DNA of 64,000 nucleotides from Pseudomonadota bacterium (GTDB lineage Bacteria; Pseudomonadota; Alphaproteobacteria; Rhodospirillales; Magnetospirillaceae): assembly GCA_021848545.1 (NCBI GenBank), contig JAJZUL010000006.1, forward strand, positions 1 to 64,000, in the 5' to 3' direction. The notes under the pieces are model-generated. The model was not told where the DNA came from. It worked only from the letters and a program-made list of their open reading frames with translations, and ran no database searches. Every line of letters begins with the position of its first letter. Within the stretch, counting starts at the first letter, position 1. A program made the position numbers and the translations under genes. This document shows positions 1-64,000 of the stretch, in pieces.

Positions 1-118
1 GGCGCGTCCGCGCCCTTGGCTATCCTCGCTTGCGCTCCGAGGCCCCGATGGAGCCTCTCCGCACGCTGCGGCGGCCTCAACGGCCTAGTCGCTCCGCTCC
101 AACGCGCCTTCACCCGAT
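1..118. repeat. Dispersed intergenic repeat, copy A (truncated by window edge)
   Basis: Bases 1-34 are identical to 14466-14499 and bases 35-118 are identical to 14552-14635. The only difference is a 52-bp insertion in the other copy. It contains the core TATCCTCGCTTGCG that also recurs, in either orientation, near 46.2, 60.9, 61.0 and 61.6 kb. An open frame runs through it into the downstream gene, but the same frame exists in the other copy, so the repeat is probably non-coding. Confidence 0.85.
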
Positions 119-270
119 TACCCTGGCGGCTACCCTGTCCCGAATACGAGGGCTATCACCTTTATTACCCTCCGGAAGCCGCACACGCCGGCATTTTCGG
201 CCTTCGTCGAGGCGATGCGCTTCAAAGGATGATAGGAATGAAGGGGGGAGATTTTTTCAGGAGGCGGTCC

Positions 271-1089
271 ATGAGCATCTCCCAATCCCTGGCGGCGTTG
301 AAAAATCGCTTCGAAGCCTCCGGGCGCATGCCGGTGGTGTTCCTCGGCCACGGCAACCCGATGGCCGTGATCGAGGACAATCCCTATTCCCCCGTCTGGG
401 CCGCGCTTGGGCGCGCTTTGCCGCGCCCGCAAGCCATCCTGGCGGTATCCGCCCACTGGATGACGCGGGGCGGCACTTTGGTCGATGTCTCGGCCAGACC
501 GCGAACGATCCATGATTTCCACGGTTTCCCGCCCGAACTGTACGCCCAGGATTACCCCGCCCCCGGCGCCCCCGAAATCGCACGGGACGTCGTCGCGCTA
601 TTGGCGGATGACCAGACGAGAGGCGACGAAAGCTGGGGGCTCGATCACGGCGCCTGGGCGGTGCTGAAATCCCTGTACCCCGCCGCCGATATCCCGGTCT
701 TCCAGCTGTCCATCGACATGACGAAAGACCTCGATCACCATTTCGAAATCGGCCGCGCCCTGTCCGATCTGCGCCGCCGCGGCATCCTCATCCTCGGCTC
801 CGGCAACATCGTCCATAATCTGCACCTCATGCGCCCCGACATTCCTCCCTATGATTGGGCGGAGGAATTCGACGCCCTGTTCACTGAGCGGCTTCAGGCC
901 CGCGATTTCAAAACGATCACCGACCGCCAAAAATTGGGTCGGCTGCTGACCCTGGCCCACCCGACCCTCGACCACTATTTTCCCGCGCTCACCATCGCCG
1001 GCGCCTCAGACGATACCGACGAATTGCTGTTCATCACCGAAACCATCGACCTTGCCGCCATCGCCATGCGCGGTTTCATCTATTCCTGA
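271..1089 (+). CDS. ygiD: 4,5-DOPA extradiol dioxygenase family protein (YgiD-like)
   Basis: 272-residue LigB-type extradiol ring-cleavage dioxygenase. Family members use Fe(II) or Zn to open catechol-type rings such as DOPA. The sequence begins with the family pattern PVVFLGHGNPM, where an early His is a metal ligand. It continues with VSAHWM, LDHGAW and GSGNIVHNL, which carry further conserved His residues. I chose the start at 271 because a clear ribosome binding site (AGGAGGCGG) lies just upstream and family homology begins there; the open frame extends upstream through the repeat. It is convergent with serC. The physiological substrate cannot be told from sequence. Confidence 0.88.
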   Translation: MSISQSLAALKNRFEASGRMPVVFLGHGNPMAVIEDNPYSPVWAALGRALPRPQAILAVSAHWMTRGGTLVDVSARPRTIHDFHGFPPELYAQDYPAPGAPEIARDVVALLADDQTRGDESWGLDHGAWAVLKSLYPAADIPVFQLSIDMTKDLDHHFEIGRALSDLRRRGILILGSGNIVHNLHLMRPDIPPYDWAEEFDALFTERLQARDFKTITDRQKLGRLLTLAHPTLDHYFPALTIAGASDDTDELLFITETIDLAAIAMRGFIYS

Positions 1090-1107
1090 CGAGCCGACGC
1101 GCGCCCC

Positions 1108-2199
1108 TCACCCGTTCGCCGCCACGAACTCCCCCATGAAACCGGCCAGATCCTCGACCTCCGCCAGGGTCACCGCGTTGTACAGGCTGGCCCGGCACCC
1201 GCCCCATTTGCGATGCCCGCCCAAGCCCACGATGCCGGCCTGTTCGGCTTCAGCGACGAAGCGTTTTTCCAGGTCGGGATTGGGCAGGTAGAAGACGGCG
1301 TTCATCATCGAGCGCGAGCCCGCCTCCACCGGCGCGTGGTAGAAATTGGAGCCGTCGATGAGATCGTAGATTCGCGCCGCCTTGGCGCGGTTGATCCGTT
1401 CCATGGCCTCGATTCCGCCGATCTCACCCTCCAGCCAGTCCAGCATCAGGCGGACCACATAAATGGCGAAGACCGGCGGCGTGTTGTAGTTGGAGCGCGC
1501 CTTGACGTGGGTGCGGTAATCGAGCATCGCCGCCATGGGGTCCCGGATGCGGTCCAGCAGATCCCGGCGCAGGGCGACGATGGTGACCCCGGCGGCGCCG
1601 AAGGATTTCTGGGTATGGGCGTAGATCAGACCGAATTTGCCGTGATCGATCCGCCGGCTGAGCAGATCGGAACTCATATCGGCCATGATGACAGGCCCGC
1701 CCCGGGGCAGGGCGTCGATCATGGCGGAGGAAAATTGGGTGCCGACGATGGTGTTGTTGGTGCACAGATGCAGATAACGGGCGTCGGAAACCGTCTCCCA
1801 ATCGGCGGGTATGCGGCGATGATCGGGGGCGCTGGACGCCACCACCCGCACGTCGCGGCCCAGCAGCCGAGCCTCCTCCATCGCCTTTTTCGCCCACAGG
1901 CCGCTATCGACATAGGCCACGATTTCGCCCGGCCCTGAAAAATTCATCGGCATCATGGCGAATTGCAAGGAGGACCCGCCCTGGAGCAGAAGCACCTCGT
2001 ATTCGTCGCCCAATCCCATCAGCCGCTTCAGACCGCCGGTGGTTTCCTCGATCAGATCGACCACCGGTGCGGCGCGATGACTGATCTCCATCACCGACAT
2101 GCCGGTCCCGCGAAAATCCAGCATCTCGTCCTGAATGCGCCGCAGCACCGACAACGGCAGGGCGCAAGGGCCGGCATAGAAATTCCTGATCGGTCGCAT
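1108..2199 (-). CDS. serC: Phosphoserine aminotransferase
   Basis: 363-residue PLP-dependent aminotransferase of the SerC family. It converts 3-phosphohydroxypyruvate to phosphoserine in serine biosynthesis and can also act in pyridoxal phosphate synthesis. The N-terminus ([10 protein letters not shown]) and the segment around the PLP lysine ([12 protein letters not shown]) match the family. C-terminal [18 protein letters not shown] is the typical SerC ending. I chose the ATG at 2199 because it has a GGGAAAGG site upstream; an in-frame TTG five codons earlier is less likely. It lies divergently from bioB. Confidence 0.95.
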
Positions 2200-2327
2200 C
2201 GTCACCTTTCCCAACGCTTGCCGTCCGCCATGGTAGCGCGCCAGGCGGGCGTCGTCGCCTGCCCTGTTGCCAAGGCGAAGGAGGGCGCACTACTCTCCCC
2301 CCCAATTCGGAAAGGGAGAACACGGCG

Positions 2328-3302
2328 GTGAATGCGGTGACGACGGCGGAAAGCGGGCGGAACGATCTGCGCCACGATTGGCGCCGGGACGAGGTCGAGG
2401 CCCTGCTCGCCACCCCGCTGATGGATTTGCTGTTCCAGGCGCAGAGCGTCCATCGCGCCCATTTCGACCCCAACCGCATCCAGATCAGCCGCCTGTTGTC
2501 GATCAAGACCGGCGGCTGCCCCGAGGATTGCAAATATTGTCCGCAATCGGCCCATTACGCCACCGGCCTCGACAAGGAAAAGCTGATGGCGGTGGAGGCG
2601 GTGATCGCCGCCGCCGCCGAGGCCAAGGCCGAGGGCGCCAGCCGCTTCTGCATGGGCGCCGCCTGGCGCGGCCCCGCCGGCGCCGATTTCGAGGTCGCCC
2701 TGGCCATGGTCGAAGGGGTGAAAGCGTTGGGGCTGGAAACCTGCGCCAGTTTCGGCCTGCTGTCGGGGGAACAGGCCCGGCGCCTGAAACAGGCCGGTCT
2801 CGATTACTACAACCACAATATCGATACCGGCAGCGATCATTACGGCGCCATCATCTCGACGCGCACCCACCAGGACCGGCTGGACACCCTGTCCCATGTG
2901 CGCGAAGCCGGCCTGCACGTCTGTTCCGGGGGCATCGTCGGCATGGGCGAGGGCGAAGGTGACCGCGCCGACATGCTGGCGATCCTGGCCAACCTGCCCC
3001 AGCATCCCGAAAGCGTGCCGATCAACCTGCTGATCCCCATCACCGGGACGCCCCTGGCCGACGCGCCCGCCACCGATCCCTTCGATTTCATCCGCACCAT
3101 CGCCGCGGCCCGCATCATGATGCCCCGGTCCTTCGTCCGCCTGTCGGCGGGCCGTCACGCCATGAGCGACGAGATGCAGGCGCTGTGCTTCTTCGCGGGC
3201 GCCAATTCCATCTTTTGCGGCGACAAGTTGCTGACCGCGGCCAATGCCTCGCCCAGCGGCGACCGGGCCTTGTTCGATCGGTTGGGACTGGCGCCGCTGT
3301 GA
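2328..3302 (+). CDS. bioB: Biotin synthase
   Basis: 324-residue radical SAM enzyme that inserts sulfur into dethiobiotin to make biotin. The radical SAM cluster motif CPEDCKYC (CxxxCxxC) is intact and is followed by the family segment [15 protein letters not shown] and the later segment FVRLSAGR are BioB hallmarks. It starts with GTG behind AAAGGGAGAA. No other bio genes are adjacent. The next gene follows after 15 bp and may be cotranscribed. Confidence 0.97.
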
Positions 3303-3317
3303 TGTAAGAGACCGCAC

Positions 3318-4337
3318 ATGGCAGGTACCGCCTCCATTTTCCGCAGCCTGTCGCCCGAGGATTTCGACAAGATCACCGGCCTGGGACAGCGTTTGTCCTT
3401 CGCCGCCGGCGACGTGATCTTCACCGAGGGCGACGAGCCCGATTACCTGTATCTGGTCGATACCGGGCAGGTGTCGATCGCCATCCAGCGTTTCGACCGC
3501 CACGAGGAGCTGAGCCTGCTGGGACCGGGCGATTGCTTCGGCGAAATGGCGATCCTGCAGAACGCCAAACGTTCCACCACCGCCCGGGCGGTGACCGATA
3601 CCGAGCTGCTGCGGGTGGACAAGGACACCTTCCTGTCCCTGCTCAACGCCGACCCCGACCTCGCCCGACGCATCGATGCGGTCATCGCCGAACGCAGCGC
3701 CGAATTGGGGATCAAGGAGGCCCTGCTGGCCGGATGCTCCATCCAGGGCCGCAACATGCAGATCAGCATCAAGGGCGATCCCTCGCTACGGGAATCCGCC
3801 TTCACTCGCGATCGCCACGAAAGCGTGGTGGACGAGGTGCTGGACCGGCTGTGCCCGCCCATCGAGGAATTGCTGATCCAGCGCTGCGCGACCGAAGTGG
3901 CGATCCATTTCAACAGCGGCGAAATCCGCATCTTCTCGATTTTCGACCCGTTCAACGCCGAGGTCCACCCGCCCAACAAGCTGCTGGAACGGGGCTATCT
4001 CGACCGTCACTTTCCCTTGATCGGCTATCGGCGCAAGGTGGAGATGATCCGCCGCCTGTACCGCTTCATCGCCGAGGATGAATGCACCCGTTCGGTACCG
4101 GCCCATATCCAGCGGCTTTACGCCGCCGCCCACGACGAATGGACGCCGATTCCGGCCGAGGAATTGTCGGCGGCCATCGCCCGCTTGCCGCGCTTGCGGC
4201 GCATTCCCAATTTCTATCTGCGCAACGTGGCGCTGGGGATCACGCGGGACGCCATTCGCATGCAATTCAATTGCGACGGCACCCATATCGTCGATATCAA
4301 GGATTTCGGCCGGTTTTTCGAAGAAAACATCGCCTGA
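3318..4337 (+). CDS. Cyclic nucleotide-binding domain protein with unknown C-terminal domain
   Basis: 339 residues. The first ~125 form a CAP/CRP-type cyclic-nucleotide-binding fold; the phosphate-binding cassette is visible as GEMAIL followed by RSTTA. The remaining ~200 residues do not resemble a helix-turn-helix domain and I do not recognise them. They contain charged helices and a segment about Fe/His-poor FYLRNVALGITR. It may act as a cAMP/cGMP- or redox-responsive regulator by protein contacts, but that is inference. It sits 15 bp after bioB and 37 bp before gor. Confidence 0.75.
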   Translation: MAGTASIFRSLSPEDFDKITGLGQRLSFAAGDVIFTEGDEPDYLYLVDTGQVSIAIQRFDRHEELSLLGPGDCFGEMAILQNAKRSTTARAVTDTELLRVDKDTFLSLLNADPDLARRIDAVIAERSAELGIKEALLAGCSIQGRNMQISIKGDPSLRESAFTRDRHESVVDEVLDRLCPPIEELLIQRCATEVAIHFNSGEIRIFSIFDPFNAEVHPPNKLLERGYLDRHFPLIGYRRKVEMIRRLYRFIAEDECTRSVPAHIQRLYAAAHDEWTPIPAEELSAAIARLPRLRRIPNFYLRNVALGITRDAIRMQFNCDGTHIVDIKDFGRFFEENIA

Positions 4338-4374
4338 CGGCGGCTGTCGCGACACGGGACTGACGGGAGGTCTG

Positions 4375-5751
4375 ATGACCAGCTGGGATTACGATTTGGT
4401 GGTGTTGGGCGCGGGCTCGGGCGGTATCCGCGCGGCCCGATTGGCGGCGCAGGCCGGCCAGCGGGTCGCCGTGGTCGAGGAGCAACGGGTCGGCGGCACC
4501 TGCGTGTTGCGCGGATGCGTGCCCAAGAAGCTGCTGGTGATGGGCGCCCATTACGCCGAAGATCTGGAGGACATGCGGGGCTACGGCTGGGACGTGGACG
4601 GCGCCCGTTTCGACTGGGGCCGGCTGATCGCCGCCAAGAACGCCGAATTGCAGCGCCTGGAAAGCCTCTATAACCGCATCCTCAACGACAACAACGTCAC
4701 CCTGTTGCCGGGACGGGGCCGGCTGGCCGATCCCCATACGGTGGAAACCGGCGCGCGCACGGTCACCGCCGAACGCATCCTGATCGCCACCGGCGGTCGG
4801 CCGGTCATGCCGCCGGTGCCTGGCATCGAGCACGCCATCACCTCCAACGAGGCGCTCGACCTGATGCACCTGCCGCGGCGGGCGGCGATCGTCGGCGGCG
4901 GCTATATCGCCGTCGAATTCGCCGGCCTGTTCAACGCCCTGGGCGTCCAGGTCACCGAGATTCTGCGCGGCGACACCGTGCTGCGCGGCTTCGATACCGA
5001 CGTGCGCGCCAGCCTGGCCGAGGAAATGACCCGCAAGGGCATCGATCTGCGCTGCGAATCGGTGGTGCGCAGCATCGCCAAGACCGAAACCGGCTTTTCC
5101 CTGCTGCTGGGCGACGACGAGACGGTGGAAACCGACATCGTGCTGTATGCCACTGGACGCCGCCCCAATACCGACGGGCTGGGGCTGGAGGAAGCCGGGG
5201 TGAAGCTGGACGCCAACGGCGCGGTGGTGGTGGACCCGTTCTCGGCCACCAGCGTGCCTTCGATCTTCGCCGTCGGCGACGTCACCGACCGCATGAATCT
5301 GACCCCGGTGGCCCTGGCCGAGGCGCGCGCCCTGATCGACACCCTGTATCGGGGCCGGCCCACCGCCATGACCTACGACAACATCGCCACCGCCGTCTTC
5401 AGCATGCCGCCGGTGGCCACGGTGGGATTGACCGAGGTCGAGGCCCGCGACCGCTTCGGCGCGGTCCATGTCTACATGTCCCGTTTCCGGCCCATGCGCC
5501 ACACCTTGTCCGGGCGCGAGGAACGGACCATGATGAAGATGCTGGTCGATCCGGTGACCGACCGGGTGCTGGGCATCCACATGATGGGGGCCGACGCGCC
5601 CGAGATCATCCAGGGATTCGCCGTGGCGCTGACCTGCGGCGCGACCAAGGCGCAGGTGGACGCCACCCTGGGCATCCATCCCACCGCCGCCGAGGAGCTG
5701 GTGACCATGCGCGACCGCCGTCCCGACCCCACCCCGGAAGCCGAGGATTGA
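4375..5751 (+). CDS. gor: Glutathione-disulfide reductase
   Basis: 458-residue FAD/NADPH disulfide oxidoreductase that reduces GSSG to glutathione. The FAD Rossmann motif GAGSGG lies at the N-terminus, the redox pair is in GTCVLRGCVPKK (CxxxxC), an NAD(P) motif GGGYIAVEFA follows mid-protein, and the catalytic base is in the C-terminal HPTAAEE. The start at 4375 is preceded by ACGGGAGG; the open frame continues upstream over the previous gene. A 78-residue gene follows after one base, so the two are probably cotranscribed. Confidence 0.96.
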   Translation: MTSWDYDLVVLGAGSGGIRAARLAAQAGQRVAVVEEQRVGGTCVLRGCVPKKLLVMGAHYAEDLEDMRGYGWDVDGARFDWGRLIAAKNAELQRLESLYNRILNDNNVTLLPGRGRLADPHTVETGARTVTAERILIATGGRPVMPPVPGIEHAITSNEALDLMHLPRRAAIVGGGYIAVEFAGLFNALGVQVTEILRGDTVLRGFDTDVRASLAEEMTRKGIDLRCESVVRSIAKTETGFSLLLGDDETVETDIVLYATGRRPNTDGLGLEEAGVKLDANGAVVVDPFSATSVPSIFAVGDVTDRMNLTPVALAEARALIDTLYRGRPTAMTYDNIATAVFSMPPVATVGLTEVEARDRFGAVHVYMSRFRPMRHTLSGREERTMMKMLVDPVTDRVLGIHMMGADAPEIIQGFAVALTCGATKAQVDATLGIHPTAAEELVTMRDRRPDPTPEAED

Positions 5752-5752
5752 C

Positions 5753-5989
5753 ATGAACTCTCCCCGCCACGCCGCCGGTTTGACCTGGTCCCTTGTGGAA
5801 AACGACGAATGGCGGGCCGAGGACGACGTCGGCGTCTATACCCTGGTGGAATGGGCTCCGGGCCAGTGGATGGAGCGGTTCCAGCCCCATGACGAAAGCT
5901 GCGGCTGCGGCATCCCTCCGGCCGGCGGCGGCGACTGGCCCGATTTCGAAAGCGCGGCGGCGGCGGCCGTCGCCCTGGGCCGGCGGTAG
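5753..5989 (+). CDS. Small hypothetical protein downstream of gor
   Basis: 78 residues, beginning one base after the gor stop codon. The spacing suggests translational coupling. It is acidic and rich in Trp, with a compact Cys-Gly motif (SCGCGIPP) near residue 49. No signal peptide or membrane segment is seen. I do not recognise the family. Coupling with gor hints at a thiol-related role, but nothing in the sequence proves it. Confidence 0.6.
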   Translation: MNSPRHAAGLTWSLVENDEWRAEDDVGVYTLVEWAPGQWMERFQPHDESCGCGIPPAGGGDWPDFESAAAAAVALGRR

Positions 5990-6140
5990 CATCGTCACTC
6001 AAGCGCCGTGCGGGAATCGCCATAACCATTCACGACGTGCGGAAATACCCTTGCTCCGATCGTCATGGCGCGGCAGAAACCAGGGACGGCCGCCGGCGCC
6101 GGCGGGACGCCAATTCGCATCCGACGCAAGGAATCGATGA

Positions 6141-6314
6141 ATGAGCGACGAGACGCTGCCCTGGGACGAAGACGCCCTGCAACGCCTGGAGAAAATTCCC
6201 TCTTTCGTGCGCAAAATAGCCAAGGCCAAAATCGAAAAGGTCGCCAGGGAGGCCGGCGAAACCAGGGTCAGCGCCGCCTTCATGGAAGCCAACAGGGCGA
6301 AGTTGATGCGTTGA
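6141..6314 (+). CDS. Stand-alone PCP-reductase-domain small protein
   Basis: 57 residues. The sequence starts LPWDEDALQRLEKIPSFVR and continues with KIEKVAREAGETRVSAAF. This matches the small C-terminal domain (PCP_red type) found at the end of the light-independent protochlorophyllide reductase B subunit and as free-standing proteins in non-phototrophs. It starts at an ATG with GGAATCGATGA upstream. The function of stand-alone copies is not known to me. It lies between the gor pair and the kdp operon. Confidence 0.75.
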   Translation: MSDETLPWDEDALQRLEKIPSFVRKIAKAKIEKVAREAGETRVSAAFMEANRAKLMR

Positions 6315-6458
6315 GGCGGATTCAGCGATCAGATCGAATTCGGCCGTAGGCGCTGCGTAGACGCCTCATAAATTCCGCCCCGAAAACTCGTATGGATTCT
6401 TTACGCCCTTCGGCGCGAAGGTCTGGCCAGAACGCCGAACCTCAACCGGGGGGCAATC

Positions 6459-6542
6459 ATGCTCGACGCCGTATTTCTCGCCGCCACCATCGCCCTGTTC
6501 GCCGCCTGCGCCTTGCTGGTGCGCGGCTGCGAACACATGTGA
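6459..6542 (+). CDS. 27-residue hydrophobic peptide at head of kdp operon
   Basis: An ATG preceded by GGGGGG encodes MLDAVFLAATIALFAACALL, then a short tail VRGCEHM. One transmembrane helix is evident. It ends 11 bp before kdpF. Short hydrophobic reading frames ending in R-G-C-E/D are common just before kdpF in proteobacteria, so it is probably a real operon member, perhaps a second KdpF-like stabilising peptide. Its size makes the call tentative. Confidence 0.55.
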   Translation: MLDAVFLAATIALFAACALLVRGCEHM

Positions 6543-6553
6543 GCGAGGCGGAC

Positions 6554-6658
6554 ATGACCGGAATGGTCGACCCCGTCGGTCTCGCCCTCGGCGGCGCGCT
6601 GGTGGTGGGGTTGTTCGCCTACCTGCTGGCGGTCCTGATCCACCCCGAGCGGTTTTAG
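6554..6658 (+). CDS. kdpF: KdpF, small membrane subunit of K+-transporting ATPase
   Basis: 34 residues, with a single hydrophobic helix ([19 protein letters not shown]) followed by IHPERF, the usual KdpF ending. KdpF stabilises the KdpABC complex in the inner membrane. A GAGGCGGAC site precedes the ATG, and kdpA starts 10 bp downstream. Confidence 0.9.
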
Positions 6659-6668
6659 GGAGGCGGAG

Positions 6669-8348
6669 GTGAACGCCCGCGGCATCCTGCTGATCATCCT
6701 GTTCGTCGCCGTCATCGTGGCGCTGACGCCGGTCCTTGGCGGTTACATGGCGCGCCTTTACGAAGGCCGTATGAACTGGCTGGGGCCGGTGGAGCGCCGC
6801 ATCTACCGGCTGTGCGGCATCGATCCCGCCCGCGAGCAGCACTGGACCGGCTACGCCATGGCGCTGCTGGCTTTCCACATGCTGGGCGCGCTGGTGCTGT
6901 ATGGGCTGATGCGGCTGCAAGCGCATTTGCCGTTCAATCCGGCGCATCACGTCGCGGTGGCGCCCGCCCTCGCCTTCAACACCGCCATCAGCTTCGCGAC
7001 CAACACCGACTGGCAGAATTACGGTGGCGAAAGCACGTTGGGCAATCTGGTCCAGATGGCGGGGCTGACCGTGCAGAATTTCTTGTCGGCGGCCACGGGG
7101 ATCGCCGTGGCGGCGGCGGTGATCCGGGGCTTTTCCCGCCGTTCGGCCCGCACCATCGGCAATTTTTATGTGGACCTCACCCGCTCCGTGCTCTACCTGC
7201 TGCTGCCGCTGTGCCTGGCCGGCGCGCTGGTGCTGGTGTGGCAGGGGGTTCCGCAAACCCTTGCGGCCTCGGCGACCGCCACCACCCTGGAGGGCGCCCG
7301 CCAGGTCATCGCTTTGGGGCCGGTGGCGAGCCAGACCATCATCGAACACCTCGGCACCAACGGCGGCGGTTTCTTCAACGCCAACGCCGCCCATCCCTTC
7401 GAGAATCCCACCTGGCTGCTCAATTTCCTCTACATGGTGGCCATCGTCGCCATCGGCGCCGGGCTTACCAACACCTTCGGCCGCATGGTCGGCGACACCC
7501 GCCAGGGCTGGGCGCTGCTGGCGGCCATGGGGGTGTTGCTGGTGGCCGGCGCCTTCGCCTGCTACTGGGCCGAGGCCCAGGGCAATCCGGCCTTGCACGG
7601 CCTCGCCAACATGGAGGGAAAGGAGGCGCGGTTCGGCATCGCCGCTTCCACTCTGTTCTCGACCGTGACCACGGCCACCTCCTGCGGCTCCGTCAACGCC
7701 ATGCTCGACTCGTTCCTGCCGCTGGCGGGGATGGTGCCGTTGGTCAACATCCTGCTGGGCGAGGTGGTGATCGGCGGCGTCGGCTCCGGCCTCTACGGCA
7801 TGCTGGTGTTTGTTCTGATCACCGTGTTCATCGCCGGCCTGATGGTGGGCCGCACCCCCGAATACCTGGGCAAGAAGATCGAGGCGCGTGAGATCAAGCT
7901 GGCGGTCATCGCCATCCTCGTCGTACCGGCGGCGGTGCTCGGCCTGGGGGCGGTGGCGATCGTCACCGGCGCCGGCCAGGCTGGAATCGCGGCGCCGGGA
8001 CCGCACGGCTTGACCGAGCTTCTCTACGCCTTCGCTTCGGCCGCCAACAACAATGGCTCGGCCTTCGCCGGACTCAACGGGAATACCCCGTTCTACAACG
8101 TGACCCTGGCGGTGGCGATGGTGTTCGGCCGCTTCTTCACCGCAATTCCGGTACTGGCCATCGCCGGCAGCGTCGCCGCCAAGAAGATGGTGCCGCCATC
8201 GGCCGGCACCTTCCCCACCCATTCCTGGCTGTTCGTCGTGCTGCTGGTGGGCATTGTCCTGGTGGTGGGGGGGCTCACCTACTTCCCTGTCCTTGCCCTC
8301 GGCCCGGTGGTCGAGCATCTGGCCCTTTCCGCCGGCACCTTGTTCTGA
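6669..8348 (+). CDS. kdpA: Potassium-transporting ATPase subunit A
   Basis: 559-residue polytopic membrane protein. It is the K+-selective channel-like subunit of the Kdp complex, related to the SKT superfamily. The four selectivity-filter-type segments are visible, for example [40 protein letters not shown] and [13 protein letters not shown]. It begins with GTG behind GGGAGGCGGAG and ends 10 bp before kdpB. The length is normal. Confidence 0.97.
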
Positions 8349-8358
8349 GGAGGCGCGT

Positions 8359-10398
<2,040 letters not shown>

Positions 10399-10410
10399 GG
10401 AGACCCGTAC

Positions 10411-10989
10411 ATGCTCAAGGAATTGCGTCCCGCCTTGTCGCTGCTGGCTGTGATGACCGTGCTGACCGGATTGGCCTATCCCTTGGCGGTGACCGGTCTG
10501 GCCCAGGCTTTGTTTCCGCGTCAGGCCGACGGCAGCCTGATCGAGAGGGGCGGGCATGTCGTCGGCTCGGCCCTGATCGGCCAGTCCTTCACGCGCCCCC
10601 AATATTTCTGGAGCCGGCCGTCGGCGACCACGCCGCCCTATAATGCCGCCGCCTCGGGCGGCAGCAACCTCGCCCCCAGCGCCAAGGCCCTGGTGAACGC
10701 CGTCAAAAGCCGCGAGAAGATGCTGATGGCCGCCGACCCGGATGCCGAAGGACCGCCGCCGGCCGATCTGGTGATGTCCTCGGCTTCGGGCCTGGACCCC
10801 GACATCTCGCCGGCCGCCGCCGAGTGGCAGGTGGCCCGCGTGGCTGCCGCCCGTCGGATTCCACCCCGGACCCTTCGTCGCCTGGTGGCCGCCCACACCA
10901 CCGGTCGGTTCCTTGGAGTGCTGGGACCACGGGTGGTCAATGTGCTCAAGCTCAATCTGGCGCTGGACGCCCGCTGGCCGATGCGGTGA
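10411..10989 (+). CDS. kdpC: Potassium-transporting ATPase subunit C
   Basis: 192 residues with one N-terminal transmembrane helix and a periplasmic domain. The family segments [16 protein letters not shown] and GGSNLAPS are present. KdpC joins KdpA and KdpB and raises substrate affinity. It starts 12 bp after kdpB with a TGAGGAGAC site and is followed 35 bp later by the sensor kinase gene. Confidence 0.96.
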
Positions 10990-11024
10990 AGTGAAAGCGT
11001 GCGGTTGAACGAGGATCGGATGGT

Positions 11025-13712
11025 GTGAGCGACGCGGACGAGCCCCGCCCGTCTCCCGACGCCCTGCTCGCCGAGGCGGGCCGGGAGGGGCGCGGCCGTC
11101 TCAAGGTGTTCCTCGGCGCCGCCCCCGGCGTCGGCAAGACCTACGCCATGCTGGAGACGGCGCACGAGCACCGGCGCGAGGGCGCCGACGTCATCATCGG
11201 CATCGTCGAGACCCACGGCCGCGCCGAAACCGAGAAGTTGCTGGCGGGCATGGAATTGATGCCGCGGCGCGAGGTGGAGTACCGGGGCCACCCGTTCCAC
11301 GAGATGGACCTTGACCGTCTGTTGGAGCGTCGGCCCCAGATCGCCGTGGTGGACGAATTCGCCCACACCAACGTCCCGGGTTCACGCCATCTCAAACGCT
11401 GGCAGGATGTCGAGGAACTGCTGTCGGCCGGCATCGACGTCTATACCACGCTGAACATCCAGCACATCGAAGGACTTAACGACGTCGTCGAACAGATTAC
11501 CGGGGTCAGGGTGCGCGAGACCGTCCCCGACGGCGCGCTGGCCATGGCCGACGAGATCGAACTGATCGACCTTCCGCCGGAGGATTTGATCAAGCGCCTG
11601 CGCGAGGGCAAGGTCTACCTGCCTGAGCAGGCCGGACGCGCCGTCAACAACTTCTTCTCGCCCGGAACGCTCACGGCGTTGCGCGAGATGGCGTTGCGCC
11701 ACGCCGCCGAGCGGGTGGACCGGCAGATGGTCGATTACATGCGCGCCCACGCCATCGCCGGGCCGTGGCCGACGCGCGAGCGGGTGCTGGTCTGCATCGA
11801 CGAACGGGTGGATGGCCCGCGTCTGGTACGGGTGGCCAAGCGTTCGGCGGAACGGCGCGGCGCCGCCTGGGTGGCGGTGACCGTGGAGACGGCCCGCGCC
11901 CTCGCCCTGACCGAAACCGAGAAAGACCGGATTGCCGAGGCCATGCGGCTGGCGGCGCAACTGGGTGGCGAGACGGTTACGCTCCAAGGCGAGGAGGTGG
12001 TCGCCACGGTGCTGGCCTACGCTCACGAGCGCAACGCGACCATGGTGGTGGCGGGCCGGCCGCGACGGGGCCGGCTGGCGCTGGGCAGATCGGTGACCGA
12101 CCGGCTGATCGCCGCGGCCGGGGATATCAACGTGCTGGTGGTGGGGGCGGGCGAGGGTGGCTCCACGGCACCGGCGTGGCGCCAGCCCATCGCTCGGCCC
12201 GATTGGCTCGGCGCCCTGTTCGCCATGGCGGCGAGCGGAGCCGCGACGGTGGTCGCCTTCGCCATCGATTGGACACACTTGGCCATCGCCAACATCTCGG
12301 TGACCTACCTGCTGGCGGTGCTGGTGGTGGCGATCAAGGCGGGACTGCGGCCAGCCATCCTGGCCTCGGTGGCGAGCTTCCTCACCTTCAATTTCTTTTT
12401 CACCGCGCCCCGCTATACCCTCACCATCACCGACCCCCAGAACATGCTGACCGTCGGCTTCTTCCTGGTGGCGGCGGTGATCGTCAGCAATCTCGCCGCC
12501 CGCCTGCGCGCCCAGGTGCGGGCGGCGCGGGAGAGCGCCCGGCGCACCACCAACCTGTACGATTTCGGCCGCAAGATCAGCGCCGCCGCCACTCTGGACG
12601 ATGTGTTATGGGCGGTGGTGCATCATGTCGCCGATACCATCCGCGGCAAGTCGGTGATTCTGCTGCCGGCCGACCAACGCCTTGCCGTCGCCGCCGGTTA
12701 TCCGCCCGAGGACCAGCTTGACGACAAATCGGCGGCTGCGGCCGACTGGGCGTGGAACCACGGCCGCATCGCCGGGCGCGGTTCGGCCACCTTGCCGGCG
12801 GCGCTGTGGCTGTTCATTCCGCTGAAGACCGTCCGCTCATCCGTCGGTGTGCTGGGGGTGCAGATGCAGGAAGACGCCGACATTCCCACGCCCGACCAGA
12901 TGCGCCTGCTGGAGACCCTGGCCGATCAGGCCGCCGTGGCGGTCGAACGCACCACCCTGGTGGCCGACATCGAAACGGCCCGCGTCGCCACCGAGCGCGA
13001 AAGGCTGCGTTCCGCCCTGCTGTCGTCCCTGTCCCACGATCTGCGCACGCCGTTGGTATCGATCCTGGGCGCGGCCTCCAGTCTGATCAACGACGAGAAC
13101 GCATTGGACGATGCCGCCCGCCGCGATCTGGCTCAGACCATCCAGGACGAGGCCGAGCGTCTCAACCGCTTCGTCCAGAACCTGCTGGACATGACCAGAC
13201 TGGGGGCGGGCGCGCTCAAGCCGCGGGTGGACTGGGTCGATCTGCACGACATCGTCAGGGCCGCGGTGGAGCGTGCCGGAAGACTGGCCCGCGCCCATTC
13301 CATCAAGGTCGAGATCGCCGACGACATGCCGCTGCTCTGCGTCGATCCCGTACTGATGGAACAGGTGGTGTTCAATCTGCTCGACAACGCCTGCAAGTAC
13401 AGCCCCGCCGGCACGACTGTGAAGGTGTGGGCCATCCGCACGCCGGAGCATATCGCCGTCGAGGTGGCCGATCACGGCCGCGGCATTCCGCCGGAGGACC
13501 GCGAGCGGGTCTTCGACATGTTCTACCGGGTCGACCAGGCCGACGCCCAGTCGGGCACCGGCCTGGGGCTGGCCATCTGTCGCGGCATCGTCGAGGCCCA
13601 CGGCGGCACCATCCGCGCCGAATCCGGCCTGCACGGCGAAGGCACCTGCATCCTGATCCACCTGCCGCTGCCGCCCGCGCCGCCCTTGCCGGACAAGGAG
13701 ACGGTGCCGTGA
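11025..13712 (+). CDS. kdpD: Sensor histidine kinase KdpD
   Basis: 895 residues. The N-terminal KdpD domain has Walker A GAAPGVGKT at residues 31-39, then a universal-stress-like domain (about 250-370), four transmembrane helices of the DUF4118 type (about 400-500), a GAF region, and a kinase core with phospho-acceptor His671 in SHDLRTP. The ATP-binding boxes NLLDNACKYS, DHGRGIPP and GTGLGLAIC follow. It senses K+/turgor and phosphorylates KdpE. It starts with GTG and overlaps kdpE by 4 bp. Confidence 0.97.
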   Translation: MSDADEPRPSPDALLAEAGREGRGRLKVFLGAAPGVGKTYAMLETAHEHRREGADVIIGIVETHGRAETEKLLAGMELMPRREVEYRGHPFHEMDLDRLLERRPQIAVVDEFAHTNVPGSRHLKRWQDVEELLSAGIDVYTTLNIQHIEGLNDVVEQITGVRVRETVPDGALAMADEIELIDLPPEDLIKRLREGKVYLPEQAGRAVNNFFSPGTLTALREMALRHAAERVDRQMVDYMRAHAIAGPWPTRERVLVCIDERVDGPRLVRVAKRSAERRGAAWVAVTVETARALALTETEKDRIAEAMRLAAQLGGETVTLQGEEVVATVLAYAHERNATMVVAGRPRRGRLALGRSVTDRLIAAAGDINVLVVGAGEGGSTAPAWRQPIARPDWLGALFAMAASGAATVVAFAIDWTHLAIANISVTYLLAVLVVAIKAGLRPAILASVASFLTFNFFFTAPRYTLTITDPQNMLTVGFFLVAAVIVSNLAARLRAQVRAARESARRTTNLYDFGRKISAAATLDDVLWAVVHHVADTIRGKSVILLPADQRLAVAAGYPPEDQLDDKSAAAADWAWNHGRIAGRGSATLPAALWLFIPLKTVRSSVGVLGVQMQEDADIPTPDQMRLLETLADQAAVAVERTTLVADIETARVATERERLRSALLSSLSHDLRTPLVSILGAASSLINDENALDDAARRDLAQTIQDEAERLNRFVQNLLDMTRLGAGALKPRVDWVDLHDIVRAAVERAGRLARAHSIKVEIADDMPLLCVDPVLMEQVVFNLLDNACKYSPAGTTVKVWAIRTPEHIAVEVADHGRGIPPEDRERVFDMFYRVDQADAQSGTGLGLAICRGIVEAHGGTIRAESGLHGEGTCILIHLPLPPAPPLPDKETVP

Positions 13713-14389
13713 CCGCCCGCATTCTGGTGGTGGACGACGAGCCGCAAATTCGCCGGTTCCTGCGCATCTCGCTCGCCGCCAACGGCTACGAGGTGATCGA
13801 AGCCGAGACCGCTTCCCAGGGTATCGCCGCCGCCCTTGAGGCCGCGCCCGATCTGGTCATCCTCGACCTCGGCCTGCCCGACATGGACGGCCAGGAGGTG
13901 ATCACCACCCTGCGTCGGACCATGGATCAGCCCATCATCGTGCTGTCGGTGCGCGCCCAGGAACTGGACAAGATCGAAGCCTTGGACCGCGGCGCCAACG
14001 ATTATGTGGTCAAGCCCTTCGGCGTCGGTGAACTGATGGCCCGCATCCGCGCGTCCCTGCGCCCACGACAGGCCGAAGATGTTGCCGAGGTGGTGGAGAG
14101 CGGCAGCGTCCGCATCGACCTGGGCCGCCGCGTCGTCACATGTGCGGGCGAGGAAGCGCGCCTGTCCCGCCGGGAATGGGACATCCTGGCGGCCCTGGCC
14201 CGCCATCCGGACCACGTCCTGACCCATCGCGCCCTGCTCAAGGAGGTGTGGGGGCCGGCCCATGTGGAAGATACGGCCTATTTGCGAGTCTATATCGGTC
14301 AACTCCGGCAGAAGCTGGAGGATGACCCGGCAAAGCCGAAACTGATCGTGACCGACCCTGGCGTCGGGTACCGATTGAAGGTGGAATGA
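13709..14389 (+). CDS. kdpE: Response regulator KdpE
   Basis: 226-residue OmpR/PhoB-class regulator that activates kdpFABC. The receiver has the acidic pair DD at 9-10, phospho-acceptor Asp53 (LVILDLGLPD) and the conserved Lys in NDYVVKPF. The C-terminal winged helix ends with YLRVYIGQLRQKLEDDP. A GTG start overlaps the kdpD stop (GTGA), giving translational coupling. It is the last gene of the operon. Confidence 0.97.
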   Translation: MTARILVVDDEPQIRRFLRISLAANGYEVIEAETASQGIAAALEAAPDLVILDLGLPDMDGQEVITTLRRTMDQPIIVLSVRAQELDKIEALDRGANDYVVKPFGVGELMARIRASLRPRQAEDVAEVVESGSVRIDLGRRVVTCAGEEARLSRREWDILAALARHPDHVLTHRALLKEVWGPAHVEDTAYLRVYIGQLRQKLEDDPAKPKLIVTDPGVGYRLKVE

Positions 14390-14405
14390 CGGGACCGCGG
14401 CTTCC

Positions 14406-14433
14406 AGGGGAATCGGGTGAACCCGCTTCCCCT
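14406..14433 (+). terminator. Hairpin after kdpE
   Basis: Two 13-base arms (14406-14418 and 14421-14433) pair with one mismatch around a 2-base gap. The structure begins 17 bp after kdpE. No T-run follows, so termination by this hairpin alone is uncertain. Confidence 0.5.
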
Positions 14434-14465
14434 GCATTATGTATATTTCCCTCAATCGCCGGGCG

Positions 14466-14635
14466 GGCGCGTCCGCGCCCTTGGCTATCCTCGCTTGCGC
14501 GATCTCTGGGTTATCTTCGCTTGCGCGATCTCTGGGCTATCCTCGCTTGCGCTCCGAGGCCCCGATGGAGCCTCTCCGCACGCTGCGGCGGCCTCAACGG
14601 CCTAGTCGCTCCGCTCCAACGCGCCTTCACCCGAT
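14466..14635. repeat. Dispersed intergenic repeat, copy B (with 26-bp unit expansion)
   Basis: Matches 1-118 exactly except for bases 14500-14551. Those 52 bases are two 26-bp units, CGATCTCTGGGTTATCTTCG plus CTTGCG, and the same with two C/T changes. The copy lies between the kdp operon and the next, oppositely oriented gene. Confidence 0.85.
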
Positions 14636-14672
14636 GACCCTGCGCGGCTTCGCCCTTATATGTCCACAGGCC

Positions 14673-15077
14673 CTAGAACAGGTGATTATAGGTGCTTCCC
14701 GGCCGCGCGTCGCCCCGGATCACCCGCTGGGAATGTTCGTACTGCATCACGCCGTGCAGCACGTCGCGCAGAAACACCGGCGGATGCGTACCGCCGTCCC
14801 CCACTTCCGAAATCGCGTGGAAGGCGTTGGCCAGGCGGTTGAGAAAAGCGTTGTTGGCGGGATCGGCCTTGGCCCGGCGACGGGCGTTGGCATCGATATT
14901 GGCCTGATCGTCATAAACCAGCGAATGATCGCCGACACCGATCTGGGTGGTGAAACCCGCCATTTCGACGGCGATCGGGTTCTCCGTGGCCACGCCGCGC
15001 CCGCCCGACGCCGGACGGGCCGTCGCCGCCGCGCTACCGCTGCCAAAACCCGGTATCTTGGTTGCGCCCAAAGCCAC
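14673..15077 (-). CDS. Hypothetical protein
   Basis: 134 residues from a GTG start. The first ~30 residues are low-complexity Gly/Ala/Ser. The rest contains GVGDHSLVYDDQANIDANAR and ends in PGSTYNHLF, which looks like a folded, polar domain with coding-type composition. I do not recognise the family. The start is uncertain; the upstream region is AT-rich and could hold the promoter. Confidence 0.5.
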   Translation of the reverse strand: MALGATKIPGFGSGSAAATARPASGGRGVATENPIAVEMAGFTTQIGVGDHSLVYDDQANIDANARRRAKADPANNAFLNRLANAFHAISEVGDGGTHPPVFLRDVLHGVMQYEHSQRVIRGDARPGSTYNHLF

Positions 15078-15436
15078 GGATAAAGCAATCCCATGCTACG
15101 ATTCGCGTCAATATAACAGGTATCCCAATTCTTTGACAGATAAAATGGAAGAGCCCGAAACCGCGCGGCCGCGGAAATCAATGCGCACAAAAAGCAGAGA
15201 TCAATCCACACCGAATACACAGAACAACACTTAGTATTTATCTTCTTACGCATCATCATGCGCAAAATTTCGCCCAATAACGCCGACAGGCGCATCGCTT
15301 TATATTTTTTTACCATATTGCATGCTGCAATTTTTGGGCGTACCGTCTTGCGTGCACACCAAGGCGCTCTACCTTTGTGCGGCGCAATATGCCCCGGCTC
15401 TTAGAGACCGACCCGAAACTCGCCAGGGTGAGCCGA
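15078..15436. other. AT-rich intergenic segment without a convincing gene
   Basis: Bases about 15078-15345 are clearly richer in A+T than the rest of the window. They include a TTTATATTTTTTT run near 15300 and a perfect small palindrome ATTGCA-TGC-TGCAAT at 15317-15331. I see no supported coding sequence. It probably carries the promoter of the leftward hypothetical gene, or is the scar of a lost or transferred element. Confidence 0.5.
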
Positions 15437-15484
15437 AAATGGCGGTTTTCGAGAACCGCGGCGGAGCGCAGAAAATCGCCATTT
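15437..15484. other. Long imperfect hairpin (candidate structured RNA or small repeat)
   Basis: Arms AAATGGCGGTTTTC (15437-15450) and GAAAATCGCCATTT (15471-15484) pair over 14 bases with one mismatch around a 20-base loop. The left arm also forms an alternative small hairpin with AACCGC at 15455-15460. No T-run follows and no gene ends nearby. Confidence 0.4.
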
Positions 15485-15517
15485 GCAGGCCGCCATGGCG
15501 ACTTTCGAATCAGCCTC

Positions 15518-15715
15518 TTATATTGGGCCGACATCCTTCGGCGGCAACATCGGCATGGCATCGGCGTCCGGCGGCGCTTCGTCACGCACCGTTTCACCGG
15601 CTTCGATGGCGGTCCGAACCACCAGCGGCTGGTCCACCGCCTCGGGAAAACCGTCCAACGCCCCTATGGTGATCACCGCCCCCACCAGCCAGACCCGCAT
15701 CATCGTCCGCCACAT
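15518..15715 (-). CDS. Small hypothetical protein with N-terminal hydrophobic segment
   Basis: 65 residues. The N-terminus MWRTMMRVWLVGAVITIGAL looks like a membrane anchor or signal peptide, followed by an acidic, Pro-rich tail ending PPKDVGPI. A GAGG site lies 7 bases before the ATG. I do not recognise it. It is tentative because of its size. Confidence 0.45.
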   Translation of the reverse strand: MWRTMMRVWLVGAVITIGALDGFPEAVDQPLVVRTAIEAGETVRDEAPPDADAMPMLPPKDVGPI

Positions 15716-15887
15716 GGAAAGACCTCGATCCAGTTGAGCGCGGGCGCCACAGTGGCTGGAGAATGGGGCGACGACATGGCGAAAACTGGCGGATTACGGG
15801 GCAGATTGTATCCGCGACGAGGCACGGAAAGTATCCTTTAACCTTTCCCCGACCATAGTTGCACATTGCGCAAATAAGGGGATTGGC

Positions 15888-16175
15888 ATGGCCGACGACG
15901 AAACCCAGGTGGGGTCGGACGGAACCGATAAAAGCCAAAAGGCCGTCTATGACGTTTCGGTCGAGGTCTATGCGGTTCTGGGCACGGCCACCTTGCCCAT
16001 CGCCCAGCTTTTGAAGCTGGGCCGCGGCGCCGTCGTCGAACTGGACCGCAAGGTCAACGATCCGGTGGATCTGTTCGTCAATCAGCGCCGCATCGCCAAG
16101 GCCGACGTGGTGGTCGTCGAGGACCACCTTGCCATCAACATCACCGAAGTCCTGAAGCGGACCGGCGATTATTGA
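15888..16175 (+). CDS. fliN: FliN-family flagellar motor switch protein
   Basis: 95 residues with a single SpoA (surface presentation of antigens) domain. Family features visible are VEVYAVLGTATLPIAQLLKL, GAVVELD and the ending QRRIAKADVVVVEDHLAINI. FliN forms the C-ring with FliM and FliG and helps export and switching. It starts at ATG behind AAGGGG. It is an orphan: no flagellar gene is adjacent. Whether it is the main FliN or a paralog needs the rest of the genome. Confidence 0.85.
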   Translation: MADDETQVGSDGTDKSQKAVYDVSVEVYAVLGTATLPIAQLLKLGRGAVVELDRKVNDPVDLFVNQRRIAKADVVVVEDHLAINITEVLKRTGDY

Positions 16176-16176
16176 A

Positions 16177-16213
16177 CCGTGACGCGGAACGCCCGCGTCA
16201 CGGTTTGATTTTA
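16177..16213. terminator. Rho-independent terminator between fliN and porin gene
   Basis: Perfect 10-bp arms CCGTGACGCG and CGCGTCACGG (16177-16186 and 16194-16203) with a 7-base loop, followed on the + strand by TTTGATTTT. It lies between convergent genes and probably serves both. Confidence 0.8.
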
Positions 16214-16215
16214 TA

Positions 16216-17508
16216 TCACCAGTGATATTCGGCGCCGGCCTCGAACTCGTTCTGAGACATGCGCAACGTGATGGTCTGGCTGGGATCGCCGATATAGGGG
16301 CCGGTGAAGGATTTGGCGAAGGCGTGGACATAGGCGCCACTGACCGTCCAGTTCTTGTTCAAGGCATAGGCCAGACCGGCGGTGACATGGTCCTTGACCG
16401 TCGCCGGCGCCAGAATGTTGAACAGCAGCTGGTTGTTGTCGGTGAAGTCGGTGGCGTGGCTGAATCCGGCCCGCAAGGTCAAGGCCGGCAAGGCCTGCCA
16501 CTGGGCGCCGACGCGCAAGACGTTCATGTTCTTCCATCCGAACCCGGCCCCCTGAGCGCCGCCCAATTGCCAGGCCGTCTTGGTCAGCGGAAGCGCCCCG
16601 CTATGGGCCAGCGCCGGGATCATGCCGTAGAAGATGATCTGATGTTCGAAGCTGAGCGCCAGGCTTTTGACCGGCCATACGGTCACGCCCTCGGTCAGGG
16701 TCGGCGGCACGTTGAACGACCCGTGATCGGCCAGCAGACCGGCATAGCGATGGAAACGCGTCATAAACATTTCCGACTGGTAGCTGATGCCGAAATTGAG
16801 CCAGGAATTGGCGCGCCACAGGGCCCCCACCTTCAGGCCGCCGCCATAGGAATAGGAATAGCCGTTATTGGTGACGTGGGTGGGATCCTCGGAAAAATTC
16901 TGGAACGGCTGCAGGCCATAGGCCGACATGCGCTGGAACACGAAAACCGGGGCCACGCCGACGGTCAGACCATGGCCGATGGAGCGCGCGATGTTGAAAT
17001 CGAAAAACGCCTGCTGCAGCGCCACGCCCACCGGCGTCGACGCGGCGCCGAAACCGGGGCTGAACATATTGCTGCCGTAGCGGGTATCCATGCCGCCGTT
17101 GGCGTACAGGCTGAACCCCACCGCCGTGCGGGCATTGATGCGGCGATTCATGCCGAAGCAGGGCACGGCGAAATAATGGTCGCCGCTGGTGAAATCATTG
17201 TCCTGAAGATGCCCGTTGCCGCTGGTGCCGATATTGGTGTCGCTGCGATAGGGCACGAACAGGTCGAGACAGCCGCCGGCCAGGTTGCCGGCCTCGACAC
17301 CGTCGGCCGGATTGGCGGCGATGGCGCCGGGACCGTTGGGGTCGTCGGAGACGCCGATCCCGGCCATGGCCTTGGTTTGTGGATCGGTACCGATGGTGAA
17401 ATAGCCGTTGGTGGCGTGGGCGGAACCGGCCCCGGCAAGGCATCCAATCGTCGCCAGACCAAGCATGCCGGCAGCCAGGGCCGCACGCCGTAAAATCGTC
17501 GCGGACAT
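16216..17508 (-). CDS. FadL/OmpP1-type outer membrane protein
   Basis: 430-residue outer membrane beta-barrel of the FadL/TodX transport family, which imports long-chain fatty acids and other hydrophobic compounds. A signal peptide (MSATILRRAALAAGMLGLAT... to AHA) precedes the family N-terminus TNGYFTIGTDPQTKAMAG. Alternating polar and hydrophobic strands fill the rest and the protein ends with aromatic Trp (EYHW), as expected for Bam-assembled barrels. The start at 17508 has AGAGGGAAA upstream. The substrate is unknown. Confidence 0.88.
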   Translation of the reverse strand: MSATILRRAALAAGMLGLATIGCLAGAGSAHATNGYFTIGTDPQTKAMAGIGVSDDPNGPGAIAANPADGVEAGNLAGGCLDLFVPYRSDTNIGTSGNGHLQDNDFTSGDHYFAVPCFGMNRRINARTAVGFSLYANGGMDTRYGSNMFSPGFGAASTPVGVALQQAFFDFNIARSIGHGLTVGVAPVFVFQRMSAYGLQPFQNFSEDPTHVTNNGYSYSYGGGLKVGALWRANSWLNFGISYQSEMFMTRFHRYAGLLADHGSFNVPPTLTEGVTVWPVKSLALSFEHQIIFYGMIPALAHSGALPLTKTAWQLGGAQGAGFGWKNMNVLRVGAQWQALPALTLRAGFSHATDFTDNNQLLFNILAPATVKDHVTAGLAYALNKNWTVSGAYVHAFAKSFTGPYIGDPSQTITLRMSQNEFEAGAEYHW

Positions 17509-17785
17509 ATGTTTCCCTCTCCCTCGACCCCGGAGCGCGATGACGTCGAATCGGCGTTTCCTTGTTATCGGAACCGCGCTCTCATTGGTTGATTCGAGAC
17601 AGAGTCCGCCCCCTGCCCGTATCGCCTCGCATACGGGTTGGACAAATTCCGGCTCTATGGCTGGGGCCGTTCGGCGGCGACTATACGGACATAGACACCG
17701 TAGAGGCGGGGTAACATTATACTGCGGTGACGAAATATTCATGTACTACGGCGGCATTTTCGCTTGACGCGGATGCAGTACCCCG

Positions 17786-18676
17786 TTACCGCGCGGAAAA
17801 CGCCATTAACGCGCGCACGACTTCAGGCGGAAGCGCCGATCCCGCGCACCCCACCTTGGCCGCTCCCCAGCGCGCGCCCTCGGCCAGAGCCGCCGCCATC
17901 AGCGCCGGATCACCGGCCCGCGCCGCGGCGACATCGCCGGAAAGAACGTGACACAGGCCGGCGGCGAAGGAGTCGCCGGCGCCGGTGGTATCGACGACAC
18001 GCTCCACCGCCGCCGCCGGCACGCGCAGAAGCTGGCCGCCGGCCGCGACCGCGTCGCTACCGCCTGCGCCGCGGGTCACCACCACCCAGCGCAAATGCCG
18101 GCCGGCGACCGATTGCGCCATCGGCAAAGGATCGGACGCGATTGCGCCATCGAGATCGGATGCGGAGCCCAAAACGACCTGAGCGGGCCGCCCCCCGGCC
18201 GCCAGCGGCGGCACATGGGCCACCACCATGGTCGCCTCCGCCACCCGCGACAGCAGCGCCCCCAGACCGGCGACGCGGCTGCGCACATAAACGAGATCGG
18301 CGCCAAGGCCGGACAGCCGTTCCGGCGCTTCGCTTTCCTGAATACGGGTAAGATTGACGATGGTGCGCTCGCCATCGGGATCGATCAGCAGCAACGAACG
18401 GGTGCTGGCGCCGGGCAGGCGAACCATGGCGGAGACGTCGATTCCGGCATCGCGAAGACACCGTATTTGCCAAGCGCCGGCTTCGTCCGCGCCGACGGCC
18501 CCCACCAGGACGACGTCGTGGCCGGCGGCGGCCAGGGCCACCGCCGTATTGGCGCCGCCGCCGCCCAGACGCGGGCCGACGGCCCGACCGTCGAAATGGC
18601 CACCTTCACGCAAGGGCTCGGACAGAAGGATGATCTCGTCCGAGGCGACGCTGCCGACCACCGCGATCCTGGCCAT
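17786..18676 (-). CDS. PfkB-family carbohydrate kinase
   Basis: 296-residue ribokinase-like sugar or nucleoside kinase. The N-terminal Gly-rich motif GGGGANTAVALA and the C-terminal signature DTTGAGDSFAAGL, with the catalytic Asp, are intact. Substrate specificity is not evident. It starts 22 bp after the prfB stop codon on the same strand, so the two may be cotranscribed. The start ATG at 18676 begins the Rossmann strand MARIAVVGS directly. Confidence 0.88.
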   Translation of the reverse strand: MARIAVVGSVASDEIILLSEPLREGGHFDGRAVGPRLGGGGANTAVALAAAGHDVVLVGAVGADEAGAWQIRCLRDAGIDVSAMVRLPGASTRSLLLIDPDGERTIVNLTRIQESEAPERLSGLGADLVYVRSRVAGLGALLSRVAEATMVVAHVPPLAAGGRPAQVVLGSASDLDGAIASDPLPMAQSVAGRHLRWVVVTRGAGGSDAVAAGGQLLRVPAAAVERVVDTTGAGDSFAAGLCHVLSGDVAAARAGDPALMAAALAEGARWGAAKVGCAGSALPPEVVRALMAFSAR

Positions 18677-18698
18677 CCCCCGCCCCCTTTCCGGTCCG

Positions 18699-19817
18699 TC
18701 AGCCGCCTTCTTCGTCGCTGCCCTTGATACGTTGGGCCAGGGCCGCGGCCATGAAGCGGTCGAGATCGCCGTCGAGCACCCCCTGGGTGTCCGACGTTTC
18801 GACGTCGGTGCGCAGATCCTTGACCATCTGGTAGGGCTGCAACACATAGGAGCGGATCTGATGGCCCCAACCGATATCGGTCTTGGTATCCTCCAGGGCC
18901 TGGGCGGCGGCCTCGCGCTTGCGCAATTCCGCTTCGTACATGCGGGCCCGCAGCATCTCCCAGGCCCGCGCCCGGTTCTGATGCTGCGACCGCTCGGTCT
19001 GGCAGGCGACGACGATGCCGGTGGGCAGATGGGTGATGCGGACCGCCGAATCGGTCTTGTTGATGTGCTGCCCGCCAGCGCCCGACGCCCGATAGGTGTC
19101 GATGCGGCAGTCGCCCTCGTTGATCTGAATGTCGATGGTGTCGTCCACCACCGGATAGACCCAGACCGAGGAAAAGCTGGTATGGCGCCGCGCCTGACTG
19201 TCGAAGGGTGAAATCCGCACCAGACGGTGAACGCCGCTTTCGGTCTTCAGCCAGCCATAGGCGTTGTGACCGAGAATGCGCACCGTGCCCGATTTGATGC
19301 CCGCCCCTTCGCCGGCGCTTTCTTCGATGCCTTCGACCTTGTAGCCATGCTGCTCGGCCCAGCGCGTATACATGCGCAGCAGCATTTCCGTCCAATCCTG
19401 GGCCTCGGTGCCGCCGGCCCCGGCATTGACTTCGAGATAGCAATCGTTGGAATCGGCCTCGCCCGCCAGCAGGGTTTCCAGCTCCATGGTGGCGGCGCGG
19501 CTTTTGAGCGCGCGCAGCTGCGCCTCGGCATCGGCGGCCACGTCCGCGTCGCCTTCGGCGTCGGCCAGCTCGATCAGCTCCAGAAGCTCGCCCATCTCCT
19601 GCTCCAGCGCGCGGGTGCCCGCCACCGCCGTCTCCAACTGGGTGCGTTCGCGCATGAGCTTTTGCGCCGCGGTCGCGTCGTTCCACAGATCCGGGTTTTC
19701 GGACATGGCGTTGAGCTCGTCGAGACGGCGAAGAGCCTGATCCCAATCGAGATGACGCTTGAGCAGCGACACGGACCCGCGAATATCCTGGGCCAGCGCC
19801 TCGATCTCGGCGCGCAT
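18699..19817 (-). CDS. prfB: Peptide chain release factor 2
   Basis: 372-residue RF2. It recognises UGA/UAA and hydrolyses peptidyl-tRNA. The stop-codon recognition tripeptide SPF is at about 203-205 and the catalytic GGQ at about 248-250. The reading frame is continuous from [10 protein letters not shown], so the programmed +1 frameshift known from many bacteria is absent. I chose the second ATG (19817) because GAAAGG is well spaced from it; an ATG two codons earlier is too close. Confidence 0.96.
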
Positions 19818-19889
19818 GATCATCCTTTCAGTCGAAGCGGAAATCTTTATTAAAGGATGACGGCCTTCGGGGCAATCGCCCGAACGCGA

Positions 19890-22457
<2,568 letters not shown>

Positions 22458-22599
22458 GCCTACCGGAAATCTCTGTCGAACGGCCGCCGGTCACGGGGCG
22501 CGCCACTGCCGGTCCTAAACCCCCCGCACTCGCCCGTCAAGCGCCGCTCGCTCATGACCGGGCCGAACGTCTCGCGCGCGCCGGCGCGACCACGGCCTT

Positions 22600-24030
22600 T
22601 CACGACCGCGCCTGATCGCCGGATTTGTCGAAGAACATATTGATTGCCCGAACGATGGCGCTGTCCAGTTTGCGGCGATACGAGGGTTCGCACAGATGAT
22701 GCTCCTCGGTCGGATTGGACAGATATCCCATTTCGATCAGGACCGAGGGCACGTCCAACGCCTTCAGCACGGCGAAATCGGCGGACCGGTGGGTCCGCTG
22801 CAACAGCGGCACCGTCCGGCCCAACTGGTTGACGATATCCTGGGCGAAGGCGTCGGACTGGTTCATGGTCGCGCGCCGCGCCAGATCGATCAGGATATGG
22901 GCGACATCCGTGGATTGGTGGGTCAGATCGACGCCGGAAATCACGTCCGAGCGGTCCAGCCGGTCGGCCCGGTTCTCGCTGTTGGCGGCGGCCCGGGCCA
23001 CGGCGTCCGACGCATGATTGGACAGGGTATAGACCGACAGGCCGTGGATCGAGGGATCGTCGATTTCGTTGGCGTGCAGCGAAATGAACAAATCGGCGCC
23101 GTAATGGCGCGCCAGCGCCACCCGCTGGGATAGGGAGACGTAATAATCGCCGGTCCGGGTCATGCGCACCCGGTAACGGCCGGTGCGCAGCAACAGGCGC
23201 CGCAATTCCTTGGCCGCCGCCAGGGTAATCACCTTTTCATGAATACCGCCGATGCCGGTGGTGCCGGGATCGATACCGCCATGACCGGGATCGATGACCA
23301 CCATCGGCCGCAGATGGCGGGGCCGCGGGGTCGGGTGCGGCACCGGAACGGGCATGGCCGCCTGAAGCAACGGCGGCCGCGGTGGCGGTGGCGGTGGTGG
23401 CGGAACGGCGAGCGTGGCCGCCACCCGGGTCACCGCCATCGGACGCGGACGCGGCGGCGGTGGCATCGGCTCCGACAGAACCGGCCCGCCGCCCCGATGG
23501 GAAAGGAACGACGGACGGGCGGCGACCCGCGGCGACGACAGGACGATGGTCCCCGGTCCGCCCTCGCCCCCCACCCCCTCCATGCGGCCGTTTTCCGACC
23601 CCGCGCCGGCGGCGGTGAAGGTCTGCCGGCTCACATTTTCGAGATCGACGACGAAACGCCAGCCATCCCCTCCGCGGGGACTGAGCATGAATGCCTGGCG
23701 CACGATGGCCGGGCGGCGCAAATACAGCACTACGCGGCCATTGTCGCCGAAATGTCGGTAACCGAGCCTGGCGACCGATCCCACCGCGCGAGACAGGAAT
23801 GGCGGCGTTTCCCAGGCCAGGGGCGGCGTGTCGATCACCACCCGATCAGGGGCGGCCAGCAGCCGGGTCCGGAACAACATACTGTCGGACACGCCCAGCA
23901 CCACCCGCGTCACCCCCTCGGAATGGATGCCCACACGCAGGGCATCGACGACGGTGCGCGCCCGACCGGTCCCGGGAAGCAGGACCAGAACGGCAATCAA
24001 GAAGACAAAACTGACGATCCGTCGATACAT
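22600..24030 (-). CDS. amiC: N-acetylmuramoyl-L-alanine amidase (AmiC-type)
   Basis: 476-residue periplasmic zinc amidase that splits septal peptidoglycan. An N-terminal signal sequence (YRRIVSFVFLIAVLVLLPG) is followed by an AMIN domain (about 27-150). A proline-rich linker with runs of Pro comes next, then the Amidase_3 domain beginning VVIDPGHGGIDPG. The zinc/catalytic set is visible as the His in DPGHGG, the Glu in IHEKV, the His in SLHAN and the late Glu in LIEMGYLSN. The start at 24030 lacks a strong ribosome binding site; a GTG five codons upstream is an alternative. Confidence 0.93.
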   Translation of the reverse strand: MYRRIVSFVFLIAVLVLLPGTGRARTVVDALRVGIHSEGVTRVVLGVSDSMLFRTRLLAAPDRVVIDTPPLAWETPPFLSRAVGSVARLGYRHFGDNGRVVLYLRRPAIVRQAFMLSPRGGDGWRFVVDLENVSRQTFTAAGAGSENGRMEGVGGEGGPGTIVLSSPRVAARPSFLSHRGGGPVLSEPMPPPPRPRPMAVTRVAATLAVPPPPPPPPRPPLLQAAMPVPVPHPTPRPRHLRPMVVIDPGHGGIDPGTTGIGGIHEKVITLAAAKELRRLLLRTGRYRVRMTRTGDYYVSLSQRVALARHYGADLFISLHANEIDDPSIHGLSVYTLSNHASDAVARAAANSENRADRLDRSDVISGVDLTHQSTDVAHILIDLARRATMNQSDAFAQDIVNQLGRTVPLLQRTHRSADFAVLKALDVPSVLIEMGYLSNPTEEHHLCEPSYRRKLDSAIVRAINMFFDKSGDQARS

Positions 24031-24675
24031 GGCATTCGCAGTCACGACATGACGCCTATTGTCCCGCAACTTCAGCCGGGGCCGTACGCGACGATCCCGA
24101 ATAGCGCGCATGACCCTCAAGGCGATGCCACCACCATATACCGCCGCAAGCGCTTGAACATCAACCTGAAACCGATTGATTCCACAGACTCTTCCCCATT
24201 TCTTCGCGAACTCGGAGACGGCTTTGCATAAGATCGTTGTCGTTGCCCTCGCCCAAGCGTATTGTATTGCCCCAAGAGCTTGAGAAATGTGGATAGTCCG
24301 AATTAAGGGAAGGTCCGCTCTTCGGCGGCTCGGCTTGCGACGGATGGGGCGTCTTACACGTCCGCCCCGCGAATGAGCGTTGGCCCGGCAAATTGGCGGA
24401 ATTTCGCGGATTGTTGGCCTTGCGTGAATTTGTAACGCGTCGTGCCGACCCTCGGTGTTCCGCATCTCGGTTCTTCATCAGACCTTGTCGAAGCCTCGGA
24501 TTTTCTTGAAGCCCCGCCATGATTGCGACGATTCCGACCGCAACGGCCCAGACCGTACCGACACGGGAATCGCCCGCGGGCGTAGCCGGCTTCACCCCCC
24601 TTCCTTTCCGCCCCGGACAACGGCCGCCTTCGGGCGCGCGACCGTCGCGGGCGGCGTCACGGAGAAATCGGATTT
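24031..24675. other. Long divergent intergenic region (amiC / rne leader)
   Basis: 645 bp with no supported gene, separating amiC from rne. It must hold both promoters and probably a long rne 5' leader; in several bacteria the rne leader mediates autoregulation. A hairpin with arms GGGGCG and CGCCCC lies at 24346-24368. A 77-codon frame overlapping the rne start was judged spurious. Confidence 0.5.
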
Positions 24676-27381
24676 ATGGTAAAGCGTATGTTGATCGACG
24701 CCACGCATCCCGAAGAAACGCGGGTTGTCGTGATCAATGGAACCCGTCTTGAAGAACTGGATGTCGAAACAAGCACGAGAAAACAGCTTAAAGGCAACAT
24801 CTATCTCGCCAAAGTCGTTCGCGTAGAGCCGTCCCTGCAGGCCGCTTTTGTCGATTACGGCGGCAATCGTCATGGGTTCTTGGCTTTTGGCGAAATTCAC
24901 CCGGATTATTTCCAGATTCCGGTTGCCGATCGCCAGGCGTTGCTGGCGGCGCAAAACGCCGACCATTTCCGCGATTCCACTGAGAACGGCGATGGCACGG
25001 ACAATCACGACGGCGATGCGGCGGCCGAACCCGGAACCGGGGATGAGTCCGCCGAGACGGCGACCGAATCCAACGCGTCCGCGACCGGGTCCGGCGAAGA
25101 GGAGACTTCGGTCGCCGCCGGCGAAACCCTGCCGATTCCGGCCGAGCCCCATCCCGTCGAGCATGTGGGCGGCGACGACCCCACCGAACAGGAACTGGCG
25201 CGCCGCCGCGCCCGGCTGCTGCGCGACTACAAGATCCAGGAAGTGATCAAGCGCCGGCAGATCATGCTGGTGCAGGTGGTCAAGGAGGAGCGCGGCAACA
25301 AGGGCGCGGCGCTGACCACCTACCTGTCCCTGGCCGGCCGCTATTGCGTGCTGATGCCCAACACCGCCCGCGGTGGCGGCGTGTCGCGCAAGATCATCAA
25401 TGCCACCGACCGCAAGCGGCTGAAATCCATCGCCCAGGAGATGGACATTCCGGACGGCATGGCGGTCATCATCCGCACCGCCGGTTCGGAACGCTCGAAA
25501 CTGGAGATCAAGCGGGACTACGAATATCTGCTGCGCATGTGGGACACGGTCCGCGAACTGACCCTGAAATCCACCGCGCCGACCCTGGTCTACGAGGAAG
25601 CCAGCCTGATCAAGCGCTCGATCCGCGACCTGTATTCGCGCGACATCGACGAAGTGCTGGTGGATGGCGACGAGGGTTACCGGCTGGCCAAGGATTTCAT
25701 GCGCATGCTGACCCCCAGCCATGCCAAGAAGGTCCAGCCCTATCGCGACGCGGCCATGCCCATGTTCCACCGCTATCAGGTGGAAAGCCAACTCGACATC
25801 ATGCACAGCCCGGTGGTGCAATTGCGCTCGGGCGGCTACATCGTTCTCAGCCAGACCGAGGCGTTGGTGGCCATCGACGTCAATTCCGGACGCTCCACCC
25901 GCGAGCGTCATATCGAGGAAACGGCGCTGAAGACCAATCTGGAAGCGGCCGACGAGGTTGCCCGCCAATTGCGGCTGCGCGATCTGGCCGGGTTGGTGGT
26001 GATCGATTTCATCGACATGGAGGAAAGCCGCAACAATCACGCGGTGGAACGCCGGCTGAAAGAAGCGCTGAAATCCGATCGCGCCCGCATCCAGGTGGGC
26101 CGCATCAGCCCCTTCGGCCTGTTGGAATTGTCGCGCCAGCGCCTGCGTCCGTCGTTGCAGGAAACCATTTTCTCCCCCTGCCCCCATTGCGGCGGCACCG
26201 GCCTGATCCGGTCGGTGGAATCGGCGGCCGTGCATGTGCTGCGCGCCATCGAGGAGGAAGGCATCCGCCGCCGGTCGTCGGAAATCACGGTGACCGTGCC
26301 CAACGCGGTGGCGTTGTATATCCTCAACCAGAAGCGTCAGGCCCTGGCGGCCATCGAGGCCCGCTATCAATTCAGCGTGCTGCTGGATGGCGATGACAGC
26401 CTGATCACGCCGGCCTATCGCCTCGAACGTTTGAAGGGCGAGCCCCGGCCCGAAGAGGCGCGGCCGGCCCTGCCGGCGCCGGTCGCCGAGGTGGAGGAAC
26501 CGGAACAGGAGGAAGAGGAGGAGGAACACGAGGCCGCCGAAGGTGGCGATACCGGCGAGGGCGGCAGCGAGGGCAGCCGCCGCCGCCGCCGCCGCCGCCG
26601 CCGCAACCGCACCGACCAGCCCTCTCAACTGGACCTGGCCGCCGGCGCCGAGGATCAGGCGGAAGCGGAACCCGCAGGCGATGAAGAGGGCGAAGCCGAG
26701 AGCGACGGCGAGCCGCGAACTGCCGCCGAAGCGGGCGAGGATGACGAGGACCATCCCCGCAAGCGTCGTCGCGGTCGTCGCGGTGGACGCCGTCGGCGCC
26801 GTACCCGCGATGAACGGCCGCAGATGGCCGAAGGACCGGAAACACTCACGCCCGACGCCGTCGCCGACGTGTTCGAGGCCGCCGAAGCGGCCGAGGAAGC
26901 GGCTTTGGCCGCTCGCCGCGCCGCTCCCCCGGTTGTCGATGTCGAGGCGGAGATTGTGACGGTCGAGACGGACGAACGGATCGAGGCGACCGAAGAGGTC
27001 GCTTCGGCGGCGGAGGTCATTGCCGAAACGCCGGCAACGGAGACGGAGACGGAGACGGAGACCGGCGAGCCGGAAGCGCCGGTGGAAAAGCCCAAGCGCA
27101 AACGCGCCGCGCCGCGCAAGAAGGCTGAAAAGACCGAGGCTCCCACGGAAACCGCCGAGCCGGAGGAAAAGCCCAAGCGCAAGCGCGCCGCGCCACGCAA
27201 GAAGGCTGAAAAGACCGAGACCTCCACGGAAGAAGCGGTCACTGACGGCGCCGAAGCCTCGCCGCCGGTGACGGAGGAGCCCGAGCCCGCCCTGGTTGCC
27301 ACCGAGGAAGCCGCGGCGCCGGCCGAAAGCGAACCTTCGGGTCCGCCCCGGCGTGGCTGGTGGAATCGTCTGACGTCCTAA
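24676..27381 (+). CDS. rne: Ribonuclease E
   Basis: 901-residue endonuclease and degradosome scaffold. The N-terminal catalytic half has an S1 domain interrupted by a ~90-residue acidic insert (about 100-185), as in alphaproteobacterial homologs. The DNase-like active site lies in VAIDVNSGRST and VVIDFIDMEE. The zinc-link is CPHCGG from residue 502. The C-terminal half is low-complexity, Glu/Ala-rich with Arg clusters for RNA and protein contacts. A near-perfect internal duplication begins KPKRKRAAPRKK at about 805 and again at about 832. It starts at ATG with GGAGA upstream. Confidence 0.96.
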   Translation: MVKRMLIDATHPEETRVVVINGTRLEELDVETSTRKQLKGNIYLAKVVRVEPSLQAAFVDYGGNRHGFLAFGEIHPDYFQIPVADRQALLAAQNADHFRDSTENGDGTDNHDGDAAAEPGTGDESAETATESNASATGSGEEETSVAAGETLPIPAEPHPVEHVGGDDPTEQELARRRARLLRDYKIQEVIKRRQIMLVQVVKEERGNKGAALTTYLSLAGRYCVLMPNTARGGGVSRKIINATDRKRLKSIAQEMDIPDGMAVIIRTAGSERSKLEIKRDYEYLLRMWDTVRELTLKSTAPTLVYEEASLIKRSIRDLYSRDIDEVLVDGDEGYRLAKDFMRMLTPSHAKKVQPYRDAAMPMFHRYQVESQLDIMHSPVVQLRSGGYIVLSQTEALVAIDVNSGRSTRERHIEETALKTNLEAADEVARQLRLRDLAGLVVIDFIDMEESRNNHAVERRLKEALKSDRARIQVGRISPFGLLELSRQRLRPSLQETIFSPCPHCGGTGLIRSVESAAVHVLRAIEEEGIRRRSSEITVTVPNAVALYILNQKRQALAAIEARYQFSVLLDGDDSLITPAYRLERLKGEPRPEEARPALPAPVAEVEEPEQEEEEEEHEAAEGGDTGEGGSEGSRRRRRRRRRNRTDQPSQLDLAAGAEDQAEAEPAGDEEGEAESDGEPRTAAEAGEDDEDHPRKRRRGRRGGRRRRRTRDERPQMAEGPETLTPDAVADVFEAAEAAEEAALAARRAAPPVVDVEAEIVTVETDERIEATEEVASAAEVIAETPATETETETETGEPEAPVEKPKRKRAAPRKKAEKTEAPTETAEPEEKPKRKRAAPRKKAEKTETSTEEAVTDGAEASPPVTEEPEPALVATEEAAAPAESEPSGPPRRGWWNRLTS
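27088..27219 (+). repeat. In-frame duplication in the rne C-terminal region
   Basis: Bases 27088-27138 and 27169-27219 encode the same 17 residues (KPKRKRAAPRKKAEKTE), spaced 81 bp apart. The encoded lysine/arginine patch probably binds RNA. Confidence 0.8.
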
Positions 27382-27391
27382 AGCGCGATGG

Positions 27392-27425
27392 CATGAGATA
27401 GACGCGCCTTCGCGTCGATCTCATG
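27392..27425. terminator. Hairpin after rne
   Basis: CATGAGAT and ATCTCATG enclose, after one mismatch, the inner arms GACGCG and CGCGTC with a 4-base loop. It begins 10 bp after the rne stop. No T-run follows. Confidence 0.55.
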
Positions 27426-27462
27426 GCCGGACCACGCTCGACTTTACCGAATCAGAGCCGCG

Positions 27463-27497
27463 ACAGCCCGCCGATCCCACAAGGGTCGGCGGGCTGT
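27463..27497. terminator. Strong hairpin between convergent rne and narL-type gene
   Basis: A 15-bp stem with a single bulged T (27463-27478 against 27483-27497) closes a 4-base loop. It lies between converging genes, so it probably limits read-through in both directions. Confidence 0.55.
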
Positions 27498-27500
27498 GCG

Positions 27501-27578
27501 AATTTGTCGGATTAGCCGCCTGCGCGAGCTTGTCGGATTAGCCGCCTGCGCGAGCTTGTCGGATTAGCCGCCTGCGCG
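27501..27578. repeat. 26-bp tandem repeat, three copies, reaching into a gene end
   Basis: The unit AGCTTGTCGGATTAGCCGCC plus TGCGCG occurs at 27527-27552 and 27553-27578, and with two mismatches at 27501-27526. Read leftward, the last unit carries the final codons and the stop codon of the response regulator gene, so the gene's end has been copied downstream of itself. Confidence 0.9.
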
Positions 27579-28172
27579 GCTGGCGACAATCGCCGCCTGT
27601 GTCCGGTTTTCCACGCCCAGGGCGCGGAGGATCGCCGTCACATGCAGTTTGACGGTGATCTCGGCCAGATCGAGATCGCGCGCGATTTCCTTGTTGCTTT
27701 TGCCCTGACGCAGTTTCACCAGAACGTCGCGCTGACGCGGGGTCAGCGCGCCATTCCAGATGTCCGTCGCCGGCGACAGGTCCATCCACGGAGAAATGAC
27801 GGTTTCGCCGGCCAGAACCCGACAGATGCCGTCCACCATCGCCACGCCGGGGGAGCTTTTGCCGATGAACCCGCTGGCCCCGGCCGCCAGGACGCGACGG
27901 ACATCCGCCTCGCTTTCCGAAGCCGAGACCACGATCAGATGGAAGGCGGGCGCCACCTGTTTCATCGCCTCCAATCCGGCGACCCCCTCCATGCCCGGCA
28001 TGTCGAGATCAACCAGTCCCACCTCGAAGTCGGGATCGGCCTTAAGACGGGCCAACGCCTCGGGGAAATCCCCCACCTCGGCGATGATGGTGTCGGGGGC
28101 CACCGCCTGTTCCAGAACCAGACGAACGCCTTCCCGAAACAGAATATGGTCGTCGGCCAGAAGGATTTTCAT
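27564..28172 (-). CDS. NarL/FixJ-family response regulator
   Basis: 202 residues. The receiver domain has the acidic pair DD at 7-8, phospho-acceptor Asp55 (VGLVDLDMPG) and a conserved Lys in GFIGKSSP. The LuxR-type helix-turn-helix (about 140-200) shows LTPRQRDVLVKLRQGKSNKE and the ending GVENRTQAAI. No histidine kinase is adjacent. The gene lies just downstream of the sulfur-gene operon in the same direction but about 440 bp away, so a link is only positional. Confidence 0.9.
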   Translation of the reverse strand: MKILLADDHILFREGVRLVLEQAVAPDTIIAEVGDFPEALARLKADPDFEVGLVDLDMPGMEGVAGLEAMKQVAPAFHLIVVSASESEADVRRVLAAGASGFIGKSSPGVAMVDGICRVLAGETVISPWMDLSPATDIWNGALTPRQRDVLVKLRQGKSNKEIARDLDLAEITVKLHVTAILRALGVENRTQAAIVASRAGG

Positions 28173-28555
28173 CGCCCCCTCCCCTGCGGCCCAGAGCCGA
28201 TGTCATCCGGCTTTACATCAGTAAACCAGAGAGCGATTCGGACATCGAACCGACGCATTCATGCGTGGATCTGATGTCATCGCGCTCCCCGACCACCATG
28301 GAACTATACACAATCGACAAAAACAACCGGCGGATTACAAAGAGGATGGGGCGCACTCTGATACCGTCGCTCAGGCGCCGCGCGGGCTTGAACCTTATCC
28401 CGATGAGTCACCCTCATCGGGATTTGGTATGAACGGCGTACCGGACTTGCCCGATGCCCGGTTTCGCCCTCGTCACCCCGATCCCGAATTTCATCCTCTC
28501 ATAATGGGGGCGCAACTATCTCATACTGTTTCCGTTAAATTCCGATCTCCAACGC
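28173..28555. other. Intergenic region upstream of the NarL-type gene
   Basis: About 380 bp without a supported gene. It contains a perfect 11-bp inverted repeat, ATCCCGATGAG and CTCATCGGGAT, at 28397-28407 and 28413-28423. It also holds a short sequence, GATACCGTCGCTCAGGCGCC, that reappears with few changes near 40194. The regulator's promoter should lie near 28200-28320, which is relatively AT-rich. Confidence 0.45.
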
Positions 28556-28583
28556 AAAACGCGCCCCCCGATGGGAGGCGCGC
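28556..28583 (-). terminator. Terminator of the sat-qmo-hdr operon
   Basis: On the minus strand a GC-rich hairpin (GCGCCTCCC against GGGGGGCGC) with a short loop is followed by GTTTT. It begins about 30 bp after the hdrB stop codon. Confidence 0.75.
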
Positions 28584-28612
28584 TTCAATGAAACACCGAT
28601 GTGAAAACCGCC

Positions 28613-29527
28613 CTACTTGGCGCGGGCCTTCAAGACATCGGTGGGAATGAGGTGCTGATGGAGCGCCGCATCCTTGTTGGGGTCCATGCCGAAGGACAGA
28701 GCGAAAAGCTGGCTGTAGAACACCACCGGAATGTTGAAGTGGGTGCCGAACTTCTCGTTGATCATGCCCTGATACATTTCGACATTGGTCTGGCACAGCG
28801 GGCACGGCGTGGCGATGACGTCGGCGCCGTTATCGGCCGCTTCCTGAACGATGTCGCGGATCAGATGCAGGGTCTTGTCCGGGCTCATCACGCTGACCGA
28901 ACCGCCGCAGCAGCTGGTCTTCTTCTTGTACGGAACGGCGGTGGCGCCGGTGGCCGAAATGAAGTCGTCCAGAAAGTGCGGCTCGTCATAGGTTTCCCAA
29001 TTGCCGCCCCGCTCGGTCTTGGCGAAGGGCCGCACCGTCTGGCAACCGATATAGCCCGCGACCTTGATCCCGCCCAGCGGGTTCTTGACCTGGGCCTTCA
29101 CCGCGTCCATGCCCACATCCTTGGCGATCACTTCGCAGATGTGGCGAACCTTCATCGATCCGTCATAGGACTTGCCGACCGCGCCCAACGCCTCGTTGAC
29201 GTCGTTGCGGACATGCTCGTCGTTGATGATCTTCTCGTTGGTGTAGTGGCTGTTAAGGTAACACGCGGCGCAAGGCGTGACGAAATCCGTGGTTCCGTCC
29301 TCCTTGGCGTTGGCCAGGTTGCGCCCCGACAGGGCGGCGACCGGCACATGCCCGCCGGCGATGTGACCGACCGAGGCGCCACAGCAATTCCAGTCGCGGA
29401 CTTCCTTGAGTTCGACGCCGAGCTTGGGCATCACCGCCTTGAGGCTGGTGTCCAAATGAGCGCCGGACGCCTGGGAACTGCACCCCGGATAATAGGAAAT
29501 GATCTTGGTGCTGATTTTGGTGGTCAT
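28613..29527 (-). CDS. hdrB: HdrB-like subunit (CCG-domain, heterodisulfide-reductase family)
   Basis: 304 residues with two complete CCG cysteine motifs. The first is Cys16, Cys48-Cys49 and Cys86-x2-Cys89. The second is Cys162, Cys206-Cys207 and Cys242-x2-Cys245. In HdrB proteins these bind non-cubane [4Fe-4S] clusters used for disulfide or quinone-type two-electron chemistry. It is the last gene of the leftward sulfur operon, 143 bp after hdrC. With hdrC it occupies the place of qmoC and probably carries electrons between QmoAB and an unknown partner. No methanogenic pathway is implied. Confidence 0.88.
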   Translation of the reverse strand: MTTKISTKIISYYPGCSSQASGAHLDTSLKAVMPKLGVELKEVRDWNCCGASVGHIAGGHVPVAALSGRNLANAKEDGTTDFVTPCAACYLNSHYTNEKIINDEHVRNDVNEALGAVGKSYDGSMKVRHICEVIAKDVGMDAVKAQVKNPLGGIKVAGYIGCQTVRPFAKTERGGNWETYDEPHFLDDFISATGATAVPYKKKTSCCGGSVSVMSPDKTLHLIRDIVQEAADNGADVIATPCPLCQTNVEMYQGMINEKFGTHFNIPVVFYSQLFALSFGMDPNKDAALHQHLIPTDVLKARAK

Positions 29528-29670
29528 GGCAATCCTGCTCCTCCCTGGGCACCCCGCGTTTCACATCGCGGTCGGGATGCGCCAGATGATCCTGTCCCGG
29601 TAGGAGGGGAGCGGTCACCGGACAGGCCGTTTCCGCTCCCTCTTCTCCCTCACTCCAACGGGCTTTTGCC

Positions 29671-30285
29671 TTATTTGTTGTTGTTGCGCGCCTCGATCTC
29701 GGCCGCCTTGGCCAGGATCTTGTGCAACTCGCTGGTTTCCTTGACCTTGTGCGGCATGCCGATATGCATCCGCTTGGTGCGAACCATGCCCAGCGCGATC
29801 TTCATATTGGCCATGCCACGCTTGTACCCCTCGCTCATTCCGAAAGCGAAGTAGTACTTGGCCGTGACCAGACGCTCGTCGGTCCGTCCATATTTGGTGG
29901 CGGACCACCAGAACGCCTTGGCGAACAGGGCATTGTCGGAGTGGGTCGCTTCGGCATAGCCCTCGCGGACTGCCAACGTCGCCAGGTCATGCAGAATATA
30001 TGTGACCGGCACCTTGCGAGGACAACGGACCACGCAATTATAGCAGGACACGCAGTTCCACAAGGTGTTGGAGGTCAGCACCTTCTCCTTGAGGCCGGCG
30101 CGGATCATCATGAACAGCTTGCGCGGGCCGTAATCCATCTGAGTACCGATGGGGCAGCTTCCCGAACAGGTGCCGCACTGCATGCACAGCGCCATGCGGT
30201 CGCCGCCATCGACGTTCTCATAGACCCAACGGGCGAAGTTGAGATCGTACTTCTGCTTCGGGGTGGGGGAGGCAGCTTGGCTCAT
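29671..30285 (-). CDS. hdrC: HdrC-like iron-sulfur subunit
   Basis: 204-residue ferredoxin-like protein with two [4Fe-4S] motifs: CMQCGTCSGSCP at 34-45 and CVSCYNCVVRCP at 78-89. The following ~110 residues are helical and polar, with no membrane spans. This distinguishes it from QmoC, which fuses an HdrC-like part to a heme b membrane domain. It starts 3 bp after the qmoB stop codon, so coupling is likely. It probably wires HdrB to QmoB. Confidence 0.9.
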   Translation of the reverse strand: MSQAASPTPKQKYDLNFARWVYENVDGGDRMALCMQCGTCSGSCPIGTQMDYGPRKLFMMIRAGLKEKVLTSNTLWNCVSCYNCVVRCPRKVPVTYILHDLATLAVREGYAEATHSDNALFAKAFWWSATKYGRTDERLVTAKYYFAFGMSEGYKRGMANMKIALGMVRTKRMHIGMPHKVKETSELHKILAKAAEIEARNNNK

Positions 30286-30288
30286 GGA

Positions 30289-32544
30289 TCAGAACCCCTT
30301 CATCGGATTGAAGCCGATGGCCATGATCTGCTCGACGAAGCCGTCGATGACCTTGGGCAGACGATCGGCGTCGGCGATCGACGCCTCCACCTGAACCACC
30401 CGTTCCGGCTCCAGCATCATGCTTTTCAGCGTCTCGCCGATCTTGCCCAGACGTTCGGCCGCCATGGCCGACCCCTTGACGAAATGGCACTGGTAGTCGT
30501 CGCCGGCCTTGCAGCCCATCAGCATCACGCCGTCATAGCCGCCCAGAAGGGCTTCGGACACGCACAGCAGGCTGACCGAACCCAGGCAGCGCACCGGCAG
30601 GACCCGGACGAAGGCCGACCAGTTGTTATGCTTGATGCCCGCCATGTCGAGCGCGGGAACCGCGTCGTTTTCGCAGGCGATCAGCAGCAGCCGCGGCTTG
30701 CCGGAGAACTCGTCGGGGATGTTGACCGACTTGATCTGGGTGACCAGCGATTCGACCGAGTAATTATCGAACGAGATGGTCCGCACCGGGCAGGCGCCCA
30801 TGCAGGTGCCGCAACGCCGACACCGGGTCGAATTGACGCTGGGGAAGCCCTCTTCGGTCTCATCAATGGCGCCGAACGGACATTCCACCGTGCAACGGCG
30901 GCATTTGGTGCACTGGTTCAGCCCGATCTTGGGGTAGGACAGATCGCCCACCCGCGGATGCAGGGCGGCGCCGGCCGCGGCCGAACGGACCGCCTGAACC
31001 GCCTTCATCACCGCGCCCTGCGCGTCCTCTTCCGCCTCGGCCCAATCCATCGGCCGGCGCACCGGACCGCAGGTATAGATGCCCGAACGGCGGGTTTCGT
31101 AGGGGAAGCAGATGTAGTGGGAATCGGCGAAACCGTCGTGAAGCACCGGCAGATGCGGGCCTTGGCGGTATTGCAGATTGAGCAGGGACGCCCCCTCGTA
31201 CACCACCTGTTCGCGGCGTTCGTGGGCGGGCGGCGCCTCGCCGGCATAGCCCGCCACCTTGATGGGGGCTTCCGGATCGACGTCGCCGTGCAGCTGCGGG
31301 TTTTCGCCGGCCTCGGAGGGCAGCATGGTGTTGGTGGAATTGGGCACCATGCCGGTGGCCAGCACCACCATGTCCAGACCCTGGAGCGGAATTTCCTCCT
31401 GCACCAGTTCGTCGGCGACGGTCACGGTGAGATCCGAGCCCACCGCCTTGACCTTGCCCTTGATGAAGATGACGCCCGCCGACTGGGCGGTGCGATACAG
31501 CTCCTCGGCGGTGCCGGGAGTGCGCATTTCTTCATAGATGACGAAGCAATTGGTGGTGGGATCGGTTTCGATCAGTTCCAAAGCCTGCTTCAGCGACGTG
31601 GCGCAGCAGGTGTTGGAGCAGTAGGGCAGATGCGCGGGATCGCGCGATCCGGCGCATTGCACGAAAGCCACCGATTTCAGCGCCTTGCCGTCGGATTTGC
31701 GGGTCGGACGCCCCTCCTTCAGCATGGCCTCGAACTGAACGTTGGTCACCACGTCCGGCGAAGCGCCGTAACCGAGATGCCCCAGCTTCTCGGCCTCGTA
31801 GGGCCGCCAGCCGGTGGCGATGACGATCGCGCCCACATCCTCGACCGCGCCGTCGGACAGGGTCACCGCGAACTTGCCCGGCATGCCGGCGGTGCGGGTG
31901 ACGGTCACGCCCATCCGCACGGTGATCTTGCCTTCGCCCTGCACCTTCGCCACCAGATCGGCGATGTTGTTTTCTTCAGGCTGGGCATAGGGCGGACGGT
32001 GGGGCAGACGCTTCGACGCGTCCACCGCCCAGCCGCCCAGGCGGTCGGAGCGCTCGATCAGCAGCACGTCATGACCGACGGCGGCCGCTTCCAGGGCCGC
32101 GTTCAGACCGGTGACGCCGCCGCCCAGAACGCAGATGCGCTGGGAATATTCGCCCTCGATCCAGGGCGTCGGCGGATTGATCTTCGGCGCCGAGGCCAGG
32201 GCCATGCGCAGATAATCCTCGGCCAGCATCTGGGTGTCCTCGTCACCGGCCGGATGGCTCCAGATCACCTTTTCGCGCAGGTCGGCGCGGATCAGGGTGT
32301 TGGGCTCGAAGGCGAAGCGGTCGGTCATCACCCGCGCCGAACAGGCGGCGACGATGACCTGATTGACCCCACCCTCGATGTCGGAGCGGATCATCCCCAC
32401 CCCTTCGTCACTGCACAGACAGGCGTGGCTCTTCGGTTCCAGCTTGTATTCGCTCTTGGAAACCTTCTCCAGCGCATCCATGTTCAGCGCCTCGCCGATG
32501 CCGCAGCCGCTGCACAGGTAGACGCCGGTATTCCTCTCACTCAT
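30289..32544 (-). CDS. qmoB: QmoB-like flavoprotein (HdrA-ferredoxin-MvhD fusion)
   Basis: 751 residues. An N-terminal cysteine region (CSGCGIGEAL, ACLCSDEGVG) precedes an FAD-binding HdrA core with GGGVTGLNAA at 141-150. The HdrA-type cysteine segment CSNTCCATS follows. Two [4Fe-4S] motifs, CTKCRRCTVECP and CRRCGTCMGACP, lie at about 545-586. A C-terminal MvhD-like domain (about 615-751) has conserved Cys (MGCKAGDDYQC). This order is that of QmoB, which with QmoA exchanges electrons with APS reductase. It starts 27 bp after qmoA. Confidence 0.92.
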   Translation of the reverse strand: MSERNTGVYLCSGCGIGEALNMDALEKVSKSEYKLEPKSHACLCSDEGVGMIRSDIEGGVNQVIVAACSARVMTDRFAFEPNTLIRADLREKVIWSHPAGDEDTQMLAEDYLRMALASAPKINPPTPWIEGEYSQRICVLGGGVTGLNAALEAAAVGHDVLLIERSDRLGGWAVDASKRLPHRPPYAQPEENNIADLVAKVQGEGKITVRMGVTVTRTAGMPGKFAVTLSDGAVEDVGAIVIATGWRPYEAEKLGHLGYGASPDVVTNVQFEAMLKEGRPTRKSDGKALKSVAFVQCAGSRDPAHLPYCSNTCCATSLKQALELIETDPTTNCFVIYEEMRTPGTAEELYRTAQSAGVIFIKGKVKAVGSDLTVTVADELVQEEIPLQGLDMVVLATGMVPNSTNTMLPSEAGENPQLHGDVDPEAPIKVAGYAGEAPPAHERREQVVYEGASLLNLQYRQGPHLPVLHDGFADSHYICFPYETRRSGIYTCGPVRRPMDWAEAEEDAQGAVMKAVQAVRSAAAGAALHPRVGDLSYPKIGLNQCTKCRRCTVECPFGAIDETEEGFPSVNSTRCRRCGTCMGACPVRTISFDNYSVESLVTQIKSVNIPDEFSGKPRLLLIACENDAVPALDMAGIKHNNWSAFVRVLPVRCLGSVSLLCVSEALLGGYDGVMLMGCKAGDDYQCHFVKGSAMAAERLGKIGETLKSMMLEPERVVQVEASIADADRLPKVIDGFVEQIMAIGFNPMKGF

Positions 32545-32571
32545 TTTCGTCTCTCCTAAACGGCCCTGCGA

Positions 32572-33825
32572 TCACGCCATCGTCGCGCGAATGGCTTTCA
32601 GCGCGGCAGCGGTGGCGGATTGCACCGACATCGACACGTCGAGCGGCCCCGCTGCCACGCCGGCCGAGATCGTCTCGCCTTCGGGGAAGATGAAGCCGTA
32701 ATCGTCGAGATCGCCGTCGAAGGCGGGCATGTCGCCCTCGGCCGTCGACGGCTGCATGCCGGTGGCCAGAACCACGAGATCGTAAGGTTCGGCATAGACC
32801 TCGCGGGTCAGCGTGTTCTCGCCGCACAGGATGGGGTTGTCGCCAGCGCCGGGGTCGATGCGGGCGGGCTTGGATTTCACGAAGCGGACCTGGGGGTCGT
32901 CCTTCACCCGCAGCAGGAAGGATTCCAGCTTATCGTGGGCGCGCAGGTCGATGTAATAGACGTCCACCACCGCGTCGGCCAGTTGTTCGCGGACATAGGC
33001 CGCATGCTTCATCGAAGCCAGGCAGCAAATGCGCGAGCAATAGGCCAGATGGTTCAGGTCACGCGACCCGGCGCACTGGATCAGGGCGATTTTCTTCGGC
33101 GCCTGACCGTCGGAGGGACGCAGGATCTTGCCCTTGGTCGGCCCGTCCGGCGACGCCAGACGCTCCATTTCCACGTTGGTGATGACGTTGGGCAGGTCGT
33201 AGCGATAGGCGGTCAGTTTCTCCGCCGGATAGGGACGCCAGCCGGTGGCCCAGACCACGGCGCCGACCTCGACGTCGAAGGTCTCTTCCTTCTCGTCCAG
33301 ATCGACGGCGCCGATCTTGCACGCGGCCTTGATCGCCTCGCCCTCGGGCGTGCCCGCCACCGAGCCGTCGATCACATAGCGCATGGGGAAGGCCATGGTG
33401 TGGGGCAGATAGGCCGCCTTCACCTTGTCCATATTGTAATTGAACGGGTTGGCGATCTCGGAGGTCGCAGCCCGCCCGCAATCGCCGCAGGCGGTGCAAT
33501 TGGGCTTCACATGGCGGGGCGACGTCTTCACCGTCACCGTATAGCCGCCGGCGCCACCTTTCACCGCGGCCACGGTGGCCATGGTGAACACTTTGATGCG
33601 CCGCGACTTCTTGATCCGCTGGAAATTGATCTCGAGGCCGCAGGTGGGATGGCACAGCTTCGGGAAATACCGATTCAATTGGGCTACCCGGCCACCCAGG
33701 GTCGGCGACTTTTCGACCAGCACCACGTCATGACCAGCTTCGGCGGCCTCGACGGCGGTGGTGATGCCGCTGATACCGCCGCCAACCACCAGAATGGTGC
33801 GGCTGCGGGTTGTCGACTCCATCAT
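32572..33825 (-). CDS. qmoA: QmoA-like flavoprotein (HdrA family)
   Basis: 417-residue FAD protein with a Rossmann motif VVGGGISGITTA near residue 15. It has the HdrA segment PTLGGRVAQLNRYFPKL and cysteine clusters CHPTCG, CTACGDC and CSRICC for iron-sulfur binding. It lacks the ferredoxin and MvhD domains of QmoB, as expected for QmoA. In sulfate reducers and some sulfur oxidisers QmoA binds AprA/B and moves electrons to or from the quinone pool. It is the second gene of the operon, after sat. Confidence 0.92.
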   Translation of the reverse strand: MMESTTRSRTILVVGGGISGITTAVEAAEAGHDVVLVEKSPTLGGRVAQLNRYFPKLCHPTCGLEINFQRIKKSRRIKVFTMATVAAVKGGAGGYTVTVKTSPRHVKPNCTACGDCGRAATSEIANPFNYNMDKVKAAYLPHTMAFPMRYVIDGSVAGTPEGEAIKAACKIGAVDLDEKEETFDVEVGAVVWATGWRPYPAEKLTAYRYDLPNVITNVEMERLASPDGPTKGKILRPSDGQAPKKIALIQCAGSRDLNHLAYCSRICCLASMKHAAYVREQLADAVVDVYYIDLRAHDKLESFLLRVKDDPQVRFVKSKPARIDPGAGDNPILCGENTLTREVYAEPYDLVVLATGMQPSTAEGDMPAFDGDLDDYGFIFPEGETISAGVAAGPLDVSMSVQSATAAALKAIRATMA

Positions 33826-33893
33826 GCTCCCCTCTCTTGAACGTCACCGTCTCAAACAGGCGGACTTGAAATAACGGACGGATAAGGTTGGGT

Positions 33894-33920
33894 GGGGTTC
33901 CTCTATCGGCGAGGAACCCC
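33894..33920. terminator. Hairpin between sat and qmoA
   Basis: Perfect 10-bp arms GGGGTTCCTC and GAGGAACCCC with a 7-base loop, 10 bp after the sat stop codon. There is no T-run on either strand. It may be a partial terminator or an mRNA-stability element that sets the sat to qmo ratio. Confidence 0.55.
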
Positions 33921-33929
33921 GTCCCGACC

Positions 33930-35105
33930 TCACTTATTGAGGCTGGCGTAGTACTTCTGCAGGATCGCCACCACTTCCGGGCGGCTGAATTCCGGCGGAA
34001 TCGGCTCGCCCTTCGACAGCATCTCACGCTGCTTGGTGCCGGAGATGTTGACCTGATCCTCCTTGCCGTGGGGGCAGGTCTTGGCGGTCGCCATGCCGTA
34101 GCACTTCTTGCAATAGAACGTGATGTCGATCTTCAGCGGCTGGGTTTCCAGCGCGCCCGGCCACAGCGTATCGAAGATATGCTGGGCGTCGAACGGGCCG
34201 TAATAATCGCCGACGCCGGCATGGTCGCGGCCGACGATCAGATGCGAGCAGCCGAAATTCTGACGGATCAGGGCGTGGATCAGGGCCTCGCGCGGGCCGG
34301 CATAGCGCATCTCGATGGGATAGCCGGCCTGGATCACGGTGCCCGGCACGAAGTAATTGTCGATCATGGCGCCGATCGCCTCGGTGCGGACCTCGGCCGG
34401 AATATCGCCCGGCTTCAGCTTGCCCAGCACCTGGTGGATGAACACGCCGTCCAGAACCTCGACCGCGATCTTGGCCAGATGTTCATGGCTGCGGTGCATG
34501 GGGTTGCGGGTCTGGAAGGCGGCGACCTTGGACCAGCCCTTTTCGGCGAAAATGGCGCGGCTTTCGGCCGGGCGCAGATACAGGCCCTTGTACTTGGCCG
34601 GATATTCGCCTTCGGACAAGCACAGCACCCGACCGGCCAGATTGACCGGCCCCTGAGCGTTCACCTTCTGCACGCCCGGATGGGCGGTGTCGGTGGTGCG
34701 ATAGACGTGCTGGTTTTCGAAAGCCTTGTCGATGGCGTACTTCTCGGTGACTTCCATCACGGCCATGATTTCGCCGGTCTCGCCGTCGACCAGCGCCACT
34801 TCCTCGTCCAGGCCGATGGAATCGGCCAGTTCGGTGGTGGTCGACAGGGTGATGGGAATCGGCCAGAACAGACCGTTCTTCATGCGCATATCGGCGCACA
34901 CGCCTTCCCAATCAGCCTTGCCCATGAAACCGTCGAGCGGCGTATAGGCGCCCATGGCGAACATGATGACGTCGGAGGTTTCGCGGCTCGTCATCGGCAC
35001 CTTCTTCAAGGTGGCGGCGCGCTTGAGAACTTCCTTGCGTTCGACTTCAGGCAAAAGCAGCGGCTTGAGCGAGCCACCGCCGTGAGGCTGGACCAGCTTG
35101 GACAT
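33930..35105 (-). CDS. sat: ATP sulfurylase (dissimilatory type)
   Basis: 391-residue homo-oligomeric sulfate adenylyltransferase. In sulfur oxidation it makes ATP and sulfate from APS and pyrophosphate. Catalytic motifs are [11 protein letters not shown] and [10 protein letters not shown]. The zinc site C-x2-C...C-x-H is visible as [15 protein letters not shown]. It lacks an APS-kinase domain. I chose the ATG at 35105, behind GGAGAGGG; ATG at 35108 is nearly equivalent. It heads the sat-qmoA-qmoB-hdrC-hdrB operon. Confidence 0.96.
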
Positions 35106-35229
35106 CATTCCCTCTCCATCCACAATCTTTATCGTCCGGTGCGCATGAACATCCGGGGCGTTTAGCCGTCCCTCGGCGGCGCATCATGAATCCCTAATTT
35201 TCCACGAGATGCCAGCGAAATCTCCCGTT

Positions 35230-35616
35230 TCACTCCAATTCATTGTATTTCAAAGCTTTGCCATGTACCTTGGAAACCGGATAACGACTATGGTTAAGGT
35301 CGATCTTGCTTTTGGCGGCTTCCCCCAGATCGATCCCCGCATGTTCGCACAGCAGCAACAAATAGAGCAGGACATCGGCGCATTCCTCGCCCAGGCGGCG
35401 GCGCATGTCGGGATCGCCCAGCGCCGTCTCGAACTCGTCGTCGCTTTTCCACTGGGCCAGCTCCTGGATCTCGGCCGCCTCCAGCGCCAGGGACAGCATC
35501 AGATTCTTGGCGCTGTGGAAACGCTTCCAGTCGCGGGCGTCACGGAATTCGATCAGGCGCCGGGTCAGCGTCGCCAACACGTCCTTGTCCGCGGCCGCGT
35601 CATCCGTCTGCGCCAT
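35230..35616 (-). CDS. MazG-like nucleotide pyrophosphohydrolase (dCTPase/RS21-C6 type)
   Basis: 128 residues in the all-alpha NTP-pyrophosphatase fold. The metal-binding motif is visible as EAAEIQE (ExxE type) followed by EECADVLLY (ExxD). Relatives hydrolyse dCTP or other nucleotides to the monophosphate and PPi. A GGAGGAATGGC site precedes ATG 35616. It lies 124 bp upstream of sat on the same strand and divergent from aprBA. Its product PPi is a Sat substrate, but a functional link is speculation. Confidence 0.85.
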   Translation of the reverse strand: MAQTDDAAADKDVLATLTRRLIEFRDARDWKRFHSAKNLMLSLALEAAEIQELAQWKSDDEFETALGDPDMRRRLGEECADVLLYLLLLCEHAGIDLGEAAKSKIDLNHSRYPVSKVHGKALKYNELE

Positions 35617-35679
35617 GCCATTCCTCCCCCCGTTGGCCTCGTCATCAAACCGTCTTTGCGCCGGTGGTACGTCGGCGAT

Positions 35680-35708
35680 TGCAAATATGTCAAACGCGTA
35701 ATATGAAT
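35680..35708 (+). promoter_or_regulatory. Candidate sigma70-type promoter for aprBA
   Basis: TTGCAA (35680-35685) and TATGAA (35703-35708) are separated by exactly 17 bp, each matching 4 of 6 consensus bases. They lie in a locally AT-richer stretch. The leader of about 130 nt would include a bulged hairpin (35736-35761). Confidence 0.3.
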
Positions 35709-35848
35709 GGGCCATAGCTGTAGCCCGAGAACGAGCGCACCGGCACCTGCTGGTGTGCGCGTTTCAGTGCTGCGACGTTCGAGGGAGACCCGCCAGAGAC
35801 AGGTCGCCGGGAGGCGATTTGTCGCAAGGCTCCATTGGGGAGGTTTTT

Positions 35849-36271
35849 ATGCCCACGTTTGTCCATACTCAGAAGTGCGACGGCTGCAAGGGTGGTGAAG
35901 TCACCGCTTGCATGTACATTTGCCCCAACGACCTGATGAAGCTCGATACCACCCGGATGAAGGCGTTCAATCAGGAACCCGACCAGTGCTGGGAATGCCA
36001 GTGCTGCGTCAAGGCTTGCCCCCAGCAGGCCATTGAAGTCCGTGCCTATCAGGATTTCGTGCCCATGGGCGGCGCCGTCATCCCGATGCGTACCGATAGC
36101 GCGATCATGTGGACCATCAAGTTCCGCGACGGCGAAGTGAAGCGGTTCAAGTTCCCCGTGCGCAACACCCCGGTCGGTTCGATCGACCCCTACGGCAACA
36201 AGCCCGCGCCCGGCGATCTGGACAGCCCGCTGTTCTTCACGGAAGCCGGCAAGACCCTGCCGACCATCTGA
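35849..36271 (+). CDS. aprB: Adenylylsulfate reductase beta subunit
   Basis: 140 residues. The N-terminal ferredoxin region carries the cysteines of two [4Fe-4S] clusters: CDGCKGG...CMYICP and CWECQCCVKACP, with the insertion typical of AprB. The tail (IDPYGNKPAPGDLDSPLFF) wraps around AprA in known structures. It passes electrons between the AprA flavin and the Qmo complex. A GGGGAGG site precedes the ATG at 35849. aprA follows after 39 bp. Confidence 0.96.
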   Translation: MPTFVHTQKCDGCKGGEVTACMYICPNDLMKLDTTRMKAFNQEPDQCWECQCCVKACPQQAIEVRAYQDFVPMGGAVIPMRTDSAIMWTIKFRDGEVKRFKFPVRNTPVGSIDPYGNKPAPGDLDSPLFFTEAGKTLPTI

Positions 36272-36310
36272 CCCCGGTCCAAAGCGCACTTCGCAGGAAG
36301 GAAAAAAAAT

Positions 36311-38236
36311 ATGTCCGAATACTCTTTCGGCAACCCGGAAATTATTGAAATCGATACCGATGTCCTGATCATCGGCGGCGGCATGTCCGCTTGCGGCGCG
36401 GCTTACGAAGCCAAGCGCTGGGCCGGCAACGACCTCAAGATCACCCTGGTTGACAAGGCCGCCCTTGACCGCTCCGGCGCCGTCGCCATGGGCCTGTCGG
36501 CCATCAACACCTATCTCGGCCCGGATCGGGATCCCAAGGATTACTGCCGGATGGTTTCGGCCGACCTGATGGGCATCACCCGCGACGACCTGGTCTATGA
36601 CGTCGGCCGTCACGTGGACGATTCGGTGCATCTGTTCGAAGAATGGGGCCTGCCCGTTTGGAAGGACAAGGGCTCCGAGGGCGTTGCTCTGAAGGACGGC
36701 GGCAAGCCGGTCCGTTCGGGCAAGTGGCAGATCATGATCAACGGCGAAAGCTACAAGCCGATCGTCGCCGAAGCCGCCAAGAAGGCCCTGGGCATCGAGA
36801 ACATCATCGAGCGCTGCTTCATCGTGAAGATGCTGCTCGACGAGAACGAGCCGAACCGGATCGCCGGCGCCGTCGGCCTGTCGGTTCGCGAGCACAAGCT
36901 GTACGTCTTCCGCGCCAACGCCGTTCTGGATGCTTGCGGCGGCGCCGTGAACATCTTCCGTCCGCGGTCCACCGGTGAAGGCAACGGCCGCACCTGGTAC
37001 CCGGTGTGGAACGCCGGTTCGACCTACGCCATGGCGGCGGAAGTCGGCGCCGAGCTGACCATGATGGAAAACCGCTTCGTTCCCGCCCGCTTCAAGGACG
37101 GTTACGGCCCGGTCGGCGCCTGGTTCCTGCTGTTCAAGTCGCAGGCCACCAACGCCTACGGCGAAAACTACGTCGTCAAGAACGCCGACATGCTGGCCGA
37201 GTTCGCCCCGTACGACAAGGCGACCGTGGTCCCGACCTGTCTGCGTAACCACGCCATGCTGAAGGAAATGAAGGAAGGCCGCGGCCCGATCTTCATGGAC
37301 ACCCCGACCGCCATGGCGAAGCTGGCCGAGAAGATGACCCCGGCCGAAATCAAGCACCTGGAAGCGGAAGCCTGGGAAGACTTCCTCGACATGTGCATCG
37401 GTCAGGCCGGCGTGTGGGCCGGTATGAACATCCGTCCGGAACAGTCCATGTCCGAACTGATGCCGACCGAGCCCTATCTGCTGGGTTCGCACTCCGGCTG
37501 CTCGGGCATCTGGGTGTCGGGTCCGGAAGACCTGAACTCCCCGGCCGAGTGGAAGTGGGGCTACAACCGCATGACCACCGTCAAGGGCCTGTTCACTTCG
37601 GGCGACGGCGTGGGTGCGTCGGGTCACAAGTTCTCCTCGGGCTCTCATGCCGAGGGTCGTATCGCCGCCAAGAACATGCTGCGCTTCGTGCGTGACAACA
37701 AGGGCTTCAAGCCGAAGCTCAAGGGCGACATCAAGGCGATCACCGAGGAAATCTACCTGCCGGTGCGCAACTACATCGAGCACAAGGACAAGACGACCGC
37801 CGAGGACGTCAACCCCTACTACATCCTGCCGCGCTATCTGCAGCAGCGTCTCCAGAAGCTGATGGACGAGTATGTGGCGGGCATCTCCACCTATTACACC
37901 ACCAACAAGGTGATGTTGGAGACCGGCCTGAACCTGCTCAACATGCTGAAGGAAGACTCCAAGCTGATGCGCGCCAAGGACCTCCACGAGCTGATGCGCG
38001 CTTGGGAGAACTATCACCGCATCGTTGCGGCGGAAGCTCACCTGCGTCACATCCTGTTCCGCGAGGAAACCCGGTATCCGGGCTTCTACTACCGCGCCGA
38101 CCATCCGAAGCTGAACGAAGCCGAGTGGAAGTGCTTCGTCAATTCCCGGATCGATCCGGCCACCGGCGAGTGGCACATGCGCAAGGTTCCGCATGTGGAC
38201 ATGGTCGAGAAGCATTACGCCGGCCAGGGCCACTAA
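36311..38236 (+). CDS. aprA: Adenylylsulfate reductase alpha subunit
   Basis: 641-residue cytoplasmic flavoprotein that interconverts APS and sulfite plus AMP; in an oxidiser it forms APS. The FAD motif is IIGGGMSACGAAYEA. The conserved RPRSTGEGNGRTWYPVWNAG and LLGSHSGCSG segments carry the active-site Arg and His known from AprA structures. Codon use is strongly biased to C and G endings with many GGT and CGT codons, suggesting high expression. AGGAAGG precedes the ATG. Confidence 0.97.
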   Translation: MSEYSFGNPEIIEIDTDVLIIGGGMSACGAAYEAKRWAGNDLKITLVDKAALDRSGAVAMGLSAINTYLGPDRDPKDYCRMVSADLMGITRDDLVYDVGRHVDDSVHLFEEWGLPVWKDKGSEGVALKDGGKPVRSGKWQIMINGESYKPIVAEAAKKALGIENIIERCFIVKMLLDENEPNRIAGAVGLSVREHKLYVFRANAVLDACGGAVNIFRPRSTGEGNGRTWYPVWNAGSTYAMAAEVGAELTMMENRFVPARFKDGYGPVGAWFLLFKSQATNAYGENYVVKNADMLAEFAPYDKATVVPTCLRNHAMLKEMKEGRGPIFMDTPTAMAKLAEKMTPAEIKHLEAEAWEDFLDMCIGQAGVWAGMNIRPEQSMSELMPTEPYLLGSHSGCSGIWVSGPEDLNSPAEWKWGYNRMTTVKGLFTSGDGVGASGHKFSSGSHAEGRIAAKNMLRFVRDNKGFKPKLKGDIKAITEEIYLPVRNYIEHKDKTTAEDVNPYYILPRYLQQRLQKLMDEYVAGISTYYTTNKVMLETGLNLLNMLKEDSKLMRAKDLHELMRAWENYHRIVAAEAHLRHILFREETRYPGFYYRADHPKLNEAEWKCFVNSRIDPATGEWHMRKVPHVDMVEKHYAGQGH

Positions 38237-38249
38237 GGTTTTTCGGACC

Positions 38250-38275
38250 GCTCCCGGACGGCAATGTCCGGGAGC
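38250..38275 (+). terminator. Hairpin directly after aprA
   Basis: Perfect 10-bp arms GCTCCCGGAC and GTCCGGGAGC with a 6-base loop, 13 bp after the aprA stop codon. No T-run follows; it may protect the mRNA 3' end. Confidence 0.6.
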
Positions 38276-38341
38276 GTCACCGGAAACCCGTGGTACCGCT
38301 GATTTCCGTGGGGCATCCGCCCCATGGGATTGCGATCGGGG

Positions 38342-38367
38342 GGGCGCCGGCAAGCCGGCGCCCTTTT
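38342..38367 (+). terminator. Rho-independent terminator of aprBA
   Basis: Perfect 9-bp arms GGGCGCCGG and CCGGCGCCC with a 4-base loop, followed by TTTT. It is the second hairpin after aprA. The rest of the gap up to 38579 shows no gene. Confidence 0.85.
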
Positions 38368-38579
38368 CCCGTCCAGACAGGTTCTTTCGTTAATGGATAA
38401 AGAAAAATTTGGCGCAAGGGCGGCCTCGCACCAAATTTCATGTCGCATCGTTCCGCAAGGCTCCCCCGTTGGGGCGGAAACCTTGCTTGAGTACGGGTTT
38501 TCCAAAACTCTCGGGAAAAAGGGACACCGAGGCCAAAGGCCGAGGGACTTTTTCCCGGCAAGCTAGTTAGGGCAGCACC

Positions 38580-39536
38580 ATGACCAATTCCCCCACCCCC
38601 CCCGAAGACATCGACCCCGAAGCTCTGGAAGCCGAGGCCGAAGCGCAGCGCCCGGTCATGGAAGACGCCACCGTGGACGATAAAATCGCCCAGTCGCTGG
38701 GCATCAAGATCGATTCGCCGATTCAGCCGGTGCGGCTGACCGAGACCGACACCTTCAATTTCCGCTGCCACAAGGATGTTCCCTGCTGGAACATGTGTTG
38801 CCGCAATATCGATCTGACGCTCACCCCCTACGATATTCTGCGCCTGTCCAAGCGCCTTGATCTGCGGCCGGCGGAATTCCTGCTGCAATACACGGTGCCG
38901 GCGCTCCACGACAAATCGGATCTGCCGGTCGCCAAGATGAAAACCACCGGCGAGGACGGCAAGGGACCATGCCCCTTCAACCAGCCGGAAGGCTGCACGG
39001 TCTACGAGGACCGGCCCGCCGCCTGCCGCTACTATCCCCTGGGGATGGTCAGCGTCAAAATGAAGGACATGGAGGGCAAGGACGATTTCTACTTCCTGGT
39101 CAAGGAAGAGCATTGCCAGGGCCACAAGGAATCCAAGACCCAGACCGTCGGCGAATTCCGCGGCGAACAGGGCGCCTTCCCGTTCGAGCGGGTCAATCGC
39201 GGCTGGATCGACATCCTGATGAAGATGGCCTCGTGGAAGGTTCTGGGCGGCCCCATGGGCAAGGAGCCCAGCGCCCAGACCAAGAAGATGTTCTTCATGG
39301 CCACCACCGACGTCGATTCCTTCCGCCGCTTCGTATTCGAAAGCAAGTTCCTCCAGACCTATCATGTGGACGATACCGCCCAGGAGATCATCAAGGACGA
39401 TGACGAGGCGCTGCTGGCGCTGGCTTTCGACTGGCTGAAGAACGTCCTGTTCAACGAGGCGACCATCACCCTCAAGGAGGACGTGATGCAGCAGGCCATC
39501 GCCCGGGCCCGCGAAGAGCTGGCCGGGGGTGGCTGA
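38580..39536 (+). CDS. YkgJ-family cysteine-cluster protein
   Basis: 318 residues. The YkgJ/FliB-type cluster is visible as FRCHKD-CWNMCCR, then CPFNQPEGCTVYEDRPAACRYYP. This Cys pattern probably binds a metal or Fe-S cluster. The N-terminal 40 residues are acidic and low-complexity; the C-terminal ~150 residues are unique. Function is unknown. It follows the aprBA terminator and overlaps a second YkgJ gene by 8 bp. Confidence 0.85.
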   Translation: MTNSPTPPEDIDPEALEAEAEAQRPVMEDATVDDKIAQSLGIKIDSPIQPVRLTETDTFNFRCHKDVPCWNMCCRNIDLTLTPYDILRLSKRLDLRPAEFLLQYTVPALHDKSDLPVAKMKTTGEDGKGPCPFNQPEGCTVYEDRPAACRYYPLGMVSVKMKDMEGKDDFYFLVKEEHCQGHKESKTQTVGEFRGEQGAFPFERVNRGWIDILMKMASWKVLGGPMGKEPSAQTKKMFFMATTDVDSFRRFVFESKFLQTYHVDDTAQEIIKDDDEALLALAFDWLKNVLFNEATITLKEDVMQQAIARAREELAGGG

Positions 39537-40194
39537 GCCACCCCCGACTCCGATGACCGATCCCAAATCCACCGGCCCGGCTTCGCTGCGGGCCGCCGAC
39601 ATCGAAAGCGCCGCCGCCCGGGCCGCGGCCAAGGAACTGGCCGACGGAACCGGACCGGCGGCGGCGGCCAGGGCCGCCATCGCCGTCGCCGACCGGGTGA
39701 TGGCCGGTTTGGCCCTCAATCCGGAAAGCGGCGAAGTGGTGGCGGGTGCCGTCTGCGCGCCGGGATGCGGCTGGTGCTGTCATCAGGTGGTGGGCGTGAC
39801 CGTCGCCGAGGAGGAGATGGTTGAGCAGGCCGTTTCCGCTTTGGACGCCGAGGCCCGCGACCGGCTGGCCCGCCGCACCAGGGAGGCCGAGGCCAGGCTG
39901 TCCCGATTGCCCATGGAACAATGGCAGGGCGCACGGGTCCCCTGCCCGGCGTTGGAAGAGGCCCGCTGCGTCATCCATGCGTCCCGTCCCCTGCCCTGCC
40001 GGGCGGTCCTGTCCACCGATGCCGAAATCTGCCGCCGCTGGCTGGAAGGCGACGACGTCAAAATTCCGCTTCTGGCGGTGCCGCGCCGGGTTTACAGCCT
40101 GGCCCAGGCGGGTCTGGCCCAAGCCCTGGCGGCCCACGGCATTCCCCCCGGTCCGACCCCCCTGGCCGAAACCCTGGCGATGATTTTGGGCTGA
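39529..40194 (+). CDS. Second YkgJ-family cysteine-cluster protein
   Basis: 221 residues from a GTG start overlapping the previous gene's end; an ATG at 39553 is the alternative. The cluster residues are in CAPGCGWCCHQ, CPALEEARCVIHASRPLPCRAV and a later Cys. The N-terminal half is Ala-rich and helical. It differs from its neighbour in length and flanks, so it is not a simple recent duplication. Coupled translation suggests the two act together. Confidence 0.8.
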   Translation: MAEPPPTPMTDPKSTGPASLRAADIESAAARAAAKELADGTGPAAAARAAIAVADRVMAGLALNPESGEVVAGAVCAPGCGWCCHQVVGVTVAEEEMVEQAVSALDAEARDRLARRTREAEARLSRLPMEQWQGARVPCPALEEARCVIHASRPLPCRAVLSTDAEICRRWLEGDDVKIPLLAVPRRVYSLAQAGLAQALAAHGIPPGPTPLAETLAMILG

Positions 40195-40350
40195 TACCGT
40201 CGCCCAGACGCCGGGCGGCGCCGGGTCCGGGACGGTCCAGTCAACAAAGTGTCATGAAATTGTGGCCTATGTTTAGCCGAATTACCCATGACGTATTTAA
40301 GGAATTAGGCATACACTGAATGCCAGATCCCGTTGCGCAAGGGTGGTTCC

Positions 40351-40845
40351 ATGGCGATCCCCATCGAATGCGAGCGTCGTTTCCTGGTGTCTGGGGAGGA
40401 ATGGCGCAGCAGGGTTCGCCATTCCCGAAAAATCCGCCAAGGCTATCTCACCACCGCTGACGACGTGACCGTGCGGGTACGTCGGATTGGCTCCTCATCG
40501 GCGTATCTGACCATCAAGACGCCCCACGAGGGGGTGGGGCGGGTCGAACTGGAATACCAGATTCCGCCCGATCACGCCGATTTCCTGATGGAAACCGCCT
40601 GCGGCTCGCGCATCGTCAAAAAAACCCGGCACGAGGTGACGGCGAACGGGGTGAGTTGGGTCATCGACGAATTCGAAGGCGACAATCTCGGCCTGGTCAT
40701 CGCCGAGGTCGAGCTGGAATGCATGGAGCGCCAACTTACCCTGCCCGACTGGGTCGGCCCGGAGGTGACCGCCATCGACCGGTTCCACAACTCGCATCTG
40801 GCGGAACATCCCTTCGCCGATTGGGACGAGTTGAAGCGCGCCTGA
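40351..40845 (+). CDS. CYTH-domain triphosphate tunnel metalloenzyme
   Basis: 164 residues. The N-terminal IECERRFLV is the ExExK-like signature of CYTH proteins. Alternating charged strands (VRVRRIG, LTIKTP, RVELEYQI) and EVELE are typical of the beta-tunnel that binds triphosphate and Mg2+. Bacterial relatives hydrolyse inorganic tripolyphosphate or thiamine triphosphate. I chose ATG 40351 behind AGGGTGG. It converges on glmU. Confidence 0.88.
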   Translation: MAIPIECERRFLVSGEEWRSRVRHSRKIRQGYLTTADDVTVRVRRIGSSSAYLTIKTPHEGVGRVELEYQIPPDHADFLMETACGSRIVKKTRHEVTANGVSWVIDEFEGDNLGLVIAEVELECMERQLTLPDWVGPEVTAIDRFHNSHLAEHPFADWDELKRA

Positions 40846-40846
40846 C

Positions 40847-40879
40847 CGATCCACGACGAGCCGTGCTCATCGCGGATTG
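40847..40879. terminator. Hairpin between convergent CYTH gene and glmU
   Basis: CGATCCACGACGAG (40847-40860) pairs with CTCATCGCGGATTG (40866-40879), allowing three wobble or mismatched positions, around a 5-base loop. On the + strand it is followed by GTATTTATCTC. Confidence 0.45.
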
Positions 40880-40883
40880 GTAT

Positions 40884-42242
40884 TTATCTCTTCTTTTCGG
40901 CCGCCGCCTTGGCGGCGCGCTTGGCGGTCCGGAACCGCTCGCCGCCGCCCTTGATTTCAGTCTGGGTCCCACGGGCTACCGCCAGGGCGTCAGCGGCCAC
41001 GTCACGGGTCAACACCGATCCCGCGCCGACCACCGCCCCGTCGCCGACTGTGACCGGCGCCACCAGGGCGGTATTGGAGCCGATGAAGGCCCCGGCGCCG
41101 ATATCGGTGAACAGTTTCTGGAAACCGTCGTAATTGCAGGTGATGGTCCCCGCGCCGATATTGGCGCCCTCTCCGACCCGGGCATCACCCACATAGCTCA
41201 GATGATTGACCTTGGCGCGGGTCTCGATGGTGGCCTTCTTGATTTCGACGAAATTGCCGATATGGGCGGAAGCGCCGATTTTGGCGCCGGGGCGCAGGCG
41301 GGCGAAGGGGCCGATTTCCGCCCCTTCCGCCACCTCGCATCCTTCCAGATGGCAAAACCCCTTGATGGTGACGCCGTCGCCGATGGTGACGCCGGGTCCG
41401 AACACCACATGCGGCCAGACCACCACGTCACGACCCAGCACCGTATCCCAGGCCAGCCAAACCGTGTCCGGCGCGATCAGGGTGACGCCGCCCTCCATCG
41501 CCCGGCCGCGCAGGCGCCGCTGCACCGCCGCTTCGGCCATGGCCAGTTCGGCCCGCGAATTGACGCCGGCCAGTTCATCGCTCTCGCCCAGCACGAAACC
41601 GCAGCTGGCACCGTCCGCGCGCGCCAGAGCCACCAGATCGGTAAGGTAATATTCGCCCTTGGCGTTCTCGTTGGTCAGCCGTCCGCCCAACCGCCACAGG
41701 CGCCGCCCGTCGATCGCCATCACCCCCGAATTGCACAGGGGAATGTTGCGCTGCTCGGGCGTCGCGTCCTTCCACTCGACGATGGCCTTCAGCCCCTCGC
41801 CCCCCACCACCAGGCGCCCGTAATGATTGGGCGCCTCGGGCTTGAACCCCAGCACCACCACCGCCGGATCGGCCGGCCCGCGGCGCTCCGCCACCAGCCG
41901 TTCCAGGGTGGCCGAGGTCAAAAGCGGCGTGTCGCCATACAGGACCAGAACGTCGCCGGCGAAATCGCCCAGCGCCTCGCGCGCGCGCATCACCGCGTGC
42001 CCGGTCCCCAAACGGTCGGATTGGACCACCGTCTGCGCGGGCGCGACCGCCCGGGCCACGTCCTCCATGTCCGGCCCCAGAACGACCACCACCCGGTCCG
42101 GGCCGAGCTCGTTCACCGTACCCATCAGATGGGCGATCATCGGCCGGCCGGCCAAGGGGTGCATGACCTTGGGCAGGGCCGACTTCATGCGGGTGCCCAT
42201 ACCGGCGGCGAGCACGATCACGGCAAGCGAATTGTCGGCCAT
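40884..42242 (-). CDS. glmU: Bifunctional GlmU (GlcN-1-P acetyltransferase / GlcNAc-1-P uridylyltransferase)
   Basis: 452 residues, making UDP-GlcNAc for peptidoglycan and LPS. The N-terminal uridylyltransferase has LAAGMGTRMKS and the C-terminal left-handed beta-helix has hexapeptide repeats and KKATIETRAKVNHLSYVGDA. The length is typical. A Lys-rich tail ends the protein. Confidence 0.97.
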   Translation of the reverse strand: MADNSLAVIVLAAGMGTRMKSALPKVMHPLAGRPMIAHLMGTVNELGPDRVVVVLGPDMEDVARAVAPAQTVVQSDRLGTGHAVMRAREALGDFAGDVLVLYGDTPLLTSATLERLVAERRGPADPAVVVLGFKPEAPNHYGRLVVGGEGLKAIVEWKDATPEQRNIPLCNSGVMAIDGRRLWRLGGRLTNENAKGEYYLTDLVALARADGASCGFVLGESDELAGVNSRAELAMAEAAVQRRLRGRAMEGGVTLIAPDTVWLAWDTVLGRDVVVWPHVVFGPGVTIGDGVTIKGFCHLEGCEVAEGAEIGPFARLRPGAKIGASAHIGNFVEIKKATIETRAKVNHLSYVGDARVGEGANIGAGTITCNYDGFQKLFTDIGAGAFIGSNTALVAPVTVGDGAVVGAGSVLTRDVAADALAVARGTQTEIKGGGERFRTAKRAAKAAAEKKR

Positions 42243-42602
42243 TTCAACCCGGCTGATTATTCCAGATCATTGCGCTAGCGGCGGGAAGGTGCCACAAAAC
42301 TGACGTCATGGCCAACTGATCTTTAACCTGGATATCTCAAGCCCTGGCCGAAGCCCGATGCCTCGGCCAGGGTCGCGCCGCCGGCCGTTGGCCGCCGAAA
42401 CGCGAGCCGATCCGCGTTCCCGCAAGATATCCGGATCAAGGCCGAACCATAACGGGTTCTTTCGCCAAGAGGATAGTAAGATCACGCAAAAATATGGTTC
42501 ACTCTACACGTCCTGAGGTGACAGGATTTGTAACGAATCGCATGCAAAGCGAGCCGAGGGGAACAGCCGGGCCATCGAACCCGGCGACCAAGGGAGGAAC
42601 GT
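42243..42602. other. Divergent intergenic region between glmU and chemoreceptor gene
   Basis: 360 bp with no supported gene. A perfect 10-bp inverted repeat, CCCTGGCCGA and TCGGCCAGGG, lies at 42342-42351 and 42363-42372. An AT-richer stretch near 42470-42535 is the likely promoter zone of the rightward gene, whose start is preceded by AGGGAGGAACGT. Confidence 0.45.
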
Positions 42603-43985
42603 ATGGCGCTTAGTATCAGTGGGGATCTCGCCGCCGATCTTGGCATGTGCATCGGCGGCTTATGGCAACAGATGGCCGAGGTTTCCCTGGATATCGATTC
42701 CGTTGCGGTTCGTTTTCGAGATCAAAGCCAGAAAATGGCGGAACTGAACGCCGCCGCCGAAGGTCTTTCCACCGCCAGCGAAAAGATCGGCGAAACCGCC
42801 AAACTGGCCCAGCAGGTTTCCGATACGGTTTCGGAAGTCGCCGACAATTCCCGCAACACCCTGGCCCGCACCCAGGGCGAGATCGACGATCTGGTCAATG
42901 GCGTGCGCGAAACCGAATCCCATCTGCAACGTTTGACCGAGGCCCTGATCCGCGTCACCCAGGTTTCGGAAAGCATTGAGGGCATCGCCCGCCAGACCCG
43001 TCTGTTGGCGTTGAACGCGTCGATCGAGGCGGCGCGGGCCGGCGAACTGGGCAAGGGATTCGCGGTGGTCGCCGGCGAGGTGAAGGGACTGGCCCAGAAG
43101 ACCAGCGAAGCCACCCGTCAGATCGCCGACACGGTGCGGGAATTGAGTGAACTGGCGGCAAGGGTCACCGACCAGAACAGCGCCAGCCTGACTCACGCTG
43201 ACGCGGTGATGACCGCGACCGGGGAATTGGGCGATTCGGTGGACGACGTCCACACCCTGTTTTCGCTGGTGGTCACCCATATCGAGGAAATCGTCGAGGC
43301 CGGCGCCGAAGTCGAGGCCGATCGTGAAAAGGTGACCAGCGCCATTGCCGAGATCGCCGCCGAAGTGATTCATGAAAGCGAAGATCTCGGACACGCCAAC
43401 ACCAAGTTGGACGGCCTTCTGGCCGATACCGACGCCCTGATCTCCCTATCGCTGAGCAGCGGCATCGCCCTGCCCGATTCCCATTACATCGACATCGCCC
43501 GCGACGGAGCGGCCAAGGTCGCGCAAGCCTTCGAAAGCGCGGTGGACAAGGGCGAGATCGCCATCGACGATCTGTTCGACGAGGACTATCGGCCGGTGGC
43601 GGGCACCAATCCCCCGCAGGTCACCACCCGTTTCACCACTTATGCCGGCGGCGTTCTGCCCCGGCTGCTGCAAAGCGTGCTGGCCTCGGACCAACGCATC
43701 GCCTGCTGCGCGGCCATCGACCGCAACGGCTATCTGCCGGCCCACGACCGCCCCAAAGGCAAGCCCGGCGAGCCGGACGGCGGCTGGAACGAGGCCAAGT
43801 CCTGCAGCCGCCGCATCATCAACGATGACGACAGCCTGGAAGCCGCCCGCAGCACCCGGGACTTCATGCTCAAGACCTATCGGCGCACCCTGTGCGCGGG
43901 CGATACCAAGGTGGTCAAGGACATCGCCGCCCCGATCACGGTCAAGGGGCGCCACTGGGGCGCGTTCCGCCTCGAATATGCATAA
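42603..43985 (+). CDS. Soluble methyl-accepting chemotaxis-like protein
   Basis: 460 residues with no transmembrane segment. Residues about 120-175 form the MCP hairpin tip, [20 protein letters not shown] followed by [15 protein letters not shown], which contacts CheA/CheW. The flanking helices are coiled coil. The C-terminal ~170 residues form a separate domain with [14 protein letters not shown] and KDIAAPI, resembling the PAS-like C-terminal sensor of some cytoplasmic transducers. The ligand is unknown. It stands alone, without che genes nearby. Confidence 0.88.
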
Positions 43986-44002
43986 TAACCGGGGGCGTGA
44001 CG

Positions 44003-44554
44003 TCAATTTTTGGCGGCGCAGGCCGGACACACCCCTTCGACCTCGATGGTCTGACGGCGGACGGTGAAACCGTGGCGGGCCGCGCCCCGCGCCACGGCCT
44101 GATCGATGGCGGGTTCGTCCAATTCGGCGACGGCGCCGCATTCGGCGCAAAGCAGGAACTGTCCGGCATGGGGCTCGCCGGGGCGCGGACAACCGACAAA
44201 GGCGTCCAGGCGCTCGATCCGATGCACCAGCCCGTGGGCCCGCAGGAAATCAAGCGCACGGTAAACCGTGGGCGGCGCCGCCTTGGCCCCGTCTTCGCTT
44301 AAAGCCGCCAGCAGGGCATAGGCCCCCACCGGACGATGGCTGCGCCACACCAGCTCCAGGACGCGGCGACGCGCCTGGGTCAGCCGTGCCCCCCGGCGCG
44401 CGCATTGACGCTCGGCGGCGGCCAGCGCGGCGGCGACGCAGGCGTCGTGATCGTGGCATCGGTCGGGAAACGGCGATGCCCGTTCGTCGGACTCATGGTG
44501 CCGACAGGGAGGAAGGCTGTCGTTTTGTTCGGTCATGGCGTCGGTTTCCATCAT
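44003..44554 (-). CDS. zur: Zinc uptake regulator, Fur family
   Basis: 183 residues. The winged helix (about 60-115) has LTQARRRVLELVWRS and PPTVYRALDFLRAHGLVHRI. The C-terminal part has two CxxC pairs (CAEC, CPAC) for structural zinc and the Zur-type HAGQFLLC. The N-terminal ~40 residues are rich in His and Cys, an unusual extension. Zur represses zinc acquisition genes when zinc is plentiful. It is divergent from hisI-cobW. The exact start (44554 or 44536) is unclear. Confidence 0.88.
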   Translation of the reverse strand: MMETDAMTEQNDSLPPCRHHESDERASPFPDRCHDHDACVAAALAAAERQCARRGARLTQARRRVLELVWRSHRPVGAYALLAALSEDGAKAAPPTVYRALDFLRAHGLVHRIERLDAFVGCPRPGEPHAGQFLLCAECGAVAELDEPAIDQAVARGAARHGFTVRRQTIEVEGVCPACAAKN

Positions 44555-44669
44555 GGCACGGCCGAACCGCGCCGAGAAAGCGTCTTCGTCCCCCTTGCTC
44601 CATTCTGGTATAGACTGAATGCCCTTTGCCGCGACCGCAATCGACGGAGGCGCGACGACGGTGGACCGG

Positions 44670-44697
44670 GGCGGCCCGGCGCCGGGCCGCCGTTTTG
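44670..44697 (+). promoter_or_regulatory. Perfect palindrome plus T-run in hisI leader (possible attenuator)
   Basis: Two 11-bp arms, GGCGGCCCGGC and GCCGGGCCGCC, abut without a spacer at 44670-44691 and are followed by GTTTTG. The structure lies upstream of hisI and downstream of any promoter placed in the zur-hisI gap. It looks like a transcription terminator inside the leader. Confidence 0.5.
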
Positions 44698-44716
44698 CGT
44701 TTCAGGAGAAAGTTTG

Positions 44717-45136
44717 ATGCCCGACACCGTGCCCCCGCCGGCCTTTGCCGAACCCGGCAGCGTCGTTGCAGCCATCGCCTTCAACGAAGACGGTCTGGTG
44801 CCGGTGATCGCCCAGCAATTCGATACCGGCGAGGTGCTGATGATGGCGTGGATGAATCGGGATGCGGTGATCGAGACCCTGACCACCGGCCGCGTCTGCT
44901 ATTGGTCGCGGTCGCGGGGCGCCCTGTGGCGCAAGGGCGAGCGGTCCGGACAGTTCCAGCGTCTGGTCGATCTGTTGATCGATTGCGACGGCGATACCCT
45001 GCTGCTGAAGGTCGATCAGGACGGCGTCGCCTGCCATACCGGCCGGCGGACCTGCTTCTACACCGCCGCCCGGCCCGAGGGGCTGGTGGAAATCGAGAAG
45101 GTGCACATCCCCCCGGAGGAGCTTTACAAGAAGTGA
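44717..45136 (+). CDS. hisI: Phosphoribosyl-AMP cyclohydrolase, possibly Zur-linked paralog
   Basis: 139-residue zinc enzyme of histidine biosynthesis that opens the purine ring of phosphoribosyl-AMP. The metal ligands are visible in DCDGDT and ACHTGRRTCFY. It is next to zur and coupled to a COG0523 GTPase gene by a 4-bp overlap. This arrangement is known for zinc-responsive hisI paralogs, rather than the his operon. AGGAGAAAG precedes the ATG. Confidence 0.93.
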   Translation: MPDTVPPPAFAEPGSVVAAIAFNEDGLVPVIAQQFDTGEVLMMAWMNRDAVIETLTTGRVCYWSRSRGALWRKGERSGQFQRLVDLLIDCDGDTLLLKVDQDGVACHTGRRTCFYTAARPEGLVEIEKVHIPPEELYKK

Positions 45137-46173
45137 GCGCCCTTCCCGTCACCCTGCTGACCGGCTTTCTCGGCAGCGGCAAAAGCACCCTGCTCGACCG
45201 TCTGCTTGGCCGGCCGGAAATGGCCGATATGGCGGTCCTGATCAACGAATTCGGCGAGGTCGGCCTCGACCATCTGCTGGTGCGCGCCGTATCCGGCGAA
45301 ACCGTCATCCTCGATTCGGGCTGCCTGTGCTGCTCCATGCATGGGGAAATGCTCACCGCGCTCCGCGATCTGTTCTTTCAGCGGGTGAAGGGGGAGGTTC
45401 CCGAATTCGAGCGGGTGATGATCGAAACCACGGGATTGGCCGATCCGGCGCCGATCATCCACACCCTGATGGCCGATCCCCTGCTGGCGGGGCGCTACCG
45501 GCTGGACGGCATCGTCGCCACCATCGACGGGCTGGTCGGCGAACGGACCCTGGACGAGCACGAGGAGGCGGTCAAACAGGCGGCTTTGGCCGACCGGCTG
45601 GTGGTGACCAAGACCGATCTGGCCGAACCCGCTTCCCTGGCCGCCCTCGAAGACCGACTCCGGCATCTCAATCCCGCCGCGCCGATCCTGCGGGCGGTTA
45701 TGGGCGATATCGACCCCGACAGGATATTGGCGAGCGGCCTGTTCGACGGCAGCGGCAAAATCCCCGACGTGGAACGCTGGCTGCGGACAGAGGCGGTAGC
45801 CGCCCGCGACCACCACCACCACCACCACCACCATGATCACGATCACCAGACTCACCGCCACGACCGGCGCATCGACAGTTTCGTCATCATCCGCGACCGG
45901 CCCCTGTCCTGGCCGGCCCTGGCCTTCGCCCTGGAGACGCTGACCGCCGCCCATGGCGAGGCCATTCTACGGATCAAGGGGATCGTCGATGTCGGCGCGA
46001 CCGGGCCGGTGGCCGTTCACGCCGTCCAGCACGTCTTCCACCAGCCGGTGCCGCTGGCGGCCTGGCCTGACGACGACCATCGCAGCCGCATCGTCTTCAT
46101 CACCCGCGACCTGCCCCGCGCCATCGTCGAAAGCCAGTTCGACGCGATTTTAGAGGCCGACAACCCGGCGTAA
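45133..46173 (+). CDS. CobW/COG0523-family metallochaperone GTPase
   Basis: 346 residues starting with GTG that overlaps the hisI stop. Walker A GFLGSGKS is at 11-18, the metal motif GCLCCS with CxCC at 64-67, and the base-recognition motif TKTD follows. A long His/Asp-rich loop (about eight consecutive His, then DHDHQTHRH) lies near 223-237, and a CobW C-terminal domain follows. Relatives deliver zinc to target proteins under zinc starvation. The neighbour HisI is a plausible client. Confidence 0.92.
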   Translation: MSALPVTLLTGFLGSGKSTLLDRLLGRPEMADMAVLINEFGEVGLDHLLVRAVSGETVILDSGCLCCSMHGEMLTALRDLFFQRVKGEVPEFERVMIETTGLADPAPIIHTLMADPLLAGRYRLDGIVATIDGLVGERTLDEHEEAVKQAALADRLVVTKTDLAEPASLAALEDRLRHLNPAAPILRAVMGDIDPDRILASGLFDGSGKIPDVERWLRTEAVAARDHHHHHHHHDHDHQTHRHDRRIDSFVIIRDRPLSWPALAFALETLTAAHGEAILRIKGIVDVGATGPVAVHAVQHVFHQPVPLAAWPDDDHRSRIVFITRDLPRAIVESQFDAILEADNPA

Positions 46174-46217
46174 CCGCCGTCACACGACCAGAGCTATCGG
46201 GTGGGATCTGGTTTATT

Positions 46218-46327
46218 GGTTGGCCTCAAGCGCCGGCGCTCGCGCTTGGCTTATCCTCACTCGGCTCGCGCTCGCTCCGGCGCGCGACTCTTGATGCTCC
46301 GCTCCGCTTCGGGCGCATAGTCGTCGC
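46218..46327. repeat. Dispersed intergenic repeat, copy C (inverted relative to 60.9-61.1 kb)
   Basis: Contains TTGGCCTCAAGCGCCGGCGC and CGCTTGGCTTATCCTCAC, followed by a block ending GGGCGCATAGTCGTCG. This is the reverse complement of the elements at 60910-61096, including the interior block GCGCCCGAAGCGAAGCGGAG. It fills the gap between cobW and the FAH-family gene. Confidence 0.8.
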
Positions 46328-46352
46328 TGACGCTCCTCCGGGGACTTTACGA

Positions 46353-47189
46353 TCAAACCACCCTGAAGCGCTGCCGCCCCAGACCGGCCACCCCGCAGGC
46401 GACCCAGGAGCCGGTTTCCAGAAAGCGACCGCGCCCCAATCCCACGCCGGCCGGCGTGCCGGTCAGGACGACATCGCCCGGCATCAGCGCCATGAAACGC
46501 GACAGATAGGCGATCAGGGTCTTGACCCCGAACACCATGTCGGCGGTGGTGCCGTCCTGCATGCGGATTCCGTCCACGTCGCACCACAGGGCCAGACCTT
46601 GCGGATCGGCGATTTCGTCCGCCGTCGCCAGCCACGGCCCCAGGGGGCAGAATCCCGGTGCCGACTTGCCCTTGATCCACTGGCCGCCGCGATCCATCTG
46701 CCAGTCGCGGGCGGAAATGTCGTTGGCCACCATATAGCCCGCCACATGGGACAGGGCCTGATCCTCGGCCACCTGCCAGGTCGGCCGGCCGATCACCGCC
46801 GCCAGTTCGACCTCCCAGTCGAGCTTGGCGGTGCCCTGGGGAAAGGGCAGCGGATCGTTGGGGCCGGCCAGCGATCCCGGATGCTTGGAAAACACCACCG
46901 GCTCGGTCGGCATGGGCAGGCCGGTTTCAGCCACATGATCGCGGTAATTGAGACCGATGGCGATGATGGCGCCGATGCCGGCCACCGGCACGCCCAGCCG
47001 TTCGCCGGCCTCCACCAACGGCAGCGATTCCATATCCAGAGTGCGCAGCGCCTCCAGCCGGTCCGGCGCCAGCACGGCGGGGGTGATGTCGCCTTCGGTC
47101 ATCCGCCCGGACAGATCGCGCACCCGGCCGGCCCCATCGATCAGCCCCGGCCGCTCCGCGCCCCGCTCACCCCACCGCACCAGTTTCAT
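46353..47189 (-). CDS. Fumarylacetoacetate hydrolase (FAH) family protein
   Basis: 278 residues. The FAH core shows IGLNYRDHVAE, the metal-binding acidic residues in DWEVELA and the segment VANDISARDWQ, and the ending TGTPAGVG. Members are hydrolases, decarboxylases or isomerases of beta-keto acids. The substrate is not determined. Its start overlaps the stop codon of the upstream GGDEF-EAL gene (ATGA), which is an odd partnership. Confidence 0.88.
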   Translation of the reverse strand: MKLVRWGERGAERPGLIDGAGRVRDLSGRMTEGDITPAVLAPDRLEALRTLDMESLPLVEAGERLGVPVAGIGAIIAIGLNYRDHVAETGLPMPTEPVVFSKHPGSLAGPNDPLPFPQGTAKLDWEVELAAVIGRPTWQVAEDQALSHVAGYMVANDISARDWQMDRGGQWIKGKSAPGFCPLGPWLATADEIADPQGLALWCDVDGIRMQDGTTADMVFGVKTLIAYLSRFMALMPGDVVLTGTPAGVGLGRGRFLETGSWVACGVAGLGRQRFRVV

Positions 47190-49675
47190 GTCACCACCCG
47201 TCTGCTCAAAACCCCGGGAATTTCCCGGCTCGCCAGATAGTCGGTCATCGCCGCGGCCGACATCGGCCGCGCCAACAGGAACCCCTGAACCCGGTCGCAG
47301 CCGCTGGCCACCATCAGGGCGAGCTGTTCCTCTGTCTCGATTCCCGGCGCCACCACCGCCATGCGCAAACCGCGGGCGATACCGACGATGGCGGTGACGA
47401 TCTCCGCATCCTCGGTGCTGGCGCTGGCGCTGCGCACGAAGGATTGGCTGATCTTCAACGCCGCCGGTGGACGGTGCCGCAAAAAGGCCAGGGAGGAATA
47501 GCCGGCGCCGAATTCATCGATGGCGACATGAACCCCCAACCGGGCCAGGCCATTGAAGACGGCGCCGGTGGCGATCACCCGGTCGACGGCGGTGCCCTCG
47601 GGGATTTCCAAAAGCAGCCGCTCCGGCGGCATGCCGGTTTCCCCCAGGACACGGCCGATCATCTCAAGAAAATTGGTCTGGCGCAGTTGCCGCCCCGACA
47701 GATTGACTTCCAGTTCCAGCCCCTCGAATCCCATGCCGTGCCAGACGTGGGTCTGGCGGCAGGCGGTTTCCAGCAGCCACTGGCCGATGGGCTGGATCAA
47801 CCCGTCCTCCTCCACCAGCGGCAGAAACTGGGAGGGCGCCAACAGGCCGACATCGGGATGGTTCCAGCGCAACAGCGCCTCGATGGACGCCACCCTGCCG
47901 GTGGCCAGATCGAAGACCGGCTGATAATGCACTTCGAATTCGCCCCGCGCCAAAGCGCCGTCCAGCGCCTCCTCCAGGGCCAGACGCTCGAACGCCTGGG
48001 CGTTGACCGTCTCGGAATGAAAGCGATAAGCGTTGCGCCCCTGCTGCTTGGCCCGGTACATGGCGGCGTCGGCCAGCCGGACCAGCGATTGCGAATCGGC
48101 GGCATCCATCGGATAGATCGACACGCCGATGGATGAACTGATCTTGACGACGTCGGAGCCGATGTGGAACGGCTCGCTCAGGATCTTGAGGACCTTATGA
48201 GCCACCAGGGCGGCGTCGCGGGGGTCCTCGACATCCTCCAGCATCACCGTGAATTCATCGCCCGACAGGCGGGCCACGGTGTCACCCTGGCGGATCGAAG
48301 CCGAAATCCGTTCGGCGACCTGTTGCAGCAGCCGGTCGCCGGCCAGATGGCCCAACGTGTCGTTGACCTCCTTGAAGCGGTCGAGATCGACGAACATCAC
48401 CGCCACCAGCCCGCGATTGCGATGGGCGCGGGCCAGGGCGCGGGACAGCCGTTCCTGGAACAGGTTGCGGTTGGGCAGCCGGGTCAGGGGATCGTGATTG
48501 GCGGCGTAGCTGAGACGCTCTTCGATCTGCTTGCGCGACGTGATGTCGCCCATCACCCCCACGTAATTGGTGACCTCGCCCTCGGCGTCGCGCACGGCGG
48601 CGATATTCTGCCAGCTGACGAAGGTCTCGCCGTTCTTGCGCCGGTCCCAGATTTCGCCCTGCCAGCGCCCCTGCGTCTCGATGGCGTGCCACATGCGGCC
48701 ATAGAAATCGCGCCCGTGCCGCCCCGACGCCAGAAAACCCGGCGTGCGCCCCAGCACCTCGTCGGCCTCGTAACCGGTGATGTCGCTGAAGGCCGGATTG
48801 ATGCGGATGATGCGCTGTTCGGAATCGGTGATGAACAGGCCCTCGCCGGTGCTTTCGAACACGGTCGCGGCCAGACGCATATCGTCTTCCAGACGTTTGC
48901 GTTCGGTCACGTCCTCCACCACCACCACGGCGAACCGCAAGGTGTCGGCATCGGTGTCGCGCACGGCGGTCACCGTCACCCGGCCCCAGGCGACGCCGCC
49001 CTCGCGCCCGACGAAGCGCGACAGCATCTGGAAATTGTCATGGGTGGCCGCCACCAGATCGCCGAACAGGGAATCGTGCCGCCCGATATCGTCCGCGTGC
49101 AACAGCGACGACAGCGCCGTCCCATTGACGTCCTCGGCCCCGTGGCCGACCATGGCGGCAAAGGCGCGGTTGGCCGCCATGATCCGGCCATCGGCCGCGA
49201 CCAGGATCACCCCCAGCCCGGCATTGGCGAAAACCGCGCGGAACTGGGCTTCGCTGCGCCGCAATTCCAACCCGACCCGCGACCGTTCGATGGCATAGCG
49301 CACGGACCGGCGCACCAGATCGCCATCGCCCTGTCCCTTGACCAGGAAATCCTGCGCCCCCCGGCGCAATGCCGCCAGCGCCACTTCGTGATCGTCATTG
49401 CCGGTCAGCACCACCACCGGCACGAAAGGCTGGGCGGCGCGCAATTTCTCCAAGGTGGCGACGCCGAAGGAATCGGGCAGGGACAGATCGAGCAGAACCG
49501 CGTCCACCGGGCGCGCGGCCAGGACATCCAGCGCGGCCGCCAGGGTTTCCGCCACGATGGCGACGAAACCATCGCCATCCTGTTCTTCGAGATACAAGCT
49601 GACCAGCCGGGCGTCGCCGGGATTGTCCTCGACGACCAGAACCGTCTTCGCCGGCTTGCCCCCCGGGGACGACAT
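47186..49675 (-). CDS. [17 protein letters not shown] signalling protein
   Basis: 829 residues. A receiver domain (phospho-acceptor Asp63 in VLLDLSLPD) is followed by two PAS domains (about 150-400), a GGDEF domain (SGDEF motif, with FVDLDRFKEVND) and an EAL domain. The cyclase looks active. The EAL half keeps EALLRW and VNLSGRQL but has IDEFGAGYSS instead of the usual DDFG, KISQSF instead of KIDRSF, and APGIET instead of AEGVET, so it is probably catalytically dead. Start 49675 follows GGAGGGAACG. It follows a response regulator gene by 32 bp. Confidence 0.92.
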   Translation of the reverse strand: MSSPGGKPAKTVLVVEDNPGDARLVSLYLEEQDGDGFVAIVAETLAAALDVLAARPVDAVLLDLSLPDSFGVATLEKLRAAQPFVPVVVLTGNDDHEVALAALRRGAQDFLVKGQGDGDLVRRSVRYAIERSRVGLELRRSEAQFRAVFANAGLGVILVAADGRIMAANRAFAAMVGHGAEDVNGTALSSLLHADDIGRHDSLFGDLVAATHDNFQMLSRFVGREGGVAWGRVTVTAVRDTDADTLRFAVVVVEDVTERKRLEDDMRLAATVFESTGEGLFITDSEQRIIRINPAFSDITGYEADEVLGRTPGFLASGRHGRDFYGRMWHAIETQGRWQGEIWDRRKNGETFVSWQNIAAVRDAEGEVTNYVGVMGDITSRKQIEERLSYAANHDPLTRLPNRNLFQERLSRALARAHRNRGLVAVMFVDLDRFKEVNDTLGHLAGDRLLQQVAERISASIRQGDTVARLSGDEFTVMLEDVEDPRDAALVAHKVLKILSEPFHIGSDVVKISSSIGVSIYPMDAADSQSLVRLADAAMYRAKQQGRNAYRFHSETVNAQAFERLALEEALDGALARGEFEVHYQPVFDLATGRVASIEALLRWNHPDVGLLAPSQFLPLVEEDGLIQPIGQWLLETACRQTHVWHGMGFEGLELEVNLSGRQLRQTNFLEMIGRVLGETGMPPERLLLEIPEGTAVDRVIATGAVFNGLARLGVHVAIDEFGAGYSSLAFLRHRPPAALKISQSFVRSASASTEDAEIVTAIVGIARGLRMAVVAPGIETEEQLALMVASGCDRVQGFLLARPMSAAAMTDYLASREIPGVLSRRVVT

Positions 49676-49707
49676 CGTTCCCTCCGTTCCGCCCGCCGCC
49701 CCCGTCT

Positions 49708-50154
49708 TCAATTGGGCGGCAGCGTGACGACCGAACACCAATATTCCTCGATCGCCCGCACCACGGCGATGAAGCGGTCCAGATCGACCGGCTTGGTGAT
49801 GTAGCAATTGGCGTGCAGATCGTAGCAGCGCAGCACGTCGGTTTCCGCCTGCGACGTGGTCAGCACCACCACCGGAATCCGGCACAGATCCGGGTCCGAT
49901 TTCATTTCGGCCAGAACCTCGCGCCCGTCCTTGCGGGGCAGATTGAGGTCGAGAAGAACCAGCTGCGGGCGCGGCGCCGACGCGAACCCCCCCTCGCGGC
50001 GCAGAAAACTCATGGCCTCGACCCCGTCCACCACCACCTTGAGGCGGCTGGACATCCGTCCCTCCTTGAGGGCTTCCTGAGCCAGACGGGCGTCGCCCGG
50101 ATTGTCCTCGACCAGCAGGATATCGAAGGCTTCGGCAGACTGATGCGCGCTCAC
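49708..50154 (-). CDS. Single-domain response regulator (Rcp1-like)
   Basis: 148-residue stand-alone receiver. The acidic pair is in VEDNPGD, phospho-acceptor Asp69 in [13 protein letters not shown], and the conserved Lys in YITKPVD. It matches the Rcp1/CheY-like class that partners bacteriophytochrome-type kinases. The GTG at 50154 is chosen because TGGGAGGG lies at the right distance; an ATG seven codons upstream has none. It is probably cotranscribed with the REC-PAS-GGDEF-EAL gene. Confidence 0.9.
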
Positions 50155-50342
50155 GAGCGACCCTCCCAGATTCAAGGCATTGCGACTATAGTGTGCTTCC
50201 GCTCACGGGGAAAGCGGCCATGGGCCGGGCACCGCGCAAGGACCGCAAGAATGCCACCCCATACGAAAGACGGCGATTGCCTCCCCTCTTCAACAGGTAT
50301 TTAATATACATGAAAAGTAACCCCTTCCCGAGGGAGACGGAT

Positions 50343-50648
50343 ATGATCAAAACGGATTCCGACGGCTACCTGACCGACCCCGCCGATTGGAGCGAGGAGG
50401 TGGCGCGCGACATGGCCGAGCACGAAGGCATCGCGCTGACCGACGAGCATTGGGAAGCGCTGCGCTACATGCGGACCTATCTTGAGGAAAAGCAGGTCGC
50501 CCCCGACGCCCGCCATGTGATGAAACATCTGTCCGAGACGTTCGGCGCCGGGCGCAACCGCCTGTTCGAACTGTTCCCATACGGCTATGTTCAGCAGGCT
50601 TGCAAGATCGCCGGCATGCGCCGCCCCCGGGCCTGGAGCACCGGCTGA
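50343..50648 (+). CDS. DsrC/TusE-family protein with one C-terminal cysteine
   Basis: 101 residues matching the TusE/DsrC fold: DGYLTDPADWSEEVARDMAE, LTDEHWEALRYMR, and C-terminal ACKIAGMRRPRAW. DsrC carries sulfur on a penultimate Cys and uses a second Cys eleven residues before it. Here the upstream cysteine (Cys87) is kept and the terminal one is replaced by Trp98. It therefore cannot work as a normal DsrC or TusE sulfur carrier. The start at 50343 has GAGGGAGA upstream. A related gene follows 19 bp later. Confidence 0.85.
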   Translation: MIKTDSDGYLTDPADWSEEVARDMAEHEGIALTDEHWEALRYMRTYLEEKQVAPDARHVMKHLSETFGAGRNRLFELFPYGYVQQACKIAGMRRPRAWSTG

Positions 50649-50667
50649 CATCAACGGAGAAGACCCT

Positions 50668-51096
50668 GTGGACGTGACGGACGGGATGTATGGGGCGGAT
50701 GGGATGGAAACCGGAGAGGATTTGGCCTGGACCCGGCCGGTCCACCCCGCCCATATCCGCACCATCGAGGTCGCGGGTAGAAAAATCGCCACCGATGCCG
50801 AGGGCTATCTGGTCGATCGCGCCGATTGGAGCGAGGATTTCGCCCGCGCCCTGGCCGCCCGGGAAGGCGTGACCCTGACCGACGAACATTGGCAGGTGAT
50901 CGCCTTCATCCGCGCCACCATGAAAGCCAAGGGCCGTCACCCGTCCGTCCGCCAGATGATCCGCCATTTCGCCAAGGTGTGGGGACCGGAACGGGGCAAC
51001 AGCGCCCACCTCCACGATCTGTTCATCACCGGCGGCGGACCGCAGAAACAAGGCAACCGCCTGGCCGGCGCCCCGCGCATGCCGTCGGAGGGGTAA
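50668..51096 (+). CDS. DsrC/TusE-family protein without cysteines
   Basis: 142 residues. After a ~35-residue extension, the family segments appear: DAEGYLVDRADWSEDFARAL, LTDEHWQVIAFIR and GGGPQKQGNRLAGAPRMPSEG. No cysteine occurs in the whole protein; Asn stands where the upstream DsrC cysteine should be. A GTG start at 50668 with CGGAG upstream is preferred, and ATG 50689 is possible. Pairing with the preceding gene suggests a regulatory or scaffolding role. Confidence 0.82.
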   Translation: MDVTDGMYGADGMETGEDLAWTRPVHPAHIRTIEVAGRKIATDAEGYLVDRADWSEDFARALAAREGVTLTDEHWQVIAFIRATMKAKGRHPSVRQMIRHFAKVWGPERGNSAHLHDLFITGGGPQKQGNRLAGAPRMPSEG

Positions 51097-51133
51097 GGTT
51101 AACAGGGTTAAGCGGGCTTGTCGCTCTGCCCGC

Positions 51134-51153
51134 GCGGGGGCTTCCGCCCCCGC
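51134..51153. terminator. Hairpin between convergent DsrC-like and FAD-oxidase genes
   Basis: Perfect arms GCGGGGGC and GCCCCCGC with a 4-base loop, abutting the stop codon of the leftward gene. Without a T-run, its efficiency is uncertain. Confidence 0.5.
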
Positions 51154-52836
51154 TCAGCCCTCGCGCAAATCCGCCGGCGCTCTGAACGTGAAATTGGCCG
51201 GCGCGGCGGCGATGGCGGCGCGGGCGCGTTCGAAACGGGTTTTCAAGGCGTCGGGCAGGCGGGCGAAACCGCCGCCGGCCCTGGCGATCTCCACCAAAGA
51301 CGGGATTCCCTTTTCGCCGCCGGTGACGGAAATGCCCTCGTGCTCGGCGGCATGGAGCAGATCGCGGATCAAGGCGCGCTTGCAGGCCGCCACCGCCTGC
51401 CTGGCCCCGGCCAGCGCCGCTTCCTGGCCGGCATCGGCGAACAGGGTCACCCGATGGTGGGGATCGATGCCGTGGGGCGACAGGTGGCCATAGGCGGACA
51501 GATCCACATCCACCGCGCCCTTCAGTTCGCCGGCCAGGGCGCGGATGGCGTCGCGGTAGTCGGAATAGGCGGACAGAATGGTGGCGATGGCGCCGCTGTC
51601 GGCCGGCGCCTGCACATTGATGTCGGTCGAGGTGGTCCAGGGCTTGAGCCGGCCTTCGGGCCGGACCCGGGCGCGGGTGCGGGCGAGATCGGGGGCGCCT
51701 TCGCGGATGGCGTGGAAAATCTCCATCTCGGTCCCCGACGAAAAGCCGACGCCGAATTCGATCATCACCCCGCCGATGGTTTCGGTTTCCGGGTCCATCA
51801 GGCTGAACAGCACGTCGTCCACCGATTGCTCGGACCAGCCGGTGACGCAGGCCAGCATGTCGGCGCCGGCATATTCGCACGATTGCAGCAGCCCCTGCGC
51901 CTTTGAGCGTGCCGGATCGGCGGCGTGGGCGACGAAGGAATCGAGGGAATCGCGGCTGACCAGTTCGATGCCGTTCAGCACCGTCTCGCCATTGCCCAAC
52001 CGCCCCCCCGCGCCGGGCAGATTGACGCGGGTCCAGGGTTCCAGGCTGCTGAGCAGACCGGCCAGGGCGTCGATGTCGGTGCCCTGGACCGGCAGCACCA
52101 GACCGAATTCGTTGGGGGGCACCCGGTAGAAGCGGAACAGGGCCGCCGTCACCATGCCGGTCCAGCCCTGCATGCCCTCGACCAGATCGAGATCGGAGCC
52201 GGTCAGCAGACGGGGCGCCCCGCCATCGGCCAGCACCGCGCCTTCCAGGGTCGCCGAGGGCCGCAGGCGCAGCGGCCCCATGCCGCCGGTGGCGACCACG
52301 CCGCCGACATAGGCCGAGCCGATGCTGGTGAGATCGATCAGAACCCGGGCGTCGTCGCCCACGGCGGCGGCCAGGGCGGCATTGACCTGGGCAAAGGTCA
52401 GGCCGGCGCCGGCGGCCACCATTCCCTTGACCGCATCGATGGACACCTGGTGGCTTTTCAACGCTTCGACAGGGACCGTCCCGTCCACCAGCTCGGCCTC
52501 GGCGGCGCCGCGCGGGCGGATCGCCACCACCCCGGCGAAGGCGGCCGTGGAATCGGCATCGTAATCGAACGAGCCGATGGCGCTGGTCAGGCCGCCGGCC
52601 GGCATCACCGCGTAATTCTGGCGCACGGCTTCGGCCACCCCATGAGCGACGTCGCCGGTGACCAGCAGCAGCGCATCGAGCGCGCGGCCGCCATCGTCGA
52701 CCAGATCGGCGCGGGCGAGGGTGGAAAAATCGATGGGAGGCGCGGAATCCGAATTCATGGGTCCGGCAGAAGGACGAGCGGGCTGGGAAACGGAAGGCAG
52801 GACAATACCATCAACCCCGCCAAGGGCAAACATCAT
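51154..52836 (-). CDS. FAD-binding oxidase (GlcD/FAD_binding_4 family)
   Basis: 560 residues. A PCMH-type FAD domain (about 60-260) shows PAGGLTSAIGS, DLTSIGSAYVGGVVATGG and LLTGSDLDLVEGMQGW. The C-terminal part ends with a typical substrate-side segment GHLSPHGIDPHHRV. It probably oxidises a 2-hydroxy acid, but I cannot name the substrate. The start is uncertain: ATG 52836 has GAGAG at proper distance, while homology begins nearer ATG 52758. Confidence 0.8.
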   Translation of the reverse strand: MMFALGGVDGIVLPSVSQPARPSAGPMNSDSAPPIDFSTLARADLVDDGGRALDALLLVTGDVAHGVAEAVRQNYAVMPAGGLTSAIGSFDYDADSTAAFAGVVAIRPRGAAEAELVDGTVPVEALKSHQVSIDAVKGMVAAGAGLTFAQVNAALAAAVGDDARVLIDLTSIGSAYVGGVVATGGMGPLRLRPSATLEGAVLADGGAPRLLTGSDLDLVEGMQGWTGMVTAALFRFYRVPPNEFGLVLPVQGTDIDALAGLLSSLEPWTRVNLPGAGGRLGNGETVLNGIELVSRDSLDSFVAHAADPARSKAQGLLQSCEYAGADMLACVTGWSEQSVDDVLFSLMDPETETIGGVMIEFGVGFSSGTEMEIFHAIREGAPDLARTRARVRPEGRLKPWTTSTDINVQAPADSGAIATILSAYSDYRDAIRALAGELKGAVDVDLSAYGHLSPHGIDPHHRVTLFADAGQEAALAGARQAVAACKRALIRDLLHAAEHEGISVTGGEKGIPSLVEIARAGGGFARLPDALKTRFERARAAIAAAPANFTFRAPADLREG

Positions 52837-52848
52837 CACGCGGCTCTC

Positions 52849-54135
52849 TCAAGTCAACAGCCGTTCCAGCAGATGGAGCGCCAGTCCCACCAGACCGCCG
52901 ACCAGGGTGCCGTTGATGCGGATGAATTGGAGATCGCGGCCCACCTGAAGCTCCAGCCGCGCCACCAGGGTCGGCGTATCCCAGCGTTCCACCACCTTGG
53001 TGATGAAGGCGCCGATTTCGCCGCGACGGGGCAGAATATAACGCTCGGCCACGTCGCGCAGGCGGGAATCGATGGCCGCCTGCAAGGCTTCGTCGGCCTC
53101 GATCCGCCGTCCCAGGGCGGCCAGGGCGCCGGCCAGATTCTGGCGCAAGGCGCCGCTTTCCACCGCGTCCGCCAGCACCCGCTCCAGCCCCGCCCCCAGG
53201 GAATCGAACCAGGCGCGAAGCTGGGGATCGGCCAGCATTTCGGCCTTGATCGCCTCGCCCCGGGCCAGCAGCTCGGGATCGGCGGCAAGCCGCCCGATCA
53301 ACGCATCCACCCGTTCCCGAAAGGACGCCCGCCAGGGGTGGTCGGGGGAATCGAGATCGCGCAACAGATCGCGCAGACCGTCGATGGCCCGGTCGGCCAC
53401 CTTTTCGTCCACCCAGCGCGGCAGCCAACGCCAGCTTCGTTCCGACACGCCGGCGCGGACCGTATCCTCGTTGCGGTCGAGCAGCGAGCGCAACACCGCC
53501 AGACCGCCGTCGAACAACGCCCGGCCGCGATCGCCCCGGGCCGCGAAGGCCAGCACGCGGGCCGCCAGCGGCGCCGCCGCCACCTGGGCCAATGCGCGAA
53601 CGGCCAGGGCGCCGGCCGCCGCCCCGATTCTGCCGCGGGCCGTTTCCAACACGGCCGGCACCATCGCCGCCAGCCGGTCGGCGGCCAGGGCGGCATTGCG
53701 CTCGCGCGCCAGCCAGCGCCCCAGATGATGGGCCACCGCCATCGCCCGCAGCCGTTCCGACACCACGTCCGGCGTCAGCACCGTATCGCCGACGAAGGCC
53801 CCCAGCGAGCGGCCGATGCGGTCGCGGTTGCGGGGCACGATGGCGGTGTGGGGAATGGGCAAACCCAAAGGATGGCGGAACAGGGCCGACACCGCGAACC
53901 AATCGGCGCAGGCGCCCACCAGGGCGGCCTCGGCGAAAGCCTGGACATAGCCCAAGGCCGGCGCCAGATCCGGCCAACGGCCGCGCGCGAAGATGGCCCC
54001 GGCCAGCAAAACCGCCATCGCCGCCAGCAGACCGCCGGCCACCAGCCGCATGCGGGTCAAGGCCCGGCGCCGGATGTCGTCGGAAAGCGGGATCATTTCC
54101 CCCCCGTTCTTGGATTTTCCGGGTGACGGCGCCAT
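52849..54135 (-). CDS. DUF445 family membrane protein
   Basis: 428 residues. It has an N-terminal transmembrane helix (LVAGGLLAAMAVLLAGAIF), then the conserved AEAALVGACADWFAVSALFRHPLGLPIPHTAI, a long alpha-helical body and a second hydrophobic end with GTLVGGLVGLALHLL. This is the DUF445 (YjiN-like) family of unknown function. It ends 12 bp before the FAD oxidase start on the same strand. Confidence 0.9.
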   Translation of the reverse strand: MAPSPGKSKNGGEMIPLSDDIRRRALTRMRLVAGGLLAAMAVLLAGAIFARGRWPDLAPALGYVQAFAEAALVGACADWFAVSALFRHPLGLPIPHTAIVPRNRDRIGRSLGAFVGDTVLTPDVVSERLRAMAVAHHLGRWLARERNAALAADRLAAMVPAVLETARGRIGAAAGALAVRALAQVAAAPLAARVLAFAARGDRGRALFDGGLAVLRSLLDRNEDTVRAGVSERSWRWLPRWVDEKVADRAIDGLRDLLRDLDSPDHPWRASFRERVDALIGRLAADPELLARGEAIKAEMLADPQLRAWFDSLGAGLERVLADAVESGALRQNLAGALAALGRRIEADEALQAAIDSRLRDVAERYILPRRGEIGAFITKVVERWDTPTLVARLELQVGRDLQFIRINGTLVGGLVGLALHLLERLLT

Positions 54136-54176
54136 GTCATCCTTAGTCTTTCCGCCACCATCACGGCCCCGCTCCG

Positions 54177-55358
54177 ATGTCTTCCACCGATGCCCCCGCG
54201 CCCACGGCCACGATCCTGTCCGGCATCGGCGAAATCGCCGCCGCCGATTGGGATTTGTGCGCCGGAACCGGCAATCCCTTCATCCGCCACGCCTTTCTCG
54301 ACGCCCTGGAACGATCGGGCTCGGCCACCGCCGAAACCGGCTGGCTGCCGCGCCACGTGGTGGTCCGGGACGGCGGCGGCCGGGTGGTGGCCTGCGCCCC
54401 ACTTTACGCCAAATCCCATTCCTACGGCGAATACGTGTTCGATTGGGGCTGGGCCGACGCCTATCGCCGGGCCGGCGGCGCCTATTATCCCAAGCTGCAA
54501 TGCGCCGTCCCCTTCACGCCGGTGACCGGGCCGCGGCTGCTGGTGCGCCCCGATCTGACCGAGGCCGAAACCATTGCGGCCACCGACGCCCTGGCCGGCG
54601 CCCTGACCCTGGTCGCCGACCGGCTGGACGTCTCGTCCCTGCATGTGACCTTCGCCCGCGAGGCCGAAATCGAGCGCCTGGGACAGGCGGGCTTTCTGAC
54701 CCGCATGGGCTATCAGTACCATTGGGAAAATCGCGGCTACGCCGCCTTCGCCGATTTTCTGGCCGATCTGTCGTCGCGCAAACGCAAACAGATCCGCAAG
54801 GAACGCGATCAGGTCGGCGCCTGCGGCCTGCGCCTCGCCACGTTGCGGGGCGCCGGGATCACGTCCGAGCATTGGGACCAGTTCCACCGCCTGTACCGGG
54901 CCACGGTCGATCGCAAATGGGGCGACGCCTATCTGAAGCGCGATTTCTTCGAGGCCTTGTCGGCCTCGCCGCTGGGCGGGGACGCGGTGCTGGTGGCCGC
55001 CTTCGACGGGCCGAACATGGTGGCCGGCGCCTTCAACATGCTGGGGCCGGACACCCTGTTCGGCCGCAATTGGGGCGGATCGGTGGATGTGCCGTTCCTG
55101 CATTTCGAGATCTGCTATTACCGCGCCATCGATCTGGCCATCGAACTGGGGCTGGCGCGGGTCGAGGCCGGCGCCCAGGGCGATCACAAGCTGGGCCGGG
55201 GCTATCTGCCCACCCCCACCTGGTCGGCGCACCGCATCAAGGATGCCGGTCTGGAACGCGCCGTCGCCCGCTTTCTCGCCGACGAGCGCCGGGCGGTCGC
55301 GGCCGATATCGCCGAGCTTGCCGAGGCCGGCCCGTTCCGCAAGGATAACGGAAATTAA
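54177..55358 (+). CDS. GNAT-fold protein of COG3146 (FemAB-like)
   Basis: 393 residues of the family annotated as putative peptidoglycan or acyl-transfer GNAT proteins. Diagnostic segments are NPFIRHAFLDALE, YGEYVFDWGWADAY, KLQCAVPFTPVTGPR, RKRKQIRKER and YCY-type CYYRAIDLAIELG, with VEAGAQGDHKLGRGY near the end. The activity is not established. It is divergent from the DUF445 gene. Confidence 0.85.
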   Translation: MSSTDAPAPTATILSGIGEIAAADWDLCAGTGNPFIRHAFLDALERSGSATAETGWLPRHVVVRDGGGRVVACAPLYAKSHSYGEYVFDWGWADAYRRAGGAYYPKLQCAVPFTPVTGPRLLVRPDLTEAETIAATDALAGALTLVADRLDVSSLHVTFAREAEIERLGQAGFLTRMGYQYHWENRGYAAFADFLADLSSRKRKQIRKERDQVGACGLRLATLRGAGITSEHWDQFHRLYRATVDRKWGDAYLKRDFFEALSASPLGGDAVLVAAFDGPNMVAGAFNMLGPDTLFGRNWGGSVDVPFLHFEICYYRAIDLAIELGLARVEAGAQGDHKLGRGYLPTPTWSAHRIKDAGLERAVARFLADERRAVAADIAELAEAGPFRKDNGN

Positions 55359-55484
55359 TCCGAATTTCACACGCACCCGCCGATTTGACCGCATCGAGGC
55401 CCGCCGCCGCCGCCGTGCCGCCCCTTGACGGCGGCACGGCGGCGGCCTATGACCGTAAAATCAATGTGGCATCGGGAGCAGATC

Positions 55485-56165
55485 ATGGGTCCTCTTAACG
55501 AGGCGGCCGGACCGGCGACGGTCGGATCGAACAATCGCCCCTTCACGCCGTCCTTGTTGCTGGGACTGGCCTTGCGGCCGGTGCCGCTGGCGCTGATCCA
55601 GCCGGCGCTGGACGCCCTGGTGGCCGCCGTGCGACGGCGTCATCCCGATCTGCTGGAACGGGTTTCCGCCTACGCCGATTCCGGCATCTGCATCGACCCC
55701 ACCGACCTTCCCTTCGTGCTGCTGCTGACCCTGGACCCGGCCCGGCCGCGCCTGACGGCACGCCGCGCGCTGGAGCCGGGCGAGGCGTCGGCCACCATCC
55801 GCGGTTCGCTGGACGCGCTGATCGCCCTGACCGACGGCAAGGTGGACGGCGACGCCCTGTTCTTCACCCGCAAGCTGATCATCGAAGGCGACACCGAAAT
55901 CGTGGTGGCGCTCCGGAACGCCATCGACGGCGCCGATATCGATCTGACCGAGGATCTGGCCGCGACCTGCGGCCCCCTGGCCGGCCCGGTCCGCTCGCTG
56001 ATCCGCGTCGCCGCCGGAGTGATCGGGCGGCTGGGCCAGGACATGGAAGCGGTGCGGGCGACGGTGATCGCCCCCGCTTTGGCGCGCGCCGAAATGCAAT
56101 CGGCCCGCATCGCCGCGGTGGAACGCGACGTCGCCCGGCTGCGCCGGACGGGGAGCGGCCGATGA
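55485..56165 (+). CDS. ubiT: UbiT, SCP2-domain accessory factor of O2-independent ubiquinone synthesis
   Basis: 226 residues. A hydrophobic sterol-carrier (SCP2)-like domain covers about 20-150, with DLPFVLLLTLDPARPRLTARR and GSLDALIALTDGKVDGDALFF. UbiT binds ubiquinone intermediates for the anaerobic hydroxylation pathway. The start at ATG 55485 has CGGGAG at good distance; an in-frame ATG at 55449 is possible. It overlaps ubiU by 4 bp. Confidence 0.9.
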   Translation: MGPLNEAAGPATVGSNNRPFTPSLLLGLALRPVPLALIQPALDALVAAVRRRHPDLLERVSAYADSGICIDPTDLPFVLLLTLDPARPRLTARRALEPGEASATIRGSLDALIALTDGKVDGDALFFTRKLIIEGDTEIVVALRNAIDGADIDLTEDLAATCGPLAGPVRSLIRVAAGVIGRLGQDMEAVRATVIAPALARAEMQSARIAAVERDVARLRRTGSGR

Positions 56166-57157
56166 ACCAGCAGCGTCCCGAACTGGTCTGTCCGGCCGGC
56201 ACCCCCGCCGCGCTGAAGACCGCGATCGAAGCCGGCGCCGACGCCGTCTATGTGGGTTTCCGCGACGAAACCAACGCCCGCAATTTCCCCGGCCTCAATT
56301 TCAGCCGCCCCGAGCTGAAGGACGCCATCGGCCTGGCCCACCGCAACGGCGCCAAGGTTCTGGTGGCGATCAACACCTTTCCCCGCGCCGGCGCCACCGA
56401 CATCTGGCATCGGGCGGTGGACGACGCGGTGACGCTGGGGGCCGACGCCCTGATCCTGGCCGATATCGGCCTGCTGGCCTATGCCGCCGAACGTCACCCC
56501 GAAGCCCGTCTGCATCTGTCGGTCCAGGCCGCCGCCTCCAACCCGGCCTCGATCCGCTTTTACGCCGAACGGTTCGGGGTGCGCCGGGTGGTGCTGCCCC
56601 GGGTGCTGACCGTGGCCGAGATCAAGGCGCTGAACGCCGAAATCGCCCCGATCGAAACCGAAGTATTCGTGTTCGGCGGCCTGTGCGTGATGGCCGAAGG
56701 CCGCTGCGCGCTCAGTTCCTACGCCACCGGCCAATCGCCAAACAGCAACGGCGTCTGTTCGCCGGCCGCCGCCGTCCGCTATGTGGAAACCGAAACCGGC
56801 ACCGCCTCGATGCTCGGCGAAATCACCGTCAACCATTTCCGCCATGACGAGCCGGCCGGTTATCCCACTTTGTGCAAGGGCCGTTTCGTCGCCCAGGATC
56901 AGGCGTCCTATCTGTTCGAGGAACCGACCTCGCTCAACACCCTGGGTCTGCTGCCCGATCTGATCGATGCCGGCATCACCGCCTTCAAGATCGAGGGCCG
57001 CCAGCGCGGCCGGGCCTATGTGGCGGCGGTGGTATCCGCCTTCCGCCAGGGGGTGGACGCGGTTCTGGCCGGGGGCACGCCGCCCGTGGCCAGCCTGGAC
57101 GCCATCGTCGAAGGCGGTCGCGAGACCGCCGGCGCTTATCGGAAGGCCTGGAGATGA
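56162..57157 (+). CDS. ubiU: UbiU, O2-independent ubiquinone hydroxylation (U32 family)
   Basis: 331-residue peptidase-U32-family protein. The four cysteines Cys175, Cys182, Cys199 and Cys238 show spacings of 7, 17 and 39, the same as the [4Fe-4S] ligands described in E. coli UbiU. The signature GGLCVMAEGRCALSSY is present. With UbiV it hydroxylates the quinone ring without oxygen, using another oxygen donor. It overlaps ubiT and ubiV by 4 bp each. Confidence 0.95.
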   Translation: MNQQRPELVCPAGTPAALKTAIEAGADAVYVGFRDETNARNFPGLNFSRPELKDAIGLAHRNGAKVLVAINTFPRAGATDIWHRAVDDAVTLGADALILADIGLLAYAAERHPEARLHLSVQAAASNPASIRFYAERFGVRRVVLPRVLTVAEIKALNAEIAPIETEVFVFGGLCVMAEGRCALSSYATGQSPNSNGVCSPAAAVRYVETETGTASMLGEITVNHFRHDEPAGYPTLCKGRFVAQDQASYLFEEPTSLNTLGLLPDLIDAGITAFKIEGRQRGRAYVAAVVSAFRQGVDAVLAGGTPPVASLDAIVEGGRETAGAYRKAWR

Positions 57158-58062
57158 ACCCCGCCCGTCTGACCCTGGGACCGCTGCTCTATAATTGGAG
57201 CGCGGAAGCGGTCCGCGATTTCTATTTCCGCATCGCCGACGAAGCCGATATCGATACGGTCTGCATCGGCGAAGTGGTGTGCGCCAAGCGGGCGCCGTTC
57301 CTGGCCCCCCAGCTGCCGGAAATCGTCCGGCGCCTGACCGCGGCCGGCAAGGAAGTGGTGCTGTCCACCCTGGCCCTGGTGATGTCGGCCGCCGATCTGA
57401 ACCTGATCGCCGAGACCGCCACCGACGACGGGGTCCTGATCGAAGCCAACGACGTGTCCGCCGCCGCCCTGGCGGGCGGGCGGCCCTTCGTCGCCGGCCC
57501 CCTGCTCAATATTTATAACGAGGATACCCTGGCCTGTTTCGCCGGCATGGGGGCGATCCGCGCCTGCCTGCCGGCCGAACTGCCGGCGACCGCCATCGCC
57601 ACCCTGGCGGAAAGCGCCTCCATCCCGCTGGAGATCCAGGCCTTCGGCCGCCTGCCGCTGGCGGTGTCGGCCCGCTGCTATGCCGCCCGGTCGCGCTCGC
57701 TGGCCAAGGACGGCTGCCGGTTCGTCTGCGCCCAGGACCCGGACGGCATGCCGGTCGACACCCTGGACGGCGTGCCGTTCCTGGCGGTCAACGGCACCCA
57801 GACCCTGTCCCACCATTATCTGTCCCTGCTGGGCATGCTGGCGCCGCTCAGGCAGGCCGGAATCGACCGTTTCCGCCTATGGCCGCAGACCGTGGACATG
57901 GTGGCTGTGGCCGACCTGTTCCGCCGGACCCTGGCGGGCGATCTGGACCCGGCCGAAGCCGGCGACCGCCTTGCCGATCTGTGCCCCGGCCGCGACTTCG
58001 CCGACGGCTATATCCATGGCCGCGAGGGGCGGGTTCTGGTGGATATGGAGATGGCCGACTGA
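57154..58062 (+). CDS. ubiV: UbiV, O2-independent ubiquinone hydroxylation (U32 family)
   Basis: 302-residue partner of UbiU. The cysteines Cys43 (EVVCAKR), Cys175, Cys188 and Cys192 (CYAARSRSLAKDGCRFVC) fit the [4Fe-4S] ligand pattern with spacings 13 and 4. It forms a heterodimer with UbiU in the cytosol. The gene starts at ATG 57154 inside the ubiU stop (ATGA). The ubiTUV order is complete and tightly coupled. Confidence 0.95.
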   Translation: MNPARLTLGPLLYNWSAEAVRDFYFRIADEADIDTVCIGEVVCAKRAPFLAPQLPEIVRRLTAAGKEVVLSTLALVMSAADLNLIAETATDDGVLIEANDVSAAALAGGRPFVAGPLLNIYNEDTLACFAGMGAIRACLPAELPATAIATLAESASIPLEIQAFGRLPLAVSARCYAARSRSLAKDGCRFVCAQDPDGMPVDTLDGVPFLAVNGTQTLSHHYLSLLGMLAPLRQAGIDRFRLWPQTVDMVAVADLFRRTLAGDLDPAEAGDRLADLCPGRDFADGYIHGREGRVLVDMEMAD

Positions 58063-58098
58063 TCGGCGCCACTCTTTGTCAGCCCGCGAACATAGGGT

Positions 58099-59349
58099 CT
58101 AATTGATGAACCCCACGATCGCCGAGAACACGCCGAACCCGGCGGTGGCGGCGATGGTCAGGCCGGCCACCCAGGCGTAGACCCCCTTCAGACGATAGGG
58201 TTCGGGCAGGGCTTTGCGGCCCAGCGCGAACAGGAAGCCCAGCACCGCCGGCAGCATCAGGGCGTTGACCACCTGGATCGCCACGCTGAGATCGACCAGA
58301 TTGACGGCGTCCGAGGCCACCAGGATGCCGGCCATGATCAGACAGACGGTGACGATCCCGTAGAACCACGGCGCCTCCAGGGGATGGTCGGCCAGGGAAC
58401 GCCGGTAGCCGGCGACCTCGCCCACGCCCCAGGCGGCGGTCAATGCCACGACGATGGCGGCCACCATCGCCGCGCCCATCATGCCGGCGGCGAACACCGC
58501 CCGGCCGACGCCCCAGCCGAGAAACGGCACCAGGGTATTCGAAATCTGCTGCACCGTGTCGAGGGGAGCGTTGGGGTTGCTGACGCCGATGGTCGCCGCC
58601 GCGGCCGCCAGCACCGCCGCCATCACCAACTGGGTGACGACGGCGCCGACGGCGGTTTCGCGCCGCGCCATCGGCAGGTGGCCCGCATTCAGGCCCTTTT
58701 CCACCACCGCCGACTGCTGGAAGAAGATCATCCACGGCATGATCACGGCCCCGATATTGGCGGCGGCAAGGTAGAGATAGCGCGTGTCGTGCAGCGGAAT
58801 CTGGCGCAGGCCGGCCATGACCGCCCGGACGTCGGGATGCGCCTTCAGCGCGACATACAGGAAGACCAGTTCGAAGGCCCCGAAGGCCACCGCGATCCGT
58901 TCCACCGACCGATAGCTGCCGGTCCAGATCATCGCCGTCATCCCGCCGACCACCACCAGCATGGTCACCCAGGCGGGGATGCCGAACAGCAGCCCCACCC
59001 CCGCCATGCCGCTGAATTCCGTCACCAGCGCGCCCAGGCAGGCCACCAGCAGGGTCGAACAGGAGAACCAGGCCCATTTCGCGCCGAAGGTCTGGCGGAT
59101 CAGTTCGCCATGCCCCTGCCCGGTCACCAGACCCAGACGGACGGTCAATTCCTGCACGACATAGAGGATCGGAATCAGCACCGCCTGCAGCAACAGCAGC
59201 CGATAGCCCCACTGGGCGCCGCTTTGCGCGGCGGTGATGATGCTGCCGGCATCGGTATCGGCCAGCATGACGATAAGACCCGGTCCGATAACCGCCAGAC
59301 CGGCAATCCAGGCGCGGCGACCGCTGGGGGCGCCGACAGTGTCGCGCAT
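58099..59349 (-). CDS. Nramp-family transporter with non-canonical metal motifs
   Basis: 416 residues with about eleven hydrophobic segments. The fold and signature pieces (IGPGLIVMLA, GAQWGYRLL, RLGLVTGQGHGEL) match Nramp/APC-type metal carriers. In the first helix the usual DPGN is replaced by DTDAGS, and in the sixth the usual MPH is replaced by MPW. Substrate may therefore differ from Mn2+/Fe2+. GAGGATCG precedes ATG 59349. A 7-1-7 palindrome lies 15 bp upstream. Confidence 0.85.
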   Translation of the reverse strand: MRDTVGAPSGRRAWIAGLAVIGPGLIVMLADTDAGSIITAAQSGAQWGYRLLLLQAVLIPILYVVQELTVRLGLVTGQGHGELIRQTFGAKWAWFSCSTLLVACLGALVTEFSGMAGVGLLFGIPAWVTMLVVVGGMTAMIWTGSYRSVERIAVAFGAFELVFLYVALKAHPDVRAVMAGLRQIPLHDTRYLYLAAANIGAVIMPWMIFFQQSAVVEKGLNAGHLPMARRETAVGAVVTQLVMAAVLAAAAATIGVSNPNAPLDTVQQISNTLVPFLGWGVGRAVFAAGMMGAAMVAAIVVALTAAWGVGEVAGYRRSLADHPLEAPWFYGIVTVCLIMAGILVASDAVNLVDLSVAIQVVNALMLPAVLGFLFALGRKALPEPYRLKGVYAWVAGLTIAATAGFGVFSAIVGFIN

Positions 59350-59364
59350 TACGATCCTCACATA

Positions 59365-59379
59365 TGCGAATAATTCGCA
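59365..59379. promoter_or_regulatory. 7-1-7 palindrome, Fur/Mur-type operator candidate
   Basis: TGCGAAT-A-ATTCGCA is a perfect 7-1-7 inverted repeat. It matches the Fur-family core TGATAAT-N-ATTATCA at all but two positions per half. It sits in the short gap before the Nramp-like gene, where a Fur or Mur repressor would act. Confidence 0.6.
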
Positions 59380-59453
59380 ATTACGGATATCCGCGACGCC
59401 GCCTCGGGTCAAGTCCTTATTTTCTTTATTACATTAGAGTAAGTGTGGGCTTG

Positions 59454-59960
59454 CTACTGTAAATCGAGATCGTCGCGAACGGCGTTGAAGCCGGCCTGGG
59501 CGCAGCGTTCGTCGAGCATGCCGTCGGGAGTGCCGCTGACGCCGATGGCGCCATAGAAGCGCCCCCCCACCGCCAGCGGCACCGATCCGGCGGAAAGAAC
59601 CAGATGCAGACCGGCGCGGGCCAGCGCCACCCGCTTGGGGGCCTGCTTTTGCAGGACGCTGCCCTTGGCGTGGAACATGGCGGCGGTATAGGCCTTGCCG
59701 AAGCTGATCTTCGCCGACAGGGGCGGGGCCAGGGTATCGCGTTCCATGATCTGGGGGATGCCGTCGGCATCGACCACGGTCACCGACACCTGATAGCCGG
59801 CTTTTTCGCACGCGGCGATGGCGGCATGGGCCATCTTGCGGACGGTGGACAGGGTCAGGCGCGGCACCGACACCGACAGCGGCGCATCGGCCGCCCGCGC
59901 CGTCGGCATGAACAGGCCGGCGGCAAGGATTGCGAACAGACAGGATTTCATGGGTCCCAT
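59454..59960 (-). CDS. GlcG/HbpS-like secreted protein
   Basis: 168 residues. A signal peptide (MKSCLFAILAAGLFMPTARA) precedes a GlcG/HbpS-type domain: VSVTVVDADGIPQIMERD, SFGKAYTAAMF and GAIGVSG. Family members bind heme, cobalamin or degradation intermediates and often act as periplasmic accessory proteins. GGGGAGGAA precedes ATG 59960. It lies upstream of the Nramp-like gene on the same strand. Confidence 0.85.
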   Translation of the reverse strand: MGPMKSCLFAILAAGLFMPTARAADAPLSVSVPRLTLSTVRKMAHAAIAACEKAGYQVSVTVVDADGIPQIMERDTLAPPLSAKISFGKAYTAAMFHAKGSVLQKQAPKRVALARAGLHLVLSAGSVPLAVGGRFYGAIGVSGTPDGMLDERCAQAGFNAVRDDLDLQ

Positions 59961-60134
59961 GGGTTCCTCCCCGAGTGACGCGATTCCGGCGCTTTGGTTG
60001 ACAGGCCCGGACCATCTGCGCTATATGGCCCGCTTCCTTCCCGAGAAAGCGGGTGGCGCCTTCGTCCACCCCTCCCCGGCTTTGCCGGAATCGGACTATC
60101 GGGACACGATAACCCAAATAAAGATGGGACCGAC

Positions 60135-60752
60135 ATGAGCAAACGCATCGAAGCCAAGTACAAGATCAATCGCCGCCTGTCGGCCAATCTGTGGGGCCGC
60201 GGCAAGAGCCCGCTCGCCAAGGGCAAGGAAAACCCGCCCGGCCAGCATGGGGGACGCCGCAAGAAGCCGTCCGATTTCGGCACCCAGCTGATGGCCAAGC
60301 AGAAGCTGAAGGGCTATTACGGCAATATCGGCGAAAAGCAGTTCCGCAAGCTGTATGACGAGGCCGCGCGCCGCCGTGGCGACACCTCGGAAAACCTGAT
60401 CGAGCTGCTGGAGCGCCGCCTGGACGCCGTGGTCTATCGTCTGAAGTTCGCGCCGACCCCCTTCGCGTCGCGCCAGATCGTCAATCACGGCCATGTGCAG
60501 GTGAACGGCAAGCGGGTCAATATCGGCAGCTTCCGCGTGCGCGACAACGACGTGATTTCCGTCCGCCCCCGCTCCAAGGACATGGCCCTGATCCTGGACG
60601 CGGCGCAGAGCCCCGAGCGGGACGTGCCCGATTACCTGGAAGTGGATCACAAGGAAATGAAGGGCAAGTTCATCCGCGCCCCGAAGCTGGCGGACGTGCC
60701 CTATCCGGTGCAGATGGAACCGAATCTGGTGGTCGAATTCTATTCCCGCTGA
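60135..60752 (+). CDS. rpsD: 30S ribosomal protein S4
   Basis: 205 residues. It binds 16S rRNA early in 30S assembly. The N-terminal part has [13 protein letters not shown] and [15 protein letters not shown], and the S4 RNA-binding domain shows [14 protein letters not shown] and [14 protein letters not shown]. This is the short alphaproteobacterial form without N-terminal zinc cysteines. It stands alone rather than in the alpha operon. Confidence 0.97.
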
Positions 60753-60775
60753 TCGGCCGGAAAACCAAAAACGAA

Positions 60776-60806
60776 GGGCCCCCACAATGTGGGGGCCCTT
60801 TTGTTT
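60776..60806 (+). terminator. Rho-independent terminator of rpsD
   Basis: Perfect arms GGGCCCCCAC and GTGGGGGCCC with a 3-base loop, followed by TTTTGTTTT. This is the strongest terminator in the window. Confidence 0.95.
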
Positions 60807-60909
60807 TGCCCGACTGGCTTTTGACCACCGGCACCCGGAGGCCCCACCAAAACCAACCCTCGACCTACGGCACCCGGAGGCGGCTTTAGCCGCCGACTAT
60901 GCGCGTTGA

Positions 60910-60978
60910 GCGCGCCGGAGCGAGCGCAAGCGAGTGAGGATAAGCCAAGCGCGAGCGCCGGCGCTTGAGGCGAACCAA
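60910..60978. repeat. Dispersed intergenic repeat, copy D1
   Basis: Begins GCGCGCCGGAGCGAGCGCAA and ends GCGCCGGCGCTTGAGGC. It matches copy D2 at 61029-61096 with few changes and is inverted relative to copy C. Around it, 60807-61128 contains no gene. Confidence 0.85.
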
Positions 60979-61028
60979 CAAACTTAACGACGACTATGCG
61001 CCCGAAGCGAAGCGGAGCACCAATAACC

Positions 61029-61096
61029 AGCGCGCCGGAGCGAGCGCAAGCGAGTGAGGATAGCCAAGCGCGAGCGCCGGCGCCTGAGGCCAACCA
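61029..61096. repeat. Dispersed intergenic repeat, copy D2
   Basis: Second direct copy of the same ~68-bp element, 119 bp downstream of D1. Between the copies lies GCGCCCGAAGCGAAGCGGAG, which also occurs inverted in copy C. Confidence 0.85.
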
Positions 61097-61128
61097 ACAA
61101 CCCCAGCGCCGACGCTTAGCTTAAAACC

Positions 61129-61461
61129 TCAATTAACCCCGGCCACGCCCTTGGTCTTCATCAGGGACTGGAGTTCGCCGTTGGAGGCCATTTCGCGCAC
61201 GATGTCGCAGCCGCCGACGAATTCGCCCTTCACGTAAAGCTGGGGGATGGTCGGCCAGTTGCTGAACTGCTTGATGCCTTCGCGCAGGGACGGATCGACC
61301 AGAACGTCGATGCCCTTGAACTTGACGCCCAGCGCGGTCAGCACCTGGACCACGGCGGCCGAAAAGCCGCATTGCGGGAACATCGGCGTGCCCTTCATGT
61401 AAAGGACGACATCGTTCTCGCCGACATCCTGGCGAATTTGATCGAAAACCGGATTGCTCAT
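61129..61461 (-). CDS. grxD: Monothiol glutaredoxin, CGFS type
   Basis: 110-residue Grx4-type protein. The CGFS active site is in GTPMFPQCGFSAAVVQVL, and WPTIPQLYVKGEFVGGCDI binds glutathione. It coordinates a [2Fe-2S] cluster and trades it with BolA. ATG 61461 begins the usual SNPVFDQIRQDV; upstream in-frame residues are not conserved in character. Confidence 0.95.
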   Translation of the reverse strand: MSNPVFDQIRQDVGENDVVLYMKGTPMFPQCGFSAAVVQVLTALGVKFKGIDVLVDPSLREGIKQFSNWPTIPQLYVKGEFVGGCDIVREMASNGELQSLMKTKGVAGVN

Positions 61462-61540
61462 GGAACGGGACTCGCGGCTAAAGTTTGAAACGACTGTCAT
61501 TTGGGGTGCCGGACGGCGGGTTGCAACTCCGGCTAATATG

Positions 61541-61644
61541 GTGGGCCTCAGACGCCGGCGCTCACGCTTGGCTTATCCTCGCGCCCTGCGGCGGCTGACG
61601 CCGCCTCCGGGTCGCTCCGGCGCGCTCAATGCGCATAGTCGTCG
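61541..61644. repeat. Dispersed intergenic repeat, copy E (divergent)
   Basis: Contains CTCACGCTTGGCTTATCCTC and ends CAATGCGCATAGTCGTCG, as in copies C and D, with a distinct middle. It fills the gap between grxD and bolA. Confidence 0.75.
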
Positions 61645-61691
61645 CCCAGGGGCTCCTCCAAACTCATATACCCCCAAACACCAGGGCTGCC

Positions 61692-61949
61692 TCAGCCCTT
61701 GGCGTAATCGGGGGCGGCGTCGGGCGTGGCGGTCTGCAGCGCCAAGGCGTGCAGCACGCCGCCCATGCGGCCCTGAAGCGCAGCATAAACCATTTGGTGC
61801 TGCTGCACCCGGCTTTTGCCGCGGAACGCATCGGATACCACCAGGGCCGAATAATGGTCACCGTCGCCGCGCAAATCCTCGATGACCACCTTGGCATCGG
61901 GAATGGCGTCGCAAATCATGCGTTCGATTTCATGGGCTTCCATGGCCAT
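61692..61949 (-). CDS. bolA: BolA family protein
   Basis: 85 residues. The BolA core is VVIEDLRGDGDHYSALVVSDAF and SRVQQHQMVYAALQGRMGGVLHALAL. BolA-type proteins pair with CGFS glutaredoxins in iron-sulfur trafficking and iron sensing. It is upstream of grxD on the same strand, but the two are separated by repeat copy E. GGAG precedes the ATG. Confidence 0.94.
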   Translation of the reverse strand: MAMEAHEIERMICDAIPDAKVVIEDLRGDGDHYSALVVSDAFRGKSRVQQHQMVYAALQGRMGGVLHALALQTATPDAAPDYAKG

Positions 61950-61976
61950 ATGGAGGGTCTCCGTACCGTCTGGTCG

Positions 61977-64000
<2,024 letters not shown>

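Follow-up and report, generated by a model that had tools for sequence, protein, structure and literature searches.

The window analysed here, a stretch of 64,000 nucleotides from a bacterium of the Magnetospirillaceae (contig JAJZUL010000006.1), encodes two adjacent DsrC-family proteins, which we call W1 and W2. Judging by the sequences compared, W1 is an ancient, widespread and conserved side-branch of DsrC with a tryptophan-capped arm. It is almost confined to genomes that have dsrA and is probably a helper or a brake of the DsrAB sulfur-oxidation pathway. W2 is a rare, Cys-free local companion that is probably not needed for W1's role. By the residues tested, neither protein is DsrC proper, the sulfur-carrying hub of Dsr metabolism, nor is either TusE. 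No description of a Trp-tailed DsrC subfamily was found in the papers searched. The features discussed below are, by position in the window:

28613-38236: aprB-aprA, a divergent sat and an hdrA/hdrA/hdrC/hdrB-like (qmo-type) set, 12-22 kb upstream of W1
47186-49885, minus strand: probable c-di-GMP enzyme; relatives also have it on the far side of the response regulator
49708-50175, minus strand: single-domain response regulator (PF00072), divergent; its place next to W1 is conserved in this family
50176-50342, no strand: intergenic region between W1 and the divergent response-regulator gene, site of the FNR box in relatives
50343-50648, plus strand: W1, a DsrC paralogue of 101 aa; Cys87 is its only cysteine, Trp98 occupies the terminal-cysteine position, and the tail is RPRAWSTG
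50565-50645, plus strand: C-terminal arm of W1, residues 75-101, FELFPYGYVQQACKIAGMRRPRAWSTG
50704-51096, plus strand: W2, the second DsrC paralogue; no cysteine, N-terminal hairpin kept, tail GGGPQKQGNRLAGAPRMPSEG

Start codons were assigned by comparison, and a simple script based on codon position served to call the neighbouring genes. With its closest orthologue (L060) as a guide, W2 has 130 aa from the ATG at 50704; a GTG at 50668 is an alternative start. The original prediction was of an adjacent DsrC/TusE-like pair without the terminal cysteine, the first protein having Cys87 and a Trp at the terminal position and the second having no cysteine. Translation, the Pfam and TIGR03342 matches and the AlphaFold folds all agree with this description. 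W1 matches the Pfam DsrC family PF04358 at 6e-31 (107.5 bits) and W2 at 3e-31 (108.5 bits), with a cut-off of 24.9, and both exceed the TIGR03342 cut-off; against the TusE profile NF008562 they score 79 and 81 bits, far short of its 191-bit cut-off. The two proteins are 39% identical. Their AlphaFold models have pLDDT values of 88-89, and the only significant PDB matches returned by Foldseek were DsrC/TusE structures: the W1 model aligns to 1SAU with a TM-score of 0.87, and the best match of the W2 model is 1YX3. These profile matches and the DsrC fold settle in the affirmative whether W2 belongs to the family, a point on which the prediction could have failed. Missing from W1 are the N-terminal beta-hairpin and some of the loop that precedes the arm. 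In its model the DsrC body is ordered and the last four residues (98-101, including Trp98) are disordered, so modelled as a tail that could be free to enter a partner.

DsrC proper carries two arm cysteines (CxxxxxxxxxxC), of which W1 has the first only and W2 neither, and the sulfur-receiving terminal cysteine of TusE is absent from both. W1 ends in QACKIAGMRRPRAWSTG, as against QACKIAGLPKPTGCV in the canonical DsrC of the host genome. Because the terminal cysteine is missing, neither protein can carry sulfur there as DsrC and TusE do, just as had been predicted. Nor is a cysteine hidden by a shift of frame: the other reading frames at the 3' ends of W1 and W2 yielded none in family context, and since orthologues have the same tails, there is no frameshift. 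The dN/dS of W1 is 0.04-0.36 (four pairs), which indicates purifying selection; that of W2 is 0.32-0.47 (five pairs), indicating weaker purifying selection and faster divergence than in W1. Together, the conserved tails and these ratios rule out a frameshifted gene or pseudogene.

To define the W1 subfamily, we scanned GTDB genome contigs with the patterns FELFPYGY and PD[AV]RHV[MIS][KR]H, which do not include the tail. The scan gave 358 candidate relatives, and the motif and neighbourhood counts use the best 80 of these loci. All of these best 80 of 358 end in C[KR][ILV]AGMx[RK]PRxWS[TS]G, and their hosts include Magnetospirillum and relatives, Rhodoblastus, Bradyrhizobium and Siculibacillus as well as Thiobacillus, Gallionella, Sulfuritalea and others. 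W1 keeps the DsrC arm segment FPYG...QACKIAG, and its tip, W-S-T/S-G, replaces the sulfur-accepting Cys. Across 47 aligned W1 proteins Cys87 and Trp98 are invariant, and conservation averages 93% in the arm (residues 75-101) versus 69% in the body. W1-type proteins were absent from the IMG/VR, phage and plasmid records searched, and we rejected a reading of W1 as a phage or plasmid auxiliary gene.

In a tree of 60 DsrC-family members, W1 forms one clade (support 100/100) that spans Alpha- and Betaproteobacteria. W2 (100/91), a GCS class (class II, 99/97) and a KRKGGY class (class V, 100/99) form the other clades. The position of the upstream cysteine is held by Asn in the GCS class, by Thr, Ala, Gly or Cys in the KRKGGY class and by Asn or Phe in W2, so the fold itself does not call for a cysteine at this site. 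That Cys87 is invariant while the other paralogue classes swap the residue freely argues against a purely inert decoy; the conservation pattern suggests that W1 needs a thiol. The earlier idea that these proteins act as decoys or regulators of the Dsr system is retained as the leading class of explanation. Six genes of the DsrC family are present in the host: besides W1 and W2, these are the canonical two-Cys DsrC, two more Cys-less members and, on host contig C34, a class II paralogue that keeps the terminal cysteine and ends GCS.

The distribution of W1 follows that of the Dsr pathway. W1-type calls required at least 115 bits, the next class of matches reaching at most about 108 bits. Among 199 sampled genomes of the host's order, 77 have dsrA; it is present in 29 of the 30 genomes with W1 versus 48 of the 169 without (Fisher p 5e-13, shared ancestry uncorrected). 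The sole W1 genome without dsrA in this sample, G071, is 76%-complete and has a canonical DsrC. Beyond this sample, 50 more W1 genomes from Alpha- and Betaproteobacteria were checked, and 47 gave a dsrA match; co-occurrence with DsrAB is a trait that W1 has in common with DsrC proper. In the order sample 48 genomes have dsrA but no W1, and we therefore regard W1 as an accessory that is not essential to the pathway. At three loci W1 directly follows dsrN, with a spacing of 29 (L126), 13 (L107) and -8 bp (L112). The host genome (G000) has dsrA and a canonical dsrC, and the gene set at 28613-38236 belongs to this sulfur-oxidation pathway as its branch from sulfite to sulfate.

Upstream of W1 we searched for the FNR box TTGAY-N4-RTCAA (TTGAYNNNNRTCAA). 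Among the 34 alphaproteobacterial W1 genes, 17 have a perfect box 5' of them, where shuffled sequences predict 0.08; these box counts, like the genome counts, are not independent, owing to shared ancestry. The box usually lies 57-78 bp before the W1 ATG, as in L076 (TTGACCATCGTCAA, 62 bp), and in a first set of relatives it was present at seven of the eight W1 genes but at none of the canonical dsrC (0/24), GCS-class (0/13) or KRKGGY-class (0/6) genes. Of the 383 remaining genes at the W1 loci, 10 have a perfect box. Such boxes occur at 2 of 47 W1 copies from Betaproteobacteria and others, and the window's own W1 copy has no recognisable FNR box, its best candidate matching 8 of 10 positions. 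The Fnr site of Magnetospirillum denitrification operons is TTGAN6TCAA (PMC4065386), and the W1 boxes match it.

W1 usually stands alone, often with a regulator gene divergent from it. Among the best 80 of the 358 loci, this regulator is of the MarR type in 13 and of the Crp/Fnr type in five. The MarR-family gene is conserved and mostly 120-175 bp off, in about 13 mainly betaproteobacterial loci (L105, L123, L125, L133, L136, L137, L140, L144 and L148 among them), and its product is a candidate regulator of W1. Respiratory genes are found at some loci: narGHJI-W1-norCB in L078 and L092 and W1-norCB in L096 (Rhodospirillales), narGHJI/SQR-like-W1-NnrS or norB in Thiobacillus, and an adjoining rubrerythrin-like gene in Paramagnetospirillum. 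An SQR-like (Pyr_redox_2) gene directly precedes W1 in six loci, and eight have one nearby. This FAD oxidoreductase, which has a C-terminal extension, was seen near W1 in L114, L126, L131, L138, L141, L151, L152 and L154 and is a possible W1 partner. In the window itself, positions 55425-58062 hold genes for oxygen-independent ubiquinone synthesis, first an SCP2-domain (UbiT-like) gene and then UbiU and UbiV; a UbiU-like gene is also near W1 in Thiobacillus loci.

These neighbourhoods could be taken to mean that W1 is a denitrification protein. We rejected this reading because co-occurrence of W1 with narG, napA and cytochrome d1 is weak among dsrA genomes: nitrate reductase is found in 23 of 30 with W1 versus 27 of 48 without (p 0.09), and there is no enrichment for cytochrome d1 (p 0.24). 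Neither the window genome nor G002, a relative, has narG, napA or cytochrome d1. Given this weak linkage to nitrate respiration, FNR control would point to low oxygen generally rather than to denitrification.

We tentatively propose, putting it somewhat below an even chance, that W1 is an oxygen-responsive, non-sulfur-carrying DsrC paralogue that serves as an accessory of the oxidative (reverse) Dsr pathway and docks where DsrC docks. W1 would be made at low oxygen, and its arm, by its similarity to that of DsrC, would dock in the DsrC groove on the DsrAB, DsrEFH or DsrMKJOP/DsrL side. The Trp tip would fill the site, sulfur being neither accepted nor donated, while Cys87 would supply a thiol able to form or sense a disulfide or persulfide and thereby react to the sulfur or redox state. 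In this way W1 would tune DsrC-dependent sulfur flow, most simply by competing with, slowing or gating it. Since the arm sequence is kept up to RP and no sulfur could be taken up at the tip, occupancy of the DsrC docking site appears to be the most economical mechanism. DsrE passes sulfur to the terminal cysteine of DsrC in A. vinosum, and the DsrC arm of sulfate reducers reaches into the DsrAB cleft (PMC3397948). The missing N-terminal hairpin and partial pre-arm loop might weaken the binding of W1 to DsrC partners. The great variation of W1 neighbourhoods between loci and the lack of an FNR box at the window's copy and at most betaproteobacterial copies also speak against the proposal. A bolder version, to which we give a low probability, is that W1 is a new DsrC-superfamily class: a Trp-capped, FNR-controlled brake or gate that plugs the DsrC groove of oxidative DsrAB, is reset via Cys87 and is the oxidative-pathway counterpart of a DsrAB modulator. 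A precedent for a small DsrAB accessory is DsrD, an allosteric activator of reductive DsrAB (PMC13047784); it is an unrelated protein of the reductive pathway and an analogy to W1 only.

Two other readings of W1 are, in our view, unlikely. RspA, according to Venceslau et al. 2014, is said to be a third DsrC-superfamily group in which the conserved cysteines are unneeded and which is possibly regulatory. W2, being Cys-free, fits this description; W1 departs from it by keeping an invariant upstream Cys and an invariant aromatic tip and by its tie to dsrAB. If W1 (and W2) were transcription regulators of the RspA kind, they would bind DNA via the helical core or act on the adjacent regulator to control sulfur genes, with no need of cysteines. 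The frequent divergence of W1 from a regulator gene (13 MarR, five Crp/Fnr, a response regulator and others) would agree with this, as would a very weak Foldseek resemblance to a LexA/winged-helix DNA-binding region (E 0.5-1). These LexA-like matches are far above the significance threshold, however, and we discarded them as evidence; the adjacent regulator also changes between lineages, and DNA binding leaves both the invariant Cys87 and the flexible Trp-tipped arm unexplained. In the other reading, Cys87 as the only reactive thiol would make W1 a sulfur or redox relay whose partner is not DsrAB but, for example, the adjacent SQR-like flavoprotein of Thiobacillus, Bradyrhizobium and Siculibacillus. 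The invariance of Cys87 in all of the best 80 of 358 loci, set against its variability in other classes, favours a relay, as do the six loci with an SQR-like gene immediately upstream and the eight with one nearby. Yet an SQR-like neighbour is absent from most W1 loci, and the interaction and sulfur transfer between DsrC and DsrE of A. vinosum need the terminal and not the upstream cysteine (PMC3397948).

The remaining readings are less probable still. W1 might shield the siroheme of DsrAB from NO or nitrite where sulfur oxidation is coupled to denitrification, which would suit the upstream FNR boxes, the narGHJI and norCB neighbours in L078, L092 and L096 and the Thiobacillus arrangement; the weak nitrate-reductase and absent cytochrome d1 enrichment, and the lack of narG, napA and cytochrome d1 in the window genome and G002, make this highly improbable. 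That W1 and W2 form a heteromer, with one subunit contacting the partner and the other the regulator or ligand, draws on their gene order: W2 is on the same strand and starts 8 bp (G002) or 55 bp (window) after the W1 stop. We think this very unlikely, as the operon-like arrangement is found only in the window and this one relative, W2 in G004 and G010 lies elsewhere, and most W1 genes occur without W2. Finally, loss of the terminal Cys and the faster divergence of W2 could be taken as signs that both are relics, degenerate and functionless copies of DsrC or TusE. The dN/dS values of both, the tail invariant in the best 80 of 358 loci and a clade spanning Alpha- and Betaproteobacteria make this scarcely credible, and for W1 it is already refuted.

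The original prediction had also treated W1 and W2 as a coupled pair, and here our results differ. The tree places both within the DsrC family, as separate clades. The W2 clade consists of four sequences, from 4 genomes among the 317 examined in the host's order, and in two of these W2 lies beside W1. The two therefore do not make up a conserved system, and we rejected that reading. An origin of W2 by tandem duplication of W1 is not supported either: W2 groups weakly with class V (92/90), although W1 and W2 as a single clade are not rejected (p-AU 0.32). W2 may share a partner with W1. G002, the second genome with the pair, has two dsrA genes (on contigs C16 and C25).

Set against DsrC of known structure (A. 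vinosum 1YX3; A. fulgidus 1SAU), W1 and W2 share the fold, and W1 also shares the FPYG...QACKIAG arm, the upstream Cys and the dsrA link. W1 differs in a tip two residues longer (W-S-T-G) with Trp for Cys, in having no N-terminal hairpin and in its shorter pre-arm loop, and W2 in lacking both cysteines. TusE, of the tRNA 2-thiouridine relay, belongs to the same family (PF04358, TIGR03342), but its working terminal Cys is missing from W1 and W2. Phage DsrC_1/TusE-like proteins are DsrC homologues that miss one or both cysteines (PMC4164917, PMC8190135), one of them having the first cysteine motif only (PMC8190135); none was W1-like in the collections searched. Many sulfur oxidisers have additional DsrC-like genes with roles still to be established, among them A. 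vinosum with its paralogues Alvin_0028, 0345, 0732 and 1508 (PMC3368242). An arm-keeping, Trp-for-Cys subfamily tied to dsrA, with an FNR box in many Alphaproteobacteria, makes the regulation of reverse Dsr directly testable. It also means that the terminal cysteine should be checked before a dsrC or tusE annotation is read as a sign of sulfur transfer.

Two minor observations concern the other Cys-less genes of the host. A member of the KRKGGY class, which is Cys-less or Cys-variable and is found in many families of the order as a single clade (100/99), lies at G000:C16:32847-33140 (L058:6842-7162); it starts MGYADLEK and ends PETKRKGGY. The sixth and more divergent DsrC-family protein (G000:C2:41898-42152, L059) has no terminal cysteine, ends PPHTRDESFGISH and groups weakly with a protein from G025.
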